DNA from: Devosia sp. RR2S18
GTDB taxonomy: Bacteria; Pseudomonadota; Alphaproteobacteria; Rhizobiales; Devosiaceae
Direction: 5' to 3'
DNA length: 64,000 nucleotides
Assembly (NCBI RefSeq): GCF_030177755.1
Contig: NZ_CP126539.1
Span: 3,901,431-3,965,430, forward strand
This document shows, piece by piece, positions 1-64,000 of the stretch; within the stretch, counting starts at the first letter, position 1, and every line of letters begins with the position of its first letter. A program made the translations under genes and the position numbers. Under the pieces are notes generated by a model that had not been told where the DNA came from, did not search any database, and was given only the letters and a program-made list of their open reading frames with translations.

Positions 1-211
1 TGGTGGCGTTGAGTTCCTGAGGGCGCTTGCCCTCTGCGGGAGGGGCGCCCGATACGCTGGTGCTGTCAATCGCGTCCTCGATAGCATCGGCAAGTGCCGC
101 AGTGTCGATGCGGGTAGCGCCCTTCTGGGCCTGCCGGTCGAGCTCGGCAGAAATCACGTCTTCGATGATTTCGCGGCGGCTACCGCCTATGGCCGGGTCA
201 AGTCTTGCCAT
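1..211 (-). CDS. Unknown protein, N-terminal part (runs off the window)
   Basis: On the minus strand an open frame starts with ATG at 211 and continues past base 1. The visible 70 residues begin MARLDPAIGGSRREIIEDV and are acidic and probably helical, with no signal peptide or membrane segment. An AGGG stretch lies about 10 nt before the ATG. It follows phnN by 96 bp on the same strand, so it may be the last gene of the phosphonate operon, but I do not recognise the family. Codon composition and the absence of stops support a real gene. The C-terminus, and therefore any function, is outside the window. Confidence 0.55.
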   Translation of the reverse strand, partial: MARLDPAIGGSRREIIEDVISAELDRQAQKGATRIDTAALADAIEDAIDSTSVSGAPPAEGKRPQELNAT

Positions 212-307
212 CAGTTCGTATCCCTCTTCATGATCCGCGTCGCAACGGCCGGTCGACCCGGAGGCGATCGGCTACAAGAGGTTCCAACGCACAATGAGCG
301 GTCCGGT

Positions 308-880
308 TCAATTCGTGTTGGCTATCGAGTGCAGGGCCATAACGAAGGTGGCAATCCCGATCGCGACCGAGCCCGAATTGTCGATGACGACCGGGGTCAC
401 GCCAGCTGGCACGGGTGCACTTTCTCGCGCCAATCGGGAAGAAATCTGGTCCGGGTTCTCCCTACCCCTCCGCCGCAGCCGTGCTGCACGTTCCGAGATT
501 TCCGCTGAGATCAGCACCACCACGCTATGGGGATATTTCGCCCGGGCCGTGCTGATCACGTGGCGGGAAACGTTGGCGACCACGATGCGGCCGAGCGCCA
601 GATCGGTATCCACGCTGATAGGCAAGGCATAGCGCAGATTGTGTGCATCCCATGACAGGGCAAAACGACCGCTAGCTTGCATGGCGGAGAACGTCACCGG
701 ATCGATACTGTCGTGATCCTCAAGCTCGGCGTCGGCCGGTCGGGTGACAATCCGCCGGACGAATGTGAAGCGGCTGTCGCTGCCGAGCGCTTCGCGGGCG
801 CCATTGATCAAGGTGTCCTTGCCAACGCCGGAAGGACCGACAACGAGAACCAGGACACCCAGAGGCCGTATCTTTCTCAC
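308..880 (-). CDS. phnN: Ribose 1,5-bisphosphate phosphokinase PhnN
   Basis: This 190-residue P-loop kinase is expected to phosphorylate ribose 1,5-bisphosphate to PRPP, the last salvage step of the carbon-phosphorus lyase pathway. A Walker A motif GPSGVGKD sits at residues 15-22, and the rest resembles the guanylate-kinase-like fold of PhnN, with the expected length. It starts with GTG at 880, whose last bases overlap the TGA stop of phnM (GTGA overlap), so the two are translationally coupled. No phnGHIJKL genes are in the window; they may lie elsewhere. Identification rests on the P-loop together with the position next to phnM. Confidence 0.88.
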   Translation of the reverse strand: MRKIRPLGVLVLVVGPSGVGKDTLINGAREALGSDSRFTFVRRIVTRPADAELEDHDSIDPVTFSAMQASGRFALSWDAHNLRYALPISVDTDLALGRIVVANVSRHVISTARAKYPHSVVVLISAEISERAARLRRRGRENPDQISSRLARESAPVPAGVTPVVIDNSGSVAIGIATFVMALHSIANTN

Positions 881-2013
881 CCTACCCGCCGGCCCTCACG
901 CCACACACCGCGTACCACCGGCAAGCCGCCGATCACCGAAATTCGCACGAGGTCGGCACGCTTGCCCACGGCAATTTCACCACGATCAGCAAGTCCAACG
1001 GCGGCGGCGGGATTGCGGGTGACCATGGCCAAGGCCGAAGCCAAGTCCAGCCCGTCTGCTTGGCTTGGCAGCATGAAGGCGGCCTGAAGCAGGGCAAAGG
1101 GGACGTAGTCCGAACTTAGGATTTGCAACAGTTGCTCCCGAACCAGATCGATCGCGGATACATTGCCGGTATGGGAACCGCCTCGCACGACATTGGGCGC
1201 ACCCATGAGGATCGCCAGACCCGCATCATGCGCCGCAGCGGCCGCTTCCAGCGTGGTGGGAAATTCGGCGATCGTCACCCCATCGGCAACCGCCTCTTCC
1301 ACATGCGCGATGGTCGTGTCGTCGTGGCTGGCGATGGCGATGCCCAGTTCATGAGCGAGGCGGACTATAGCAGCCCGGTTCTTGGCCGAATAGCGTTCGT
1401 GCTCCGACTGCCGGTCGGCCAGGTAGCGCTCGCGTTCCTCGGCCGTACGGCCCATCTTGTCCTTCCAGAAGCGCGAATAGTCCTCTAACGAGCGAAACTG
1501 CCGCTGCCCGGGCGTATGGTCCATGACCGAAGCGAGATGCGTCGCCTCGTGCGGCGCGAACGTCTCAAATTGGTCAAGCACATCATGGGCCGGCAGTTCG
1601 CAACGCAGATGGAGGAAGTGCTCGGCTCGCAGCCAGCCCTGGCTTCGCCCGTCTGCGATTGCCCCCACCAGGCGCTCCACATGCTCGCCCATCTGTGGCA
1701 TGTCGTCGTCCGAGCCGATCCGCACGGCATCGAAAACAGTGGTGATACCGGAACTAGCGATCTGCGCGTCATGGGCGTGCAGCGCAGCCATTGGATTCCA
1801 GAATACGCCTGGACGGGGTCGGTAGTGGTTTTCCAGGTGGTCGGTGTGGAGCTCGACGAGTCCTGGAATCAGAAAATCTCCCTCCAGGTCCTCGCCGCCT
1901 CCGCCGACACCCGGATCGATGCTGGCAATCAGCCCGCCGCGCGTCGATAGCCCACCACTCACCACCTCGTCGGCGAGCACCAGCTTCGCGTTACAAAAGG
2001 CGATGCCGCTCAT
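877..2013 (-). CDS. phnM: Alpha-D-ribose 1-methylphosphonate 5-triphosphate diphosphatase PhnM
   Basis: This 378-residue amidohydrolase-superfamily protein should release pyrophosphate from ribose methylphosphonate triphosphate before C-P bond cleavage. The metal-binding HTDHLENHYRPRPG segment characteristic of PhnM is near residue 57. Later conserved segments include SHDDTT near residue 230 and NPAAAVGLADRGEIAVGKRAD near the C-terminus, the usual ending of amidohydrolases. Its ATG overlaps the TGA of the upstream DUF1045 gene by 4 nt, and its own stop overlaps phnN, so the three genes form one coupled operon. Length fits the family. Confidence 0.93.
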   Translation of the reverse strand: MSGIAFCNAKLVLADEVVSGGLSTRGGLIASIDPGVGGGGEDLEGDFLIPGLVELHTDHLENHYRPRPGVFWNPMAALHAHDAQIASSGITTVFDAVRIGSDDDMPQMGEHVERLVGAIADGRSQGWLRAEHFLHLRCELPAHDVLDQFETFAPHEATHLASVMDHTPGQRQFRSLEDYSRFWKDKMGRTAEERERYLADRQSEHERYSAKNRAAIVRLAHELGIAIASHDDTTIAHVEEAVADGVTIAEFPTTLEAAAAAHDAGLAILMGAPNVVRGGSHTGNVSAIDLVREQLLQILSSDYVPFALLQAAFMLPSQADGLDLASALAMVTRNPAAAVGLADRGEIAVGKRADLVRISVIGGLPVVRGVWREGRRVG

Positions 2014-2705
2014 TGTGCCAGCGTCCTTAGGGGAAAGTCAGCAACCCGCCGGAAAGATTTGCCCGTGTCGGGCTCATGATAGAGCGCCAGCCTATCTAGC
2101 ACCACCGGCTCGTCCAGAACGGGGCCAAACCAGGTCTGCGCTGCCGACAGTAGATCTGCCGCATCGGCATCGGACAGACGATCGCTCAAGGTCATATGAA
2201 AGCGGAAATCTTCGAACACATAGGGATAGCCATAGCCATCAAGTAGTTCTTCCTGGCGGGGGGTCAATCCACTGGCCAGCCTCGCCGCCCGGTTCTTTAC
2301 CGACAATGGCGCGCGGAAAGGCTCAAATGCCTCTACCACGTGCGCAGCAAAATCCTGCAAGGCTTCGTTCTCATCTGCAACCAGCGCCAGGAAGCCGCCC
2401 ATTTGCGCGAGGCGCAGCGTTCCCAGAGCAATAGAATTGTGCTCGGCACTGAAGGTGGTCAAAGCCTCACGCAACTCCGTCTCGGTTGTCCCCGCGGCAA
2501 GCGCCATAGGCGCCTTCAGAGTCGCATGAAAGCCGTAGCGGCTGGCCGACTGGGTAAGGTCAAGCAGTCGATTGCGATCCACACCCGCCACGGTGCCACT
2601 GAGGAATTCCCCAGTCCGGGCATCACGCCCCAGCCACGTCGAAGCTCGCTCCCAAAGGGCGCCAGTCGCGGAAGGGGCGTAGTAGATTGCAAATCGTTCA
2701 GCCAT
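2010..2705 (-). CDS. DUF1045 phosphonate-operon protein (2H phosphoesterase-like)
   Basis: This 231-residue protein starts MAERFAIYYAP and belongs to the DUF1045 / 'phosphonate metabolism protein' family that accompanies phn genes in many alphaproteobacteria. Two HxT motifs, FHATL in the first half and FHMTL in the second, are the hallmark of the 2H phosphoesterase (LigT-like) superfamily. That suggests hydrolysis of a cyclic or phosphodiester intermediate; the substrate is not evident from sequence. I use the ATG at 2705 because conservation begins there. An upstream in-frame ATG at 2771 would add 22 non-conserved residues. It is the first gene of the phn operon here and lies divergent to the glycerate kinase. 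Confidence 0.85.
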   Translation of the reverse strand: MAERFAIYYAPSATGALWERASTWLGRDARTGEFLSGTVAGVDRNRLLDLTQSASRYGFHATLKAPMALAAGTTETELREALTTFSAEHNSIALGTLRLAQMGGFLALVADENEALQDFAAHVVEAFEPFRAPLSVKNRAARLASGLTPRQEELLDGYGYPYVFEDFRFHMTLSDRLSDADAADLLSAAQTWFGPVLDEPVVLDRLALYHEPDTGKSFRRVADFPLRTLAQ

Positions 2706-2817
2706 GGGAACTCCTGATACTGTCGCTAAAGAGCTTTCGTGTCTCTGGTTTGACAGCAGAGCCGCGCCCATGCTCGCTACAGGCGGCGAACACGAATCGC
2801 AAGGGTGGGAGGCTCCT

Positions 2818-4071
2818 TTGGACCGCGGACTGCTAGAGCAGATGTTTCGAGGCGCAGTTGCTCAGGCGCAACCATCACTAGCCGTGCGAAATAATCTACC
2901 TACTGTTCCCAAAGGCCGCACCGTTGTGATCGGCGCGGGCAAGGCATCCGCCCAGATGGCGAAGGCTCTTGAAGAGGCCTGGCCGGGTCCCCTCACCGGC
3001 TTGGTGGTCACCCGCTACGGCTACGCGGAGGCCTGCGAGCAGATCGAAATCGTCGAGGCGGCCCATCCCGTTCCTGACCAAGCGGGTTTTTTGGCTGCGC
3101 GGCGGATATGGGAAATGGTGTCGGGGCTCAGTCCTGACGATCTGGTCATTGCCCTGATCTCGGGAGGCGGGTCAGCCCTGCTGCCTGCACCGGCAATGGG
3201 GCTCAGCCTGGACGACGAACAGGCGATCAATCGCGCTTTATTGTCGTCCGGCGCTCCGATCGGGGTGATGAATCTCATCCGTAACCAGTTCTCCACGATC
3301 AAGGGCGGACGGTTGGCGGCGCAGTGCGCGCCTGCCCAAGTTGCAACATTGGTGGTGTCCGACGTGCCGGGGGACGATCCTGCAATCGTGGCATCGGGCC
3401 CGACCATTCCAAGCGCCAACAGCCGTGAGTTGGCGCGAAAATACGCCACCCTCTATGATCTAGATCTGCCGCCTGTTGCACAAAAACTGCTGGCGGGCAC
3501 GGATAATCTCGCGCCAGATCCGTGCGATCCGGTGTTTGCTCGCCACACTGTTCGCACCATCGCTTCGGCATCTCTTTCGCTAGATGCGGCGGCGGCACAC
3601 GCCCGCAAGCACGGCATGGAAGCCGCCATTCTTTCGGACTCCATTGAAGGCGAAGCACGGGACGTTGCACAGGTGCATGCTGCGCTGGCGCGCGAGGTGG
3701 CCTTGCGCAGCCGACCGTTCAACAAGCCGGTGGTGATGCTCTCCGGCGGGGAAACAACCGTCACGTTGCGGGGCAAGGGCCGTGGCGGCCGCAACGCCGA
3801 GTTCCTTCTGGCCTTCGCCATTGCAATAGACGGGTTCGAGGGGATCTCGGCACTAGCAGCAGACACAGATGGGATCGACGGTTCGGAAGATAATGCTGGC
3901 GCCTTTGCGGACGGCACCACGGCCACTCGCCTCCGCAAGGCGGGGATCGATCCCCTTGCCGCACTTGCCAACAATGACGCCTATTCGGCCTTTGATGCTC
4001 TGGGTGACCTTCTCGTCACCAAGCCGACTGGGACGAATGTGAATGACTTCCGCGCCATTATCGTGCGCTAA
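2818..4071 (+). CDS. Glycerate 2-kinase (GckA/TtuD, MOFRL family)
   Basis: This 417-residue kinase is expected to phosphorylate D-glycerate (or hydroxypyruvate-derived glycerate) to 2-phosphoglycerate. Diagnostic pieces are the N-terminal VVIGAGKASAQMAKALE stretch, the ISGGGSAL loop, and the C-terminal MOFRL-type LSGGETTVT followed by GKGRGGRNAEF. The start is decided by the SD. GGGAGG at 2807-2812 lies 5 nt before TTG 2818, and the family normally begins close to LLEQMFRGAV. ATG codons at 2704 and 2770 in the same frame lack an SD and would add foreign-looking residues. It lies upstream of a Gfo-type dehydrogenase on the same strand, 75 bp away. Confidence 0.88.
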   Translation: MDRGLLEQMFRGAVAQAQPSLAVRNNLPTVPKGRTVVIGAGKASAQMAKALEEAWPGPLTGLVVTRYGYAEACEQIEIVEAAHPVPDQAGFLAARRIWEMVSGLSPDDLVIALISGGGSALLPAPAMGLSLDDEQAINRALLSSGAPIGVMNLIRNQFSTIKGGRLAAQCAPAQVATLVVSDVPGDDPAIVASGPTIPSANSRELARKYATLYDLDLPPVAQKLLAGTDNLAPDPCDPVFARHTVRTIASASLSLDAAAAHARKHGMEAAILSDSIEGEARDVAQVHAALAREVALRSRPFNKPVVMLSGGETTVTLRGKGRGGRNAEFLLAFAIAIDGFEGISALAADTDGIDGSEDNAGAFADGTTATRLRKAGIDPLAALANNDAYSAFDALGDLLVTKPTGTNVNDFRAIIVR

Positions 4072-4146
4072 GGTAAAGTCATACTTTTAGCTTGGCAGGC
4101 AGTGCCAGGCTCTGCTCTATAGCGGCGCAAATGGAGGAGCGAGGCC

Positions 4147-5085
4147 ATGGCCAAACGCAAAATCGCCGTTATCGGCGTGGGCAAGATCGCGCAAGATCAG
4201 CATCTGCCGGTCATCGACAAGTCGGACGACTTCGAGCTGGCGGCCACGGTGTCGACCCGCGGGTTGGGTCACGGTGACAAGCCAGTCTTCAAGACACCGG
4301 CCGAGCTCTATGCAGCCATGCCCGAGATTTCTTTGGTCTCGATCTGCACGCCGCCAAATGTGCGCCATCAATATGTCCGCGAGGCGCTCGACGCCGGCAA
4401 GGACGTGATGATGGAGAAGCCCCCCACCACTACCATTTCCGAACTGGATGACCTTATCGCGCATGCGCGGCGGCTGGACCGGGTGCTGTTCCAGACTTGG
4501 CACAGTCAATACAATGCTGCGGTCGACCGTGCGCGGGACATGGTCGCCAAGGATGGTGTCAAATCCGTGCGCATTGACTGGCGCGAGAGCGTCCGCAAAT
4601 GGCACCCCGGTCAGGACTGGGTTTGGGAGCCCGGGGGGTTCGGTGTCTGTGATCCAGGCATCAACGCCCTTTCGATCTTCACCAAGGTCATGCCCTTCCC
4701 GGTGTTTGTCCAAGAGAGCACGTTGACTTTTCCCGCCAATCGGCAGACGCCAATTGACGTTCAGATCACGTTCAAGTCTGGCCAACTGCATCGGCCCGAG
4801 ATGAGTGCCGGGTTCAATTGGCTCGAGGAAAGCGGTGAAATCTGGACGATCCGCTTTGAGACCGGCACCGGCGACGAATTGAAGTTGGAGAAAGGCGGCA
4901 CGGTTCTTCGCGTCAACGGCGAAGTAGTGCTGGAGAACCCCTCCGAGGAATACGAGCGCATCTATGAGCGCTTCGCGGCGCTCCTTGACGCGCACCAGAG
5001 CGACGTCGACGCTGCGCCCCTCCGGCTGATGTCGGATGTCTTTCTCATGGGCGCTCGCGTCAACGGGCCCGACTTCGAGTGGTGA
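4147..5085 (+). CDS. Gfo/Idh/MocA oxidoreductase, D-galactose 1-dehydrogenase-like
   Basis: This 312-residue NAD(P)-dependent dehydrogenase has the N-terminal Rossmann motif GVGKIAQDQHLP and the EKPP motif of the Gfo/Idh/MocA family near residue 92. The segment with WHSQYNAAV and W.W.PGGFGVCDPGINALSI resembles bacterial D-galactose/L-arabinose 1-dehydrogenases, which oxidise the aldose to its lactone. A GGAGGAGCGAGG purine-rich stretch precedes the ATG. Substrate assignment is inference from family resemblance. With the glycerate kinase upstream and an aldo/keto reductase downstream it suggests sugar or sugar-acid catabolism. Confidence 0.82.
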   Translation: MAKRKIAVIGVGKIAQDQHLPVIDKSDDFELAATVSTRGLGHGDKPVFKTPAELYAAMPEISLVSICTPPNVRHQYVREALDAGKDVMMEKPPTTTISELDDLIAHARRLDRVLFQTWHSQYNAAVDRARDMVAKDGVKSVRIDWRESVRKWHPGQDWVWEPGGFGVCDPGINALSIFTKVMPFPVFVQESTLTFPANRQTPIDVQITFKSGQLHRPEMSAGFNWLEESGEIWTIRFETGTGDELKLEKGGTVLRVNGEVVLENPSEEYERIYERFAALLDAHQSDVDAAPLRLMSDVFLMGARVNGPDFEW

Positions 5086-5127
5086 GATAGTTTGGGCCGC
5101 AATGCCTCGGTGCGGCCCATCCCTTGA

Positions 5128-6069
5128 TTATCGACCAGCGTCGCTTAGTGTTCTCAGATCATCCTCGCTTAGCTTCAGCCGGACACCCTTGGCGAGACTC
5201 TTGACCTGCTCGACCGACGTCGCCGAGGCGATGGGTGCTGTGACGCCCGATTGTGCAACCAGCCAGGCGAGCGACACTTCAGCCGGCGTTGCGTCATTTG
5301 CTGCGGCAACCTGATCGAGGGCTGACAGTATCTTTTCGCCCTTGGCATCGAGGTATTTTTCGACTCCCCCGCCGCGTCGCGATTTCTCCAGGTCCGCTTT
5401 GGAGCGGTACTTCCCCGTGAGAAAGCCAGAGGCTAGGCTGTAGTAGACGATGGCGCCCATCTCGCTTTCTGCGGCCGCTTGCTGCAGTTCGCCTTCCCAC
5501 TCACTCCGGTCATAGAGGTTGTAGCGGGGCTGCAGCACCTCATAACGCGGCAACGTCTTGTGGATGGAAATCTCGTGCGCCTCGCGCACCATCTGCGGCG
5601 TATAGTTGGAGGCGCCGACCACCCGCACGCGCCCTGACCGCACGAGCGGGTCATAGGCGCCGAGAGTCTCCTCATGCGAGGCCTCCGGATCAGGCCAATG
5701 GCTGAAATAAAGTTCGACATAGTCGGTCTGCAGCCGCTCCAGCGACTTCTCGAAGGAGGTGGCTATGTTCTCAGGTTTGAGTCCGCCTGACTTGTTCCCG
5801 GAATTAACCTTGGTGAAGACGTGCACCTTGTCGCGATTGCCGCGCGCCTTCATCCATTTGCCGATGATGGTTTCGCTCATACCAGGCGGGTTTCCCGGCA
5901 CCCAGTTGGGATAACCCTCGGCCGTATCGATGGCGGAAAATCCCATGTCAACGAAGGCGTCCAGAATCTCGAAGCCGGTTCGTTCGTCAACAGTCCAGCC
6001 AAAGACGTTGCCGCCCAGCACCAACGGTTCGATGACAAGTTCACTGCGTCCAAGCGGGCGACGGTCCAT
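5128..6069 (-). CDS. Aldo/keto reductase
   Basis: This 313-residue NADPH-dependent oxidoreductase has the TIM-barrel aldo/keto reductase pattern. The catalytic Asp/Tyr lie in DTAEGYPN, the Lys in FTKVNSG and the His in YFSHWPDPE, followed by GASNYTPQMV and a C-terminal cofactor-binding segment with SATSVEQVKSLA. Length is normal. It reads towards the Gfo gene (convergent) and lies 24 bp downstream of the secreted-protein gene at 6094-6618, with which it could be co-transcribed. The substrate cannot be read from the sequence. Confidence 0.9.
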   Translation of the reverse strand: MDRRPLGRSELVIEPLVLGGNVFGWTVDERTGFEILDAFVDMGFSAIDTAEGYPNWVPGNPPGMSETIIGKWMKARGNRDKVHVFTKVNSGNKSGGLKPENIATSFEKSLERLQTDYVELYFSHWPDPEASHEETLGAYDPLVRSGRVRVVGASNYTPQMVREAHEISIHKTLPRYEVLQPRYNLYDRSEWEGELQQAAAESEMGAIVYYSLASGFLTGKYRSKADLEKSRRGGGVEKYLDAKGEKILSALDQVAAANDATPAEVSLAWLVAQSGVTAPIASATSVEQVKSLAKGVRLKLSEDDLRTLSDAGR

Positions 6070-6093
6070 AATAGCTCTCCATTGAGGGTGAAC

Positions 6094-6618
6094 TCACTGA
6101 ACGCTCGGCGCGCCTGTCGGTTCGTCTGCATCCTCAATGACCGGTGAGACGCGCGGCGCGCACCAAGTTAGCGCGCTGTTGATAGCGTAGAGCGAACCGG
6201 CAAGGCTCACCGGGTTTGTCGGCGGCTGGGTGCCGGTTTCCGGCTGCAGGTACACGAATGTCCCCTGCTTGAGCCGCTCGAGAAGCCATTCGGTTCCGTC
6301 CACAATCTGTGCGCCGTAGGGCGCGTCACTGGCGACCGTCTCGACCGTGCGGTTTTCTCGATCGATGGTCAGCAGCCATTCGCCGACATCTCCTTCGAGA
6401 CGGCTGGTATGGATATGAATACCGGTCGAATAATCATCCTCGCACCGCACCGCCAGGCAGGCGAAACTCTCGGGAGTCGATCCCGGTGCGCACCCCAGCG
6501 AGGCACGGTCGCCCTCCCCAGGCAAAGGCGAATAATGCCAGCCCGCCTCTTGGGCTATGGCCGGCAGGCTGAAGAATACTGAAAAGAGGAGAACCGGAAT
6601 GGGACGCAGGAGCTTCAT
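6094..6618 (-). CDS. Secreted protein of unknown function
   Basis: This 174-residue protein has a typical Sec signal peptide: MKLLRPIP, a hydrophobic core, then LPAIAQ-EA as a likely cleavage site. The mature part has five cysteines, enough for two disulfides, and ends with a proline- and acid-rich tail. I chose ATG 6618 because the signal peptide begins there; the in-frame ATG at 6681 would put 21 polar residues in front. It is divergent from the peptide ABC operon and precedes the aldo/keto reductase on the same strand. I do not recognise the family. Confidence 0.7.
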   Translation of the reverse strand: MKLLRPIPVLLFSVFFSLPAIAQEAGWHYSPLPGEGDRASLGCAPGSTPESFACLAVRCEDDYSTGIHIHTSRLEGDVGEWLLTIDRENRTVETVASDAPYGAQIVDGTEWLLERLKQGTFVYLQPETGTQPPTNPVSLAGSLYAINSALTWCAPRVSPVIEDADEPTGAPSVQ

Positions 6619-6713
6619 TCTGTCATGGAGCACCGGGCAACCGCTCCGGTCAAGCGAACTGATCTTGGAAAAACCGTCCAATCCTGTGGAGGCGCCTCAG
6701 AAGTGTCACATGA

Positions 6714-6729
6714 TTGACCAAATGGTCAA
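6714..6729. promoter_or_regulatory. Perfect RutR-type operator upstream of the peptide ABC operon
   Basis: The 16-bp sequence TTGACCAAATGGTCAA is a perfect inverted repeat and matches the published E. coli RutR consensus TTGACCA-N2-TGGTCAA at every defined base. It lies in the 211-bp divergent region between the secreted-protein gene and the ABC substrate-binding gene, 101 bp before the latter's ATG. A RutR-like gene is present at 60223-60927. A GntR-family binder is the main alternative. Confidence 0.7.
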
Positions 6730-6829
6730 ACTCCCCCATTGCGCTCCCGCAGATTCTGGGGTTTTGTGTGGCCCAAGCCCCCGGCCGGCAAACCGGGCGG
6801 CGTAAAACACTACTCGGGAGACATCATCG

Positions 6830-8425
6830 ATGGCATTCAAAAAAGGCCTCCTGACTGCGACGGCGCTCGTCGCATTCACAGCAGGGGCAGCACAAGCCCA
6901 GACACTCGTTTATTGTTCTGAAGGATCCCCGGAAGGGTTCGATCCCGCACCCTACACCGCAGGTACGACGTTCGATGCTTCATCGCGCGCTCTCTACAAC
7001 CGCCTCGTGCAGTTCACCCCCGGCACCACCCAGACCGAGCCCGGCCTGGCCGAGAGCTGGGATGTTTCCGAGGACGGCCTCGAATACACCTTCCACCTGC
7101 GCCCCGGCGTGAAGTTCCACAGCACCGACTATTTCACCCCCACCCGTGACCTCAACGCCGACGACGTAATCTTCTCGTTCGAGCGGCAGTGGCAGGAAGA
7201 CCACCCGTGGTATGCCTACTCACCGGGCATCACCTGGGAGTACTTCAACTCCATGTCCATGGGCGACCTGATCTCCTCGATCGAGAAGGTTGACGATCTG
7301 ACGGTCAAGTTCGTGCTCAACCGTCCCGAAGCGCCGTTCGTCGCCAACATGGCTATGGATTTCGCTTCCATCCTGTCGGCTGAATATGCGGCTCAACTGG
7401 AGGAAGCAGGCACTCTGGACCAGCTCAATCAGCAGCCCATCGGCACCGGCCCGTTCGAGTTCGTGAACTACCAGCAGGACGCGGTCATCCGTTACGCGGC
7501 TAACCAGGATTACTGGGAAGACGTTCCGGAGATTGAAAACCTCGTTTTCGCCATCACCGTTGACCCTGCTGTCCGTGCGCAGCGCCTGCAGGCCGGCGAA
7601 TGCCAGGTCATGCCCTACCCGAACCCGGCTGATCTGCCGACGCTCCAGAATGATCCGAACCTCACCGTGATGGAGCAGGAAGGCCTCAACGTCGGCTATC
7701 TCGCCTACAACACGCAGCAGGAGCCGTTTGATAATCCTGAAGTTCGTCGGGCGCTGAACATGGCTATCGACAAGCAGGCCATCATCGACGCGGTCTTTGA
7801 AGGTTCGGGCTCCATTGCCAAGAACCCGATCCCACCCAGCATGTGGGGCTATAACGACGACATTGAGGATTACGAGTACGATCCGGAAGCCGCACGCCAG
7901 CTGCTGGCCGATGCCGGAGTCGAGGATCTCTCGATGAAGGTGTGGGCGATGCCCGTGTCGCGCCCCTACAATCCTGATGCGCGTCGCATGGCCGAGCTGA
8001 TCCAGGCCGACTTCTCCGAGGTGGGCGTCGATGTCGAGATCGTCTCCATGGAATGGGCCGAATATCTCGCCCAGTCTTCTGCTGTAGACCGCGATGGTGC
8101 GGTGTTGCTCGGCTGGACCGGCGACAATGGTGACCCGGACAACTTCCTTGCCGTGCTGCTGGGTTGCGATGCTGTGGGCAGCGCCAACCGTGCCCAGTGG
8201 TGCAATGAGGAGTTCGAGGCCCTGATCCAGGAAGCCAAGACCACCACTGACCAGGAAGAGCGCGCTGAGCTCTATCGCCAGGCTCAGGTGATCTTCAAGG
8301 ACCAGGCTCCTTGGGCCACCATCGCGCACTCGGTCGTCTTCATGCCCATGACCAACGAGGTCCAGGGCTATGTTATGGACCCCAAGGGCGGTCATTCCTT
8401 CGAAGACGTAACCCTCGCCGAGTAA
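6830..8425 (+). CDS. Dipeptide/oligopeptide-type ABC transporter substrate-binding protein
   Basis: This 531-residue periplasmic protein of the SBP_bac_5 (DppA/OppA) family begins with MAFKKG and a hydrophobic stretch, with a signal cleavage site likely after AAQA. Family signatures include FDPAPYTAGTTFDASSRALYNRL near the N-terminus, FHLRPGVKFH, and NMAIDKQAI in the second lobe. It is first in a five-gene operon (SBP, two permeases, two ATPases). SBP_bac_5 members bind peptides but also nickel, opines, sugars or other small solutes, so the ligand is open. A RutR-like box upstream makes a nitrogen-linked solute worth considering. Confidence 0.9.
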   Translation: MAFKKGLLTATALVAFTAGAAQAQTLVYCSEGSPEGFDPAPYTAGTTFDASSRALYNRLVQFTPGTTQTEPGLAESWDVSEDGLEYTFHLRPGVKFHSTDYFTPTRDLNADDVIFSFERQWQEDHPWYAYSPGITWEYFNSMSMGDLISSIEKVDDLTVKFVLNRPEAPFVANMAMDFASILSAEYAAQLEEAGTLDQLNQQPIGTGPFEFVNYQQDAVIRYAANQDYWEDVPEIENLVFAITVDPAVRAQRLQAGECQVMPYPNPADLPTLQNDPNLTVMEQEGLNVGYLAYNTQQEPFDNPEVRRALNMAIDKQAIIDAVFEGSGSIAKNPIPPSMWGYNDDIEDYEYDPEAARQLLADAGVEDLSMKVWAMPVSRPYNPDARRMAELIQADFSEVGVDVEIVSMEWAEYLAQSSAVDRDGAVLLGWTGDNGDPDNFLAVLLGCDAVGSANRAQWCNEEFEALIQEAKTTTDQEERAELYRQAQVIFKDQAPWATIAHSVVFMPMTNEVQGYVMDPKGGHSFEDVTLAE

Positions 8426-8444
8426 GTACTCGCGTGTTATTGGC

Positions 8445-8476
8445 GGGCGCCTTGGGACCCAAGTCCCTTGGCGCCC
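8445..8476 (+). terminator. Intergenic hairpin between SBP and permease genes
   Basis: GGGCGCC at 8445-8451 pairs with GGCGCCC at 8470-8476, and an inner GGGA/TCCC extends the stem after a two-base internal bulge. There is no long U-tract afterwards. Such hairpins behind the first gene of ABC operons usually stabilise the SBP message or terminate part of the transcripts, giving excess binding protein. Confidence 0.6.
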
Positions 8477-8495
8477 CTAATTTATTGGCGATCAC

Positions 8496-9503
8496 ATGAT
8501 CCGTTTCCTTCTCCAGCGCCTCCTGCTGATCATCCCGACCTTCATCGGGATCACCATCATTGCCTTCGCGTTCGTGCGAATCCTGCCCGGCGATCCCGTG
8601 CTATTGATAGCCGGCGAGCGCGGCGTTACGCCCGAGCGTTACCAGATGCTCATGCAGCAGTTCGGCTATGACCAACCGATCTGGCGGCAATACTTCGACT
8701 ACTTGTTCGGTATTTTCCAAGGCGATTTCGGCACCTCGATCTCTACCAAGCGTCCGGTCGTCAATGACTTCCTGGCCCTCTTCCCGGCTACGGTCGAGCT
8801 TTCTTTCTTTGCCATTATATTTGCCGTCAGCCTCGGTATTCCGGCAGGCATTATCGCTGCAGTGCGCCGCGGGTCTTGGTATGATCAGACGCTGATGGGC
8901 ACGGCGCTTGTGGGCTATTCCATGCCGATCTTTTGGCTGGGCCTGCTGCTCATAATTCTGTTCTCTGGCATTTTGGGTTGGACCCCGGTCTCGGGGCGTA
9001 TTGACCTGTTCTATTTCTTCCCGGCTGTCACCGGCTTCATGACGATCGACGCCTTGATCTCGGGTCAGGACGGCGCCTTTGTCTCGGCGCTCCGCCACCT
9101 CATCCTGCCAGCGGTGACGCTTGGTACCATTCCTCTTGCGGTTATCGCTCGCCAGACGCGTTCGGCCATGCTGGAGGTTCTGGGCGATGACTATGTGCGC
9201 ACCGCCCGAGCCAAAGGCTTGTCGCCCCGCCAAGTGGTGGGCGTTCACGCGCTGCGCAATGCGCTGATCCCCGTGATCACCACAATCGGTCTCCAAGTCG
9301 GGGTCATGATGGCCGGCGCCATTCTCACCGAAACAATCTTCTCTTGGCCCGGCATCGGCAAGTGGATGATCGACGCGATCTCGCGCCGTGACTATCCCGT
9401 CGTGCAGGCGGGCCTGCTGCTGATCGCGTTGATCGTGATGGCAGTCAATCTCATCGTCGATGTGCTCTACGGGCTCATCAATCCCCGTATCCGGCATCAG
9501 TAG
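8496..9503 (+). CDS. Peptide-type ABC transporter permease, DppB-like
   Basis: This 335-residue inner-membrane protein has an N-terminal TM segment, the DppB-type LPGDPV sequence after it, a large periplasmic loop, and the cytoplasmic EAA loop (DYVRTARAKGLSPRQVVGVH) before the last TM segments. It forms the translocation pore with the DppC-like protein that follows after 9 nt. No strong SD precedes ATG 8496, which suggests the intergenic hairpin or weak initiation sets its lower dose relative to the binding protein. Confidence 0.93.
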   Translation: MIRFLLQRLLLIIPTFIGITIIAFAFVRILPGDPVLLIAGERGVTPERYQMLMQQFGYDQPIWRQYFDYLFGIFQGDFGTSISTKRPVVNDFLALFPATVELSFFAIIFAVSLGIPAGIIAAVRRGSWYDQTLMGTALVGYSMPIFWLGLLLIILFSGILGWTPVSGRIDLFYFFPAVTGFMTIDALISGQDGAFVSALRHLILPAVTLGTIPLAVIARQTRSAMLEVLGDDYVRTARAKGLSPRQVVGVHALRNALIPVITTIGLQVGVMMAGAILTETIFSWPGIGKWMIDAISRRDYPVVQAGLLLIALIVMAVNLIVDVLYGLINPRIRHQ

Positions 9504-9512
9504 GAGGTGAGC

Positions 9513-10415
9513 TTGACCGACACTGCCGTCCCCTCCGCTCCCGAAGCCAGCCGCGCCGCCCAGCTGCGCGAGTTCTGGTATTATTTCTCCGTCAACAAAG
9601 GCGCCGTCATTGGCCTCGTTGTCTTCATCCTTTTGGTGGTGACAGCGCTTCTAGCTCCATGGGTTGCACCCCATTCACCAACTCAACAGTTCCGTGACGC
9701 GCTTTTGGTACCGCCCGCGTGGCTCGAAGGGGGGCGTTCCGCATTCCTCCTGGGAACTGATGCCGTGGGGCGTGACATCCTTTCACGGCTCATTCACGGC
9801 GCGCGTTATTCGCTCCTAATCGGCGCCGTCGTTGTCACGATCGCACTGACATTCGGGATCATATTTGGTTTGGTCGCTGGCTATGCCCGAGGCTGGGTCG
9901 ATGTCGTACTGATGCGTATCATGGACTTGATCCTCGCCTTCCCATCCTTGCTGTTGGCGCTGGTCCTGGTTGCTATTTTGGGCCCAGGCCTCATCAACAT
10001 GATGATCGCCATCGCACTGGTGCTCCAGCCGCACTTCGTGCGCTTGACCCGCTCGGCGGTGCTGGGTGAACTCAACAAGGACTATGTGACCTCCGCCCGC
10101 GTTGCGGGCGCAGGGCACATGCGTCTTATGTTCAAAACCATTTTGCCCAATTGCCTTGCACCACTCATCGTGCAGGCGACGCTGAGTTTTTCGAGTGCCA
10201 TTCTCGATGCGGCAGCGCTTGGTTTCCTGGGCCTCGGCGCTCAGCCGCCAACCCCCGAATGGGGCACCATGCTGGCCGAAGCTCGCCAGTTCATTCTGCG
10301 CGCGTGGTGGGTAGTGACTTTCCCGGGTCTCGCAATTCTCATCACTGTCCTGGCGATCAATCTCGTGGGCGACGGGTTGCGCGATGCACTTGATCCCAAG
10401 CTCAAGAGGAGCTGA
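9513..10415 (+). CDS. Peptide-type ABC transporter permease, DppC-like
   Basis: This 300-residue permease has the DppC features: an N-terminal FWYYFSVNKGAVIGLVVF segment, the GTDAVGRDILSRLIHGARYSL motif, and an EAA loop (DYVTSARVAGAGHMRLMFKTILPN). The start is set by the ribosome-binding site. A perfect AGGAGG at 9502-9507 is 5 nt before TTG 9513, whereas the in-frame GTG at 9507 lies inside the SD itself and cannot be the start. It is third in the operon; the next gene starts 3 nt after its stop. Confidence 0.92.
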   Translation: MTDTAVPSAPEASRAAQLREFWYYFSVNKGAVIGLVVFILLVVTALLAPWVAPHSPTQQFRDALLVPPAWLEGGRSAFLLGTDAVGRDILSRLIHGARYSLLIGAVVVTIALTFGIIFGLVAGYARGWVDVVLMRIMDLILAFPSLLLALVLVAILGPGLINMMIAIALVLQPHFVRLTRSAVLGELNKDYVTSARVAGAGHMRLMFKTILPNCLAPLIVQATLSFSSAILDAAALGFLGLGAQPPTPEWGTMLAEARQFILRAWWVVTFPGLAILITVLAINLVGDGLRDALDPKLKRS

Positions 10416-10418
10416 CCC

Positions 10419-11261
10419 ATGGCCCTGCTTGAAATCAAAAATCTAACCGTCGCTTTCGACACGTCGGTCGGCCTGTTCAAAGCCGTTGATGGCATCGACG
10501 TAGCGGTAGATCCTCGCGAAGTTCTCGCCATTGTGGGCGAGTCCGGCTCTGGCAAGTCCGTGGCCATGCTGGCTGTTATGGGGCTACTGCCCAACACCGC
10601 CACTGTGACGGCCGACCGGATGACCTTCGAGGGTCGCGACCTTCTCACCATGCCGGTGCAGGAAAAGCGCAAGATCATCGGCAAGGACATCGCCATGATC
10701 TTTCAGGAGCCGATCGCCAGCCTTAATCCCTGTTTCACCGTAGGCTTCCAAATTCAGGAAGTGCTCGAGCGGCATATGGGTCTCAAGGGCCGGGCGGCAC
10801 GCGACCGTGCGATTGAACTGCTGCAACTGGTCGGCATCCGAGACGGCGCGGAGCGCCTGGGCGCCTTCCCGCACCAGATGTCGGGCGGCCAGTGCCAGCG
10901 CGTGATGATCGCCATGGCGATCGCCTGCAATCCCAAGCTCCTGATCGCCGACGAGCCGACCACCGCTCTCGACGTCACCATTCAGAAGCAAATCCTTGAC
11001 CTGTTGGTCGGTCTACAGGCCGAGCATGGCATGGCTCTCATCATGATCACCCACGACATGGGCGTGGTGGCGGAAACTGCCGATCGCGTGATCGTCCAAT
11101 ACAAGGGACACAAGATGGAAGAGGCGGACGTCCTCTCGCTCTTCGAAAACCCCAAGTCCAACTATACCAGGGCCCTGCTCTCGGCTCTTCCTGAAAACGC
11201 CGTAGGTGACCGACTTCCGACCGTCGCGGACTACGATTTTGAAGCGGAGGTCGGCCGATGA
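10419..11261 (+). CDS. Peptide-type ABC transporter ATPase, DppD-like
   Basis: This 280-residue ATPase energises the importer. Walker A GESGSGKS is near residue 40, the Q-loop is in [11 protein letters not shown], the ABC signature MSGGQCQRV is near residue 152, and Walker [13 protein letters not shown] follows. The DppD-type [15 protein letters not shown] segment distinguishes it from single-ATPase systems. It overlaps the DppF-like gene by 4 nt (ATGA). The C-terminal oligopeptide-transporter domain that usually ends with a cysteine cluster is short here, lacking the Fe-S cysteines seen in some family members. Confidence 0.92.
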
Positions 11262-12091
11262 GCACTCCGGTTCTCGAAGTCCGCAATCTCAGGCGGGACT
11301 ATGTGACCTCGGGCGGACTCTTCCGCCCAGCTAAGGTCGTTCATGCCGTGAAAGGGGTGAACTTCACGCTGGAAAAGGGCAAGACGCTCGCCGTGGTGGG
11401 TGAGAGCGGCTGCGGCAAATCCACCCTCGCCCGCATGATTACCCTTATTGACCCGCCGACTTCGGGCGACATCCTGATCGACGGCAAGAAGGTGGAAGCC
11501 AAGCACGGGGTAACCCGCGAAATGCGCCAGAAGGTGCAGATCGTCTTCCAAAATCCGTACGGGTCCCTGAACCCGCGTCAGAAGATCGGCGAGGTGCTTG
11601 CCGAACCGCTTTTGCTCAACACCGACATGGCCATCGCCGAACGACGCGACCGCGCCCTACAGATGCTGATCAAGGTTGGGCTCGGTCCCGAGCATTTCAA
11701 TCGCTATCCGCACATGTTCTCGGGCGGCCAGCGCCAGCGCATCGCTATTGCTCGGGCGCTCATGCTCAATCCGAGCTTTCTCGTGCTCGACGAGCCGGTT
11801 TCTGCCCTCGACCTTTCGGTGCAGGCGCAGATCCTCAATCTTCTTAAAGATCTGCAGGACGAGTTCAGCCTCACCTACGTCTTCATCAGCCATGATCTCA
11901 GCGTGGTCCGCTACACCGCGGACGAAGTGATGGTCATGTATTTCGGTGACGTGGTGGAGCACGGCTCGCGCGACCAGGTCTTCGGAGCGCCGCAGCACGA
12001 CTACACCAAGACGCTTTTTGCTGCGACACCGCGCGCCGATGTCGACAGCATCCGGGCGCGGCTCGCCCGAAAGGCAGCTCTCGCGTCCTAG
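11258..12091 (+). CDS. Peptide-type ABC transporter ATPase, DppF-like
   Basis: This 277-residue partner ATPase has Walker A GESGCGKS near residue 50, the Q-loop FQNPYGSLNPRQKIG typical of DppF/OppF, signature FSGGQRQRI and Walker B FLVLDEPVSALD. It starts inside the dppD-like stop (ATGA overlap). Its TAG stop shares the tetranucleotide CTAG at 12088-12091 with the stop of the convergent Gfo gene, so the operon ends without space for an intergenic terminator. Confidence 0.92.
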   Translation: MSTPVLEVRNLRRDYVTSGGLFRPAKVVHAVKGVNFTLEKGKTLAVVGESGCGKSTLARMITLIDPPTSGDILIDGKKVEAKHGVTREMRQKVQIVFQNPYGSLNPRQKIGEVLAEPLLLNTDMAIAERRDRALQMLIKVGLGPEHFNRYPHMFSGGQRQRIAIARALMLNPSFLVLDEPVSALDLSVQAQILNLLKDLQDEFSLTYVFISHDLSVVRYTADEVMVMYFGDVVEHGSRDQVFGAPQHDYTKTLFAATPRADVDSIRARLARKAALAS

Positions 12092-13122
12092 CGCGAGAGC
12101 TCCATCCGTCGACCCAGGCTGGCTGAATCCATCAGCGCATCGATGAGCCGATGCACTTCGAGCGCCGTCTGGCCGTTCGAGAGCGGCTGCCGATCGTTGC
12201 GGATCGCTTCGACGAAGTCGGCAATTTGGCTGGCGTGCCAGTCAAAGGGGAAGGCCATGGGGTCGGCGCCGCCGCCCCCCTCGCTCGCCTCTCCTTCGAT
12301 TATTGTCTCGCCCTCCATCGTCCGCACGGTGAGATTGCCGGCGGTGAGAGTTGCGGACGCCTCTTCGAAGTTTAGGGTAAGGCTCTCGGGGCCGCCGGGG
12401 AAGTTCGCCGTGGTCGCCATCAGAGCGCCCACCGCGCCATTGCTGAATTCCAGCCCTGCTGAAACGAAATCCTCCGTCTCCATCTGATGCAGCCGCGTGG
12501 TCTTGGCCATGGCAGTCACTGCTTCGACGGGACCGCAGAGGCTAAGCATCAGATCGAGTGAGTGAATGGCTTGGGTGATCAGCACACCACCCCCATCCTG
12601 GGCGAGGGTACCGCGTCCGGGCTGGTCGTAGTAACCGTGCTGGGGACGCCACCATGGCACCACCAGATGAACCGCCTCTAGGGCACCGTAGCGCTCCTCG
12701 GCCACCGCCTCCGCGAGATAACGCGACGCTCGTCGGAAGCGGTGCTGAAAGATGATGCCAAGTTTGACACCATGCTGTTCACAACATGCGACAATCCGTT
12801 GTGCCGCGTCGAATGTCCGCTCCACCGGTTTTTCCATCAGCACATGCTTGCCAGCCCTTGCCGCTGCAGCAACGATGTCCTCGCGGGCATTGGGCGTGGT
12901 GAGCACCAGAATGGCTTCGACGCGAGGGTTGGCCAGAAGCGCCTCATAGCCCTCAGCAGCGGGGAATCCGTAAAGCTCGCAGAAGCTCAAAAGCTCCGCG
13001 CGATTGCGCCGGTACACGCCTACCACCTCAATGCTGTCACTCAGCGATTGCAGCGCCAGTGCGTGCGGCTTGGCACCCATGCCGGCGCCGATAACTCCCA
13101 AGCCGAGACGTCTGCCGTTCAT
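12088..13122 (-). CDS. Gfo/Idh/MocA family oxidoreductase
   Basis: This 344-residue dehydrogenase has Rossmann motif GVIGAGMGAKPHALALQ at the N-terminus, the EKPVERTFDAAQ motif near residue 95, and a C-terminal alpha/beta domain containing GGGVLITQAIHSLDL, where the family has its catalytic His. I start it at ATG 13122, preceded by GGGAGG 7 nt upstream. The longer open frame to 13398 would overlap the c-di-GMP gene and has no family similarity. The substrate is unknown; the neighbouring importer suggests a possible link to the imported solute. Confidence 0.88.
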   Translation of the reverse strand: MNGRRLGLGVIGAGMGAKPHALALQSLSDSIEVVGVYRRNRAELLSFCELYGFPAAEGYEALLANPRVEAILVLTTPNAREDIVAAAARAGKHVLMEKPVERTFDAAQRIVACCEQHGVKLGIIFQHRFRRASRYLAEAVAEERYGALEAVHLVVPWWRPQHGYYDQPGRGTLAQDGGGVLITQAIHSLDLMLSLCGPVEAVTAMAKTTRLHQMETEDFVSAGLEFSNGAVGALMATTANFPGGPESLTLNFEEASATLTAGNLTVRTMEGETIIEGEASEGGGGADPMAFPFDWHASQIADFVEAIRNDRQPLSNGQTALEVHRLIDALMDSASLGRRMELSR

Positions 13123-13162
13123 CCGAACCTCCCAATTTGTTCCTTGGCAGCTCAATACGACG

Positions 13163-15859
13163 TCAGGACGCCTGCCGCCACCTCTGGCTGCGGAGAAAAA
13201 CTTCAAGCTCGTCGAGGCATAGCGGCTTGGCGAAGGCATAGCCCTGGAGCACATCGCACCCGAGATCCCGCAGAATGGCGGCGTGTGCCATGGTCTCGAC
13301 GCCCTCGGCGACAATCTTAATGTCCATCGATTTGCCGATCTCGACGATCGAAGCGAGGAGCCGGCGCTGCGCCTTGTCCGATACGATCGGTTCGACAAGC
13401 TGCCGATCGATCTTTAATCGTGCTGGACGCAGCTTCTGCAAGGCGACTATCGATGTGTAGCCAGTGCCGAAATCGTCGATCTCGATGTCGATCCCAAGTT
13501 CCTTGATCCGGTCAATGTTCCAGGCGACGGCTGCGTCTCCCTCATCGAGGTAGATGGATTCCACAAGTTCGAACGCGATGCGACCTCTGGCAATCTGCAG
13601 TTCTTCCAGTCCCGAGATGAGATCCTCCTCACTAATCCGCTTCAGGGACACGTTGACGGAGGCGCGAGGTACTGAGAGCCCCTTCATGTCCAGGCGATCC
13701 AAGGCCAAGAGCGCTTGGTCGAGGATCACGCGGTCGATGGTGGTGACCACGTTGAGCTCTTCAGCCACGGGAAGGAACGTGTCCGGCGTCTTGATGCCGT
13801 CGGTAGGATGGACCCAGCGTGCCAAAGCTTCGATGCCGACCACATCTAGCGTGCGGGCATCAAACTGGGGCTGGTAGAAAGCCGTGAACTCGTCGCGTTC
13901 GAGGCCCTTTAAAATGTCGTCGGCGATGCGCTTGCTTTGAACCACCTCGGCTTGGAGCGCTTCGGAGAAAAACTCATATCGATTGCGACCGCGACCCTTG
14001 GCTCGATAGAGGGCAATATCAGCGTTCATCAACAGGCGCTGTACATCGAGCTGTTCGCCACTTTCGACAGCGATTCCGACACTAACGCCAAAACGGCATT
14101 CGTGAGTTTCATAGGGAACGGGCTTGCGCATCTCCTTGACGATCCGGTGGGCCAATTCGCTTAAGCGCGTCTCGCCTTCGGCAGCGGTCGAGAGCACGAT
14201 AAACTCATCGCCGCCGACCCGCGCCACGAAGTCGTCCGGCCCACTCTTATCCCGCAGGATACGGCTGGCGTGCACCAACATGGCATCGCCTGCCGCGTGG
14301 CCCAGCGTATCATTGATCTGCTTGAATCGGTCGAGATCCAAATGCAGCAGCGCAATGCTTCCTGTCCCGCAATAGCCTTCGTCTGCATGTCGCCGCAGCA
14401 TGTCGTCCAAATAGCGTCGGTTTGGCAGCCCGGTGAGGCTGTCGTGCAGGGCGTTGTGTTCGATGCGGTCTCGAGCCGCCTCCAGGTCCTTATTGCGCGC
14501 ATCCGCCTGGGCCTTGGCGCGCTTGAGCTCGGCATTGAGCATGACGTCGGCCGTCACGTCCCAGTTGACGCCGACAATCTTGGGCTGGCCAGTGCTGTCG
14601 GTATAGATTGCGCCAATGGAGCGGATGTGCCGGATGGCGCCATCGGGATGTAGCGAACGAAAATCGGAGCGGTAGGTGCCTGTGCGTTTTCCCTCAACAA
14701 AGTCGAGCTCCGCCTGAGGGCGATCTTCCGGGTGAAGTGCGTTCTCCCAGTCGGCAATGTGGCGTTTCCCGCCCATCGGTGGCAGTCCATAGAGTTGGTC
14801 CATCCGCTCGTCCCACACCAGCTCGTCAGTGACCAAGTTCATCTCCCAGATACCCACTTTAGAGGTATCGAGAGCCAGTTCGAGCCGATGCGAAAGCGCC
14901 AATAACTCCCGCTCGCGTTGCTTCAGCAGCCGAAAATTGGATTGTCGTTCGGTGACGAGACGTGTTGCCACAAGCACCGGCAAGAGAATGAGAAGACCCG
15001 CAACCAGCATGATTATCCGCATGGGCCAGCTGCCCTGATCGGTCCAGCCGCTCTGGGGCGCTCCCGAAATCTCCCAAGCCCCCGACGGCAGCAAAATCTC
15101 CGCCGTCACGGGGTCGGCTCCGCTTAGATCCGCGCCAAAGAAGGGCACTCCCGTGTTGGAACTGTTGTTTGCCTTGGTGATCGCAACATTGATGTCCAGA
15201 GCAGGATCGAAGAGCCCGCTGTCTTCGTAGAGACGGTGGAGGTCGACAACAGCAGAGACCACACCCCAGAACCGCCGGCCTTGCGGAGTACTGTAGAATA
15301 CCGGAAAGCGCCCGATGAAACCCTGTCCACCTTGCACGAGGTCTATTGGCCCTGCGAGCACCAGCTGACCAGTATCGCGGGCGAGCATCACCTCGTCCCG
15401 TTGAGCAAGGTTCTTGCGGTAGTCTAACCCCAGGACTTTCTCATTTCCTGCAAGGGGATAGGTCATGTTGACGACAAGGCCAGGTGCGGCGGCGATGGAG
15501 CGCAACTGGCTCTGCTCATTGAACAATTGCTCGGCGAGCTGGGAGAAGCGCTGCTGGTTCATCTCCGGTTCGGTCGCAATTGCGGCGACCAGGCCGCGCA
15601 CCAGCTGGATGTTGGCGTTGATGTTGCCTTCGAGCTTGGCGCGGAGCAGCGAGACTTCGGCCAAGACTTCGTTGCGGTGCCGCTCCTCGTTGATCGTAGC
15701 GCTTTGATGATCAAGGAAAAAAAAGCCCGCCAGCAGTATGGCGAAGGCCAGCAGGGCGGGCACGAGAACTGGCCGAAGCCAGGCGAGACGGTGTTCGAGC
15801 GGTTGGGCAGCTTTGGTCGTCACAGTCTTCTTATTCCCACTGTCACTAGAGACAGGCAC
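13163..15859 (-). CDS. CHASE-PAS-GGDEF-EAL membrane protein (c-di-GMP turnover)
   Basis: This 898-residue sensor has a first TM segment near residues 29-50, a periplasmic CHASE-type region with LDYRKN and FIGRFPVFY near 130-190, and a second TM segment near 280-300. A PAS domain with LVWDERMDQLYGL follows, then GGDEF and EAL domains. The GGDEF motif is intact (RVGGDEF near residue 548), but the inhibitory I-site RxxD is replaced (GPDD). The EAL domain keeps EALARW, DDFGTGYTS and AEGVET. It may both make and degrade c-di-GMP in response to a periplasmic ligand. It lies alone between the Gfo gene and the prp operon. Confidence 0.93.
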   Translation of the reverse strand: MPVSSDSGNKKTVTTKAAQPLEHRLAWLRPVLVPALLAFAILLAGFFFLDHQSATINEERHRNEVLAEVSLLRAKLEGNINANIQLVRGLVAAIATEPEMNQQRFSQLAEQLFNEQSQLRSIAAAPGLVVNMTYPLAGNEKVLGLDYRKNLAQRDEVMLARDTGQLVLAGPIDLVQGGQGFIGRFPVFYSTPQGRRFWGVVSAVVDLHRLYEDSGLFDPALDINVAITKANNSSNTGVPFFGADLSGADPVTAEILLPSGAWEISGAPQSGWTDQGSWPMRIIMLVAGLLILLPVLVATRLVTERQSNFRLLKQRERELLALSHRLELALDTSKVGIWEMNLVTDELVWDERMDQLYGLPPMGGKRHIADWENALHPEDRPQAELDFVEGKRTGTYRSDFRSLHPDGAIRHIRSIGAIYTDSTGQPKIVGVNWDVTADVMLNAELKRAKAQADARNKDLEAARDRIEHNALHDSLTGLPNRRYLDDMLRRHADEGYCGTGSIALLHLDLDRFKQINDTLGHAAGDAMLVHASRILRDKSGPDDFVARVGGDEFIVLSTAAEGETRLSELAHRIVKEMRKPVPYETHECRFGVSVGIAVESGEQLDVQRLLMNADIALYRAKGRGRNRYEFFSEALQAEVVQSKRIADDILKGLERDEFTAFYQPQFDARTLDVVGIEALARWVHPTDGIKTPDTFLPVAEELNVVTTIDRVILDQALLALDRLDMKGLSVPRASVNVSLKRISEEDLISGLEELQIARGRIAFELVESIYLDEGDAAVAWNIDRIKELGIDIEIDDFGTGYTSIVALQKLRPARLKIDRQLVEPIVSDKAQRRLLASIVEIGKSMDIKIVAEGVETMAHAAILRDLGCDVLQGYAFAKPLCLDELEVFLRSQRWRQAS

Positions 15860-15907
15860 GAGGGAATAGACACCACACCGGCACTTATCCGAGGTTTAAG
15901 CGTGCTC

Positions 15908-16711
15908 TTAAAGTGCCGATCTGGTTAGCGGACTGTTAGCGTGTGGCGCAGCAGTTTCCAGCAATTCGACACCCGCACTGCTGCAAATCTGTCGAAAGGC
16001 TGCCGAGGGACAATGATCGGTGACGAAAGTGCCAATCTGGTCGATGCGCGCGATGCGCACGGGGGCGGAGCGCTGAAACTTGCTCTGGTCGGCGACAAGG
16101 ATGACATGCCGAGCGTTGGCGATGATCGATTGGGCGACTTTGACCTCGCGATAGTCAAAATCGAGGAGGGCCCCCTCCTCGTCGAGGGCGGAGGCGCCGA
16201 TCACGGCATAGTCCACCTTGAACTGGGAAAAGAAGTCCGCCGCTGCTTCCCCCACAACACCGCCATCGCTGCCGCGCACGACGCCTCCTGCGATGACGAC
16301 CTCGAAGCGCGGGTAAATGCGCATGCGGTTGGCGACATTGATGTTGTTGGTGACGACGAGCAGACCGGAGTGATCGAGCAGAGCCTCACTCACCGCCTCG
16401 GTGGTAGTGCCGATATTGATAAAGAGGGAGGCGTCGTTGGGGATCAGCGCGGCGGCGGCGCGGCCGATTGCCTCCTTCTCCGGAGCCGCGATCCGGCGGC
16501 GTGCCTCGTATTGCAGGTTCTCGACACCCGAAGGCAGCATGGCGCCGCCATGGGTACGGGTGAGGAGGCGCTGGTCGCAGAGCTGGTTGAGATCCTTGCG
16601 GATGGTCTGGACCGAGACGGAGAAATGCGCGGCGAGCGCATCCACGGTGACGCGCTGCTGCTCGCGCGCCAATTCGAGGATTGCCTGCTGCCGCTCACCC
16701 GCGTCGTTCAT
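15908..16711 (-). CDS. DeoR-family transcriptional regulator
   Basis: This 267-residue repressor has an N-terminal DeoR helix-turn-helix (QQRVTVDALAAHFSVSVQTIRKDL, residues about 18-41) followed by LLTRTHGGA and a C-terminal sugar-phosphate sensor domain with the INIGTTT motif and DYAVIGASALDEEGALLDFDY. DeoR regulators normally respond to phosphorylated sugars. It begins one base after the stop of the methylisocitrate-lyase-like gene on the same strand, so it is the last gene of that operon. That is an unusual partner, since propionate operons are more often controlled by PrpR, GntR or short-chain regulators. Confidence 0.9.
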   Translation of the reverse strand: MNDAGERQQAILELAREQQRVTVDALAAHFSVSVQTIRKDLNQLCDQRLLTRTHGGAMLPSGVENLQYEARRRIAAPEKEAIGRAAAALIPNDASLFINIGTTTEAVSEALLDHSGLLVVTNNINVANRMRIYPRFEVVIAGGVVRGSDGGVVGEAAADFFSQFKVDYAVIGASALDEEGALLDFDYREVKVAQSIIANARHVILVADQSKFQRSAPVRIARIDQIGTFVTDHCPSAAFRQICSSAGVELLETAAPHANSPLTRSAL

Positions 16712-17614
16712 CTAGGGAACAATGGTCTTAATGATAGAGGCGTCGAGCGCCTCGTAGTCGTGGAGGCCCATGGTGTCGTAGAGTTCCTGCCGGGTTTGCA
16801 TTTCACCGAGCATTGATTGGGTACCACCGTCGCGTTTGATGGCAGCGTAGAGCTTTTCCTGGGCCTTGTTGGCAACGCGGAGCGACGACACCGGCCAGAT
16901 GACCATGGAAAAGCCCAGCGCTTCGAACTCGGCTGCGCTCTGGTAGGGCGTGCGACCGAACTCGGTCATGTTGGCGAGGAGCTTGACGCCAGGCATCGCC
17001 TCGGCAAAGGCGCGGAACATGTCGACGCTGGTGAGCGCCTCGGGGAAGATCGCGTCCGCACCCGCTTCCACATAGAGCTTGGCACGGGCGACGGCCCCCT
17101 CGAGCCCTTCGCTGCCAGCGGCGTCCGTACGGGCGATGATGACAAGATCGCGCCGCGCCCGGGCTGCAGCGGCCACCTTGGCGGCCATGTCCTGAGGATC
17201 GGCGAGCTTCTTGTCGTTGAGGTGCCCGCATTTCTTGGGCAGGAGCTGGTCCTCAAGATGCACCGCCCCGGCGCCGGCGTCCTCGAAGGTGCGGACCATG
17301 TGCATGACGTTGAGCGCCTCGCCATAGCCGGTGTCCCCATCGACCAGTAGCGGGAGGCCCGAAGCGCGGGCGATCTGGCGGATAAAGAAACTGACTTCAT
17401 CGACCGTGATGATGCCGAGATCGGGCAGGCCCATGGAAGCCGTCATAGCGGCGCCGGAGAGGTAGAGCGCCTCGAACCCGGCATTGCGTGCCTGGATGGC
17501 GGCCTGACCGTTGTGGGCACCCGGCAGCTGGAGGATGTGCGGACGGTCGAGCAAGGCGCGGAAGCGGCGCCCGGCGCTTTCGCGCGGCAGATCGTCGGCG
17601 ACGAGATATGGCAT
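16712..17614 (-). CDS. prpB: 2-Methylisocitrate lyase PrpB-like (ICL/PEP mutase family)
   Basis: This 300-residue enzyme of the isocitrate lyase/PEP mutase superfamily probably cleaves 2-methylisocitrate to succinate and pyruvate. Key stretches are GAHNGQAAIQARNAGFEALYLSG at the N-terminus, DGDTGYGEALNVM, HLEDQLLPKKCGHL (the catalytic KKCGH motif), and the metal-binding IARTDA. AAGGAG is 7 nt before ATG 17614. It lies 11 nt downstream of the citrate-synthase-like gene, matching prpC-prpB pairing. Oxaloacetate decarboxylase is the main alternative within the family, but the KKCGH motif and the neighbour favour PrpB. Confidence 0.87.
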   Translation of the reverse strand: MPYLVADDLPRESAGRRFRALLDRPHILQLPGAHNGQAAIQARNAGFEALYLSGAAMTASMGLPDLGIITVDEVSFFIRQIARASGLPLLVDGDTGYGEALNVMHMVRTFEDAGAGAVHLEDQLLPKKCGHLNDKKLADPQDMAAKVAAAARARRDLVIIARTDAAGSEGLEGAVARAKLYVEAGADAIFPEALTSVDMFRAFAEAMPGVKLLANMTEFGRTPYQSAAEFEALGFSMVIWPVSSLRVANKAQEKLYAAIKRDGGTQSMLGEMQTRQELYDTMGLHDYEALDASIIKTIVP

Positions 17615-17625
17615 GGAAGAACTCC

Positions 17626-18777
17626 TTAGGCGTCCTGACGCTCAGCAAGCGGCACGAAGGGCAGGTCGTCGGGACCGGTGTAGTTGGCCGACGGGCGGAT
17701 GATCTTGCCGTCCTGGCGTTGCTCGATGACGTGCGCCGACCAACCGGACGTCCGCGCAATGACGAAGAGAGGCGTAAACATGGATGTCGGCACACCCATG
17801 AGATCGTAAGAAACAGCCGAGAACCAATCGAGATTGGGGAACATCTTCTTGGCGTCCATCATCACCGCTTCGATACGCTCGGCGATGGCGTATTGACGCT
17901 GCGAGCCGGCTTCATCGGCGAGACGCTTGGACACGCGCTTGATGACCTCATTGCGCGGATCGGACACCGTGTAGACCGGGTGCCCGAAGCCGATGATGAC
18001 TTCGCGGGCCTCAACGCGGCGACGGATATCGGTTTCCGCCTCATCAGGCGTTGCGTAGCGTTTCTGAATGTCGAAGGCGACTTCGTTGGCGCCGCCATGT
18101 TTGGGGCCACGCAGGGCGCCGATAGCTCCGGCGATGGAGGAATAAAGGTCTGACCCAGTGCCGGCGATCACCCGTGCCGTGAAAGTCGAGGCGTTGAACT
18201 CATGCTCGGCATAGAGAATTAGCGAGGTGTGCATGGCCCGGACATGGCTCTGGCTGGGTGGTTTGCCATGCAGCAGATGGAGGAAATGCCCGCCAATGCT
18301 GTCGTCGTCTGTTTCCACCTCGATGCGGCGACCATTATGGGCGAAATGATACCAATAAAGCAGCATGGAGCCGAGATTCGCCATCAGCCGGTCGGCGATG
18401 TCGCGGGCACCGGGCGTATTGTGGTCATGGGCTTCGGGCAGGACGCAACCGAGCGCCGAGACGCCCGAGCGCATGACGTCCATCGGGTGGGCGGCAGCAG
18501 GTATGGCCTCGAGCACAGCTTTCACCGCCTGCGGCAGGCCTCGGAGTGATTTGAGCTTGGCCTTGTAGGCGGTCAGGTCGCTTTGGGTCGGCAGGCGCTC
18601 GTGGACGAGCAGATAGGCAATTTCTTCGAACTCGCTGGACTCGGCGAGATCGAGAATGTCGTAGCCGCGATAGTGGAGATCGTTGCCCGAGCGGCCGACG
18701 GTGCAGAGCGCCGTGTTGCCGGCGGGGACCCCCGATAGCGCCACCGATTTCTTGGGCTTGAAATTGGTCTCGGTCAC
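17626..18777 (-). CDS. prpC: 2-Methylcitrate synthase / citrate synthase PrpC-like
   Basis: This 383-residue citrate synthase family enzyme is expected to condense propionyl-CoA with oxaloacetate. The start [11 protein letters not shown] and [26 protein letters not shown] are typical of PrpC. Active-site histidines fall in [10 protein letters not shown] and [10 protein letters not shown], and the catalytic Asp lies in the [20 protein letters not shown] region. I start it at GTG 18777, with AGGGAGG 8 nt upstream. No prpD-type methylcitrate dehydratase is in the window, so the middle step must be encoded elsewhere (prpD or an aconitase pair). Confidence 0.88.
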
Positions 18778-18880
18778 GTGTGCTGCCTCCCTGACGCTTG
18801 TTGTTGCCCTAGTGATAGACCGGGGCCGCGCCAATCCCAAGCGGTGATCTCCTGCCGGTTCGGCAAGCCCCCTTGCAGGC

Positions 18881-19435
18881 TCAGGCGGGACCGAAATCGT
18901 GGGGCCGTGCCGTCACGTCCATCAGACCGGCGGCGAAGCGCTGGGCGTTGCGAACATAGCTGTCGGCAGACCGGCGCAGACCACCAATTGTTGCATCGTC
19001 GAGCTGGCGCACGACTTTGCCCGGGGCACCGATGACCAGCGAGCCATCGGGGATTTCCTTGCCTTCCGTCACCAGGGCACCGGCCCCGATCAGGCAGTTA
19101 TTGCCAATTCGGGCGCCATTGAGGATGGTCGCGCCCATGCCCACCAGCGTGTTATCGCCGATGGTGCAGCCGTGGAGCATCGCCTTGTGGCCAATGGTGC
19201 AGCCGCGTCCGATGGTGAGGGGAAAGCCTATATCGGTATGGAGGACGACGTTCTCCTGCACATTGCTGCGCGCGCCGATGACGATGGGCTCATTGTCACC
19301 CCGCGCCACTACCCCGAACCAGATGCCCGCCTCGGCGTCGACGAAGACCTGCCCCACCAGAACGGCGGTCGGTGCGATCCAGGCCACTTCGGGGTGGATA
19401 TCGGGGGCAATGCCATCCAGCGCATAAAGACTCAT
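18881..19435 (-). CDS. Gamma carbonic anhydrase-like left-handed beta-helix protein
   Basis: This 184-residue hexapeptide-repeat protein of the gamma-carbonic anhydrase/PaaY/YrdA family has regular repeats ([38 protein letters not shown]). Its three His (HTD, GHK, MLHG) sit where the family binds Zn. It could be a carbonic anhydrase or a thioesterase/acyltransferase-like scaffold; the sequence alone does not decide. It is 9 bp downstream of selO on the same strand and probably co-transcribed. Confidence 0.88.
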
Positions 19436-19444
19436 GGGCTCCTC

Positions 19445-20851
19445 CTATCGGATCCCATAAGCCTCGCGCATCTCGGCGATTTCGGCCAGTGTTTCGTGAA
19501 AGAGGCTCCAATCGTCGCGCTCGGCGATGGGGGCCCAGATTGCCTCCATGTCCTCGATCAGCATGGTGCGTGGCGTGGAGCGGGCGAAATAGGGGTGATC
19601 GAGATTGAGGCCGTCCGCCGGTTGATAGCTTTCGAACGCATCGGCGAGAGGGCGGAACGCGTCGCTCGCGTAGATTTCGGCCGATGGGCTGCGGGCCGCG
19701 CGTTCGGCGCCAAGTGCACCACCCCGCCAATCGAAGAAAAACTGCTCGTAGGGCGCCTTGCTCTGGAGAAGGAAGCCGAAGAGCGTGGTCATAAAACCAG
19801 TATCGGTCTCGACATCCTTCGACTTGAGGCCAAGGCGGCGCAGGATCTCCCGCGGCAGTGCCTCGCGAAACGCGGGCCAGACGGTGTTAAGGGCCGGTTC
19901 GAGTTCTTCCACCGTGGAAAGCGGCACGAGGCACTCGGCCAAGCGGGTCAGATTCCAGGCCAGCGTATCGGGCTGGCGGCCGAAGCTATAGAGCCGGGTT
20001 TCGTCGAAATAGGCGGCGGTGAATTCCGGGTCGTACACCGGCAAAAAGCGCCACGGGCCATAGTCGAAGCTCTCGCCGGTGACGTTGATATTGTCCGTGT
20101 TGAGGACCCCGTGCACAAATCCGGCGGCGGTCCACTGCGCGCCGAGCCGAGCGACCCGGGCAACCACCGCCTGGAGAAAGGCGACCGGCTTGTCGTCGGC
20201 ATCAACCAGTTCGGGATAATAGCGCTCGATCGTGTAGTCGAGAAGGCGCCGGGTTGCTTCAAGGTCCTCCAGATAGGCCAAGCGCTGGAAGGTGCCGATG
20301 CGGATGTGGCTATGGCTGAGGCGGACCAGAACCGCCGATCTGGTGGGCGATGGCTCGTCGCCGCGATGGAGGTCCTCGCCGGTTTCAACCAGCGACAGGC
20401 TCTTGGAGGTGTAGACACCCAGGGCTTCGAGCAATTCGGTGGCGAGCACTTCCCGAACGCCACCCTTAAGCGTCAGCCGCCCATCGCCGCCACGAGACCA
20501 GGGCGTCTTGCCCGACCCCTTGGTGCCGAGATCAAGTAGGCGCCCGTCCTTGAGATCATGCAGTTGCGCAAAGAGGAAGCCGCGGCCATCCCCCAGATCG
20601 GGATTGTAGGAACGGAACTGGTGGCCATGATAGCGCAGGGCTAGCGGCTGCTCGAACGAGCCCGGCAGGGGCTCGAAACGGCCGAAAAGGGCGAGCCACT
20701 CCGACTCAGTCAACGCATCAAGACCGATGCGCTCGGCCCAGCGCTGATCGCGATGGCGCAGGATAGTCTTGGGAAAATCAGCGGGCTCGACGCGATCAAA
20801 GAAGGTGTCGCCGAGGGCCTCATGGGCGCGGGAGGGTTGGTAGCGGGTCAT
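19445..20851 (-). CDS. selO: Protein adenylyltransferase SelO
   Basis: This 468-residue pseudokinase-fold enzyme transfers AMP to hydroxyl side chains of proteins, a redox-stress function known for SelO/YdiU. Recognisable segments are LRYHGHQFRSYNPDLGDGRGFLFAQL, LDLGTKGSGKTPWSRGGDGRLTLKGGVREVL, the GFVHGVLNTDNINVTGESFDYGPW stretch with the metal-binding Asn/Asp, and YSFGRQPDTLAWNL. Length is close to bacterial SelO. The selenocysteine/cysteine of eukaryotic SelO at the C-terminus is absent, as in many bacterial homologues. It precedes the gamma-CA gene. Confidence 0.94.
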   Translation of the reverse strand: MTRYQPSRAHEALGDTFFDRVEPADFPKTILRHRDQRWAERIGLDALTESEWLALFGRFEPLPGSFEQPLALRYHGHQFRSYNPDLGDGRGFLFAQLHDLKDGRLLDLGTKGSGKTPWSRGGDGRLTLKGGVREVLATELLEALGVYTSKSLSLVETGEDLHRGDEPSPTRSAVLVRLSHSHIRIGTFQRLAYLEDLEATRRLLDYTIERYYPELVDADDKPVAFLQAVVARVARLGAQWTAAGFVHGVLNTDNINVTGESFDYGPWRFLPVYDPEFTAAYFDETRLYSFGRQPDTLAWNLTRLAECLVPLSTVEELEPALNTVWPAFREALPREILRRLGLKSKDVETDTGFMTTLFGFLLQSKAPYEQFFFDWRGGALGAERAARSPSAEIYASDAFRPLADAFESYQPADGLNLDHPYFARSTPRTMLIEDMEAIWAPIAERDDWSLFHETLAEIAEMREAYGIR

Positions 20852-20954
20852 GAAGGGGTAAACGCTAGCACGGCCCCACCGGTTCGCCCACGCAACCCAG
20901 ACTTGCTGCGCTTGCGCCTAGCGGGTCGGCCGGAATCCGCCTATACCGCACGAG

Positions 20955-21638
20955 ATGAACGCTCCGCACGACACGCTCAGCCTTGATCCCTTCCAAGCCG
21001 TCATCTTCGACATGGACGGCACGATCCTCGATACCGAAACGGTGTTCCGGTCCATCGTTTTCGAGGTCTGCGCCGATCTTGGCTTCGAGATGAGCGATCT
21101 GGTGCATCTGTCCATGGTGGGATCGAGCCACGAGCGTACCCAGCAATTGCTGGTGGAAGCCTATGGCGTGGCCTTCCCCTATACGCTGTTCGACGAACGT
21201 TGCCGCAGCATCATGCGGGAGCGGATGCATGCCGAGGTGCCGGTCAAGACCGGGGCGCGGGAGCTGCTCCTTGAGTTGCGGGAGCGCGGCGTGCCGACGG
21301 CCATCGCTACCTCGTCGCGCCAACCCCATGCCCATACGCACCTGGGCACGGCGGGGCTGTTCGACATGTTCGAGACCATCGTGACGCGGGACGACGTGGT
21401 GAACCCCAAGCCGCATCCCGAACCCTATCTGCTTGCCGCCGAACGGCTGGGGGTGGATCCCATCCATTGCCTGGCGCTCGAGGACAGCTATTCGGGCGTC
21501 CGGGCGGCGCATGCGGCGGGCATGCAGACGGTGATGGTGCCCGATCTTGTCCATCCCAGCGAGGAGATCCGCGCGCTAGGCATCGCCATCATGGAGAGCC
21601 TGGACCATGTGCGGATTGCGGCGTTTCCCCAGCGCTGA
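20955..21638 (+). CDS. HAD-superfamily phosphatase (beta-phosphoglucomutase-like)
   Basis: This 227-residue HAD hydrolase has motif I DMDGTILDTE, a cap domain, motif II in AIATSSRQPH, motif III Lys in VNPKPHPEPYL and motif IV ALEDSYSGVRAAHAAGM. These match subfamily IA enzymes such as 2-deoxyglucose-6-phosphatase or phosphorylated-sugar mutases. Substrate is unknown. It is divergent from selO and closed by a strong intrinsic terminator 22 nt after the stop. Confidence 0.92.
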   Translation: MNAPHDTLSLDPFQAVIFDMDGTILDTETVFRSIVFEVCADLGFEMSDLVHLSMVGSSHERTQQLLVEAYGVAFPYTLFDERCRSIMRERMHAEVPVKTGARELLLELRERGVPTAIATSSRQPHAHTHLGTAGLFDMFETIVTRDDVVNPKPHPEPYLLAAERLGVDPIHCLALEDSYSGVRAAHAAGMQTVMVPDLVHPSEEIRALGIAIMESLDHVRIAAFPQR

Positions 21639-21660
21639 ACAACCCCCAATTGCATGAGCA

Positions 21661-21685
21661 AGCCCCAGGCGACTGGGGCTTTTTT
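21661..21685 (+). terminator. Rho-independent terminator after HAD gene
   Basis: AGCCCCAG (21661-21668), loop GCGA, CTGGGGCT (21673-21680), then five further T. A perfect 8-bp stem with U-tract, 22 nt after the stop codon. Confidence 0.92.
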
Positions 21686-22001
21686 GGTTCTCAGCTGCAA
21701 CAGCGGCGGGGAAATAGTTAACGACGCCTTCCTTGATGCGTAAACTTTTACCGTGGCCCCGAAGCCCGGCTTCACCACCAAGCAAGTTCCTCAATTTTAT
21801 GGGTTTTCAGCTCGGCTCGCGGCCGTTAACCGTGTTTTAAGACGCTAACCGCTATGGTTAACCGCCTGTAAATTTCCGCTTCCCTAGGCAGAGAAGCTTG
21901 GCTAGTGTGCCGCTCGGAAGTCACAGGGGGTCCGCAACGACGGGCTCGATAAGAAGGCGCGCTGGATATGACCGGACGCGCTCACGAGTAAGGACGGAGC
22001 A
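21686..22001. other. Non-coding leader of the wall-hydrolase gene with CtrA-like box
   Basis: No gene is seen. At 21826-21840 the sequence TTAA-N7-TTAA matches the spacing of the CtrA full site (GTTAACCGTGTTTTAAG). Further TTAACC/GGTTAAC words lie near 21718 and 21857. The rest is unremarkable up to an AAGGA SD at 21990-21994 before the TTG start at 22002. CtrA assignment is by motif only. Confidence 0.5.
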
Positions 22002-22907
22002 TTGAAGCAAACCTGGCAGACGATGACCGTGCGGACGATTTCGCATGTGCTTGCTCTTTGCGCAGTTGTGCTTGTGCTCGTTGTTACATTCTCCCCGGCG
22101 CATGCCGAGACGATCAAGGTCGCATCCGTCGCCCCGCTGCCGGTGCCCGAAGGGATCGCCGCAGTGCGGAGCCAGCCGGCCATTGGTCCGACAATGGTGC
22201 CGGTCCCAGCCGGACAGCAGCCGCTCACTGAGGCACTTCTTGCCAACTATGTGGAACGGCAGAAGGAACTGCGCTCCGTGGACGTGCTGGGCCTTGCCGA
22301 ACCCGATGAGCTCACCGCCGACATGCTGATGAGCTATATCTCGCGTGGCTCGCTGGGTGGCGGTAATAGCGCGGTTTCGGCCATTGCCAGCTTCACCACC
22401 CCGACCAGCGCCCGGGCCGATGGTGCGCTCAGCACCTCGACGCTCGCCGCCTATATCGAGAGCGGCTACCAGCCCCTGCCCAAGCGCCTCGAACACGCCA
22501 ATGCCGAGCGCGATTGCCTGGCGCAGGCCATCTACCATGAAGCCCGCGGCGAAAGCCAAGCCGGTCAGCTGGCCGTGGCCAATGTGATCGTCAACCGGGC
22601 GCGTTCGGGCAAGTTCCCCGATACGCTGTGCGGCGTCATCTATCAGAATGCCGACAAGGGCCGCTATCGCTGCCAGTTCACCTTTGCCTGCGACGGCCGC
22701 GCCGAGACCGTTGGCGAGCGCCGCGCCTGGGCCCGGTCCAAGGATCTGGCGCAGCAGGTCTATGCCGAATTTGCGCTGGGCGAGAATGTCGGTGCGGTGC
22801 CGCGCTCGACGCTCTACTATCACACCACGGCGGTGAACCCCTCCTGGGCCAACACCTTCGACGCCGTGGCGCAGATCGGCTCGCACATCTTTTACGCGAC
22901 CAACTGA
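22002..22907 (+). CDS. SleB/CwlJ-type cell wall hydrolase (Hydrolase_2)
   Basis: This 301-residue exported protein has an N-terminal hydrophobic signal (about residues 12-32, cleavage after AHA). A proline/alanine-rich linker follows, then a C-terminal Hydrolase_2 domain from about residue 165: CLAQAIYHEARGES (the conserved Glu), LAVANVIVNRARSGKFPDTLCGVIYQ, CQFTFACDG, and YYHTTAVNPSW. This domain hydrolyses peptidoglycan. The TTG at 22002 has AAGGA about 7 nt upstream; ATG 22023 is an alternative that would shorten the signal peptide. A possible CtrA box upstream would fit cell-cycle timing of wall remodelling. Confidence 0.87.
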   Translation: MKQTWQTMTVRTISHVLALCAVVLVLVVTFSPAHAETIKVASVAPLPVPEGIAAVRSQPAIGPTMVPVPAGQQPLTEALLANYVERQKELRSVDVLGLAEPDELTADMLMSYISRGSLGGGNSAVSAIASFTTPTSARADGALSTSTLAAYIESGYQPLPKRLEHANAERDCLAQAIYHEARGESQAGQLAVANVIVNRARSGKFPDTLCGVIYQNADKGRYRCQFTFACDGRAETVGERRAWARSKDLAQQVYAEFALGENVGAVPRSTLYYHTTAVNPSWANTFDAVAQIGSHIFYATN

Positions 22908-22925
22908 GATAACCGTCTCGCATGA

Positions 22926-22955
22926 AAAAGCCCGCGACCTTGGTCGCGGGCTTTT
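22926..22955. terminator. Bidirectional terminator between wall hydrolase and ahcY
   Basis: AAAAGCCCGCGACC pairs with GGTCGCGGGCTTTT across a two-base centre; A-tract on one side and T-tract on the other serve both convergent genes. Confidence 0.93.
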
Positions 22956-22979
22956 CTGTTTGGTGGTGAGTGGTGACGC

Positions 22980-24383
<1,404 letters not shown>

Positions 24384-24417
24384 CAGGGGCTCCAGCAGGG
24401 TTTGTTTTGCCCCTGCT
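24384..24417 (-). promoter_or_regulatory. ahcY leader with two mutually exclusive hairpins
   Basis: In the minus-strand transcript AGCAGGG (24417-24411) can pair with CCCTGCT (24400-24394). Alternatively CAGGGGC (24415-24409) can pair with GCCCCTG (24390-24384), which ends at the ATG. The two 7-bp stems share bases and cannot coexist, and the GGAG SD-like element lies between them. It does not resemble the SAH, SAM-II or SAM/SAH consensus I know. Confidence 0.45.
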
Positions 24418-24497
24418 ATACGCGATCTGCCGCCGGGCTGACAACCGGACATAAAGAAAGGTTTATATCCCGCTACCAACCCGGTCGAGGCGGAGCT

Positions 24498-25385
24498 TTA
24501 GGAGACGAGGGATTGATGCGCGCCAATGGCGGCCATGGCTCCGCCATAGGAAGCAATCGTGACCGAGTGCATGGCATGGGCGAGATCGCCGCCGGCATAG
24601 ACTCCCTCGACCGAGGTCTGGTGCCGATCATTGACCTTGAAGGCGATGCCTGTCGGGGTGTCGTCCGTCTCGACTCCGAGTTGCTCGTGCAGATCGGCCG
24701 AGGGCCGGTTGTGCGGATGCACATAGAGCGCGTCGAGCTCGGTGCGCGTGCCGTCTTCCCCGATGACTGCAGTGATACGACCCTCCTTATGCTCGAAAGC
24801 CTTCACCTTGCCCTCAACGAGAGCGACGCCGCGCTTGGCGAGCTTGCTCTTCTCGGCTTCGGGCAGATCGTGGCCATCGGAGAAGAGGGTGATCTGGTCG
24901 GTCCAGTGGCCATAAAGGGCCGTGGCGTGCAGCGATAGCGGGGTGGAATAGATGAGCCCCCAGCGCTTTTCGGCCACTTCATAGCCGTGGCAATAGGGGC
25001 AGTGCAGCACCGTCTTGCCCCAGCATTCGGCAAAGCCGTCGATGGGCGGGAATTCGTCGGTGAGACCGTAAGCCAAGACCAGACGGCGGGCGTGGTGCTC
25101 CCCCTTCTCCGTCAAGACGGTGAAATCATCGAGCTGGCCGCTGGCCTTGGTCGCGCGCGCGTTGATGATCTTGACCGTCTCGTAGCGGGCGAGCTGGTCG
25201 CGGGCGGCCGCCAGAATGTCGGCCGGGTTTTTGCCGTCATGCCCCAAAATGCCGTGGGCGTGCTCGGCATAGCGGTTTCGCGGCAGGGCGGTATCGAAGA
25301 CGGTGACCTGCCGACGGGCGCGGCCGAGCTGGAGGGCGGCGGCAAGACCAGCAAAGCTGCCGCCGACGATGATGACGTCATCCAT
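24498..25385 (-). CDS. Thioredoxin-reductase-like FAD/NAD(P) oxidoreductase
   Basis: This 295-residue flavoprotein has the FAD motif VIIVGGSFAGLAAALQLGRA at the N-terminus, an FAD/NAD region with AYGLTDEFPPIDGF, and a redox CPYC in VLHCPYCHGYEV, where thioredoxin reductases have CAxC/CPYC. The C-terminal GVYAGGDLAHAMHSVTIASYGGAMAA closes the FAD site. It may reduce a small thiol partner or a regulator. It overlaps the Rrf2 gene: ATG 25385 lies just before that gene's stop at 25378-25380, so it is coupled to it. ATG 25400 is a longer alternative. Related single-enzyme partners of Rrf2 regulators are linked to redox signals. Confidence 0.87.
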   Translation of the reverse strand: MDDVIIVGGSFAGLAAALQLGRARRQVTVFDTALPRNRYAEHAHGILGHDGKNPADILAAARDQLARYETVKIINARATKASGQLDDFTVLTEKGEHHARRLVLAYGLTDEFPPIDGFAECWGKTVLHCPYCHGYEVAEKRWGLIYSTPLSLHATALYGHWTDQITLFSDGHDLPEAEKSKLAKRGVALVEGKVKAFEHKEGRITAVIGEDGTRTELDALYVHPHNRPSADLHEQLGVETDDTPTGIAFKVNDRHQTSVEGVYAGGDLAHAMHSVTIASYGGAMAAIGAHQSLVS

Positions 25386-25830
25386 GAGAGAGAGTTCCAT
25401 GAGCAGGGAGGGGATGGGGTAGGGCCTGAACGGCCAAATCAGCCAAAGAGATGCGTTCAAGACGTGCGGCAAGAAGCGCCTCGGCCTCGGAGAGGAAGTC
25501 GGTCATGACACTGTCGACCGCCCGAACGATGCCACATTGACGGTCGCCTGGATCGCTTTGGGTGCGGATGAGGAGACTCTCGCCCATGGCGGCATAGACC
25601 GCCCGGAGGCTGACCTCCGCTGCCGGTCGCGCCAGACGCCAGCCGCCGTCGTGCCCCTTGGTGGCGGTGACGATGCCTGCCTCGCGCAGTTCACCCAGGA
25701 CACGTCGCACCACGACCGGATTGGTCATGAGGCACTGCGCCAAAGCCGCCGAGGTGATGGCAGCATCGGGCTGCTTGTGGAGGTGCACCAGGGCATGGAG
25801 AGCAAGGGAAAGGCGACTGGATCTTCTCAT
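25378..25830 (-). CDS. Rrf2-family transcriptional regulator
   Basis: This 150-residue winged-helix regulator starts MRRSSRLSLALHALVHL. It has the Rrf2 helix-turn-helix with TSAALAQCLMTNPVVVRRVLGELREAGIV and the wing GHDGGWRLARPAAEVSL. Only two cysteines are present (C33 and one near residue 98), too few for the three-Cys Fe-S cluster of IscR/NsrR; C33 lies in the HTH region and could be a redox switch. It is co-transcribed with the CPYC reductase. A perfect palindrome covers its start codon, which suggests autorepression. Confidence 0.9.
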   Translation of the reverse strand: MRRSSRLSLALHALVHLHKQPDAAITSAALAQCLMTNPVVVRRVLGELREAGIVTATKGHDGGWRLARPAAEVSLRAVYAAMGESLLIRTQSDPGDRQCGIVRAVDSVMTDFLSEAEALLAARLERISLADLAVQALPHPLPAHGTLSHG

Positions 25831-25849
25831 GTAACATTATTTGTTACAT
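25829..25849. promoter_or_regulatory. Palindromic operator at the Rrf2 start codon
   Basis: ATGTAACA-N5-TGTTACAT forms a perfect 8-bp inverted repeat whose inner spacer is TTATT. It overlaps the ATG of the Rrf2 gene (25828-25830) and lies in the 104-bp gap to the divergent glycosyltransferase. It is the likely autoregulatory site. Confidence 0.75.
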
Positions 25850-25934
25850 CACCTGGCCTGTGTCAAGCCGGAGTTGACGGAGTGCGCGGCACGCGACATG
25901 GTCCGCCCCGCATTTCGGCCGAGAAAGGCAGCAC

Positions 25935-26813
25935 TTGAGCACGCGCCCGATCCACATCGCCCTGACCTTCGACGACAATTTTTGGGCGCCGGCCTACGCC
26001 ACGATGCGCTCGGTCTGCCTTTTCACCCACCGAAGAAGCGACCTCGTCTTTCACCTCTGCCACCGCACGTTGAGCGAGACGCATCGGGCGGACCTCCTGG
26101 CCATTACCGAAGAGTTTCCCGTGAAGCTCGAATGGTACGACCTCGACCGGTCGGACATGTTCCGGGACGTGGCCGCGCGGATGCCCGAGAACAAGCGGCT
26201 CTCCAATATTGTTTATGCCCGGCTGATGATCGACAAGCTCCTGGGGCCCGATGTGGAACGCGTGCTCTATCTCGATTGCGACATGCTGGTGCGCGACGCC
26301 ATTGAGAAGCTTTGTGAGATCGACATGGAGGGGCGACCCATCGCGGCAGTGCGCGACAGCATCGGCGCCTTCATCACTGGCGGGCGCGATCTTAAAGCCA
26401 ATCGCGACATCCTCGACCCTGCCGACCCCTACTTTAATGCCGGGCTGGTGTTGATCGACGTAGCGCAATGGCGCGAGGCCGATATCATTGGGCAGTTGGA
26501 AGTAGCGCTACGCGAAGGGGTGATGCAGCGCATCTATTACGACCAGGATTTTCTCAACCTCGTCTTCAAGAACAGATGGCTCGAACTGCCCTGGCGCTGG
26601 AACACAATTGACGCGCGGCATGCCCATGAGGGGCTGAACCCGGCAATCCTCCATTATACCGGCGAATCCAAACCCTGGGGGATCTTTGCCGGCATGTTCC
26701 ACTGGGTGGCGTTCGGACGGCTCTACCGGCACGTGATGACCAACGAGTTGTTCTACCGCTTCGCCCGGCACCGCTGGAAACGCTGGTGGAAAAAGAAGCT
26801 GCGGCTCAGCTGA
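25935..26813 (+). CDS. Glycosyltransferase family 8
   Basis: This 292-residue GT8 enzyme is a retaining transferase using a nucleotide sugar. N-terminal IHIALTFDDNFWAPAYATMRSV, the catalytic DXD in YLDCDML near residue 114, YFNAGLVLIDVAQWR, DQDFLN and the C-terminal ILHYTGESKPW are all classical for LgtC-like proteins. TTG 25935 is the start, with AAAGG 6 nt upstream. The 3' end overlaps the convergent glycosyltransferase gene by 8 bp. Together with the following two transferases it probably decorates lipopolysaccharide or a capsule. Confidence 0.9.
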   Translation: MSTRPIHIALTFDDNFWAPAYATMRSVCLFTHRRSDLVFHLCHRTLSETHRADLLAITEEFPVKLEWYDLDRSDMFRDVAARMPENKRLSNIVYARLMIDKLLGPDVERVLYLDCDMLVRDAIEKLCEIDMEGRPIAAVRDSIGAFITGGRDLKANRDILDPADPYFNAGLVLIDVAQWREADIIGQLEVALREGVMQRIYYDQDFLNLVFKNRWLELPWRWNTIDARHAHEGLNPAILHYTGESKPWGIFAGMFHWVAFGRLYRHVMTNELFYRFARHRWKRWWKKKLRLS

Positions 26814-27600
26814 CTCCTTCCCGGGCGCAAAGCTCCGCCAAGGCGCTATCGGCTGGTGGCGGCGCAATACCGGCGCGGCCCCGATTGGTCAGCTGACTGC
26901 GCCAGATGTGGACGGCCATGGTCTCAGGGCGAATTGCCGGGTCGATGCTGGACCCGGGCTGGAGGAGCCCTGGGATGCCCTCATAGGGGATGGGGTAGAA
27001 GGATGCGCTGGGGAGCACCAAGTGCCCCAGCCCATGGTGCCTTACGTAGTAGGTCAGGGCCATCGGCCCGGTTGCGCCATATTGCATGTGCTCGGGCCTA
27101 ACCGGGTCGCCGACGAGGCGACGCGCCGCGACTTCGAGGCGGCGAATGGGCGGCAGATGCGGCTCCAAGAGGGGCCGGCGCGATTGCTCGAATATTGCCA
27201 GAAGGTCGGCAAGGAGTGGTGCCTCTGGGGGAATTAGCAGCACCGCGCCATTGACCGAGCCCGGCCGCTCATAGGCCATGAGGTAGTCGGACGCGGGCGC
27301 AATGGGCCTGACACAGTACATGTCGAGATCGGCATAAACACCGCGGGCATGGCGCAGGAGGCTCATGCGGAAGTAGTCGGAAAAGACGCCCGGCGTGCCC
27401 TTGCCCTTGTAGAAGACCAGCTTGCTGCGCGGCAGGATTTCGGCCGCGTCGCGCTGCACGGCTTCTGTGGGCAGGTCGGGGATCGGCTCATAGGAATAGA
27501 CCTCAACCTGGTGCCCATGCCGAACAAAGGACGCAATGGAGATGCGCTCGAGCCAGCTCATGGGTCCATGCCAGAAGCTGACAATGGTGGGGAGGGTCAT
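26806..27600 (-). CDS. DXD-containing glycosyltransferase (capsular/Och1-like)
   Basis: This 264-residue protein has the short N-terminal TIVSFWHGPMSWLERISIASFVRHGH segment and the nucleotide-sugar DXD in GVYADLDMYCVRPI near residue 92. These match the 'glycosyltransferase with DXD motif' / capsular polysaccharide transferase families. I start it at ATG 27600, where it overlaps the stop of the upstream gene (ATGA). The longer open frame to 27942 lies inside that gene. The acceptor is unknown. Confidence 0.82.
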   Translation of the reverse strand: MTLPTIVSFWHGPMSWLERISIASFVRHGHQVEVYSYEPIPDLPTEAVQRDAAEILPRSKLVFYKGKGTPGVFSDYFRMSLLRHARGVYADLDMYCVRPIAPASDYLMAYERPGSVNGAVLLIPPEAPLLADLLAIFEQSRRPLLEPHLPPIRRLEVAARRLVGDPVRPEHMQYGATGPMALTYYVRHHGLGHLVLPSASFYPIPYEGIPGLLQPGSSIDPAIRPETMAVHIWRSQLTNRGRAGIAPPPADSALAELCAREGVS

Positions 27601-28829
27601 CGGCGCCTCGGCGTGCCGTAGACGTCGGCGAAGGTGTCGATCATCAGCTGGTCCTTGACGTGCAGCTTGGGGTCGAAGGTGATCTGCTCGGTCCGATCCC
27701 AATACCAGGACCGGGAAATGCCGATGAAATGGTAGCCGTAGAAGGCGCCGGAGGATCCCGAGAGATTGAACCAGCCGCGCACCTGATGGGTCCAGGGCTG
27801 CGCCCGCCAAGAGGCAAAGAAGGCGCGGCCAGGCGCAATCGCCCATTTCTTGCCCCGGTCGCGCGCAGCGACACCTTTCTTGCGGATCACGAACTGGGCA
27901 TGGCGGGGCACACCATCCTCGGCGCGGGCATTGAGCACCCACATGCGGTTGAAACGGAGGAGGCCGAAGGGGGAACGTTCAACCGCCTTGAACACGGAGC
28001 GGCGGAAGGGGGACATCACCAGTTCATCGATGTCGGCATTGAGGATGGAACGCGCGCGCATGCCGTAGCGGCGGAAGAATTGGGTGAATTTTGGTGGCTG
28101 GGCAAACATCGCCCAATTGCCTCCGAACCTATGCCCAGTGAAGACATCGTCCATCGACCCGAAGCGGTAGGGCCAGGGAATGACCAAGAACTTCTCCAGA
28201 CCCGGCACGCCAGCAAGCGTGGTCCGCAGGTCATCGAGGCTATAGCTGGTAGAGTCATTGTCATAAACCACGGCCGCAGTGGCGCCGTGCTCGGCAACGT
28301 AGAAGCGGGCCCAATCGGCAATCCAGGCGAGATCATTGTCCTTGTTGATGGTGAAGACGATGCGGTCACCGCGGAAGGCATCGCTTCGATTGCGCTGGAT
28401 GGCGACTTCTACCGGCTGCTCGCCAAACGTGAAGCGGAGGTGGGTATCGCCCTTGGGCAGGGTGACGCGCAGGATCTCGGCTTGGATGCCGTGGTGGATG
28501 CGGGGCCGGGCGCTGGTGCCGGAGGGATGGCCGACAATTTCAAGGTTGTCGATCAAGGGAGCAAGGTTCAGCGCCATGGGGCCGATGAGGTAGACGTGGC
28601 GGCCAGTATGATCGCGGAAGACGTCGTAGAAGACGGCGTCGTCGTCGAAACGATCATGAAAGCTCTGTGGACGGTCGAGCTCCGGTCCCAGTGGAATACG
28701 CCGCAACGGCCGGGCTGGATCGAGCAGCACGGGCGCGGCAACGGCGATATCGGGGTGTGCGAGCGCAAGGTCGATGGCCATACCGACCCCATAGCGCGAC
28801 AGGGTGGGGTTGGGTAGAGGCGAGATCAC
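27597..28829 (-). CDS. Glycosyltransferase family 92/2-like
   Basis: This roughly 410-residue protein has DNDSTSYSLDDLRTTL and ILNADIDELVMSPFRRSVFKAVE in its middle, matching the D-x-D region and 'ADIDEF/ELV' pattern of family 92 and related DUF23 transferases. The C-terminus has RGWFNLSGSSGAFYGYHFIGISRSWYWDRT. The start is uncertain. GTG 28829, with an AGGGG stretch just upstream, gives 410 residues; ATG 28781 would give 394. It lies 19 bp after the Gfo gene and overlaps the next transferase by 4 nt, so the three form one operon for a glycan modification. Confidence 0.75.
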   Translation of the reverse strand: MISPLPNPTLSRYGVGMAIDLALAHPDIAVAAPVLLDPARPLRRIPLGPELDRPQSFHDRFDDDAVFYDVFRDHTGRHVYLIGPMALNLAPLIDNLEIVGHPSGTSARPRIHHGIQAEILRVTLPKGDTHLRFTFGEQPVEVAIQRNRSDAFRGDRIVFTINKDNDLAWIADWARFYVAEHGATAAVVYDNDSTSYSLDDLRTTLAGVPGLEKFLVIPWPYRFGSMDDVFTGHRFGGNWAMFAQPPKFTQFFRRYGMRARSILNADIDELVMSPFRRSVFKAVERSPFGLLRFNRMWVLNARAEDGVPRHAQFVIRKKGVAARDRGKKWAIAPGRAFFASWRAQPWTHQVRGWFNLSGSSGAFYGYHFIGISRSWYWDRTEQITFDPKLHVKDQLMIDTFADVYGTPRRR

Positions 28830-28848
28830 CGCCCCTATCCGCTCAGCG

Positions 28849-29973
28849 CTAGAGCCGACCGTCAGCCAGAACGCTGGCCAGTGGAGCGGGGCGCTCGACG
28901 GGTGTGTTGATGTCGACCGTGCGACCCTCCGCCGAGGCGGTGGCAAAAGCTTCCATGACTTCAAGGACGTGGAGGGCCAGATCGCCATTGGCGCGGTGCG
29001 GACGATCCTCAAGGATCGCCTTGGCCATGTCGGCGAGACCGAGCGAGCGGTAGTTGCCGTCGGCATAGGGCTGGGTCACCTCGATGGGGTTCCAGGTCTC
29101 CTCGCGACCGCGCTTGCGCAGTTCGACCGCGCCGCCGAAGAAGTTCGGATCGGGAACGATGAGGCTGGCTTCAGTGCCGTAGATCTCCAGCGGCACATGC
29201 TTGTGCCCGGCGACATCGAAGCTGAGGCCTACCTGCACAATGGCGCCATTGGCAAAGCCGAGTGAACCGGTGACGTGCGTGTCGACCTTGACCGGCATGA
29301 TCTCGCCGCGCTTGGGCTCGGAAGTGACGGGGCGCTCGGTGCGGAGCCGCGACGCCATGGCCGAGACGCGGGCGACAGGCCCCAGTAGATTGACGAGATC
29401 GGTGATGTAGTAGGGCCCCATGTCGAGCACCGGACCGCCACCGATGTCGTAGTAGAAGGCGGGATCGGGGTGCCAGCTTTCGTGGCCCGGGCATTGGAAA
29501 AAGGCGGTGCCGCCAACAATCTGGCCCAGGGCACCTGAATCCACCACGGCACGAGCCTGTTGGTGCGAACCGCCCAGGAACGTGTCCGGCGCCGAGCCGA
29601 TGCGGAGGCCAGCGGCCGTGGCTGCGTCCAGCAGGCGCTTGCCCTCGGCGAAATTGATGCCCAGCGGCTTTTCCGAATAGACGTGCTTGCCGGCGGCGAG
29701 GCAGCGCAGGCCTACCTCGACATGGGCACGGGGAATGGTGAGATTGAGCACCAGCTTGATCTCTGGATCGGCGAGCAGTTCCTCGACGGTGACAGAGCGA
29801 AGCCCGAACTCGGCAGCCCGCGCAGCGGCGGCTTCGGGGCGCATATCGGCAATGGCGCGGATATCGAGCACGTCGAAACCGGGCAGACCATCACGGCCGA
29901 GAATGGCCTTGAGATAGGCCGAGGATATATTGCCGGTGCCGATGATGCCGACGCCGAGCCGCTGGTTACTCAT
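28849..29973 (-). CDS. Gfo/Idh/MocA family oxidoreductase
   Basis: This 374-residue NAD(P)-dependent dehydrogenase has N-terminal LGVGIIGTGNISSAYLKAILGRDG, SEKPLGINFAEGKRLLDAA near residue 96, and the family Asp/His region GGGPVLDMGPYYITDLVNLLG near residue 180. It is the first gene of a minus-strand operon with two glycosyltransferases, which hints at nucleotide-sugar modification. Members of this group also act in sugar catabolism, and the substrate is not visible. Confidence 0.88.
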   Translation of the reverse strand: MSNQRLGVGIIGTGNISSAYLKAILGRDGLPGFDVLDIRAIADMRPEAAAARAAEFGLRSVTVEELLADPEIKLVLNLTIPRAHVEVGLRCLAAGKHVYSEKPLGINFAEGKRLLDAATAAGLRIGSAPDTFLGGSHQQARAVVDSGALGQIVGGTAFFQCPGHESWHPDPAFYYDIGGGPVLDMGPYYITDLVNLLGPVARVSAMASRLRTERPVTSEPKRGEIMPVKVDTHVTGSLGFANGAIVQVGLSFDVAGHKHVPLEIYGTEASLIVPDPNFFGGAVELRKRGREETWNPIEVTQPYADGNYRSLGLADMAKAILEDRPHRANGDLALHVLEVMEAFATASAEGRTVDINTPVERPAPLASVLADGRL

Positions 29974-30041
29974 GAACGCACTCCTCCTAGATGTACGTAC
30001 CGCAAGCTACAAGGGAGTACGCTGCGCCGCTAGGCCCATCG

Positions 30042-30878
30042 CTACACGGTTGCGACGGTTGTCCGGCGACTGGTGACAACGAAAGCAACGACGAAGGTGG
30101 CGCTCATCAGCAGCACGATGGTGGGGGCCGGAGCGGAGTCGATGAAGAAACTGAGGTAGATGCCGGCCAGCGAACAGAGGACGGAGATGGTTGTTGCGAT
30201 CAGCATCATGGGTGCGAAGCGCCGCGACAGGAGAAAGGCAATGGCGCCGGGCGCGACAAGGAGCGCGATCACGAGGATGATACCCACGGCGGTCAGCGCC
30301 GCGACGATGGTGAGCGACAGCATGGCAAGCAGGCCATAGTGGAGCAGGCGCGTGGGTAGACCGATGGCGCCGGCCTGCTGCGGATCAAAGGAGAAGAGAA
30401 GGAGGTCCTTCCATTTGACGAGCACCAAGGCGGTGACAAGCAGCGCGATTATGCCGGTCTGCCAGAGGTCGGCGGCGGAGACGCCGAGGATGTCGCCAAA
30501 GAGAATATGATCGAGATGCACGTCGGTCTGGATGGAGGTGTAAAGGACAATGCCGAGGCCAAAGAGACCGGCAAAGACCACGCCCATGACCGTGTCTTCC
30601 TTGATGCGGCTGTTTTCCTTGAGGAACCCCACCGAGAGCGCGCAAGCCATGCCAGCGGCGAAGGCGCCGACGCCGAGCGGCAGGCCCGCCATGTAAGCGA
30701 GGACGACGCCGGGCAGGACCGCATGGGAAATCGCGTCACCCATCAGCGACCAGCCCTTGAGTACCAGAAAGCAGGAGAGGAGCGCTGTGGGTATTGCCAC
30801 CATCACCGCAATGGCCATGGCCTGCGTCATGAAGGGAAACTGGAAGGGCCAGAGGGCGTAGACGAGAAAATCGCTCAC
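30042..30878 (-). CDS. sitD: Metal ABC transporter permease (SitD/MntD-like)
   Basis: This 278-residue integral membrane protein of the ABC-3 (ZnuB/SitC/SitD) family has about eight hydrophobic segments and the family motifs GDAISHAVLPGV (residues about 50) and AVGIILVIALLVAPGAIAFLL. It is last in the sitABCD order and overlaps the preceding permease gene by 4 nt. With the other permease it forms a heterodimeric pore, as in Sit/Mts Mn(II)/Fe(II) importers. Confidence 0.88.
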   Translation of the reverse strand: MSDFLVYALWPFQFPFMTQAMAIAVMVAIPTALLSCFLVLKGWSLMGDAISHAVLPGVVLAYMAGLPLGVGAFAAGMACALSVGFLKENSRIKEDTVMGVVFAGLFGLGIVLYTSIQTDVHLDHILFGDILGVSAADLWQTGIIALLVTALVLVKWKDLLLFSFDPQQAGAIGLPTRLLHYGLLAMLSLTIVAALTAVGIILVIALLVAPGAIAFLLSRRFAPMMLIATTISVLCSLAGIYLSFFIDSAPAPTIVLLMSATFVVAFVVTSRRTTVATV

Positions 30879-31729
30879 CGGGCGAGCTCCGCGGCGGCGC
30901 GACGGCGCGACGCCAGCATGCCGTGCTTGGGAGCAAAAAAGAAAGCGAGGAGGAAAACCAGGGTCTGCAGCACGACGATGACGCCGCCGGTCGCGCCATT
31001 GAGGAAGAAGGAGGCATAGGCGCCCAGAAGGGACGACAGCGTGCCCACCGCCACGGCAATGAGGATGAGGCGGGGGAAACGATCGGTGAGGAGATAGGCC
31101 GTGGCACCGGGGGTCACCACCATGGCGATGACGAGAAAGGCGCCGACGGTCTGCATGGCCGCGACGGCACAGGCGGCGAGCAGCGTAAAGAAGATAGCGC
31201 GCAGAAGCGGCGGATTGAGGCCGACGGAACGGGCATGGGTTTCATCGAAGAAGGTGACCATGAGGTCCTTCCAGATGACGGCCATGACGAGCAGCGTCAC
31301 CACAGAGATGATGACCAGTTGAATGGTGTCTTCCGGGGTCACAGCCAGAATATTGCCCAGGATGATGGTCTGGATGTTCACCGAGGTGGGCGACAGGGAG
31401 ATCATGAACAGCCCCAGACCGAAAAAGGCCGTGAAGATGAGCCCGATAACGGCATCTTCCTTGAGCTTGGTGCGCTGGGTAAGAAACAGCATGGCGATAG
31501 CCGCCAGCCCGCCGGAAAAGAAGGCGCCGAGGGAAAAAGGCAGCCCCAGCATATAGGCCCCTGCCACGCCCGGGACGATCGAATGGCTGAGTGCATCGCC
31601 AATCAGCGACCAACCCTTGAGCATGAGATAGGCCGAGAGAAAGGCGCAGACGCCACCCACAAGCGCCGAGACCCACATGGCATTGACCATGTAGTTGTAG
31701 TCGAAAGGCTGGAGCAGCAGCTCGATCAC
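30875..31729 (-). CDS. sitC: Metal ABC transporter permease (SitC-like)
   Basis: This 284-residue ABC-3 family permease has eight or so TM segments. [19 protein letters not shown] near residue 45 and [26 protein letters not shown] near residue 190 are the family hallmarks. It overlaps the ATPase gene upstream and the second permease gene downstream by 4 nt each, so translation is coupled through the operon. Confidence 0.88.
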
Positions 31730-32619
31730 GATTGCGGCTCTTGTGTCTTGCGGCGAGCGGATTGCTGATGCACTTGCCGGCCCTCGAGCCCGTACATGAC
31801 CAAGGGGCGCTCGTCGTCGGTGAGCACGGAAACATGCCGCTGGTCATCGTCGTCGTGCAGCCCTGCCCCGGCAAGCACGAAGTGACGGAGGGCGCCACCG
31901 AAGGTAAGTTCGAGCCACTCCCGGGTAAAGATCTCGCTGGTGGGCCCGGAGGCGAGCACAGTACCCTTGACCAGCACCGTGCGGTCGCAGAACTCGGGAA
32001 CCGAGCCCAGATTGTGGGTCGAAACCAGCATCACCTTGCCTTCGTCGCGCAGCGCCCGCAGCAGGGCGACAATGGCGTCCTCGGTCTTGACGTCGACGCC
32101 GGTGAAGGGCTCGTCGAGAAGGATCACCTGCCCTTCCTGCGCCAGCGCTCGGGCCAGGAACACGCGCTTCTTCTGCCCACCAGAAAGCTCGCCGATCTGG
32201 CGCTTGCGAAACTCGATCAGGTTCACCCGCTCCAACGCCTGCGTGACCATGTCGTGGTCCTGGCGCTTGGGGCGGCGGAGCGGCCCCATATGGCCGTAGC
32301 GCCCCATCATCACCACGTCTTCGACGAGAACGGGGAAGTTCCAGTCGACATCTTCGGACTGGGGCACATAGGCGACGAGGTTGCGCTTGAGCGCCGTCCT
32401 GCCGGGAATGCCGAGAATCTCGACCGAGCCGGCGGCAAGCGGCACGAAGCCCATAATGGCCTTGAACAGGGTGGACTTGCCCGAGCCGTTTACGCCCACC
32501 AGCGCGGTGATCGAGCCGCGCGGGATGGTGAAGCTGGCGTGCTTCATAGCGGTGGTGCCGTTGCGATAGGCGACGGCAACATCGCTCACGACCAGTCCTG
32601 GCTGGCTGGCGTCGTTCAT
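31726..32619 (-). CDS. sitB: Metal ABC transporter ATPase (SitB-like)
   Basis: This 297-residue ATPase starts [21 protein letters not shown]. Walker A is GVNGSGKS, the Q-loop lies in [14 protein letters not shown], typical of Mn/Zn importers. Signature LSGGQKKRV, Walker [13 protein letters not shown] and a switch His in STHNLG follow. I choose ATG 32619, which overlaps the stop of the binding-protein gene; the frame upstream lies inside that gene. The C-terminal 60 residues contain a His-rich stretch ([14 protein letters not shown]), possibly metal-sensing. Confidence 0.88.
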
Positions 32620-33503
32620 TCGGTCAGGCCTTCGACAATGGTGCTTGCGGTCACCGATAGGAGATCCAGATAGGTCGGTACCGGGCCATCGGCTTCGGAC
32701 AGGGAGTCCACATAGAGCACCCCGCCATATTCGGCGCCGGTTTCGCGGGCGACCTGCTCGGCGGGTCGCGAGGAGATTGTGGACTCCGAAAAGATCACCG
32801 GAATGTCGTGCTCGCGCATCTGGTCGATCACTTGGCGCACCTGCTGTGGCGTTCCCTGCTGGTCCGCATTGATCGGCCACAGATAGAGTTCGCTAAGCCC
32901 GAAATCTCGGGCCAGATAGCTGAAGGCACCTTCAGAGGTCACCAGCCAGCGGCGTTCTTCTGGTACGGTGGCGATCGCCTCGCGGATCGGTGCAACCGTT
33001 GCCTCGATCTGAGCGACATAGGCGGCGGCGTTGGCGGTATAGGTGTCGGCGTTCGGCGGATCGGCGGCGATGAATGCGTCGCGGATATTTTCGACATAGA
33101 TGACGGCATCGCTGGGCGACATCCAGGCATGCGGGTTTGGCCTGCCCGCATAAGGTCCCTCCCCGATGCCGATGGGTTCGATCCCTTCACTCACGACAAC
33201 GGAGGGGACATCGCCGAGATTGCCGAGAAACTGCTCGAACCATTGTTCCAGGTTGAGCCCGTTCCACAAAATGAGGTCGGCATCCTGGGCCGCGATGAGG
33301 TCTCCGGGGGTGGGCTGATAGTTATGAATTTCGGCGCCCGGCTTGGTGATGGAGACAATATCGGCCGCATCGCCGGCAACGTTTCGTGCCATGTCAGCAA
33401 TGATGGTGAAGGTGGTGACCGCCTTCAGCCGCTCCTGCGCCGCAACGGGAACGGCGCAAAGGGTAAGCGCAGCCAGCAGGTACACGAAAACTCGTAGTCG
33501 CAT
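32616..33503 (-). CDS. sitA: Manganese/iron ABC transporter substrate-binding protein (SitA-like)
   Basis: This 295-residue periplasmic ZnuA/SitA-family protein has a signal peptide (cleavage after AAA/AAQ near residue 22). The four metal ligands are visible: H60 (EIHNYQPT), H125 (NPHAWMSP), E191 ([14 protein letters not shown]) and D266 (VDSLS). The H-H-E-D set is that of Mn(II)/Fe(II)-binding members; Zn-binding ZnuA normally has His at the third position and a His-rich loop, which is missing here. Manganese uptake is therefore the best call. It is the first gene of the operon, with a Fur-family box 42 bp upstream. Confidence 0.9.
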
Positions 33504-33544
33504 GCGTCTACTCCACGGGAACCAGTTACCGCAACTTAGTGCAA

Positions 33545-33561
33545 TTGCAAATCATTCGCAA
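33545..33561. promoter_or_regulatory. Fur-family (Mur-type) box upstream of sitABCD
   Basis: TTGCAAATCATTCGCAA is a 17-bp inverted repeat with one mismatch per arm pair, 42 bp before the sitA ATG. It resembles the Mur-responsive sites described upstream of rhizobial sit operons, so Mn-dependent repression is likely. Confidence 0.65.
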
Positions 33562-33779
33562 GTGCATGTTGGAGCGTGATTGGCATCATGGCCGCAATTC
33601 CGGATGTGCCGATCCGTTCCGCCGCCGGCGAGGACCGTCGTGAGATGGACAGCTGCCCTTGCGCACCGGAGTAAGACTTCCGATGGTCGTGGCGACTTCA
33701 AGGAAGATGTGCTTCACCGCCCTGGCTCCAGCCAGGAGCCTGAAGGTCTCTCTGGCCGAACTGCCTGCAGTTTATTCGC

Positions 33780-34178
33780 CTAAGCGCGTCCTGGAATGCG
33801 GGCGATCACCTTGATCTCAAAGTCGAACCCGGCGAGCCAGTTTACGCCTACAGCGGTCCAGTTGGGATATGGCGGTTTGCCGAAGATCTGGTTCTTGACC
33901 GCCATGATCGTGCCGAATTGGTTCTCTGGATCGGTATGGAAGGTGGTGACGTCCACAATATCGGAAAAGGTGCAGCCGGCGGCGTCCAGGGTGGCTTCCA
34001 GGTTATCGAATGCAAGACGGACCTGCTTGGCAAAATCGGGTTCCGGTGTGCCGTCCTCGCGGCTACCGACCTGCCCGGAGACAAAGAGAAGATCGCCGGA
34101 CCGGATAGCTGCCGAATAGCCGTGGGCTTCGTAGAGGGCGTGTCTGTCCTGAGGAAATATAGCTTCGGAAGTGGTCAT
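33780..34178 (-). CDS. RidA/YjgF/YER057c-family protein
   Basis: This 132-residue protein has the RidA core: SGDLLFVSGQVGSREDGTPEPDF, QVRLAFDNLEATLDAAGC and the C-terminal PYPNWTAVGVNWLAG.DFEIKVIARIP. RidA proteins hydrolyse reactive enamine/imine intermediates. The canonical Arg near the C-terminus (xERxxxT) is not evident; GVNWLAG takes its place, so this is probably a non-archetypal Rid subfamily member. I use ATG 34178, where family similarity begins. It is divergent from a TetR gene with two matching operators in between. Confidence 0.85.
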   Translation of the reverse strand: MTTSEAIFPQDRHALYEAHGYSAAIRSGDLLFVSGQVGSREDGTPEPDFAKQVRLAFDNLEATLDAAGCTFSDIVDVTTFHTDPENQFGTIMAVKNQIFGKPPYPNWTAVGVNWLAGFDFEIKVIARIPGRA

Positions 34179-34241
34179 CACATGAGCGCTTTCTGGGTCT
34201 GATTGGCGTGGAGCCTTCCTTTTCAACGGACGCTCCAGTTG

Positions 34242-34256
34242 CATACGTGGCGTATG
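34242..34256. promoter_or_regulatory. TetR operator 1 in the RidA/TetR divergon
   Basis: CATACG-TGG-CGTATG is a perfect inverted repeat. The same ATACG-N3-CGTAT core recurs 48 bp further on, nearer the TetR gene. Confidence 0.7.
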
Positions 34257-34289
34257 TGGAATAGCTCGCGTCATGCACCCATGTCAATT

Positions 34290-34308
34290 CATATACGACT
34301 CGTATGTG
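34290..34308. promoter_or_regulatory. TetR operator 2 in the RidA/TetR divergon
   Basis: CATATACG-ACT-CGTATGTG is an inverted repeat with one mismatch, sharing the ATACG-N3-CGTAT core with operator 1. It ends 14 bp before the TetR start codon. Confidence 0.7.
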
Positions 34309-34322
34309 AAACGAGGAATGAA

Positions 34323-34916
34323 ATGGCCAAATCACGCGCTCAATCCATGCAAGAAAATCGCGACAAGCTGCTGCGAGCAGCGCGGCAGGCGTTCGCAGAG
34401 AAGGGGTATGCCGGGGCGTCCATGGACGATCTCACCGGCGCAGCGGGCCTCACCCGAGGTGCACTCTACCATAATTTTGGCGACAAGATCGGTCTGCTGG
34501 CGGCCGTAGTGCACCAAATCGACGGCGAAATGGCCGCCCGCGCACGTGCCGTGGGTGCGCAAGCCAGCACGGAATGGGAGGGGCTCCTGGCGGAGGGCGC
34601 CGCCTATATCGAGATGGCGCTGGATGCGGAAGTTCAGCGCGTGGTGCTGCTGGATGGCCCGGCCGTATTGGGGGATCCGTCACAGTGGCCGAGCCAGAGC
34701 GCTTGTCTCGAGGAAACGAGGCGGGCCGTCGAACGGTTGATTGCAACAGGGGTGCTAAGAAACGTGGATCCTGAAGCTGCAGCCCGTCTCCTCAGTGGTG
34801 CAGCACTCAACGCGGCCTTGTGGGTGGCAGCCGGCGACAAGTCGGATGAACTGCTGCCCAAAGCTGTGGAGGCGTTCCGGTGTTTAGCGTCGGGTCTGCT
34901 GAGGGTGCCCGACTGA
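34323..34916 (+). CDS. TetR-family transcriptional regulator
   Basis: This 197-residue repressor begins MAKSRAQSMQENRDKLL. Its TetR HTH (AFAEKGYAGASMDDLTGAAGLTRGALYHNFGDKIGLL) covers residues about 22-60, with a C-terminal TetR_C-like domain rich in Ala/Leu. ATG 34323 is chosen because the family starts there; the frame open to 34203 includes the operators and is not conserved. Two matching palindromes in the intergenic region strongly suggest that it controls itself and the divergent RidA gene. The inducer is unknown. Confidence 0.9.
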   Translation: MAKSRAQSMQENRDKLLRAARQAFAEKGYAGASMDDLTGAAGLTRGALYHNFGDKIGLLAAVVHQIDGEMAARARAVGAQASTEWEGLLAEGAAYIEMALDAEVQRVVLLDGPAVLGDPSQWPSQSACLEETRRAVERLIATGVLRNVDPEAAARLLSGAALNAALWVAAGDKSDELLPKAVEAFRCLASGLLRVPD

Positions 34917-34981
34917 GCCGTCTTCCAAGGCAGGTTTGCCGATGAGCCCATCGTCGTCGTGAAAGGTTGGCGTAGATCCGT

Positions 34982-35095
34982 TCAGGGACGGTTGGACAGC
35001 AGGTCCAGGTTCATGCCCCCGAGAATGGCGACCAGGAGTACCAGCACGACCAGCATGCCGTAGAAAAGTAAATCGTCCAGAGTAGGTCGAACCAT
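34982..35095 (-). CDS. 37-residue single-span membrane protein
   Basis: The small frame encodes MVRPTLDDLLFYGML followed by a strongly hydrophobic run ending AILGG, then NLDLLSNRP. That gives one TM helix with a short charged N-terminus. An ACGGAG SD lies 7 nt before the ATG, and the codons show the third-position GC bias expected here. It lies between two unrelated genes. No family is recognised and expression is unproven. Confidence 0.45.
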   Translation of the reverse strand: MVRPTLDDLLFYGMLVVLVLLVAILGGMNLDLLSNRP

Positions 35096-35304
35096 TTGGC
35101 TGCTCCGTGGAGGTGCAGCTATCCAACGCGCGGACAGCAGAAGCCAGCCCAAGGATTTGATTTAGTTTCACTGCGACATATCTGCCGCTGCAACAGCGTC
35201 TCCTATGCGCGCGGCCGCGCAAATTTGACCGATCATTTTCAAGCGATTGGGCCTATGATGCGCCAGGGCAACGGCACGTAAGCCAGAATGCCCGGGGAGC
35301 GGCC

Positions 35305-35550
35305 ATGAGCTTGGAGCGGCAGATCGAATTTACGGTCGAATCCTACAACACCGATCCCGAAGGCCGGCCTCAGCAATCCGACGTCTGCAAGGTCATGGCA
35401 ACGTCTGCGGAGGCTGCTGCACTCATGGTGCTGCAAGAGGATCTCCATACCATTGGGGAGACCAGGCGCCTCCGAGCCCGGGTCCGTCACAAGACCATTG
35501 CCGGGGTGGAGAAAGTAACGATCCTATATAGCCGGCACGGGTCAGCCTAA
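35305..35550 (+). CDS. Small unknown protein (81 aa)
   Basis: This 81-residue protein starts MSLERQIEFTVESYNTDPEG, with GGGGAGCGG just upstream of the ATG. It has no signal peptide or TM segment. The composition (alternating beta-like stretches, a central helix ATSAEAAALMVLQEDL) suggests a small alpha/beta domain. It is one of a run of small proteins between 35 and 40 kb. I do not recognise the family. Confidence 0.6.
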   Translation: MSLERQIEFTVESYNTDPEGRPQQSDVCKVMATSAEAAALMVLQEDLHTIGETRRLRARVRHKTIAGVEKVTILYSRHGSA

Positions 35551-35622
35551 ACACCGGCAGAACAGGACGCTGCGGCAGTCGGTGCCGCTAGCAGTGCAAC
35601 TTGCAAGAATTGGAGATAGGCG

Positions 35623-35922
35623 TTGGCGCTGTTTGCCGTGAGTTTCAAGCTCGAGGACGGAAGCGACTACAAAGACCGCTATGCGGCCCTGACCGAAGCG
35701 ATCGAAGCGGCGAGCGAGGGTGATGTCTGGTCGGAAACCTCGTCCTTTTACCTGATCACATCAACCCGCAATTCGGCGACGCTGAAAGACGCGTTCGCCG
35801 AGGCTGCGAACCTGCAGGATGGAGACGTGCTCCTGGTGATCAATCTGAGCAAAACCAAGGGTCATGCCACCAGCGGCATTTCAAAGAAGTCGCTGTTCAC
35901 GCACCTAGTCAGCCAACGCTAG
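35623..35922 (+). CDS. Small protein with Cas2/SinR-like appearance (99 aa)
   Basis: This 99-residue protein begins MALFAVSFKLEDGSDYKDRY and continues with a helix (AALTEAIEAA), a strand-turn DVWSETSSFYLITS, a second helix and DGDVLLVINLS. This beta-alpha-beta-beta-alpha-beta layout looks like the ferredoxin-like fold of short Cas2/SinR-family hypothetical proteins. No cas genes or repeats are near, so a CRISPR role is not implied. TTG 35623 has GGAG about 8 nt upstream. Family assignment is tentative and made from pattern only. Confidence 0.6.
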   Translation: MALFAVSFKLEDGSDYKDRYAALTEAIEAASEGDVWSETSSFYLITSTRNSATLKDAFAEAANLQDGDVLLVINLSKTKGHATSGISKKSLFTHLVSQR

Positions 35923-35970
35923 GCGTTAGCGCAATGCAAGTCGCTGGCCCGGGTATAGGCAGGCGCGATG

Positions 35971-36237
35971 TCAGGAGAAATCCGTACCCGTGCTTGACTG
36001 CTGATCGCGCGCGATCGCCGCATCGAGGTCTGCCTGGGTGACCGGCAGGGCCTCAACCCTTCCGGGGTAAGGCAGCATGATGCTCATGCTGGTGCGGTAT
36101 GCGTCCCACATCAGATCGAACTGCTCTTCCTCGGCGTTCACCTGAAAGCTCCCCGGTGCATGGGCTTTCTCCATGCCGGGGAGCCTAAAGGAGTGGCGGA
36201 AGGTGACGGTGCGGACTGTTGATCTGGTCGTCATCAA
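35971..36237 (-). CDS. Small unknown protein (88 aa)
   Basis: This 88-residue protein starts MMTTRSTVRTVTFRHSF, with a second ATG at 36234. The middle reads LPGMEKAHAPGSFQVNAEEEQFD, and ALPVTQADLDAAIARDQ closes it. There is no TM segment. The strand-like RTVTFRHSF...GSFQV pattern recalls short 'conserved hypothetical' proteins that occur with other small stress genes in Hyphomicrobiales, but I cannot name the family. Confidence 0.55.
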   Translation of the reverse strand: MMTTRSTVRTVTFRHSFRLPGMEKAHAPGSFQVNAEEEQFDLMWDAYRTSMSIMLPYPGRVEALPVTQADLDAAIARDQQSSTGTDFS

Positions 36238-36291
36238 TTTGCTCCTGCGAGGCGGTGGCGGAGCAGATCGAGCGACCCGACCCGGGCGCCG

Positions 36292-36414
36292 CTATTTCTT
36301 CTTCTCACCAAGAGTAACCGCACCCTTGAGAGAAGGTGCCGAGGCGTTCCCCTGGGGCTTCTCTTTCTTGGGCTTCTTGGCTTCTTTATTTCCGCGCAGC
36401 TGACCTTTGGCCAT
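36292..36414 (-). CDS. 40-residue lysine-rich conserved small protein
   Basis: The frame encodes a 40-residue, very basic peptide beginning MAKGQLRGNKEAKKPKKEK and ending TLGEKKK. Short proteins with a MAKGQ.R.NKEAKKPKKEK start are, from memory, common conserved hypotheticals in Hyphomicrobiales. A CTGGAG SD sits 7 nt upstream of the ATG. The charge suggests nucleic-acid or ribosome association, but no function is established. Confidence 0.65.
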   Translation of the reverse strand: MAKGQLRGNKEAKKPKKEKPQGNASAPSLKGAVTLGEKKK

Positions 36415-36522
36415 CGGTTGTCTCCAGAGCGATTTCGCTCACACGCAAAATGGCACGTCCGCAGGGCGAAAGACACTCACAAACAGCTTGAGAACCTCGC
36501 GTCTGCGGCCGGCCGGCGATGG

Positions 36523-36774
36523 TCACTCGGCCGGAACAATCCGCTCGAGCGGATAATCGGCGGCTTCATAAAGGACCCGGATCTCGGCACCCTCGAAACG
36601 CTGCTCGTCCACCTCGAGGAACGATCCGGCCAATGACTTGGACGGCATGTCCTCGATGCAATAGCGAACAGCCTCCGAAGCGGTGGCGAACCGGCGATAC
36701 TGCGTCGTCTGCGACTTTGCATAGCGCCTGCTGGGGAAGAGCTCCGCAGCGGCGGCATAGTTGAACTTGTTCAT
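36523..36774 (-). CDS. Small unknown protein, paralogue of the next gene (83 aa)
   Basis: This protein begins MNKFNYAAAAELFPSRRY and carries a core F-T/A-x-x-x-A-V/I-R-Y/F-x-x-E...G-A-E/D-I/L-x-x-L-Y-x-A-A-D/N-Y-P-L. The neighbouring gene at 36823-37065 shares the same core, so the two are tandem paralogues. I start at ATG 36774; the ATG at 36789 is 15 bp upstream. There is no signal or TM segment. The fold looks like a short alpha/beta domain; function unknown. Confidence 0.65.
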   Translation of the reverse strand: MNKFNYAAAAELFPSRRYAKSQTTQYRRFATASEAVRYCIEDMPSKSLAGSFLEVDEQRFEGAEIRVLYEAADYPLERIVPAE

Positions 36775-36822
36775 GCTAGCATTCTCCAATTGTGCAGCCC
36801 GGATCTGGTTCGACCCGCACCG

Positions 36823-37065
36823 CTAGTGTTTGCGTTGCAACGGATAGTTGGCGCTGCGATAAAGCTCATGCAGATCTGCGCCTGAATACTCGGCATTGCC
36901 GATGCTCAGTCTGGCTCCGCGCAGGCTCACCGGCGCTGCGTGTTCGAGAGCAAAGCGGATTGCATTGGCTGCGGTGCGGAACGAGCGCGAGCCTTGCGCA
37001 GCCGCTGTTTGCCAGGAGCTGCCGAGATAGAGCTCGGCGGGAGCCTGGAAGTCGGGATATGTCAT
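36823..37065 (-). CDS. Small unknown protein, paralogue of the previous gene (80 aa)
   Basis: This 80-residue protein starts MTYPDFQAPAELYLGSSW. The shared segment FRTAANAIRFALE...SLRGARLSIGNAEYSGADLHELYRSANYPLQR matches the protein encoded 48 bp downstream at many positions, including the AxELxxxxxW/Y, GA(E/D) and LY..A(D/N)YPL(E/Q)R pieces. This points to an old tandem duplication. No named family is recognised. Confidence 0.65.
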   Translation of the reverse strand: MTYPDFQAPAELYLGSSWQTAAAQGSRSFRTAANAIRFALEHAAPVSLRGARLSIGNAEYSGADLHELYRSANYPLQRKH

Positions 37066-37173
37066 AGATTGTCTCGGTTGATGCGGCAGAACGCCGGATC
37101 GTCGTTGTATGCCTCACCAAGGGAGCGGGAGGCGTGACGGGCCTGCGCGAGGCAGACCCGGCGAGCTTTGTGC

Positions 37174-37380
37174 TTAGACGAGCGCCAGGTTGACCGCCGA
37201 GTCCTTGCCATCGCGGCCGGTCTCGAGCTCATAGGTAACCTTGTCGCCTTCGTTCAGGCCATTCAGGCCCGAGCGTTCGACGGCAGAGATATGGACAAAA
37301 GCGTCCTTGCTGCCGCCTTCAGGCGAAATGAAGCCGAAGCCCTTGGTGGTGTTGAAGAACTTTACGGTGCCGGTTGTCAT
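37174..37380 (-). CDS. Cold-shock protein (CspA family)
   Basis: This 68-residue single CSD protein begins MTTGTVKFFNTTKGFGFI, with RNP1 (KGFGFI) and RNP2 (DAFVHI) motifs intact. It binds single-stranded RNA/DNA and acts as an RNA chaperone. The true start is ATG 37380; the frame upstream is not conserved. About 287 bp of non-coding sequence precede it, compatible with the long, structured leader often seen for csp genes. Confidence 0.95.
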   Translation of the reverse strand: MTTGTVKFFNTTKGFGFISPEGGSKDAFVHISAVERSGLNGLNEGDKVTYELETGRDGKDSAVNLALV

Positions 37381-37667
37381 GGCTGTAGCCTTGTCTTGTC
37401 GTGCCCCGGCCAAATGGCCAGAAAGCATCATTGCTGCCCGACAACATGCAGGGCAGGTTCATAACGCTCTCAAAAACAGGGAAGTAGCCAAGAACCGGAA
37501 AAACCGGCCTTCAGATAGCCATGTGAGCTCAAACGTATGAAGAACATATAAGTGCACAATGCCGCAATAACAAGGCAGCCATTCGATGGTGTGTTTAAAT
37601 CGTTCGTCGTCACTGGCTTGGCGAGCGATTATGCGGGAGCCTGAGCTCACACTCGCCTAGCTGAGAA

Positions 37668-37925
37668 TTACTGAGTGAATTCACTACCGGGCGCCGCGTG
37701 TACCTTGAAGGTGATGGATACTTCGAGAACCTGATCCTGCTGCTGGTCCCGGACACGAATAGAGATGTCCCTCTCCGCCCCGCCATTGGGCAGAAGGTCG
37801 CGAGCCGCTTCGATGATGTGGCTGGTGGCTTCCCGGCGAGCTGCGCTCGCATCTGGCAGATCGGTGCCTGCTTGGTCCTCGGTGATGTTTTCCCCATCGA
37901 TCAGGTCGAAATAGAAGAGGGGCAT
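37668..37925 (-). CDS. DUF6894-like small protein (85 aa)
   Basis: This 85-residue protein begins MPLFYFDLIDGENITEDQAGTDLPD, the typical opening of a family common in Rhizobiales and Sphingomonadales (DUF6894, function unknown). It continues with A(R)REATSHIIEAARDLLP and a strand SIRVRDQQQDQVLEVSITFKV. AAGGAG lies 9 nt before ATG 37925. A candidate sigma-EcfG promoter (tGAAC-N16-TGTT) sits about 28 bp further upstream, suggesting general-stress control. Confidence 0.8.
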   Translation of the reverse strand: MPLFYFDLIDGENITEDQAGTDLPDASAARREATSHIIEAARDLLPNGGAERDISIRVRDQQQDQVLEVSITFKVHAAPGSEFTQ

Positions 37926-37953
37926 GGTCGCACTCCTTTGATTGTCCCTCATG

Positions 37954-37978
37954 AACATTCCTGTGGAGCTTAGGTTCA
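37954..37978 (-). promoter_or_regulatory. Candidate sigma-EcfG promoter of the DUF6894 gene
   Basis: Minus-strand TGAAC (37978-37974), 16-bp spacer, TGTT (37957-37954). One mismatch each from GGAAC and CGTT. The spacing and -10 equal those of the candidate at 40147-40171. Confidence 0.4.
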
Positions 37979-38162
37979 CCGCCTCGTGGCAAAAGACGGA
38001 CGCAGACCTCTTCTTCATCAGGTCGGATACCAGTTCACAACGGCACCGCGCCAGGCGCGACAATGCTGGGGAAGCAGCTTTGCGAACGCGACGAACCTGC
38101 TTATGGTTACGCGTTTGATCGGACTGGCGCCTTCGCGCTGCCGTGTCGATGGAGGGACGCGG

Positions 38163-39725
38163 GTGACAATCAGTGAAGCGGCCATGGCAAAACGCCGGCC
38201 TCGCGCCGATTTGCTGGCGATTGCGCTTATCGTGGTGCTGCTCGTTTTCTTTATCGTGGGTACGGCGCTGCTGATCTGGCGCTCCTTCAACACGGCGGAG
38301 GAGCGCATGTTTGCGCAGGCTGCCTTGTCCTCACAGGTTGTCGCCGCGAACGCAGAATGGACAATCGAAACCGCGCGGCAGGTGTTGCGCCGCGTTGATG
38401 ACGCGGTGGGGGACGGCTTTGAACCGCCAACGGCCGAGACCGTGCAGCGCCTGGCCGATTCTGTCGTGAGCCTGCCGGGCAGCGCCAAGATCTACGTGGT
38501 GGGCGAGGACGGGACCACGCTGTTCTCCACCGATCCCGAAGTCATGCCGATCGAGGTCAGAGACCGGGAGTATTTCACCGGGGTGCGGGATGGGGCCGCC
38601 TATTACGTCAGTTCCATGCTCGTCAGCCGGCTCAATGGCGAACAGATCTTTGCTATCAGCAAGCGCATGGAGCGGAACGGGGTCTTTGCCGGTGCCGCAG
38701 TAGTTACGTTCAACTACGAGCTGTTGCGTCGAGTGTGGGAATCGCTGCGCCTGGATGATCAATCCACCGTTGGTCTGATCCGTGGCGACGGCGAGTTGGT
38801 GTCACGCTATCCACAACCGCCAGGGCCACTGGACCTGAGCAATTATGTGCTCTTCACCGATTATCTGCTCGCAGCTCCCGCCGGCGTCTACGAGACAATC
38901 TCTCCGGCGGATGGGGTGCACCGCATCGTGGGCTACCAGACTGTGCGCGGCAGTGATCTCATTGCAGTGGCGTCGATTGGCGTGTCGCCTACCTATGCGG
39001 CTACCACACGGGGGATTTGGACCGGCCTTGTCGTTGTGATCCCCACGGCCTTGGCGCTTGCCTATGCCGCCTATGTCGTATGGCGTTTGCTGCAACGCGA
39101 AGGGCGCAACCAGGAACGCCTAGCGGCCTTGGTCGACACCAACCAGATGCTGTTGCGGGAAGTGCACCACCGGGTGAAAAACAATCTGCAGTCGGTAATT
39201 GCGCTGGTAAACATGCAAAAGGGCGATCCCGCACTCAAGCAGAACCTAAAGGATCGCATCAGCGCCATGGTGGCGGTGCACGAGCATATCTATGGCAATG
39301 ACCAGTTCGCGGCCGTGGATGCGGGCGGCTATGTGGCCAATATTGCCCAGGGACTGCTCGCCTCCTATGGCCGACCCGTAGCGGTGAGCTATGACATCGA
39401 ACCGATGATGATTGACCGCGATCATGCCACTCCACTAGGGCTGATCATCAATGAAGCAGTTTCCAACGCGCTTAAATATGCCTTTACCGAGGACAAGCCT
39501 GCCGAGCTTAAACTCGCCCTCCGGCGAGTGGACGCCGAGAATGGGCAATTGGTCATTGAGGACAATGGTGTGGGTTTCGATCCCGACGAGACCGGCAAAG
39601 GCATGGGAACGCGCCTCATTCATGGGCTTGTCAACCAGATGAGCGGCGAGGCGCGCTATGAGCGCGACAATGGCACCCGTTTCATCTTCAACTTTCCTCT
39701 CGCCGAGGCGGCAACCACCGCCTAG
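38163..39725 (+). CDS. Membrane histidine kinase, HisKA_2 type
   Basis: This 520-residue kinase has two TM segments (about residues 17-40 and 285-305) enclosing a dCACHE-like periplasmic sensor (KIYVVGEDGTTLFSTDPE, REYFTGVRDG). A cytoplasmic HisKA_2 dimerisation box LREVHHRVKNNLQSVIALVNMQ follows (phospho-His near residue 335). The ATPase domain has NEAVSNALKYAF, EDNGVGFD and GMGTRLIHGLVNQMSG. GTG 38163 is preferred: GGAGGG at 38151-38156 is 6 nt upstream. Kinases of this class often feed PhyR in the alphaproteobacterial general stress response. Its stop shares CTAG with the convergent gene. Confidence 0.9.
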   Translation: MTISEAAMAKRRPRADLLAIALIVVLLVFFIVGTALLIWRSFNTAEERMFAQAALSSQVVAANAEWTIETARQVLRRVDDAVGDGFEPPTAETVQRLADSVVSLPGSAKIYVVGEDGTTLFSTDPEVMPIEVRDREYFTGVRDGAAYYVSSMLVSRLNGEQIFAISKRMERNGVFAGAAVVTFNYELLRRVWESLRLDDQSTVGLIRGDGELVSRYPQPPGPLDLSNYVLFTDYLLAAPAGVYETISPADGVHRIVGYQTVRGSDLIAVASIGVSPTYAATTRGIWTGLVVVIPTALALAYAAYVVWRLLQREGRNQERLAALVDTNQMLLREVHHRVKNNLQSVIALVNMQKGDPALKQNLKDRISAMVAVHEHIYGNDQFAAVDAGGYVANIAQGLLASYGRPVAVSYDIEPMMIDRDHATPLGLIINEAVSNALKYAFTEDKPAELKLALRRVDAENGQLVIEDNGVGFDPDETGKGMGTRLIHGLVNQMSGEARYERDNGTRFIFNFPLAEAATTA

Positions 39726-39934
39726 TGCGTGGGGTCGTCGAAATCCTGCTGCTCGGCATCGGGCTCCACATAACCGGACCGGGTCAGCCAATCGCGCAGG
39801 ATACGGTTGATGGCATCGTTGCGACTGAGCATCCCGGCCTCCGGATCGGAGTGGGTGGCGATGAATTTATCGATCCCGGCGATGAGATCGAGGTCGAGGT
39901 CAGGCAAGGGGCTGAGATCGGGGCTCGGCTTCAT
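39722..39934 (-). CDS. Small ribbon-helix-helix-like protein (70 aa)
   Basis: This 70-residue protein reads MKPSPDLSPLPDLDLDLIAGIDKFIATHSDPEAGMLSRNDAINRILRDWL. The SRNDAINRILRDWL helix pair is typical of CopG/ribbon-helix-helix proteins, but the preceding strand is weak, so DNA binding is only possible. ATG 39934 overlaps the DUF3606 stop by 4 nt, so the two are coupled. The 3' end overlaps the kinase stop. Confidence 0.65.
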   Translation of the reverse strand: MKPSPDLSPLPDLDLDLIAGIDKFIATHSDPEAGMLSRNDAINRILRDWLTRSGYVEPDAEQQDFDDPTH

Positions 39935-40119
39935 GTGAGCTTCCGCCTTTCGGCGGCAGCATCGGCAGCCTCGCGGCTAGGGCCGGCTTCCTCGATGATC
40001 TGGCGCGCTTCGTCCGTTGACAGGCCATGGCGGCTGGCGAAGTAGGACAATTCGTATTGCTGCTCGGCGGCGAGCCGCTTGCGGTCGGCGCCGCCGGTCA
40101 GGTCCCTGTTGTCGGGCAT
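39931..40119 (-). CDS. DUF3606 small protein
   Basis: This 62-residue protein reads MPDNRDLTGGADRKRLAAEQQYELSYFASRHGLSTDEARQIIEE. LTGGxDRxRxxxxxxYE..Y...RxGxS.DE is the DUF3606 pattern. Such proteins are frequent in alphaproteobacterial stress loci; their function is unknown. A GGAAC-N16-TGTT promoter candidate lies 28 bp upstream. It is the first gene of a two-gene operon. Confidence 0.82.
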   Translation of the reverse strand: MPDNRDLTGGADRKRLAAEQQYELSYFASRHGLSTDEARQIIEEAGPSREAADAAAERRKLT

Positions 40120-40146
40120 GCTCGTCTCCCTCGATGCTGTGGAGAT

Positions 40147-40171
40147 AACACGAGCATGCTAGGGCGGTTCC
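40147..40171 (-). promoter_or_regulatory. Candidate sigma-EcfG promoter of DUF3606 operon
   Basis: Minus-strand GGAAC (40171-40167), 16-bp spacer, TGTT (40150-40147). The -35 is perfect and the -10 differs from CGTT in one base. It sits between the gene and the IS630 left end. Confidence 0.55.
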
Positions 40172-40203
40172 GCTTGGCGCACCAGCGAAACCACCCCCGA
40201 ACT

Positions 40204-41374
40204 TATACCGGATCCCGATAATATATAAGCGTGACTCGGCGGGGATTCCCAAATCGGTTGGTTTCTGAATCATAAGTGCGAACGAGGGAGGTTCGCCATG
40301 CCGGTTCCGTTACGAGATGATTTCGAGGCGTCGCAGTTGAGGGTGTTTGCCCGCAAGACAAAGGACGCGCCGCAGGCGCGGCGGCTTCTTGCGTTGGCGG
40401 CAATCTATGACGGTGCATCGCGCACCGATGCGGCTCGCATCGGCGGGGTGACGCTGCAGATCGTGCGGGACTGGGTGGTCAAGTTCAACGCCCAGGGGCC
40501 GGAGGGGCTTATCGACCGCAAGGCGCCCGGACAGCCCTCCAGGCTAAACGACATGCATCGGGTGGCGATCGCGAGAATGATCGAGAGTGGTCCGATCCCG
40601 GCGGTTCATGGCGTCGTGCGTTGGCGGCTGGTTGACCTCGCACAATGGATCTTTGAAGAGTTCCGCATCAGTGTGGCCAAGCAGACCCTGAGCCGGGAAC
40701 TGCGAGCAATGGGCTATCGCAAGCTTTCTGCTCGCCCCCGACACCATTCCCAGGCCGAAGGCGCAATCGAAACGTTCAAAAAAAGTTCGGCGCCCGCCTG
40801 GACGAGATCGCGCTCGAAAAGCGCATCAACTCCGCCGACATAGAGATCTGGTTCGCCGACGAGGCGCGGATCGGCCAAAAGAACAAGATCACACGACGCT
40901 GGGCAAAGCGCGGCACACGGCCCAGCGCACCAAACGATCAGCGCACGGTCTCGACCTACATTTTTGGAGCCATCTGTCCCCGGCAGGGCAAGGGTGCTGG
41001 CCTCGTCCTGCCCTTCTGCAACACCGCGGCCATGAACCTGCACCTGGCCGAGATCGCCACGGCAGTCGCGCCACAGGCTCACGCCGTGCTTCTCCTGGAT
41101 CAGGCCGGCTGGCACCTGTCCAGGGACCTGGTAATCCCGCCCAACATTACCATCCTCCCGCTGCCGCCGAAATGCCCCGAGCTCAATCCGGTCGAGAACG
41201 TCTGGCAGTTCATTCGCGACAACTGGCTCTCCAATCGAGTCTTCAACTCCTACGAGGACATCCTCGACCATTGCTGCGATGCCTGGAACAAGCTCACCGA
41301 TCAACCCTGGAAAATCATGTCCATCGGAATGCGTAATTGGGCGCACAGGTTCTAATCAGTGGGACTTGGTATTA
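40204..41374 (+). mobile_element. IS630-family insertion sequence
   Basis: About 1.17 kb element bounded by related ends. The left end reads ATACCGGATCCC from 40205; the reverse complement of the right end reads ATACCAAGTCCC from 41372. A TA lies at each border (40204-40205, 41373-41374), as expected for IS630 target choice. It contains a transposase gene in two overlapping frames. The right TA belongs to the TAA stop of the adjacent ABC permease gene. The ends differ at several positions, so the element may no longer be fully active. Confidence 0.8.
40298..41355 (+). CDS. IS630-family transposase, two frames joined at an A7 run
   Basis: The first frame (40298 on) encodes a helix-turn-helix region with RRLLALAAIYDGASRTDAARIGGVTLQIVRDWV and reads to FKK. 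The -1 frame then continues KFGARLDEIALEKRINSADIEIWFADEARIGQ through the DDE catalytic residues: D in WFADEAR, D in LLLDQAGWH, E in PELNPVENVWQ. The switch lies at seven A (40778-40784). The joined product would be about 350 residues, the normal IS630 length. The frame could be corrected by programmed frameshifting or transcriptional slippage, both known in IS elements, or the gene could be dead. The unshifted product stops at 40843 (181 aa) and lacks the DDE domain. Confidence 0.85.
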
Positions 41375-42265
41375 GTTGTCGTTGACGCGTCGCCGGTATT
41401 CGCTGGCGATATAGAGGACAATCAGGGCAAACAGCGCGCCGGTGCCAACCTGGAGCCAGCCGAACCGCAAAATCAGGTCCGAAACAAAGGCGCCCGCCGC
41501 GAAGTTTTCACCGCTCATGAACCAAGTGTCGAGGTAGCCCTCCTCGCTGAGCGGGAAGGTGGAACGGTAGCTGAGATAATTCCATGTTGCGGTATCGAAG
41601 GGGTGGAGACCGCCCAGGGTCACCCATTCCAGTGTGGAGATGATCGCGGGCAACAGGAGGGACATGGGAATAGCCCAGCGCCCCATCGCGGTAGCCATGG
41701 CGCCAACCAGAGCCATATAGGGCAGGAACCAAAGCAGGCCACAGACGATGACGACAAGCAGACTGACTGCCACCTGGCCATAGACTTCGGCGATATTGCC
41801 CAAGAGTGCTGCGGACCCCGTGCCGTTGACGAGCGCTGTGGTGAAGGCGACGCCGAACAGCAATAGGCCACTGAGGAGGGCGACCCCATAGATCACTCCG
41901 GGGAAGATGGTCAGGGCTGCCGCCAGTTTGCTCAAGAGAATGCGGAAGTCGGAAACCGGCATGGACTTCCAGAACAACATGGCGTTGTTGCGCTTGTCGG
42001 CGGCAAATCCATCGGCGCAATAGAAGAAGAGCGTGCCAAGCAGATAGAGGCACCAAGCTGCCGAAAAGCCCAGGAAGCCGAGCTCGTAGACGCGCATCGG
42101 GGCGACGGTGAACATGGCACCGGAAAACTTCCCGTCGACGCGGCCGACGGTGAAGGCGAGGATGGCGGCGCCGAACAGCACCCCCACCAGCGACAGCGGA
42201 GCGATGAAGAACGCACCGCGATGCTCGATGAACTCGCGACGGATCAGGGCGGCAAAAGCCTTCAT
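41372..42265 (-). CDS. ABC-2 type transporter permease
   Basis: This 297-residue protein has about six hydrophobic segments, an N-terminal amphipathic MKAFAALIRREFIEHRG typical of ABC-2 exporters, and the LLWFLPYMALVGAMATAMGRW region. It is the last gene of a GntR-ATPase-permease operon, overlapping the ATPase gene by 4 nt. Its TAA stop (41374-41372) contains the TA at the IS630 right border, so the C-terminus (RRRVNDN) may have been altered by insertion. Function is probably efflux or envelope-stress defence, as for Ytr-like systems. Confidence 0.8.
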   Translation of the reverse strand: MKAFAALIRREFIEHRGAFFIAPLSLVGVLFGAAILAFTVGRVDGKFSGAMFTVAPMRVYELGFLGFSAAWCLYLLGTLFFYCADGFAADKRNNAMLFWKSMPVSDFRILLSKLAAALTIFPGVIYGVALLSGLLLFGVAFTTALVNGTGSAALLGNIAEVYGQVAVSLLVVIVCGLLWFLPYMALVGAMATAMGRWAIPMSLLLPAIISTLEWVTLGGLHPFDTATWNYLSYRSTFPLSEEGYLDTWFMSGENFAAGAFVSDLILRFGWLQVGTGALFALIVLYIASEYRRRVNDN

Positions 42266-43170
42266 CGGGCACGCTCCGGATTGGCCGTAGGTCGCTGCAT
42301 GAGCGCCACGAAGAGATCGGACATAGTGGGGGTCGAGAGCTTGCCCAGCGGTTCCAACTGCTCCCGCGCGATGCCGTCGAAGATCATCACGGTCTGGCCG
42401 AAGCGGGTTTCCTCATAGACCGGACCAAAGCCGCGGGCCTGCGCCTGCAAGTCGGGATCGTTGACCACCAATTGTACGAACTTTTCGTTCACCGTCTCCA
42501 TCTGCATGTGGAGGATCAGCTCACCATCGCGGATAAACATAATGTCGGACAACATGAACTCGATTTCGTCCACCTGATGGGTGGTGATGAGCAGCGTTCT
42601 CTCCTCGGTCATGTAGTCCTCGAGGAGCCGGCGGTAGAAGCGTTTGCGGTAGGTGATGTCGAGGCCTAGCGTCGGCTCGTCCAAAACGAGGAGCTTGGCA
42701 TCGATCGCCATCACCACCGCCAGGTGGAGCTGGGCGATCATGCCCTTGCTCAGATTCTTGATCTTGAGCTCGGGCTTGATGTCGGTGCCTTCAAGGAAGG
42801 TGCGGGCTTTTTCGATCGAGAAGTTGGGATGAATGTTGGAGAGGAGAGCGAAGAGCTCCCGCACGCGCAGGAAGCGGGGGAGGCTCGCCACGTCGGAGAT
42901 AAAGGCAACGTTCTCCATGAGCTTGGCGCGCCGCGCAAAAGGATCTTCGCCCAGCACACGAATGGTGCCTTCGCAATTGGTGAGGCCAAGCATGGCGTTG
43001 AGCGTGGTGGTCTTGCCCGCGCCATTGTGTCCGATAAGCCCGTAGATTCGGCCCGGCGGAATATCAAAATCGAGCCCGTGCAAGATCTGCTTGCGTCCAA
43101 AGGACTTCTTGAGTCCGCGTGCCGAAACGATGGGTTCGATGGCGGTGGTATCGGCTGACAGATCGGTCAT
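42262..43170 (-). CDS. ABC transporter ATPase (YtrB-like)
   Basis: This 302-residue ATPase has Walker A GHNGAGKTT near residue 42, signature LSKGMIAQLHLAVVMAID (SKGM in place of SGGQ, as in YtrB/ABC-2 exporters), Walker B LLVLDEPTLGLD and the switch His in TTHQVDE. A C-terminal regulatory extension of about 70 residues follows. It overlaps the GntR gene and the permease gene by 4 nt each. The pair resembles the Bacillus Ytr system for cell-envelope antibiotics. Confidence 0.87.
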   Translation of the reverse strand: MTDLSADTTAIEPIVSARGLKKSFGRKQILHGLDFDIPPGRIYGLIGHNGAGKTTTLNAMLGLTNCEGTIRVLGEDPFARRAKLMENVAFISDVASLPRFLRVRELFALLSNIHPNFSIEKARTFLEGTDIKPELKIKNLSKGMIAQLHLAVVMAIDAKLLVLDEPTLGLDITYRKRFYRRLLEDYMTEERTLLITTHQVDEIEFMLSDIMFIRDGELILHMQMETVNEKFVQLVVNDPDLQAQARGFGPVYEETRFGQTVMIFDGIAREQLEPLGKLSTPTMSDLFVALMQRPTANPERAR

Positions 43171-43544
43171 GAGTTTGGTCCCTCTTTGGGCGAAGCGCCG
43201 GACTGGGCGAGCAGGCTTTGCAGATCAAGATCAAGGGCGCGGATTTGCGCCGCAATGCGGGGCCAGTCCTCCTTGAGAAACTTTTCCCGTTCATGGGACA
43301 GCAATTCGGCGCGCGCGCCCGTCTTGACGAACATTCCCAGACCCCTCCGCTTCTCGACCACGCCAATATCGACCAGTGCTTCGAATGCCTTGGTGACAGT
43401 CAGCGGATTGACTGAGAGCTCCGTGGCAGTCTGGCGAACCGAAGGCAGCGCCTCCCCTTCCTTTACTGCGCCACGCAGGATCATCTCAGTCAGCCGTTGC
43501 CTGATCTGCACGAAGATCGGCTGGCTTGCGTGAAACTCATCCAT
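43167..43544 (-). CDS. GntR-family regulator, YtrA subfamily
   Basis: This 125-residue short regulator starts MDEFHASQPIFVQIRQRLTEMILRGAVKEGEALPSVRQTATELSVNPLTVTKAFEALVDIGVVEKRRGLGMFV, a complete GntR winged helix with the short C-terminal helix of the YtrA type and no ligand domain. It is first in the operon with its ABC genes, the standard YtrA arrangement, and an inverted repeat precedes it. Autorepression is expected. Confidence 0.93.
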   Translation of the reverse strand: MDEFHASQPIFVQIRQRLTEMILRGAVKEGEALPSVRQTATELSVNPLTVTKAFEALVDIGVVEKRRGLGMFVKTGARAELLSHEREKFLKEDWPRIAAQIRALDLDLQSLLAQSGASPKEGPNS

Positions 43545-43559
43545 GTGTTCTGCCTACTT

Positions 43560-43583
43560 GGTGTAGTAGTGATGTATTACACC
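43560..43583. promoter_or_regulatory. YtrA-type operator upstream of the GntR-ABC operon
   Basis: GGTGTAGTA-N6-TATTACACC (one mismatch) lies 16 bp before the GntR start and 76 bp before cutC. The core GGTGTA-N12-TACACC parallels the AGTGTA-N13-TACACT site reported for B. subtilis YtrA. Confidence 0.65.
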
Positions 43584-43658
43584 ATATAAGGAGTGTCAAT
43601 CGTCTTGCGGAAGAACATGGAGCAATCTACCAGTGAGATACCAATAGGAGACCAGTTG

Positions 43659-44417
43659 ATGAGTCAGTACCCGTTCAAGATCGAAATTTGCGTCGAAGGG
43701 GTAGATGGCTTGGTGGCCGCCCAAGAGGCGGGCGCTGACCGCGTGGAACTCTGCGCCAGCCTTCTGGAAGGCGGCATTACGCCAAGTCTTGGCGTGGTCA
43801 GGGCCGCGCTCACTGCCGCAACCATCCCCTTCCACGTCATCGTGCGCCCGCGTGGCGGCGACTTCCTATATTCCGAACTCGAATTCCGCTCGATGATCGA
43901 GGACGTCAAAGCGCTCAAGGAGCTTGGCGTTGCGGGGGTCGTCATCGGCTGCCTCACGGCCGAGGGCGAGATTGACGAAGCTCGGACGCGGGCTTTGGTA
44001 AACGCGGCACGCCCCATGAAGGTTACCTGCCATCGCGCTTTCGACATGACGCGCGATTTCCGCGCCGCGACCGAGGCGCTGATCGGGTGCGGTGTTGACC
44101 GCGTGCTGACCAGCGGGCAGCGCGATACCGCCGAGGAGGGCATCGAGATCCTCAAACAGACCATGGCAGTTGCCGACGGACGCATTGTCGTGATGGCGTG
44201 CGGAGCGTTGGACCAAAACAACATCGCGGCCGTTCGGCAGGCCACGGGGGTCGACGAGATGCATTTCGCTGCACTCAAGACCATCAAGAGCGGCATGGCG
44301 TTCCGCAATCCCCATGTCGGCATGGGCGGCACGGCAATCGAGCGGGAGTACGAGGTCACGCTCACCGACAAAGAAGCAGTGAGGACGACGATCGCTGCGG
44401 CAAAGGCGGCTGCCTAA
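43659..44417 (+). CDS. cutC: CutC family protein
   Basis: This 252-residue TIM-barrel protein has the CutC features IEICVEGVDGLVAAQEAGADRVELCASLLEGGITPSLGV, the FHVIVRPRGGDFLYSELEF segment and TCHRAFDMTRDF with the HRAFD motif. CutC has been linked to copper homeostasis, but newer work suggests a hydrolase role; the sequence does not decide. I begin at ATG 43659, with AGGAG 8 nt upstream; an earlier in-frame start at 43593 would overlap the operator. It is divergent from the GntR-ABC operon and may be affected by the same repressor. Confidence 0.9.
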   Translation: MSQYPFKIEICVEGVDGLVAAQEAGADRVELCASLLEGGITPSLGVVRAALTAATIPFHVIVRPRGGDFLYSELEFRSMIEDVKALKELGVAGVVIGCLTAEGEIDEARTRALVNAARPMKVTCHRAFDMTRDFRAATEALIGCGVDRVLTSGQRDTAEEGIEILKQTMAVADGRIVVMACGALDQNNIAAVRQATGVDEMHFAALKTIKSGMAFRNPHVGMGGTAIEREYEVTLTDKEAVRTTIAAAKAAA

Positions 44418-44456
44418 CCGCTTTCCGCCTAGCGCGCGGAGCGCTAGAAGCTGGCC

Positions 44457-45242
44457 ATGGCCCGCTCCTTTTTGTTTCCGCAAGACAGCGCTGATCCAGC
44501 GACCACCAGGCTGATTGCCGCCGCTGCACAGTTCACCGGCTTCATGAAAGGGGAGCCCGGTCCGCCCCTGCCCGGCTGGTATGCGCCTCAGGGGGATAAC
44601 AGCGCCTTTTTGGGCGAGCTGCTGGCGGCACTACGTGCCGCCTATCCGCAGGCAAGGCCTGCCTTTTGGGCGGTTCGGCTCTGGACCAACCTGACCTGGC
44701 AGCCGATCTACCTGGCGTTCATCGCCGTGCATGTGCATGGCGCAGTGCCAGATTTGCTGGGCCTCACCCAGCGGCGCCGGGGCATCTATGTGGATGGCTA
44801 TCGGCTACTGGCAGAAGCGCAGTCGTCCGGCACGACCGAAGAGATGGTGGAAGGGGCAGCGCAGCAATTGCGCGCGCTATCAGAAACCATGCTGGAAGAG
44901 GTCAATGCATTGGCCAAGCTCAGGCCGATCCCGGCGCAGCGGCTCTTTGCGGAGCGTGTCCTGAGCCTGCTTGTCCGCCTCGCGCGCAAGCAGCCGGACT
45001 TGAGAAATGAACAGATCCGCGGCCTAGCGCAGCTATGGCTCGGCGCTCTCGATATGGAGGGCAGAGGAGAGCTTGAGGCTGTGGGGGCGCCCGATGGCAC
45101 CGAAGTGCTGATCGTGCGCCGCAAAGGTTGCTGCCTGGATTATCTGATCACGCCGGACCGGCTCTGCTCTAACTGCTCGCGACAGGATGAAGAGCAACGC
45201 CGCGTCCGCCAACTCGCTGATGTCTTGGCGGAGCGGGGCTAG
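44457..45242 (+). CDS. FhuF-type ferric siderophore reductase
   Basis: This 261-residue protein carries at its C-terminus KGCCLDYLITPDRLCSNC, i.e. C225-C226-x10-C237-x2-C240. That is the exact 2Fe-2S ligand pattern of FhuF-type siderophore-iron reductases, which release iron from ferric siderophores in the cytoplasm. The N-terminal part is helical with several His residues. No siderophore receptor or transporter gene is adjacent; cutC is upstream. The stop shares CTAG with the convergent SH3 gene. Confidence 0.85.
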   Translation: MARSFLFPQDSADPATTRLIAAAAQFTGFMKGEPGPPLPGWYAPQGDNSAFLGELLAALRAAYPQARPAFWAVRLWTNLTWQPIYLAFIAVHVHGAVPDLLGLTQRRRGIYVDGYRLLAEAQSSGTTEEMVEGAAQQLRALSETMLEEVNALAKLRPIPAQRLFAERVLSLLVRLARKQPDLRNEQIRGLAQLWLGALDMEGRGELEAVGAPDGTEVLIVRRKGCCLDYLITPDRLCSNCSRQDEEQRRVRQLADVLAERG

Positions 45243-45817
45243 TCGAACTCTTCCTGTGGGTACACGCCCCAGAGCTCTTCCTGATGCAGAAAGCCCGAAT
45301 AGGTGGCGCTGCGCTGCCCGGCCTCACCGCCGGTGGCGCTGACCTCGCACCATTCGCCATCGCATTGCTTGATGGTGACCTTGAGCCCCGGCCCGAGCCG
45401 TGCCCGCACTGACGACTCATCGGAGCGATTGGCACGCAGCGGGATCTCGGCATTGGCCAGGACGGGCGTGACAAAACCCATCCTCGTGCCGGACAAGAGG
45501 TTCTGGTGCACCCAGCCCTCCGTGCCATCCACATCCCTGATCTTGCGCCAGGTATCGAACTCCTGGACGATCTCGACGGGCAAGCCGGACTTCACATAGG
45601 TCCAGGCAATGTCGTATTTCGTGCCGGGGCCGACACGGACATTTATCGGGTCGGAGCGGGTGCTGGCAAAGCGCGGTAGCGGCAGCCCACTGGGGTTGGA
45701 CGCCTGCGCCAAAGCGGGAGCGGCTAGGCCGAGTAGCATTGACAAGACGATCAGCAGGGCACGAAACGCGCTCTGGGACTGCCGAGTGATGATTGCGCCG
45801 GTGGTCTGGTCGAACAT
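45239..45817 (-). CDS. Secreted bacterial SH3-domain protein
   Basis: This 192-residue protein has an N-terminal hydrophobic signal (about residues 18-38, cleavage after ALAQA) and one or two SH3b-like repeats. The first is PINVRVGPGTKYDIAWTYVKSGLPVEIVQEFDTWRKIRDVDGTEGWVHQNLLSG; a second, more divergent one runs through SSVRARLGPGLKVTIKQCDGEWCEV. Such SH3 proteins (COG3807 type) bind peptidoglycan or support envelope enzymes. Length is typical. No partner gene is next to it. Confidence 0.88.
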   Translation of the reverse strand: MFDQTTGAIITRQSQSAFRALLIVLSMLLGLAAPALAQASNPSGLPLPRFASTRSDPINVRVGPGTKYDIAWTYVKSGLPVEIVQEFDTWRKIRDVDGTEGWVHQNLLSGTRMGFVTPVLANAEIPLRANRSDESSVRARLGPGLKVTIKQCDGEWCEVSATGGEAGQRSATYSGFLHQEELWGVYPQEEFD

Positions 45818-45922
45818 GACTTTGCAGATGGGTCAGAATTGCCCTATCACTAGCCCGATATCCTTAATGGTCGCTGAAGGGCTCTGCATTAGCCCGTTGT
45901 AAGCGGTGTGACCCGGAACTGA

Positions 45923-46936
45923 ATGGCCAGCCTGAAACCTAAAATCCTCGTTACCAGGCGCCTGCCTGAAGCCATCGAAGCGCGCATGGCCACGCTGTTC
46001 GAGACCGACATCAATGAGGGCGATGTCACCCTCACCAGTCACGACATTGTCGCCGGGCTCTCTGGCAAGGACGTCTTGGTCTCTTCCATCACCGACCGGA
46101 TCGATGCGGACCTCATCGCTCGGCTGCCGCCCTCGGTTCGCCTGATCGCGCAATTCGGCAATGGCGTGGACAATATCGATCTGGAGGCGGCGTGGGCGGC
46201 GGGGCTGACGGTCACCAACACGCCGTCAGTCTTGACCGAGGACACGGCCGATATGGCCATGGTGCTAATGCTGGCCCTGCCGCGACGCCTGGTCGAGGGC
46301 ACGCAAAAGCTGGTCCGCGATGGCGTCTGGGCCGGCTGGTCGCCCACTTCCATGCTGGGTCACCGACTCCGGGGCAAGCAGCTCGGGATCGTCGGCATGG
46401 GCCGCATCGGCACCGCCGTCGCCCAACGGGCGAAGGCTTTCGGCCTCAACATCCATTATTATTCCCGCAACCGCCGGCCAGAAGGTCTCGAGTCGCCGCT
46501 GGAAGCGACCTATTGGTCCGATCTCGATGCTATGGTCGAGGCGGTGGACATTGTTTCGCTCCACACGCCCCACACCCGAGAAACCTTCCATATCCTGTCG
46601 GCCGAACGGCTCTCGCGGATGAAGCCGGGCAGCTTCGTGGTCAATGTCAGCCGCCCCGAGCTCGTGGATGAGACGGCACTGGTTGCGGAAATCGAGAATG
46701 GCCACTTGGCGGGCGCGGCCCTCGACGTCTTCGAGTATCGGCAGGGCATCAACCCGCACCTGCTCGCACTGGCCGAGGCCAACAAGGTGGTGTTGACCGC
46801 CCACATGGCGTCGGCCACCCTGGAAGCTCGCATCGAGATGGGCGAAACGGTGATTGTGAACATCCGCACCTTCATGGACGGGCACCAGCCGCCCCATCGG
46901 GTGCTGCCCGACGGCACCCCCAGTCACCGCAGCTAA
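45923..46936 (+). CDS. D-2-hydroxyacid dehydrogenase (glyoxylate/hydroxypyruvate reductase-like)
   Basis: This 337-residue enzyme of the D-isomer-specific 2-hydroxyacid dehydrogenase family has the FGNGVDNIDLEAAWAAGLTVTNTP segment, a NAD(P) site GIVGMGRIGTAVAQRAKAF near residue 155, and the catalytic set Arg (NVSRPELVDE), Glu (LDVFEYRQGINPHL) and His (VLTAHMASAT). It probably reduces glyoxylate or hydroxypyruvate to glycolate or glycerate. A functional link to the glycerate kinase at 2.8 kb is possible. Confidence 0.9.
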   Translation: MASLKPKILVTRRLPEAIEARMATLFETDINEGDVTLTSHDIVAGLSGKDVLVSSITDRIDADLIARLPPSVRLIAQFGNGVDNIDLEAAWAAGLTVTNTPSVLTEDTADMAMVLMLALPRRLVEGTQKLVRDGVWAGWSPTSMLGHRLRGKQLGIVGMGRIGTAVAQRAKAFGLNIHYYSRNRRPEGLESPLEATYWSDLDAMVEAVDIVSLHTPHTRETFHILSAERLSRMKPGSFVVNVSRPELVDETALVAEIENGHLAGAALDVFEYRQGINPHLLALAEANKVVLTAHMASATLEARIEMGETVIVNIRTFMDGHQPPHRVLPDGTPSHRS

Positions 46937-47085
46937 GTCATCAAAGTGTTGCGCCAAGTATTCACCTTGACCCCGATCGCATTTCGCGGCGGGTGAGGGC
47001 CTTGCGGGAGAACCCCCTCCCCTCCTAATCGTCGCGCGCGTCGGGGTTGGATCAACCGCAGCGCTTGAGGCGGGGGAAGTCGCTT

Positions 47086-47757
47086 ATGCAGAAGTTCGGT
47101 TGGTGGTCGCTCGCGCTGATTGGCAGCTTGATGATTGGAGCGACGACTCCCCTGCTGGCGCAGGAGGCGGCGCCGCCACTCACCCTGTCTGGCGACAATC
47201 TTGTGCTCCAGGCCATGGATCATAGCCTTTCCATGCCATTGCCGGGCTGGCTTGCCCCAGAGCAACTGCCCGCGGGGGAAGTCGGGGCCGCCGTGCCGAG
47301 CCGATATGATGTCGAAGAAGACGGCGTCCGCCTGGCGCTTTATCCTGAAGGGGAAGGCCAGGAAAGCTGGACCCAGCTGTATGGGGCCCGGATTGCGCGG
47401 AACGATGGTCGGCATCTGGCCTCCTACCGCAATCAAGTGGTCGAGACTTACGGACAACGCTGCAAGCGCGAAGTCACCGGGTTCTTTCAGCTTGGTGAGG
47501 ACAATGGGGAGCAGCTGGCGCCCTTGGGCTTTGTGTGCGGTGCCTTCCACGATGGTTTGGCGGGCTTCGCCGGGCAGGGCGAAGTGATGGTGATGACCTT
47601 TCGCAAAACTGATGCGGGCGTGGCGAGCGTCTACCAGGAATGGCGCGGGGATGCGTTTGATCCGGCCGATCCGGCAAGCTGGCCGGTGGCCACCGAGGTG
47701 GTGCAGGCCCGCGCCGAATTGCTGCAGGCGCAAACACAGCTTGCTCAGGACAATTGA
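47086..47757 (+). CDS. Secreted protein of unknown function (223 aa)
   Basis: The protein has a signal peptide (MQKFGWWSLALIGSLMIG..., cleavage after LLAQ) and a mature domain with two cysteines, C138ish and C156ish, likely a disulfide, and a C-terminal amphipathic helix (VVQARAELLQAQTQLAQ). It starts at ATG 47086, with GGGGGAA about 8 nt upstream. It lies 31 bp upstream of rbfA on the same strand and may be co-transcribed. No family is recognised. Confidence 0.7.
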   Translation: MQKFGWWSLALIGSLMIGATTPLLAQEAAPPLTLSGDNLVLQAMDHSLSMPLPGWLAPEQLPAGEVGAAVPSRYDVEEDGVRLALYPEGEGQESWTQLYGARIARNDGRHLASYRNQVVETYGQRCKREVTGFFQLGEDNGEQLAPLGFVCGAFHDGLAGFAGQGEVMVMTFRKTDAGVASVYQEWRGDAFDPADPASWPVATEVVQARAELLQAQTQLAQDN

Positions 47758-47788
47758 CGCGCCGGGCCGGAGCGCCTAAGTCGCGGCA

Positions 47789-48202
47789 ATGAGCAGAGAT
47801 AACAAGCCCTCCGGACCGAGCCAGCGCATGCTTCGCGTCGGGGAACTGGTGCGTCACGCCCTGGCGAGCATGTTCGCGCGCGGTGACGTGGTAGACGACG
47901 CCTTGCGCGGTGCAGTCGTCACCGTACCTGAGGTGCGCATGACGAATGACCTCAAGATTGCCAATGCCTATGTGATGCCGCTGGGCGGGGAGCATGCCGA
48001 GGAGATCGTCGCCGCGCTCAACCGCAACAAGAAGTTTATTCGCGGCCAGGTGGCGCCCCAGATCAACATGAAGTTCGCGCCCGAAATCCGGTTCTTCGTG
48101 GACGACACCTTTGACGAAGCCAGCCGCATCGACGCGCTCTTGCGCTCGGACCGGGTGCGCCGGGATGTCGAAGCCGAAGATGGGGACGACGAGCAAGAGT
48201 GA
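47789..48202 (+). CDS. rbfA: Ribosome-binding factor A
   Basis: This 137-residue 30S maturation factor has QRMLRVGELVRHALASMF, VTVPEVRMTNDLKIANAYVMPLG and NRNKKFIRGQVAPQINMKFAPEIRFFVDDTFDEASRIDALL, the classical RbfA sequence. It overlaps truB by 4 nt (GTGA). In most alphaproteobacteria rbfA follows infB; here infB and nusA are not upstream. Confidence 0.96.
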   Translation: MSRDNKPSGPSQRMLRVGELVRHALASMFARGDVVDDALRGAVVTVPEVRMTNDLKIANAYVMPLGGEHAEEIVAALNRNKKFIRGQVAPQINMKFAPEIRFFVDDTFDEASRIDALLRSDRVRRDVEAEDGDDEQE

Positions 48203-49104
48203 GCGCCCCCAAACGCGTGAAACGCCCAATCTCGGGATGGGTGGTTCTCAACAAGCCCTATGACATGACCTCGACCCAGGCGGTGGGCAAGGTGCGCTGG
48301 CTTTTTGCCGCTGCCAAGGCGGGGCACGCCGGTACGCTCGATCCGCTCGCGACCGGCATTCTGCCCATCGCGTTGGGCGAAGCAACCAAGGCCGTGCCGC
48401 AAGTGCAAGACGGCACCAAAGTCTATCGCTTCGCTATTAAATGGGGCAGTGCCACCACGACCGACGATGCGGAAGGCGCGGTGATCGCCACGTCCGACGT
48501 CCGACCCAGTCGTGAGGCGCTCGAGGCTGTGCTGCCGCAGTTTACCGGAGCGGTCATGCAACGGCCGCCGATCTTTTCGGCGCTCAAGATTGCTGGTGAA
48601 CGCGCCTATGATTTGGCGCGGGCCGGAGAAGCGGTGGAACTCGAGCCTCGCCCCGTGGACATCGACGCTATTGCCGTGCTCGAGCATGGCGCCGAGCACA
48701 CCATGCTCGAAGTCACCTGCGGCAAGGGCACCTATGTGCGCTCGCTGGCGCGCGACCTCGCCGAGGCGCTAGGAACGCGTGGGCATGTCAGCCTGCTGCA
48801 CCGCGCCGCTGTGGGCCCCTTCACCGATGCCGAAGCGGTGACGCTGGAGCAGCTCGAAGCAGCGGAAGGCGCGCAGCGCGACGCTCTTTTGGCTCCTGTG
48901 GCAGCGGGTTTCTCGGAACTACCGGAGATCCGGCTGGATGCTCTGCAGGCTTCGGCCGTGCGTCATGGCAATCCGGTGCTCCTCACCGGCGCAGCGGCCC
49001 CGGTGCAAATGGATGAGTGCTGGGCAAGCTTTGCCGGCGGGGTCGTGGCGACCGGCTCGGTGGCATACGGGCAGTTTCAGCCCCGGCGGGTCTTCAATAC
49101 ATAA
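48199..49104 (+). CDS. truB: tRNA pseudouridine(55) synthase TruB
   Basis: This 301-residue enzyme makes pseudouridine 55 in the T-loop of tRNAs. GWVVLNKPYDMTSTQAVGKVRW starts it. The catalytic Asp lies in KAGHAGTLDPLATGILPIALGEATK. GERAYDLARAGEAVEL and CGKGTYVRSLARDLAEALG follow. The GTG start at 48199 overlaps the rbfA stop. rpsO, which commonly follows truB, is not here; a terminator-like hairpin and convergent membrane genes follow instead. Confidence 0.96.
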   Translation: MSAPKRVKRPISGWVVLNKPYDMTSTQAVGKVRWLFAAAKAGHAGTLDPLATGILPIALGEATKAVPQVQDGTKVYRFAIKWGSATTTDDAEGAVIATSDVRPSREALEAVLPQFTGAVMQRPPIFSALKIAGERAYDLARAGEAVELEPRPVDIDAIAVLEHGAEHTMLEVTCGKGTYVRSLARDLAEALGTRGHVSLLHRAAVGPFTDAEAVTLEQLEAAEGAQRDALLAPVAAGFSELPEIRLDALQASAVRHGNPVLLTGAAAPVQMDECWASFAGGVVATGSVAYGQFQPRRVFNT

Positions 49105-49107
49105 AAT

Positions 49108-49135
49108 AAAGGGCAGAGATTTTTCTCCACCCTTT
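49108..49135. terminator. Bidirectional terminator between truB and the convergent membrane gene
   Basis: AAAGGG-ca-GAGA-tttt-TCTC-ca-CCCTTT forms a two-part stem. On the minus strand it is followed by a T-rich TTATTTTAT stretch, so it fits best as terminator of the 49179-50174 operon and secondarily of truB. Confidence 0.65.
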
Positions 49136-49178
49136 GAGTTTAATGGTTCGGGGGCGTTGGTGCCCTTCTCTATTGCTC

Positions 49179-50057
49179 TTAGAAGCGACGGAAGTCCGTC
49201 AGCATCAATTTCTTGTCGCGGTGATTGCCACCCTTCTGAGCTGCCCAGAACGAGGCAATGGCGGCGGCGAGCAGCGAGGCCGAGATCAGGAAGGCCGAGA
49301 TGATCGCGGTGTTGCGGGCAGTTCGGGCCGCGTCGACGGCCTGCTGGCGCGCATTTTCGACGCTTGCACTGACCTGCTCAACGCGAGCTTCGGCTTCCTG
49401 GGGGGCCAGGCCGGTGTTAGTGGCCACGGACGAGACGAGATAGGCACGATCTTCCTCGGGCAGCGGGCCCTCGTTGAGCGCAGCCTGCGCAAAGATGCGG
49501 GTTGCCTCGGCGCGAGCAGACTCGGTGTCGGTCGCCTGGGGCGAGCGGAACAGAGAGTCCACGTAATAGGCGTTCGGATCCATTTCGCTGACGGCATCGC
49601 CGGCGACCGTGGAGGCAGCCTCGGTTGCCGTCGAGGCGACTGAGCCTAGCGCATTGAGACCGGTGCCAACGCCACTCATGGCCAGATAAGCACCGACGAC
49701 GGCAGCACCCGCCCAGACCAGCAGGCCGTGGACTCCGTCCCGGAGGTCGCTTTCTTCTTCGCTGGCATCAAAATGCCGGCGACGCAGACGCCCGGTGATG
49801 TAGCTGCCGGACATATAGCTGGCCAGCACGACGAAGAGGAACCAGACGGCAGCTGCAATGCCGATGAGAATCGGATTGGCATCTGCATTGTACTGGAAGT
49901 CGAGGAAGTTGAGGCCAATAGCAGCGCCGAAGCTGATCAGTATCAAGCTGACTGCGGAGGCGAGCACGATGCCCCCGATGATAGCCGGCCAGTCGACATA
50001 GCTCGACTGATCGGCGCCGGCATCGACCGACACGACCGAAGGTGAATCCATTGCCAT
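49179..50057 (-). CDS. Membrane protein of unknown function (292 aa)
   Basis: The protein has four or five hydrophobic segments: near residues 24-48 (AIIGGIVLASAVSLILISFGAAIGL), 62-84, 112-134 and 252-272. A long soluble loop between about 140 and 250 is acidic and Ala/Ser-rich with coiled-coil character. The arrangement resembles conserved Rhizobiales membrane proteins of unknown role, sometimes annotated as ABC-like or PhnA-type. The ORF follows a 24-residue membrane peptide by 42 bp, so both may share a stress promoter. The C-terminus is basic (HRDKKLML). Confidence 0.75.
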   Translation of the reverse strand: MAMDSPSVVSVDAGADQSSYVDWPAIIGGIVLASAVSLILISFGAAIGLNFLDFQYNADANPILIGIAAAVWFLFVVLASYMSGSYITGRLRRRHFDASEEESDLRDGVHGLLVWAGAAVVGAYLAMSGVGTGLNALGSVASTATEAASTVAGDAVSEMDPNAYYVDSLFRSPQATDTESARAEATRIFAQAALNEGPLPEEDRAYLVSSVATNTGLAPQEAEARVEQVSASVENARQQAVDAARTARNTAIISAFLISASLLAAAIASFWAAQKGGNHRDKKLMLTDFRRF

Positions 50058-50099
50058 TATACTGGCTCCTGTCTCAAGTTGACGCTTATCGGGGACGGC

Positions 50100-50174
50100 T
50101 TATGCCAGGCCGATGAAAGACAGGATGGCCAGAACGATGACGATGAGACCAACGATGTAGATGATGGAGTTCAT
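50100..50174 (-). CDS. 24-residue conserved membrane peptide
   Basis: The frame encodes MNSIIYIVGLIVIVLAILSF plus IGLA, one TM helix. GAGAGG lies 8 nt upstream of the ATG. The sequence matches the look of very short 'MN(S/T)IIYIVGLIVIVLA' proteins widespread in Rhizobiales. A GGAAC-N17-TGTT promoter candidate lies upstream. It is the first gene of an operon with the 292-residue membrane protein. Confidence 0.7.
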   Translation of the reverse strand: MNSIIYIVGLIVIVLAILSFIGLA

Positions 50175-50209
50175 TGAGAAGACCTCTCTTGGTGACGCAA
50201 TGGCCCATC

Positions 50210-50235
50210 AACAAACAGTGAGCGAGAATCGTTCC
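50210..50235 (-). promoter_or_regulatory. Candidate sigma-EcfG promoter of the membrane-peptide operon
   Basis: Minus-strand GGAAC (50235-50231), 17-bp spacer, TGTT (50213-50210), 36 bp before the ATG. The -35 is perfect. Confidence 0.5.
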
Positions 50236-50274
50236 GGAGCCCGGTGAAAACTCTTGCTCTAGGTTAACGCGAAA

Positions 50275-50296
50275 GGGCGGGCATACTGTCCCGCCC
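50275..50296 (-). terminator. Terminator after the pyrimidine-locus binding-protein gene
   Basis: GGGCGGG, 8-base loop, CCCGCCC, 20 bp beyond the stop of the minus-strand binding-protein gene, followed on that strand by TTTCGCG. Confidence 0.75.
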
Positions 50297-50316
50297 CTCG
50301 CCACTCGGTCGACGGG

Positions 50317-51312
50317 TTAAAGTCCGTCAGTCACCACATGGGTGTAGGCGCCCTCAGGCTGCGTGGTGATAGCCGGATTGTCCGGTGACACAGCCGAGAG
50401 CAGCGTGTCGACAGTCTGCTGGTAATCGGCTTCGTCGAGGACACCGGTCGAGCCCTCTGTGAGCTTATTGACCTCCTGGACCTGATAAAGCTGGTCCTCG
50501 ACTGTCATGGCGCCGGTCATGTCGTTGTCGACGATGATCTGGGCGGCTTCTTCGGGGTTCTCGCGCACCCACTCCCAACCCTTCATCGAAGCGCGGACGA
50601 ACTTGGTCATCTTCTCGACGAAGGCGGGGTCCTCAAGGTCTTCTTCGAGCACGTAGAGGCCGTCCTCGAGCATGCCGACGCCCTCGTCGCGATAGTTGAA
50701 GACCGTGAGTTCGTCTTCGGTGAAGCCCGCGCGCAGCACCTGGCCGTATTCGTTGTAGGTCATGGTGGAGATGCAGGCGGCCTGGTTCTGGACCAGCGGA
50801 TCGACATTGAAGGCCTGGCGCAGTACTTCGACGCCCCCCTCGCTGCCATCGGTGGACAGGCCCAGCTTGGCCATCCAGGCATAGAAGGGATATTCGTTGC
50901 CAAAGAACCAGACGCCCAAGGTCTTGCCGGGGAAGTCGTCGGTGGTTTCAACACCGGCATCCTTGCGGCAGGTCAGCAGCAAGCCAGATTCAGCGAAGGG
51001 TTGGGCGATGTTGACGAGTGGTACCCCGCGTTCGCGCGCCGCCAGGCCCGCAGCCATCCAGGTGGTGATGACGTCTGCGCCACCGCCGGCGATAACCTGC
51101 TCGGGTGCAATGTCAGGGCCGCCTGGCTTGATCTCGACGTCGAGACCTTCCTCTTCGTAGAAGCCCTGCTCCTGAGCGGCGTAGTAGCCGGCAAACTGGC
51201 CCTGGGTGACCCATTTGAGCTGCAGCACGACCGAGTTGTCGTCCTGCGCCCAGGCGGCACTGGCGGTGAGCGCTACAGCGCCCGCAACCGCACCCATGAG
51301 AATGTTCTTCAT
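50317..51312 (-). CDS. ABC transporter substrate-binding protein (NMT1/ThiY-like)
   Basis: This 331-residue periplasmic protein has a signal peptide (MKNILMGAVAGAVALTASAAWAQ, cut after WAQ). It belongs to the NMT1/THI5-like family: LKWVTQGQFAGYYAAQEQGFYEEEGLDVEI, PEQVIAGGGADVIT and GVWFFGNEYPFYAWMAKLG. These bind pyrimidine-like or sulfonate-type ligands. It is last in the minus-strand order and part of an ABC importer whose neighbours degrade dihydropyrimidines, so uracil, dihydrouracil or an N-carbamoyl amino acid is a plausible ligand (inference). Confidence 0.88.
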   Translation of the reverse strand: MKNILMGAVAGAVALTASAAWAQDDNSVVLQLKWVTQGQFAGYYAAQEQGFYEEEGLDVEIKPGGPDIAPEQVIAGGGADVITTWMAAGLAARERGVPLVNIAQPFAESGLLLTCRKDAGVETTDDFPGKTLGVWFFGNEYPFYAWMAKLGLSTDGSEGGVEVLRQAFNVDPLVQNQAACISTMTYNEYGQVLRAGFTEDELTVFNYRDEGVGMLEDGLYVLEEDLEDPAFVEKMTKFVRASMKGWEWVRENPEEAAQIIVDNDMTGAMTVEDQLYQVQEVNKLTEGSTGVLDEADYQQTVDTLLSAVSPDNPAITTQPEGAYTHVVTDGL

Positions 51313-51343
51313 TTGCGCTTTCCCCTTTTTGTTTCCTGATGGT

Positions 51344-52438
51344 TCAGGCACCCCGCATGGATGGATGCCAGAACGTGACCCCTCGTTCGATGAGGGCGAC
51401 CACTCCGTAAAAAACCGAGCCTGCCAGGGCAGCCATGGCGATCTCGGCCCAAACCATGTCCACATTCATTCGGCCGATCTCGGCCGAGATGCGGAATCCC
51501 ATGCCCGCGACCGGCGAGCCGAAGAATTCGGCGACGATGGCACCGATCAGCGCGAGCGTGGAATTGATCTTGAGGGCGTTGAAGATGAAGGGCCCCGCTG
51601 CCGGGAGCCGTAGCTTGAGCAGCGTCTGCCAGTAGGATGCGGCATAGGTGCGCATAAGGTCGCGCTCGATGGCGCTCGCTGCATTGAGGCCGGCCACCGT
51701 ATTCACCAGCATGGGGAAGAAGGTCATGATGACCACGACGGCCGCCTTGGACTGCCAGTCAAAGCCAAACCACATGACCATGATGGGTGCGACACCAACG
51801 ATGGGCAGGGCGGAAACGAAATTGCCCAAGGGCAGGAGCCCCGATTTGAGAAATGGGGAACGGTCGATGAGGATGGCAACAAGGAAGCCAAGGCCGCACC
51901 CCAGGGCGTAGCCCGCAAGTACCGCCTTGAGGAAGGTTTGCTGGAAGTCGATCCAGAGTAGGCCCAGTGAGCTGGCAATGCGGGCACCGATCATCGAGGG
52001 TGGCGGCAGAATAACCTGCGGGACATTGGCGCCGCGGGTGACCACTTCCCAGGCGACCAGCAGGGTCATTCCGAAGACTACCGGGATCAGGAGGCCCAGA
52101 CCGGCATTGTCGCCCAATCGAGGGGCCAAGGCCTTGCTCAGGCGCTCGACGAACAACCAGGAAAAGAGCCAGGCGGCCACCAGCGCCATCCAGAAAAAGG
52201 GCGGGATGGGACTAAACACATTGATCGTCGTCAACACCGCCACCGCGCCAAGCAGGGCAAAGGCGCCATCGACCCAAAGCCCTAGCGGCACGATGAAGCG
52301 GAGCATGGAGGCGACGCCCAGCAGCAGAAAGGCTTTAAGCACCAGCGCCGTCTCGAAAGGCGTCACGAGGCTCAATGCCACAGCCGCAGCAGAAAGCCCG
52401 CCGGCGACAATTGCCAGGAAATGCTGGAACTGCGTCAT
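51344..52438 (-). CDS. ABC transporter permease (pyrimidine-locus importer), permease 2
   Basis: This 364-residue BPD-type permease of the SsuC/TauC/ThiX class has extra N-terminal TM segments compared with the usual 250-280 residues. The EAA-type loop DLMRTYAASYWQTLLKLRLPAAGPFIFNALKINSTLALIGAIVAEF and MGFRISAEIGRMN follow. ATG 52438 overlaps the stop of the first permease gene by 4 nt. The pair with the 298-residue protein makes the heteromeric membrane domain. Confidence 0.87.
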   Translation of the reverse strand: MTQFQHFLAIVAGGLSAAAVALSLVTPFETALVLKAFLLLGVASMLRFIVPLGLWVDGAFALLGAVAVLTTINVFSPIPPFFWMALVAAWLFSWLFVERLSKALAPRLGDNAGLGLLIPVVFGMTLLVAWEVVTRGANVPQVILPPPSMIGARIASSLGLLWIDFQQTFLKAVLAGYALGCGLGFLVAILIDRSPFLKSGLLPLGNFVSALPIVGVAPIMVMWFGFDWQSKAAVVVIMTFFPMLVNTVAGLNAASAIERDLMRTYAASYWQTLLKLRLPAAGPFIFNALKINSTLALIGAIVAEFFGSPVAGMGFRISAEIGRMNVDMVWAEIAMAALAGSVFYGVVALIERGVTFWHPSMRGA

Positions 52439-53331
52439 GCTGGGCGCGCTCCCATGGCGCGATTGACGAGCTTTTCCACAAGGCCAACAGCGAGGACCAG
52501 CAGCGCCGCCAGGATCGAGGCCGCCACGAGCGCCGACCAGATCTGCACCGTCTGGCTGTAATAGGAGCCGGCAAGGAGACGCGCGCCCAGGCCGGCGACG
52601 GCGCCGGTCGGCAGTTCGCCCACTATGGCACCGACGAGACTGGCGGCAACGCCAACTTTGAGCGAGGCAAAAAGGAAGGGCATAGCAGCGGGCCAACGCA
52701 GCTTCCAGAAGGTCTGGTTGGCGCTGGCGCTATAGGTGTGCATGAGGTCGAGTTGGATCGCTTCAGGCGAGCGCAGGCCTTTGACCATGCCTACGGCAAC
52801 TGGAAAGAAGCTGAGATAGGCCGAGATGATCGCTTTGCTGAGCAGGCGCGCGGGATCAGTGGGCATGCCGATGGTGCCGGTGAAGAGATTGAAGCCAATG
52901 ACCACGATCAGCGGCGCCAACGCCAGAATGGGGATAGTTTGGCTGGCGACGATCCAGGGCATGAGCGAGCGGTTCATCGCCTCGGAATGAACAATCAGCA
53001 CGGCAAGGGCGATGCCGAGAACCGAGCCGAGGGCGAAACCGAGTCCTGTGGCCGAGAACGTCACCCAGGCATGAAACAGAAGACTGCGCGGCTTGTTGGG
53101 CGCCACCATGACCGTGCTGTTCCAGAGTTCCTCGGCCACCTGATGCGGCGTGGGCAACACAGGCTTTTCCTGGTTCCAGGTGTCGGCAATAAACTGGGTC
53201 AGGGGAACATTGGTGACATCCCCGCGCCGGTAAACGTCATTCTGCCAGGGCGCATTGAGCGCGATCGCGGCGAGATACCAGACGACCACAAGAGCGATGA
53301 GGATGGTGAGGATTGGGATGGCGCGCTTCAT
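52435..53331 (-). CDS. ABC transporter permease (pyrimidine-locus importer), permease 1
   Basis: This 298-residue BPD permease has an N-terminal TM (MKRAIPILTILIALVVVWYLA), a VTFSATGLGFALGSVLGIALAVLIVHS segment, and the EAA loop DLMHTYSASANQTFWKLRWPAAMPFLFASLKVGVAASLVGAIVGEL. It is followed at 4-nt overlap by permease 2. A 160-bp gap with an inverted repeat pair separates it from the ATPase gene upstream. Confidence 0.9.
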   Translation of the reverse strand: MKRAIPILTILIALVVVWYLAAIALNAPWQNDVYRRGDVTNVPLTQFIADTWNQEKPVLPTPHQVAEELWNSTVMVAPNKPRSLLFHAWVTFSATGLGFALGSVLGIALAVLIVHSEAMNRSLMPWIVASQTIPILALAPLIVVIGFNLFTGTIGMPTDPARLLSKAIISAYLSFFPVAVGMVKGLRSPEAIQLDLMHTYSASANQTFWKLRWPAAMPFLFASLKVGVAASLVGAIVGELPTGAVAGLGARLLAGSYYSQTVQIWSALVAASILAALLVLAVGLVEKLVNRAMGARPA

Positions 53332-53352
53332 GCGGCGTCACCATCGGCAAAG

Positions 53353-53464
53353 ACCCCCACCCGGCCTCCCCCTGAGAGAGGGAGGAGGGGGGCTGGTGGG
53401 TGCAAGATACAGCGCCAATCACCGTTCCGTTCCTCCCCCTCCCAGGGGGAGGCTAGGTGGGGGT
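53353..53464. repeat. Pair of inverted GC-rich intergenic repeats
   Basis: A C-rich unit ACCCCCACC..GCCTCCCCCTG..AGGGAGGA starts at 53353. A second copy in reverse orientation ends at 53464 (TCCTCCCCCT at 53431-53440, then GGTGGGGGTT). Each copy has internal CCTCCC/GGGAGG symmetry and the two copies are roughly 90% alike. This has the look of a dispersed palindromic element. It may act on mRNA between the ATPase and permease genes. Confidence 0.75.
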
Positions 53465-53491
53465 TACGCGATGGCGTGCTCAACACCACCA

Positions 53492-54316
53492 TCACACCGT
53501 CTCCTCATAAGAGTGGCCAGCGCGCAAGCCTTCCCGCACGCGGGCGGCGATGGCAAGGAACTCCGGCGTCTCGCGGATGTCGAGCGGGCGCTCGCGCGGC
53601 AGGGTGGATTCGATCACATCGGTCACCCGACCCGGTCGCGGCGACATGACGACGATCTTGGTTGAAAGATAAACCGCCTCGGGAATGGAGTGGGTCACAA
53701 AGCAAATGGTTTTGCCGGTGCGGGACCAGAGCTTGAGCAGTTCAAAATTGAGGTGGTCGCGCACGATCTCGTCGAGGGCGCCGAAGGGCTCGTCCATTAG
53801 GAGGAGATCGGCGTCGAAGGCCAGCGCCCGCGCGATGGACGCCCGCTGCTGCATGCCGCCTGACAATTGCCAGGGGTACTTTTTCTCAAAGCCCGCGAGG
53901 TTCACCAGATCCAGCGTGCGAGCGATGCGTTCGGACTGCTGCGCCGCGGAATAGCCCATGATCTCGAGCGGCAGGGCAACGTTCTTTTCGATGGTGCGCC
54001 AAGGGTAGAGGGCAGGCGCCTGGAAAACATAGCCGTAGGAGCGATCCTTGCGGGCGTTTTCCGGCGTCTGTCCATTGACTGTCAAAAGGCCCGAAGTGGG
54101 TCGCTCCAGATCGGCGATCGTGCGTAGGAACGTGGTCTTGCCACAGCCCGACGGCCCGATGAAGGACACGAAGTCGCCCTTAGCGATGGTAAGGTTCACG
54201 TCCGAGAGGGCATGAACCGGGCCGTCATTGGTCTGGAACGTTAGGCCGAGATTGGTGGCGGACACCACCGCGTGGGGCGCAGCCTTGTCTGTGAGGGAAG
54301 TGGAAGTTTCGGTCAT
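53492..54316 (-). CDS. ABC transporter ATPase (pyrimidine-locus importer)
   Basis: This 274-residue ATPase of the SsuB/TauB type has Walker A GPSGCGKTTFLRTIADLERPTSG, the Q-loop in YVFQAPALYPWRTIEKNV, signature LSGGMQQRA, Walker B LLLMDEPFGALDEIVRDHLN and the switch His FVTHSIPEAV. The start is either ATG 54316 or the in-frame TTG 54325. It precedes the permeases and the binding protein in the same direction. Confidence 0.9.
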   Translation of the reverse strand: MTETSTSLTDKAAPHAVVSATNLGLTFQTNDGPVHALSDVNLTIAKGDFVSFIGPSGCGKTTFLRTIADLERPTSGLLTVNGQTPENARKDRSYGYVFQAPALYPWRTIEKNVALPLEIMGYSAAQQSERIARTLDLVNLAGFEKKYPWQLSGGMQQRASIARALAFDADLLLMDEPFGALDEIVRDHLNFELLKLWSRTGKTICFVTHSIPEAVYLSTKIVVMSPRPGRVTDVIESTLPRERPLDIRETPEFLAIAARVREGLRAGHSYEETV

Positions 54317-54534
54317 CACGGACAAGAGCTGGTGCCTTTCTCAGCTGGGTTGAACGACCGGCTGCCGGAAAGCGGCGGCTTGCCTCTCCCCAGTACCGAA
54401 CAAATGCAAAAGGTGTGCCGAACGGCGTTGTCTGGCTATTGCGCCCGCCATCTGACTGCCACCCAAGAAGGGGGGATCAATGCTGCCTAAATAACCGGCA
54501 GCACGCCCATCGATACGAGCCCTTGGCGTGACCA

Positions 54535-55989
54535 TCAGACGCCCGTCGCCGGAATGCCAGAGCGCTCGATCTTGCGTGGCGCGACGATCTCCTTCCACTG
54601 GCTGAGCGCACGGTTGACCGCGCCCTTGGGCTCGCGCGCGACGAACTTGCCGTGTCCGGGTTCGGTCTTGATCTCGCTCTCGACGATGGCAACCTTGCCG
54701 CGCGTCAGCACGAAACGAGGCAAACCGGTGACTTCAAAGCCTTCGAAGACATTGTAGTCTATAACCGACTGCTGGTTTTCAGATGAGATGGTCTTGCTGC
54801 ACTTGGGGTCCCAGACGAGGAGGTCGGCATCGGCACCCACCATCACCGCACCCTTTTTGGGGTACATGCCCAGGATCTTGGCGATGTTGGTGGAGGTGAC
54901 GGCAACGAACTCGTTCATGGTCAGGCGACCCGTATTAACGCCTGCCGTCCACAGCACTGGCAGGCGATCTTCGAGACCACCTGTTCCATTGGGGATCTTG
55001 GAGAAATTGCCGACGCCGGTGCGCTTCTGCTCGGTGGTGAAGGCGCAATGGTCGGTAGCTACGACGGAAAGCGAGCCGGCCTGCAGACCCGCCCAGAGCG
55101 AATCTTGATGTTGCTTGTTGCGGAAGGGGGGCGACATGACCCGGCGCGCCGCATGATCCCAGTCGGGGTTGAAGTACTCGCTCTCGTCCAGCGTCAGGTG
55201 CTGCACCAAAGGTTCGCCATAGACGCGCATTCCCTTCTGACGGGCGCGGCGGATCGCTTCATGCGCCTGCTCGGACGAGACATGCACGACATAAAGCGGC
55301 ACGCCGGCCATATCAGCGATCATGATGGCCCGGTTGGTGGCTTCGCCCTCCACTTCGGGCGGGCGAGAATAGGCGTGGGCCTCGGGTCCATTATTGCCTT
55401 CGGCCAAGAGCTTGGCCGTCATGGCAGCGACCACATCGCCGTTTTCGGCGTGAACCAGCGGCAGCCCGCCCAGATCGGCACAGCGCTGGAAGGAGGCAAA
55501 CAACTCATCGTCGTTTACCATCAGCGCGCCCTTGTAGGCCATGAAGTGCTTGAAAGTGGTGATGCCACGGTCGACCACATCGGCCATTTCGTTGAAGACC
55601 TGCTCGCCCCACCAGGTGATTGCCATGTGGAACGAATAGTCCGCCGAGGCCTTGCCCGACTTGTTGTCCCACATCTGGAGCGCTTCGAGCAGACTTTGGC
55701 CGGGGCTCGGCAGACAGAAATCGACAACCATTGTCGTGCCGCCGGCAAGAGCAGCACGGGTGCCGCTTTCAAAATCATCGGCCGAATAGGTGCCCATGAA
55801 GGGCATCTCGAGATGGGTATGAGGATCGATGCCACCGGGCATGACGTAGCAACCCGAGGCGTCGAGCGTCTCGTCGCCAGACAGGTTCTGTCCGATCTCG
55901 ACGATGGTCTCGCCCTCGATCTTGACGTCGGCCTTGTAGGTCAGGTCCGCCGTGACGATGGTGCCGTTCTTGATGACCTTGCTTGCCAT
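54535..55989 (-). CDS. Dihydropyrimidinase
   Basis: This 484-residue enzyme of the hydantoinase/dihydropyrimidinase family opens dihydrouracil to N-carbamoyl-beta-alanine. The binuclear metal ligands are present: H57 and H59 (DPHTHLEM), the carboxylated Lys in TFKHFMAYKGALMV, His in LVHAENGD, His in VVHVSSEQA and Asp in VATDHCAFT. Length matches. It is the second enzyme gene after the amidohydrolase (9-bp gap). The neighbourhood, with ureidopropionase and beta-alanine genes, excludes a purely hydantoin role. Confidence 0.93.
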   Translation of the reverse strand: MASKVIKNGTIVTADLTYKADVKIEGETIVEIGQNLSGDETLDASGCYVMPGGIDPHTHLEMPFMGTYSADDFESGTRAALAGGTTMVVDFCLPSPGQSLLEALQMWDNKSGKASADYSFHMAITWWGEQVFNEMADVVDRGITTFKHFMAYKGALMVNDDELFASFQRCADLGGLPLVHAENGDVVAAMTAKLLAEGNNGPEAHAYSRPPEVEGEATNRAIMIADMAGVPLYVVHVSSEQAHEAIRRARQKGMRVYGEPLVQHLTLDESEYFNPDWDHAARRVMSPPFRNKQHQDSLWAGLQAGSLSVVATDHCAFTTEQKRTGVGNFSKIPNGTGGLEDRLPVLWTAGVNTGRLTMNEFVAVTSTNIAKILGMYPKKGAVMVGADADLLVWDPKCSKTISSENQQSVIDYNVFEGFEVTGLPRFVLTRGKVAIVESEIKTEPGHGKFVAREPKGAVNRALSQWKEIVAPRKIERSGIPATGV

Positions 55990-55998
55990 GATGTGCCC

Positions 55999-57249
55999 CT
56001 AACTTACGATTTCAGCAGTTTCGACCACCGCGTGGAACAGCACTTCAGCGCCGGCACGCGCCCAATCCTTGGTGATTTCCTCGGCCTCGTTGTGGCTGAG
56101 ACCATCGACGCAGGGGCACATCACCATGGCGGTGGGCGCCACGCGGTTGATCCAGCAGGCGTCGTGGCCGGCACCGGAGACGAGGTCGCGATGCGAATAG
56201 CCCAGCCGCTCGACGGCATTGCGCACGGCGGCAACGCAGCCAGCGTCGAAAGTGACGGGATCGAAATGCCCGGTAACTTCCATTGCGAAGCCCAGGCCTA
56301 GCTGGTCGGCTATCTTGGGCGCCTCAGCTTCAAGCCGGGTCTTCATGGCATCGAGGATAGCCTGGTCGGGCGAGCGGAAGTCGACGGTGAACACCACCTT
56401 ACCCGGGATGACGTTGCGCGAATTGGGATAGACATCGACATGGCCGATGGCGCCGACCGCCTGGGGTTGGTGGCTCATGGCAATTTCGTGCACCAGTTCG
56501 GTAATCCGCGCCATGCCGAGCCCGGCATTCTTGCGCATGGGCATGGGGGTCGAACCGGTATGGGCATCCTTGCCGGTGAGCGTGATCTCGAGCCACCAGA
56601 GCCCCTGGCCGTGGGTGACGACGCCGATGTCCTTGCCCTCGGCCTCGAGGATCGGCCCTTGTTCGATATGGAGTTCGAAAAAGGCGTGAATCTTGCGCTC
56701 ACCGACTTTTTCGTCGCCCTTCCAGCCGATCCGCTCCAATTCGTCGCCAAAGCGCAGGCCCTTGGCATCCTTGCGATCATAGGCCCAATCGAGATCGTGG
56801 AGGCCGGCAAAGACACCCGAGGCCAGCATGGCCGGGGCGAAGCGCGTGCCCTCCTCATTGGTCCAGTTGGTGACGACGATGGGGTGCTTGGTCTTGATAC
56901 CAAGATCGTTGAGGCTGCGCACGATTTCCAGGCCACCGAGGACGCCCAGCACGCCATCATATTTGCCACCGGTGGGCTGGGTGTCGAGGTGGCTGCCGAC
57001 ATAGACCGGCAAGGCGTGGGGGTCGGTGCCCTCGCGGCGGGCAAACATGGTGCCCATCTCATCGATGCCCATGCTCATACCGGCGTCTTCGCACCAGCGG
57101 CGAAAGAGCTGGCGCCCCTCGGCATCCGCATCGGTCAGCGTCTGGCGGTTGTTGCCGCCGGCGACGCCCGGACCGATCTTGGCCATCTCCATTAGGCTGT
57201 CCCAGAGCCGGTCACCATTGATACGAAGGTTTTCTCCTGGTGCAGACAT
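55999..57249 (-). CDS. Beta-ureidopropionase / N-carbamoyl amino acid amidohydrolase (Zn)
   Basis: This 416-residue M20-type amidase has metal ligands in GSHLDTQPTGGKYDGVLGVLGGLE, NEEGTRF, FFELHIEQGPILE and GAGHDACWINRVAPTAMVMCP. It removes the carbamoyl group of N-carbamoyl-beta-alanine, releasing beta-alanine, CO2 and ammonia. Family members also act on allantoate, but the context favours ureidopropionase. It sits between MMSDH and dihydropyrimidinase genes in the same direction. Confidence 0.9.
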   Translation of the reverse strand: MSAPGENLRINGDRLWDSLMEMAKIGPGVAGGNNRQTLTDADAEGRQLFRRWCEDAGMSMGIDEMGTMFARREGTDPHALPVYVGSHLDTQPTGGKYDGVLGVLGGLEIVRSLNDLGIKTKHPIVVTNWTNEEGTRFAPAMLASGVFAGLHDLDWAYDRKDAKGLRFGDELERIGWKGDEKVGERKIHAFFELHIEQGPILEAEGKDIGVVTHGQGLWWLEITLTGKDAHTGSTPMPMRKNAGLGMARITELVHEIAMSHQPQAVGAIGHVDVYPNSRNVIPGKVVFTVDFRSPDQAILDAMKTRLEAEAPKIADQLGLGFAMEVTGHFDPVTFDAGCVAAVRNAVERLGYSHRDLVSGAGHDACWINRVAPTAMVMCPCVDGLSHNEAEEITKDWARAGAEVLFHAVVETAEIVS

Positions 57250-57273
57250 CTGGGCGCTTCCTTTGACTGAAGG

Positions 57274-58770
57274 CTATTTGAGGCTGGGGAAGGTGAACTC
57301 CGCACCACCCTTGATGCCGGCGGGCCAGCGGGTGGTGACGGTTTTCAGCCGAGTATAGAAGTGAACGCCCTCGGGTCCGTAGATGGAGTGATCGCCGAAG
57401 AGCGAGCGCTTCCAACCGCCAAAGGAGTGGTAGGCAACCGGCACTGGGATCGGTACGTTCACACCCACCATGCCCACCTCGATCTTGTCGGCGAATTCGC
57501 GCGCAGCATCTCCATCACGGGTAAAGATGGCGGTGCCGTTGCCATATTCGTGCGTATTGATGAGATCGACGGCCTCGGCATAGTCGGCAGCGCGGACCAC
57601 CGACAGTACCGGGCCGAAGATCTCTTCCTTGTAGATGGTCATGTCGCGGGTCACGTTGTCGAACAGCGTGCCGCCGACATAGTAGCCTTCTTCATAGCCC
57701 TGGAGCTTGAAGCCGCGGCCATCCACCACCAGTTCGGCGCCTTCCTCGACGCCCTTATCGATATAGCCAACGATCTTGTCGCGATGCGCCTTGGTGACCA
57801 CCGGACCCATTTCGGCGTCCTTGTCGGTCGCCGGACCGATCTTGAGGGCTTCCACGCGCGGCTTGAGCTTGGCGACCAGCGCATCGCCAGTTTCCTTGCC
57901 GACCGGCACGGCGACGGAAATCGCCATGCAGCGCTCGCCGGCCGAGCCGTAGCCAGCGCCCATCAGGGCGTCGGCAGCCTGGTCGAGATCGGCATCGGGC
58001 ATGATGACCATGTGGTTCTTGGCGCCACCGAGTGCCTGGACGCGCTTTCCGGCCGTCGTGCCGCGCTGATAGACGTATTCGGCGATGGGGGTGGAGCCGA
58101 CGAAGCTCACCGCCTTGATGTCGGGGTGGTCGAGAATGCCGTCGACCATCTCCTTGTCGCCATGAACGATGTTGAGCACGCCCTCGGGAAGCCCCGCTTC
58201 CATGAAGAGGTTCCAGGCGAGCATGGAGGCGGATGGATCGCGCTCGGAAGGCTTAAGGATGAAGCTGTTGCCGCAGGCAATGGCGGCTGGATACATCCAC
58301 ATCGGCACCATGGCAGGGAAGTTAAAAGGCGTGATGCCGGCAACGACGCCCAGGGGCTGGCGGTCCGAATAGGAGTCGATGCTTGGGCCAACATTGCGGG
58401 AGAATTCGCCCTTGAGCAGTTGCGGGATGCCGCAGGCGAAATCCACGCAATCGATGCCGCGCGCCACCTCGCCCAAGGCATCGTCATGGACCTTGCCATG
58501 TTCCTTTGAGATCTCGCGGGCGATATCGTGGGCGTGCTGATCCAGGAGCGCCTTGAACTTGAACATGACGCGGGCCCGCTTCATGGGCGGGGTGTTACCC
58601 CAGGCGATCTGCGCCTCCTTCGCAGAGGCCACGGCCTTGTTCAGCTCGTCGAGGGTCGAGAGCGGCAGTTCGGCGGCTTGCTCGCCGGTCGCCGGGTTGA
58701 AAACAGGAACGCGGCGGCTGGATGAGGAGACGTAGCGCTTGCCGGCGACGGCGTTCTCGATGATCTGCAT
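57274..58770 (-). CDS. mmsA: (Methyl)malonate-semialdehyde dehydrogenase
   Basis: This 498-residue aldehyde dehydrogenase has the CoA-acylating MMSDH features: [41 protein letters not shown], and the catalytic Cys in [17 protein letters not shown]. It converts malonate semialdehyde, formed from beta-alanine, to acetyl-CoA and CO2. Its ATG and the stop of the aminotransferase gene share TAATG at 58770, so translation is coupled. Tail residues agree with the family. Confidence 0.92.
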
Positions 58771-60098
58771 TAGTCGATGCTCCGCAACGCGGCGCGCACG
58801 CCGTCTACCAGTTCGCCGATCTGGGATTCCGAAATGATCAGCGGTGGACTCATGGCGATGATGTCGCCGGTGGTCCGGATGAGATAGCCCGTTTCATAGG
58901 CTTTGAGGAAAGCCGAGAACGCGCGCTTGGTGGGTTGCCCAGCGATCGGCTCGAGCTCAATGGCGCCGACGAGGCCAATATTGCGGATATCGATGACGTG
59001 GGGCTCGCCCTTGAGAGAATGGAGCGCATCTTCCCAGGCTTTCGCCAGTTGGGCACCGCGGGTCAGCAGCCCCTCTTCCTTGTAGGTTTCCAGCGTCGCG
59101 AGCGCTGCCGCCGAGGCCACCGGATTGCCCGAATAGGTATAGCCATGGAAGAACTCGATGACGTGCTCGGGCCCCTGCATGAAGGCATCGTGGATCTCGG
59201 CCGAGACCATGACCGCGCCCATGGGGATGATGCCATTGGTGAGGCCCTTGGCTGTCACCATGATGTCGGGCACCACGTCGAAATAATCCGCGCCAAACGG
59301 CGTTCCGAGGCGACCAAAGCCGGTAATCACTTCATCGAAGATGAGGAGAATGCCATGCTTCTTGGTGATCTCCCGCAGGCGCTTGAGATAGCCGGCGGGC
59401 GGGATCAGTACGCCGGTGGAGCCAGCCACGGGCTCGACGATCACCGCAGCGATGGTCGAAGCATCGTGAAGGGTGACGATGCGCTCGAGCTCGTCGGCCA
59501 GATCCAGCCCATGCTCGGGCAGACCGCGCGAGAAGGCGTTCTTGGCGAGGTTGTGCGTATGCGGCATGTGGTCGACGCCACTGAGCAGCGTGCCGAACAT
59601 CTTGCGGTTGGTGACAATGCCGCCCACCGAGATGCCACCGAAATTCACGCCGTGATAGGCGCGTTCGCGGCCGATGAGACGAGTGCGGGCGCCCTCCCCT
59701 TTCACCCGATGGTATGCCAGCGCGACTTTGAGCGCCGTTTCCACCGACTCTGAGCCCGAATTGGTGAAGAGCACATGGTCCAGCCCCTTGGGCGCGATGT
59801 CGACCAGCCGGTTGGCCAACTCGAACGCCTTGGGGTGCCCCATTTGGAAGGCTGGCGCATAGTCGAGCTCGGCCGCCTGCTTGGCGATCGCCTCGACGAT
59901 GCGGGGCCGCGCGTGGCCAGCATTGACGCACCAGAGGCCAGCCGTGCCGTCAAGCACCTGCCGACCATCATTGGTGGTGTAGTGCATGTCCTTGGCCGCG
60001 ACGAACATGCGCGGCGCTTTCTTGTACTGGCGATTTGCCGTGAACGGCATCCAGAAGGCGCTCAGATCATTTGGCGCGACTGCAGATGAATTGGACAC
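58770..60098 (-). CDS. Beta-alanine:pyruvate aminotransferase (class III)
   Basis: This 442-residue class III PLP enzyme has [31 protein letters not shown] at the N-terminus, [11 protein letters not shown] with the PLP Asp, and the Lys in [19 protein letters not shown]. This N-terminal signature is typical of omega-amino-acid:pyruvate aminotransferases. It yields malonate semialdehyde from beta-alanine. GTG 60098 with GAGGGG 4 nt upstream is the preferred start; ATG 60116 is an alternative. It is first in the enzyme operon, divergent from the RutR-like gene. Confidence 0.88.
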
Positions 60099-60171
60099 GA
60101 AACCCCTCGCCTTCATGCTTTTCGGCTGGTTCTACTTTAGGCCTTGACGCGGAAGCGGGAAGTCCAGAATT

Positions 60172-60187
60172 TTGACCAGTTGGAAAA
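60172..60187. promoter_or_regulatory. RutR-type operator between the pyrimidine operon and its TetR gene
   Basis: TTGACCAGTTGGAAAA matches the RutR consensus TTGACCA-N2-TGGTCAA in 14 of 16 positions. It lies in the divergent region, 74 bp from the aminotransferase start and 35 bp before the TetR ATG. Confidence 0.65.
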
Positions 60188-60222
60188 ATGTTAGCACTCC
60201 CAGACTTTCCCGCAAGGCGAAA

Positions 60223-60927
60223 ATGCCGCCGACAAAAGTGAAAATTGCCGAACCGCAGATAAGTCCGAGACGCCAGAGCAAGGCGGCAGCGAAGGCGCGC
60301 CCCCTCACGCGGATACAAAGAGAGAAGCAGGACTTGATCCTGGAGGCGGCACTCGAGGTCTTCTCGGTGCATGGCTTTCGTGGCGCGACCATCGACATGA
60401 TCGCCGAGACCGCCGGGATGAGCAAACCCAATCTGCTCTACTATTTCCCGCGCAAGGAGGAGATCCATCGCCGCTTGATGGCCACCCTGCTCGACACCTG
60501 GCTCGCGCCGCTACGGGAGATGAAGGCGGACGGCGATCCGTTCCCCGAGATCCGCTCCTATATCCGGCGCAAGCTGGAAATGGCACGGGACTTTCCGCGC
60601 GAAAGCCGGCTCTTCGCCAATGAGATGCTGCAGGGCGCCCCCAGAATCATCGAGATGATTGAGGTGGACCTCAGAAACCTTGTCGATGAGAAAGCGGCGG
60701 TTCTCTTGAGTTGGATGGATCAAGGGCGGATCGCCCGCACGGACCCCTATCACTTGATCTTTTCAATTTGGGCGACGACGCAGCATTACGCTGATTTCGA
60801 TGTGCAGGTACGGGCCGTTCTGGGGCCGGCGCGTGGTGGCGAGGGCCGTTTCGAGGATGCCGCCCGCTATTTGGAGCAGTTGTTCCTGCATGGTCTGACG
60901 CCGAAGGTGAAGTCGGCGCCGCACTAG
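60223..60927 (+). CDS. rutR: TetR-family regulator, RutR-like
   Basis: This 234-residue regulator has an N-terminal basic extension, then an HTH of AALEVFSVHGFRGATIDMIAETAGMSKPNLLYYFPRKEEIHRRL. The ligand domain contains the RutR-type FANEMLQGAPRIIEMIEVDLRNLVDEKAAVL, and HLIFSIWATTQHYADFDVQVRAVL. RutR senses uracil/thymine and represses pyrimidine degradation. ATG 60223 has AAGG 5 nt upstream. It faces the degradation operon with a box between them. Confidence 0.9.
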   Translation: MPPTKVKIAEPQISPRRQSKAAAKARPLTRIQREKQDLILEAALEVFSVHGFRGATIDMIAETAGMSKPNLLYYFPRKEEIHRRLMATLLDTWLAPLREMKADGDPFPEIRSYIRRKLEMARDFPRESRLFANEMLQGAPRIIEMIEVDLRNLVDEKAAVLLSWMDQGRIARTDPYHLIFSIWATTQHYADFDVQVRAVLGPARGGEGRFEDAARYLEQLFLHGLTPKVKSAPH

Positions 60928-60942
60928 TGCGGCGCCGAGCCG

Positions 60943-61329
60943 TCAAGCCAGTTCGATGTAGATGTTGAGATCGGCCGCAAGACGATCGCCCTGGCGAACC
61001 TTGCTCACCTCACCGACAAGCGCGAGCGCGCCACTGTCGAGCAATGGAGCGACAAGCTTGCCCGCATTGCCCGGCAGGTAGCCGAGGTGCTGGTCACCGG
61101 CCAGAACGGCCACTGCAGTTGCCGGCTCGAAGCGGCGGGAAGGATCCCGTTGCAGCGTCAGCGGGGTCCCCGGTGTCAAACGCCGGACCGCGTCCGCCTG
61201 AACGGATGTCAGGTAGCTTCGAGCGAGTGGATGGAGCTTTGCTGAGGACCCGCCAGGCACCGCCGCCGCTAAAGCGGGCGCCGTTGCGAGTAGGCCCGCA
61301 CCGCCAGCGAGAAAGGCGCGACGAAACAT
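60943..61329 (-). CDS. Exported HIRAN-domain protein
   Basis: This 128-residue protein has an N-terminal signal with twin Arg (MFRRAFLAGGAGLLATAPALA), possibly Tat-dependent. It then contains a HIRAN-like domain: LTPGTPLTLQRDPSRRFEPATAVAVLAGDQHLGYLPGNAGKLVAPLLDSG. HIRAN usually binds DNA ends and is fused to nucleases or helicases; an exported stand-alone copy has no clear job. It is 9 bp after the Mn-catalase gene (same strand). Confidence 0.72.
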   Translation of the reverse strand: MFRRAFLAGGAGLLATAPALAAAVPGGSSAKLHPLARSYLTSVQADAVRRLTPGTPLTLQRDPSRRFEPATAVAVLAGDQHLGYLPGNAGKLVAPLLDSGALALVGEVSKVRQGDRLAADLNIYIELA

Positions 61330-61338
61330 GGTGCCCTC

Positions 61339-62163
61339 CTAGAGCTGCTCGGCTTGGGCGCCCGTACCCGGACGAGCGCGGCCAAGAGCCGGCTCTTCGC
61401 CAAGGGGCTCCATATTGCGCGTTTCGAATGTGCCGTTGCCGTCGATCGACTCGCCTTCTGACCACCGGCCCTGCACCGGCTCGCTGCCATCCTGCTTGAA
61501 CCCGAGATAGGCGTAGCTGAATTCCTGCTTTTCTTCGGTCTGCGGGTGGCTGTTGGGGATCGGGAAGACGTCCTGGGCACCACCGAGCTCTTCGAGCGCG
61601 GCCAGCCACTGGTTCTGGTGCATGGTGTCGCGTGCAATGAGGAACTGCAGCATGTCCTTCATGCCGGGATCATTGGTCATGTTGTAAAGACGCACAGCGA
61701 GAACCCGGCCCGTAGACTCGGCGGTAACGTTGGCGGTCATGTCGGCGGCAATGTTGCCACTGGCGTAGCAATGGCTCATGTCGAACGGCACGCCGTCGGA
61801 GTCGACGGGCATAGCGGCCAAGCCGGCCGACAGGATGTTCTTCATGTTCATGCCGCCGAGAACGGCACCAGCCACCGGGTCCGCTGCCACTGCTTCCTGT
61901 TCGCCGACCGGCGCACCTTCAAGATTGAGCGCTACTGCCGTCGCTAGCATTTCGATGTGGCCCAGCTCTTCTGTGGCTGTGTTCAGCAGCAGGTCGCGGA
62001 ACTTGGGATTACCACGAGCTCCCATGGCCTGGAAGAAATACTGCATGGCGACGCGGATCTCGCCCTCGACGCCGCCAATCGCCTGCTGCAGGGCGCGGGC
62101 GAAAATCGGATCGGGAGTTTCGACGAAAACGGGATATTGCAGCTTACCATCGGTATAGAACAT
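61339..62163 (-). CDS. Manganese-containing (non-haem) catalase
   Basis: This 274-residue enzyme disproportionates H2O2 with a dimanganese centre. Ligands appear in GGVEGEIRVAMQYFFQAMG, NTATEELGHIEMLATAV, and the second half AESTGRVLAVRLYNMTNDPGMKDMLQFLIARDTMHQNQW. Length is typical. ATG 62163 is the conserved start. The presence of the SitABCD manganese importer elsewhere in the window fits the metal need. A HIRAN protein gene follows. Confidence 0.93.
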   Translation of the reverse strand: MFYTDGKLQYPVFVETPDPIFARALQQAIGGVEGEIRVAMQYFFQAMGARGNPKFRDLLLNTATEELGHIEMLATAVALNLEGAPVGEQEAVAADPVAGAVLGGMNMKNILSAGLAAMPVDSDGVPFDMSHCYASGNIAADMTANVTAESTGRVLAVRLYNMTNDPGMKDMLQFLIARDTMHQNQWLAALEELGGAQDVFPIPNSHPQTEEKQEFSYAYLGFKQDGSEPVQGRWSEGESIDGNGTFETRNMEPLGEEPALGRARPGTGAQAEQL

Positions 62164-62241
62164 GGGAGGGAGCTCCGGTTGTTGGAGCCTTACAAACCCT
62201 ACCGGAGCAGCGGAGTTGCTTGTGCCGTTAAGCTGCAATTT

Positions 62242-62272
62242 AGGTTACTGACAGCCTACCGTCAGGTAACCT
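62242..62272 (-). promoter_or_regulatory. Imperfect palindrome upstream of Mn-catalase
   Basis: AGGTTACTGAC (62242-62252) and GTCAGGTAACCT (62261-62272) form an inverted repeat with a one-base bulge, 79 bp before the catalase ATG. It could be a regulator site or leader hairpin. The remaining non-coding DNA to 62636 shows no further structure I can name. Confidence 0.5.
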
Positions 62273-62636
62273 GCCGCAATGTTGCCCCAATACATTAGCG
62301 CCGAGCCTAAAGAGCCGTAACTTTCTGCGGAACCCTCCAAGTTTCTGATCAGCTATTGGTGAAGTTCACCGCCGTGGCCAAAGGGCAACAGCTTGGAACC
62401 TGGTTCTAAAATTGGGGTACCGCAGTTCCGCAGAGCGGCCGGAGGTGGTCGGAAGTAGATTCATTTCCTCTGAATGCGGAAAGTAAGTTCCTCGTGGCAC
62501 TGAGTCTCGCCGCATTAAGCTGTTGCACAACCACAACAGTTCCCCGCTTTGCGGCTGGTGTCCCAAAGTGGATCACATTCTGGCCCAAAGGAGATTTTAG
62601 ACGGGCTGCACCTTAACTGAAGCGAGAACTACTCCA

Positions 62637-62990
62637 GTGAACAAGAAGATCCTCTCCGCTGCTGTGATTGCTGCCTCTGTGCTGTCCTTCTCTTCTGCTG
62701 CTTATGCACAATGTGGTGGTGCCTCCTGGTATGGTCCTGGGTTCAATGGCAAGGTCGCGGCCTCGGGGGAGATCTTCAACGAGAACGCCATGACTGCGGC
62801 GCACCGCTCGCTCCCGTTTGGCACGCAGGTACTGGTGACCGATCAGCGGACTGGCGAAAAGGTGCAGGTCACGATCAACGATCGGGGGCCGTTTCATGGT
62901 AGCCGGGTGATCGATTTGTCCAAGGCCGCTGCGACCAAGCTGGGCTTCCGCAATCGCGGCACCACCTCGGTTTGTCTTTCTGCGCTCTGA
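62637..62990 (+). CDS. RlpA-like double-psi beta-barrel protein
   Basis: This 117-residue secreted protein has signal MNKKILSAAVIAASVLSFSS, cleaved after AYAQ, then a single DPBB domain: CGGASWYGPGFNGKVAASGEIFNENAMTAAHRSLPFGTQVLVTDQRTGEKVQVTINDRGPF. The His and Asp of lytic RlpA are present (AHRSLPFG, INDRGPF). Full RlpA proteins carry an extra SPOR domain; this copy is short and may be a peptidoglycan-binding or lytic accessory. Start is GTG 62637 with a weak SD; a single upstream gap of 473 bp separates it from the catalase gene. Confidence 0.88.
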   Translation: MNKKILSAAVIAASVLSFSSAAYAQCGGASWYGPGFNGKVAASGEIFNENAMTAAHRSLPFGTQVLVTDQRTGEKVQVTINDRGPFHGSRVIDLSKAAATKLGFRNRGTTSVCLSAL

Positions 62991-63015
62991 TTTCTGAACG
63001 AGATCTGAACGCTCG

Positions 63016-63040
63016 AAAGGGGTCGCCAAGCGGCCCCTTT
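63016..63040 (+). terminator. Terminator after the RlpA-like gene
   Basis: AAAGGGG...CCCCTTT with an inner CG/CG pair, 25 bp after the stop, followed by TTTG. Confidence 0.75.
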
Positions 63041-63149
63041 GCTCTAACCGCACCTAAGCGCTACAAGATCAGACGCATTCCGCTGCCTGGCACCAGGTAG
63101 CGATCCACACGTGGAGTGATGCAGCACCCTCACCAAGGCGTAAAGCCAG

Positions 63150-63178
63150 TTGACGGTCGCCGCCCTTTCCCCTATAGA
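63150..63178 (+). promoter_or_regulatory. Sigma-70-type promoter of rpsT
   Basis: TTGACG (63150-63155), 17-bp spacer, TATAGA (63173-63178). Predicted start near 63185 gives a leader of about 100 nt that contains a GGCGGC/GCCGCC hairpin (63190-63209). Confidence 0.8.
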
Positions 63179-63283
63179 CCCCGCGACTTGGCGGCTCCCA
63201 TGTGCCGCCGCTTTCATTTCATCCCGGACGCCTGCGACATGCCAAGAGGCGCATGCGGCCGGTTGGACGCCAAGAGGACCGTT

Positions 63284-63550
63284 ATGGCCAATACGCCGTC
63301 AGCCAAGAAGGCTACCCGCAAGATCGAAGCCCGCACCGCGGTCAACAAGTCGCGCCGCAGCCGCGTTCGCACATTCATCCGCAAGGTCGAGGAAGCAATT
63401 GCCGGTGGCGATCACGCCGCTGCCATGTCGGCGCTCAAGGCTGCCGAGCCCGAGATCAACCGCGCCGCTTCCAAGGGCATCGTTCACGCCAATCTGGCGG
63501 CTCGCAAGGTGTCCCGCCTCAACAATCGCGTTAAGGCTCTCAACGCCTAA
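63284..63550 (+). CDS. rpsT: 30S ribosomal protein S20
   Basis: This 88-residue basic protein begins [39 protein letters not shown] and ends [19 protein letters not shown], classical S20. AGAGG precedes the ATG by 6 nt, and GCCAAGAGG also occurs 29 bp earlier. In many alphaproteobacteria rpsT is next to dnaA, and the sequence here ends before the neighbour is reached. Autoregulation by S20 through its leader is known in E. coli and may apply. Confidence 0.97.
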
Positions 63551-63589
63551 GATGATCCGCCTCTGAGGAGGCGCTAGCGAATTGACAAT

Positions 63590-63612
63590 GGGCTCCGCGA
63601 GGGGCCCTTTTT
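63590..63612 (+). terminator. Terminator after rpsT
   Basis: GGGCTCC (63590-63596), loop GCGA, GGGGCCC (63601-63607) with one G-U pair, then five T. An upstream CGCCTC/GAGGCG hairpin lies at 63558-63573. Confidence 0.88.
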
Positions 63613-63613
63613 C

Positions 63614-64000
63614 TTTGATCCGTCTGAGCATGGTTTTTCCGAGTCGGGCGCCACGTGTCATTCTGATGACACATGCGCCGCGCAAGCGAGATAACCCCAA
63701 CCAAGCAAATATATCGAGCGTAGTCAGCCTCTTAACAGGATGGGCTGCCATTGTGAAAATGTCACAATGCCCTCCCGACACCCCTACGCAGCACGCGACA
63801 GAAATAAATTTTTGGTTGTCACTTTCCGGCTAAGGAATCGAATCTGCATTGAGTCACAGAGCGTTGCCGCAGGTTAATTTTCGGAGGCCTGGCAGGGTAA
63901 AAACCAAAGGTTAGAGTCAAGCCCCCATTTTAGAGATTCACGTGTTGCGGGGCCAAAATGCTCCCTCTAAAGTAATCTGGTCAGCAGGAAAAAGGGCGCC
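63614..64000. other. Non-coding region to the right edge, palindrome-rich, probably leading to dnaA
   Basis: No gene is apparent. Two perfect inverted repeats stand out: GTGTCAT-N4-ATGACAC (63655-63672) and CATTGTGA-N5-TCACAATG (63749-63769). Shorter TGTCAC/GTCACA words follow near 63816 and 63854. The stretch is less GC-rich than its surroundings. No clear DnaA box TTATCCACA is seen. Proximity to rpsT suggests the dnaA upstream region or an origin-adjacent segment. Confidence 0.55.

Follow-up and report, generated by a model that had tools for sequence, protein, structure and literature searches.

Upstream of a peptide-type importer operon, the Devosia sp. RR2S18 genome carries a palindrome that resembles a RutR operator, and the same window (the whole 64,000-nucleotide stretch of DNA analysed here) also encodes a RutR-like regulator beside genes for pyrimidine degradation. 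This locus raises the question of which protein acts at the palindrome, which genes it governs, and what the importer carries. The box at 6714-6729, as given in the preliminary description, reads TTGACCAAATGGTCAA and fits the palindrome pattern TTGACCANNTGGTCAA exactly; the comparison used letters that we take to be the RutR consensus. It was the sole match in the window at ≤1 mismatch, compared to a mean of 0.01 in 100 dinucleotide shuffles. At ≤3 mismatches the window held 4 matches against a shuffle mean of 1.54, and 6 of 100 shuffles scored as high, which is near chance. A scan of the whole genome (3,965,430 bp) returned 2 exact copies, with 0.006 expected from the base composition of the window; one precedes dppA and the other an F420 operon. 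At 2 mismatches the genome contained 46 sites compared to 21 for the reversed control pattern, and those examined were the sites at rutR and at the TIGR03842 gene. A one-mismatch site at G000:C1:3388375 was set aside because it lies inside an open frame.

We examined the conservation of the box in front of dppA, from whose start (6830) it is separated by 100 bp. At ≤2 mismatches it was present in all 55 Devosia dppA upstream regions examined (50 exact, 4 with one mismatch and 1 with two), the spacer being AA in 42, AT in 12 and AG in 1. Left out of this count were a partial match in G009, whose upstream region was examined separately, a match at a contig edge in G037, a 43% relative in G050 and the second copy in G070. 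The preliminary description had held that absence of the box from close relatives that keep the operon would speak against its reading; among these Devosia regions no such absence was seen. In other families, 0 of 14 dppA regions had fewer than 3 mismatches to the box, and eight genomes from other families in which a dppA match and a RutR relative occur together (G081, G084, G086, G094, G099, G112, G115 and G116) had no dppA box at ≤2 mismatches. The link between box and dppA looks specific to Devosia.

In five Devosia genomes that have no close dppA (loci L170, L171, L172, L174 and L176), the box, with 0 or 1 mismatch, precedes a different family-5 binding protein that is 26% identical to DppA and was confirmed by Pfam in 4 of the 5. 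A relative of the aldo/keto reductase encoded at 5128-6069 was nearby in all 3 substitute-protein loci scanned for neighbours, each time scoring below the model cut-off. Two further observations concern the surroundings of such boxes. In the window, a 195-residue frame on the reverse strand (6094-6681) adjoins the boxed promoter and was unmatched in Pfam and NCBIfam at 1e-3; in another genome (locus L173, G064:C61:4194), a one-mismatch box, CTGACCAAATGGTCAA, lies upstream of a DAO-family FAD-dependent oxidoreductase.

The rutR-like gene noted for the window is present, with its ATG at 60223 (Table 1). Its product scored below both curated RutR cut-offs (231 of 368 bits for TIGR03613 and 212 of 230 for PRK15008), and for this reason we term it RutR-type and not a RutR equivalog. 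According to the accessible part of PMC10891134, RutR binds uracil through W77, Y97, W167, Q171 and Q179, and K52 and K62 are its DNA lysines. RutR relatives were found in 69 of 73 Devosia genomes, the source genome included. All five uracil contacts are kept in the window protein and in 69/69 Devosia relatives, except W77 (68/69); K52, K62 and residues N54-Y58 of the recognition helix are likewise kept in 69/69, and T53 of this helix is replaced by P in all 69. The weaker box reported before rutR, TTGACCAGTTGGAAAA with 2 mismatches, was found as well. Its Devosia form, TTGACCANNTGGAAAA, was exact in 68 of 69 rutR regions; compared to TTGACCANNTGGTCAA, one half-site is perfect and the other contains the two mismatches. 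Immediately downstream of the rutR box, a short frame (60188-60241, MLALP...) opens that extends over the start of rutR. It contains TTAGCACTC, which resembles half of a CIRCE element, and a 17-residue frame from an ATG after the rutR box occurs in 45 of 69 Devosia genomes.

Table 1. Features of the window discussed in the text (scores in bits)
Feature	Position	Strand	Evidence
Exact RutR-type palindrome TTGACCAAATGGTCAA before dppA	6714..6729		Pattern search; Devosia conservation
Promoter-like element TTGCGC, 17 nt, TTTTGT	6739..6767	+	Predicted by eye and from consensus of 37 Devosia regions
dppA-like family-5 solute-binding protein	6830..8425	+	SBP_bac_5; NF043070 DppA 733, cut-off 1005
dppB-like permease	8496..9503	+	PRK10914 470, cut-off 590
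dppC-like permease	9507..10415	+	PRK10913 459.5, cut-off 483
dppD-like ATPase	10419..11261	+	PRK11022 345, cut-off 541
dppF-like ATPase	11258..12091	+	PRK11308 423, above cut-off 408
THI5/NMT1-type ABC importer, putative pyrimidine uptake	50317..54325	-	PF09084 and PF00528
 binding protein of this importer	50317..51465	-	
 permease of this importer	51344..52696	-	
 ATPase of this importer	53492..54325	-	
Dihydropyrimidinase / D-hydantoinase	54535..55989	-	TIGR02033 599.5, cut-off 393
Carbamoylase, probably beta-ureidopropionase	55999..57249	-	TIGR01879 394, cut-off 204
(Methyl)malonate-semialdehyde dehydrogenase	57274..58770	-	TIGR01722 725, cut-off 448.5
Omega-aminotransferase AptA, putative beta-alanine step	58770..60116	-	NF052567 753, cut-off 500
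-35-like TTGACG of rutR	60144..60149	+	Predicted from consensus of 68 regions
RutR-type box TTGACCAGTTGGAAAA between aptA and rutR	60172..60187		Predicted to overlap the expected rutR transcript start
RutR-type TetR regulator	60223..60927	+	TIGR03613; E. coli RutR closest solved protein; uracil-contact residues

The later pyrimidine steps are encoded beside rutR in the window (Table 1). The best match of the carbamoylase was NF006769, 'allantoate amidohydrolase' (711, cut-off 452), and for the ATPase of the adjacent importer no ATPase family exceeded its cut-off among the matches listed. The best matches in the genome to PreA (NF006183, 41.6 of 335 bits) and to RutA (TIGR03612, 42.3 of 498 bits) were both under their cut-offs.

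The second exact copy of the box (G000:C1:2233724) lies about 40 bp upstream of an operon that encodes F420-dependent glucose-6-phosphate dehydrogenase (FGD), CofE and an F420-0 importer and ends with the gene for a TIGR03842 oxidoreductase. The preliminary description, although correct about the box at the importer, had overlooked this copy. A control system limited to dpp was rejected because the second copy sits on the F420 operon, and a luciferase-type match near it that was first taken as RutA-like proved to be FGD by NCBIfam. F420 is a rare cofactor, and FGD is known from mycobacteria. Scores over cut-off were obtained for FGD, CofE, the TIGR03842 oxidoreductase (483 bits, cut-off 295) and two of the three importer parts (binding protein and permease), and the importer ATPase was under its cut-off (339 of 372). 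The TIGR03842 gene has a box of its own, TTGATCGGCTGGTCAA, with 2 mismatches and about 35 bp before its match.

We found the same arrangement in relatives. In 30 Devosia FGD loci examined, out of 58 genomes with FGD, a box was present within 70 bp in 26 (4 exact, 1 with one mismatch and 21 of the variant TTGACCAAACGATCAA); in three of the four loci without it the TIGR03842 gene comes first, and the remaining one is an additional FGD copy. A scan of TIGR03842 loci, from which the best 80 of 410 were taken, comprised 49 Devosia-like alphaproteobacterial loci (L265-L313) and 31 others (L314-L344). The TIGR03842 gene was preceded by a box in 41 of the 49; of the remaining eight, one had its box at FGD, six had one box elsewhere and one had none. 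The boxes of rutR, preT, the FGD variant and TIGR03842 are all 2 mismatches from the palindrome. In the 49 loci the F420 set did not adjoin pyrimidine genes, with no RutR and a single weak match to AptA, so that the link between the two is drawn there from the box and from the exchange with PreA.

This exchange was apparent in the gene sets of the 73 Devosia genomes, which contain PreA in 13, FGD in 58 and TIGR03842 in 57; the count for PreA consists of 12 over cut-off and G038, in which it occurs in three pieces, each under cut-off. Among the 69 with rutR, 54 have the F420 enzyme only, 11 PreA only, 2 both and 2 neither, the last two genomes being 55% and 74% complete. A RutR-like box, TTGACCAATTGATAAA, precedes preT in 13 of 13 PreA genomes. 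On the RutR tree, 7 changes are needed for PreA and 5 for the F420 enzyme, and G006, a genome with the F420 set, is placed together with three PreA genomes on a supported branch; PreA was not found in the G006 genome, and preTA is absent from its rutR region. Fisher's test gave 8e-8 (73 genomes) and 3e-9 (69 genomes), values that ignore relatedness and are descriptive only. When PreA and the F420 enzyme were compared by independent pairs, supported branches gave 3 pairs and all branches together 7, and the sign test was not significant; with only 3 supported pairs, the formal test is without power. As a control, 13 of 17 other-family genomes with RutR have PreA, and one of the four without it, G092, has TIGR03842. 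Whole-genome searches in 27 carriers of TIGR03842 gave a PreA match over cut-off in 2, and PreA or PreT was found in 0 of the best 80 of 410 TIGR03842 loci.

In the 31 loci from outside the Devosia-like group (best 80 of 410), a relative of dihydropyrimidinase, carbamoylase or AptA was near TIGR03842 in 30, and the same regions contained a relative of RutR in 27 and of CofE in 25. F420 biosynthesis genes lie near dihydropyrimidine-degradation genes in scanned loci from Marinomonas, Paraburkholderia, Pseudomonas and Halomonas (L332, L316, L320 and L322, respectively). In Marinomonas sp. KMM3893 the gene order is rutR-like, cofG, cofH, cofD, cofC, cofE, npdG and TIGR03842, with relatives of dihydropyrimidinase and carbamoylase nearby; the F420 biosynthesis genes of this locus form a complete set. 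In the Paraburkholderia locus, the scanned proteins included cofG, cofH, cofE and npdG, in that of Pseudomonas cofH, cofD and cofC, and in that of Halomonas cofD and cofE. A box with ≤2 mismatches was near a matched gene in 5 of the 31 loci, and in none of the 31 before CofE or TIGR03842; the regulators of the 31 loci are distant.

We infer that the TIGR03842 enzyme would catalyze the reaction uracil + F420H2 -> dihydrouracil + F420, and that an F420-dependent uracil reductase would replace PreTA inside the RutR-type regulon. The enzyme might instead act elsewhere in this regulon, at a different step or on a different substrate: the model names the family only as F420-dependent oxidoreductase, with a putative function, and the first six of 11 solved structural relatives are methylene-H4MPT reductases, an F420-dependent enzyme. 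We regard this alternative as unlikely because TIGR03842 replaces PreA in most Devosia while the later steps stay, because preT and the F420 genes bear the same kind of box, and because both F420 biosynthesis and dihydropyrimidine-degradation genes accompany TIGR03842 in the four loci named above. A role for TIGR03842 as an F420-dependent dihydropyrimidine dehydrogenase that has displaced PreTA in the RutR-type regulon, with many proteobacterial F420 sets mainly serving uracil reduction, is in our judgment fairly likely.

We likewise considered whether some other TetR- or GntR-type protein that recognizes a similar palindrome binds in front of dppA, in which case the resemblance of this site to the RutR box would be coincidental. 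Consistent with this, the own box of RutR is only half-perfect here, the genome contains eight other weak matches to the regulator, and the dppA box is missing from genomes of other families that have RutR. In addition, TTGACCGTTCGGTCGA lies upstream of dppA in G088, a genome in which a search for RutR relatives at 1e-20 found none, and where another TetR-type regulator may act. In contrast, exact palindromes also precede FGD, and near-exact ones were found in other families before rutR-like genes: of 18 regions examined there, each reaching from 400 bp upstream of the rutR-like match to 100 bp inside it, 10 contained the palindrome at ≤2 mismatches, and one of these genomes, G099, has a one-mismatch copy before a preT-like gene. 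Moreover, only one close RutR-like protein is encoded in the source genome, the next match being at 2e-9. A different binding protein is thus improbable, and the identification of the 6714-6729 box as a RutR-type operator, which would be bound by the product of 60223-60927, is well supported by sequence comparison. The preliminary description had proposed a single regulator linking the importer with pyrimidine catabolism; this is very likely, given that the box is kept with the operon in 55/55 regions, that the genome has a single close RutR-like protein, and that the motif precedes rutR-like genes of other families.

The position of the boxes relative to predicted promoters suggests how such a regulator might act. 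At rutR, TTGACG is followed after 17 nt by a -10-like GAATTT that abuts the box; a protein bound there would block transcription, and this arrangement suits repression. By eye, the layout of box and promoter at preT, FGD and TIGR03842 is similar, if less clear. At dppA, a scan with the sigma-70 consensus found no promoter, and a conserved TTGC-type -35-like element lies 9 nt downstream of the box. The dppA box would thus be located just before the predicted -35, in another geometry than at rutR, and its effect there may differ. In E. coli, DNA binding by RutR is impaired by uracil, as described in the accessible part of PMC10891134, and uracil would lower binding of the Devosia regulator as well. 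Taken together, these findings suggest a single RutR-type regulon, which we consider likely, consisting of the rutR/aptA region (the enzymes after the first step of reductive pyrimidine degradation, and their transporter), a first-step enzyme that is PreTA or, as here, the F420 set (FGD, CofE, the F420-0 importer and TIGR03842), and the dppABCDF dipeptide-type importer.

With respect to the cargo of this importer, the box does precede a dpp-like operon as described, the best NCBIfam matches of its five genes all being dipeptide-transporter models; one of the five, the dppF-like gene, is over its cut-off. Dipeptide-binding DppA is the closest match of the binding protein, which we term DppA-like because it misses the curated cut-off (Table 1). 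Its Arg378 and Asp432 align with the two positions that differ between the 8z1y and 8z1z sequences and that we take to form part of the dipeptide site. By pattern, both residues are present in 26 of 29 loci, and the Asp in 29 of 29. Since Arg378 and Asp432 are kept, dipeptides are the likeliest cargo. The earlier suggestion that the importer might carry a nucleobase-derived compound draws on the box being common to importer and pyrimidine genes, and the distant family-5 protein behind the box in five Devosia genomes leaves the cargo to that extent open. Nevertheless, a nucleobase-derived cargo has little probability in view of the dipeptide-site residues Arg and Asp and of the separate THI5-type importer in the pyrimidine cluster, which would be the better candidate for pyrimidine uptake. 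Of the earlier proposal, a nitrogen source remains as a candidate cargo, in the form of dipeptides. The dppA box is also kept in PreA-type Devosia without F420 genes, which argues that the importer is not specific to F420. Finally, a chance palindrome, for which it can be said only that the weaker window matches are near chance level, is a negligible explanation that is refuted by the conservation in Devosia and by the low number of exact copies expected per genome.

Compared to known systems, the arrangement in Devosia shares with the E. coli RutR regulon (rutA-G and carAB) and with predicted proteobacterial ones a TetR-type regulator, a palindrome of about 16 bp and pyrimidine catabolism, as far as the accessible parts of PMC10891134 and PMC5343134 describe them; the latter gives 273 sites and 743 target genes for RutR regulons in 68 genomes, with taxon-specific motif changes. 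In contrast to the E. coli regulon, the Devosia box precedes the genes of a reductive route as well as a dipeptide-type importer and an F420 set, and RutA is under cut-off. The PreTA/PydA reductive route, represented by PreA in 13 Devosia genomes, has the same later enzymes, regulator type and box, whereas the first step is here assigned, as a proposal, to an F420-dependent luciferase-type enzyme. Known sets of F420-0 transporter, CofE and FGD are alike in that the models for FGD, CofE and the binding protein and permease of the importer are matched over cut-off; the present set differs in belonging to an alphaproteobacterium, in bearing a RutR-type box and in its importer ATPase being under cut-off. 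A putative F420-dependent yanthine reductase has been proposed in Chloroflexota, where a luciferase-family F420 enzyme would act on a uracil-type ring in place of a PydA-like reductase (accessible part of PMC12507026). Although that proposal concerns a uric acid route of anaerobes, with other genes and not pyrimidines, according to the same part of the source, it is a close chemical precedent. In the open-licence literature that we searched, we found no link of F420 to uracil or dihydropyrimidine reduction.

Why Proteobacteria make F420 is named as an unanswered question in the accessible part of PMC8498797. If the reading proposed here is true, pyrimidine degradation would be a concrete, testable answer to the role of F420 in many Proteobacteria. 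A nitrogen-salvage route would likewise gain a new first step and the TIGR03842 family, so far named only as an oxidoreductase, a function, and this would represent a case in which a regulator keeps its regulon while an enzyme within it is exchanged.
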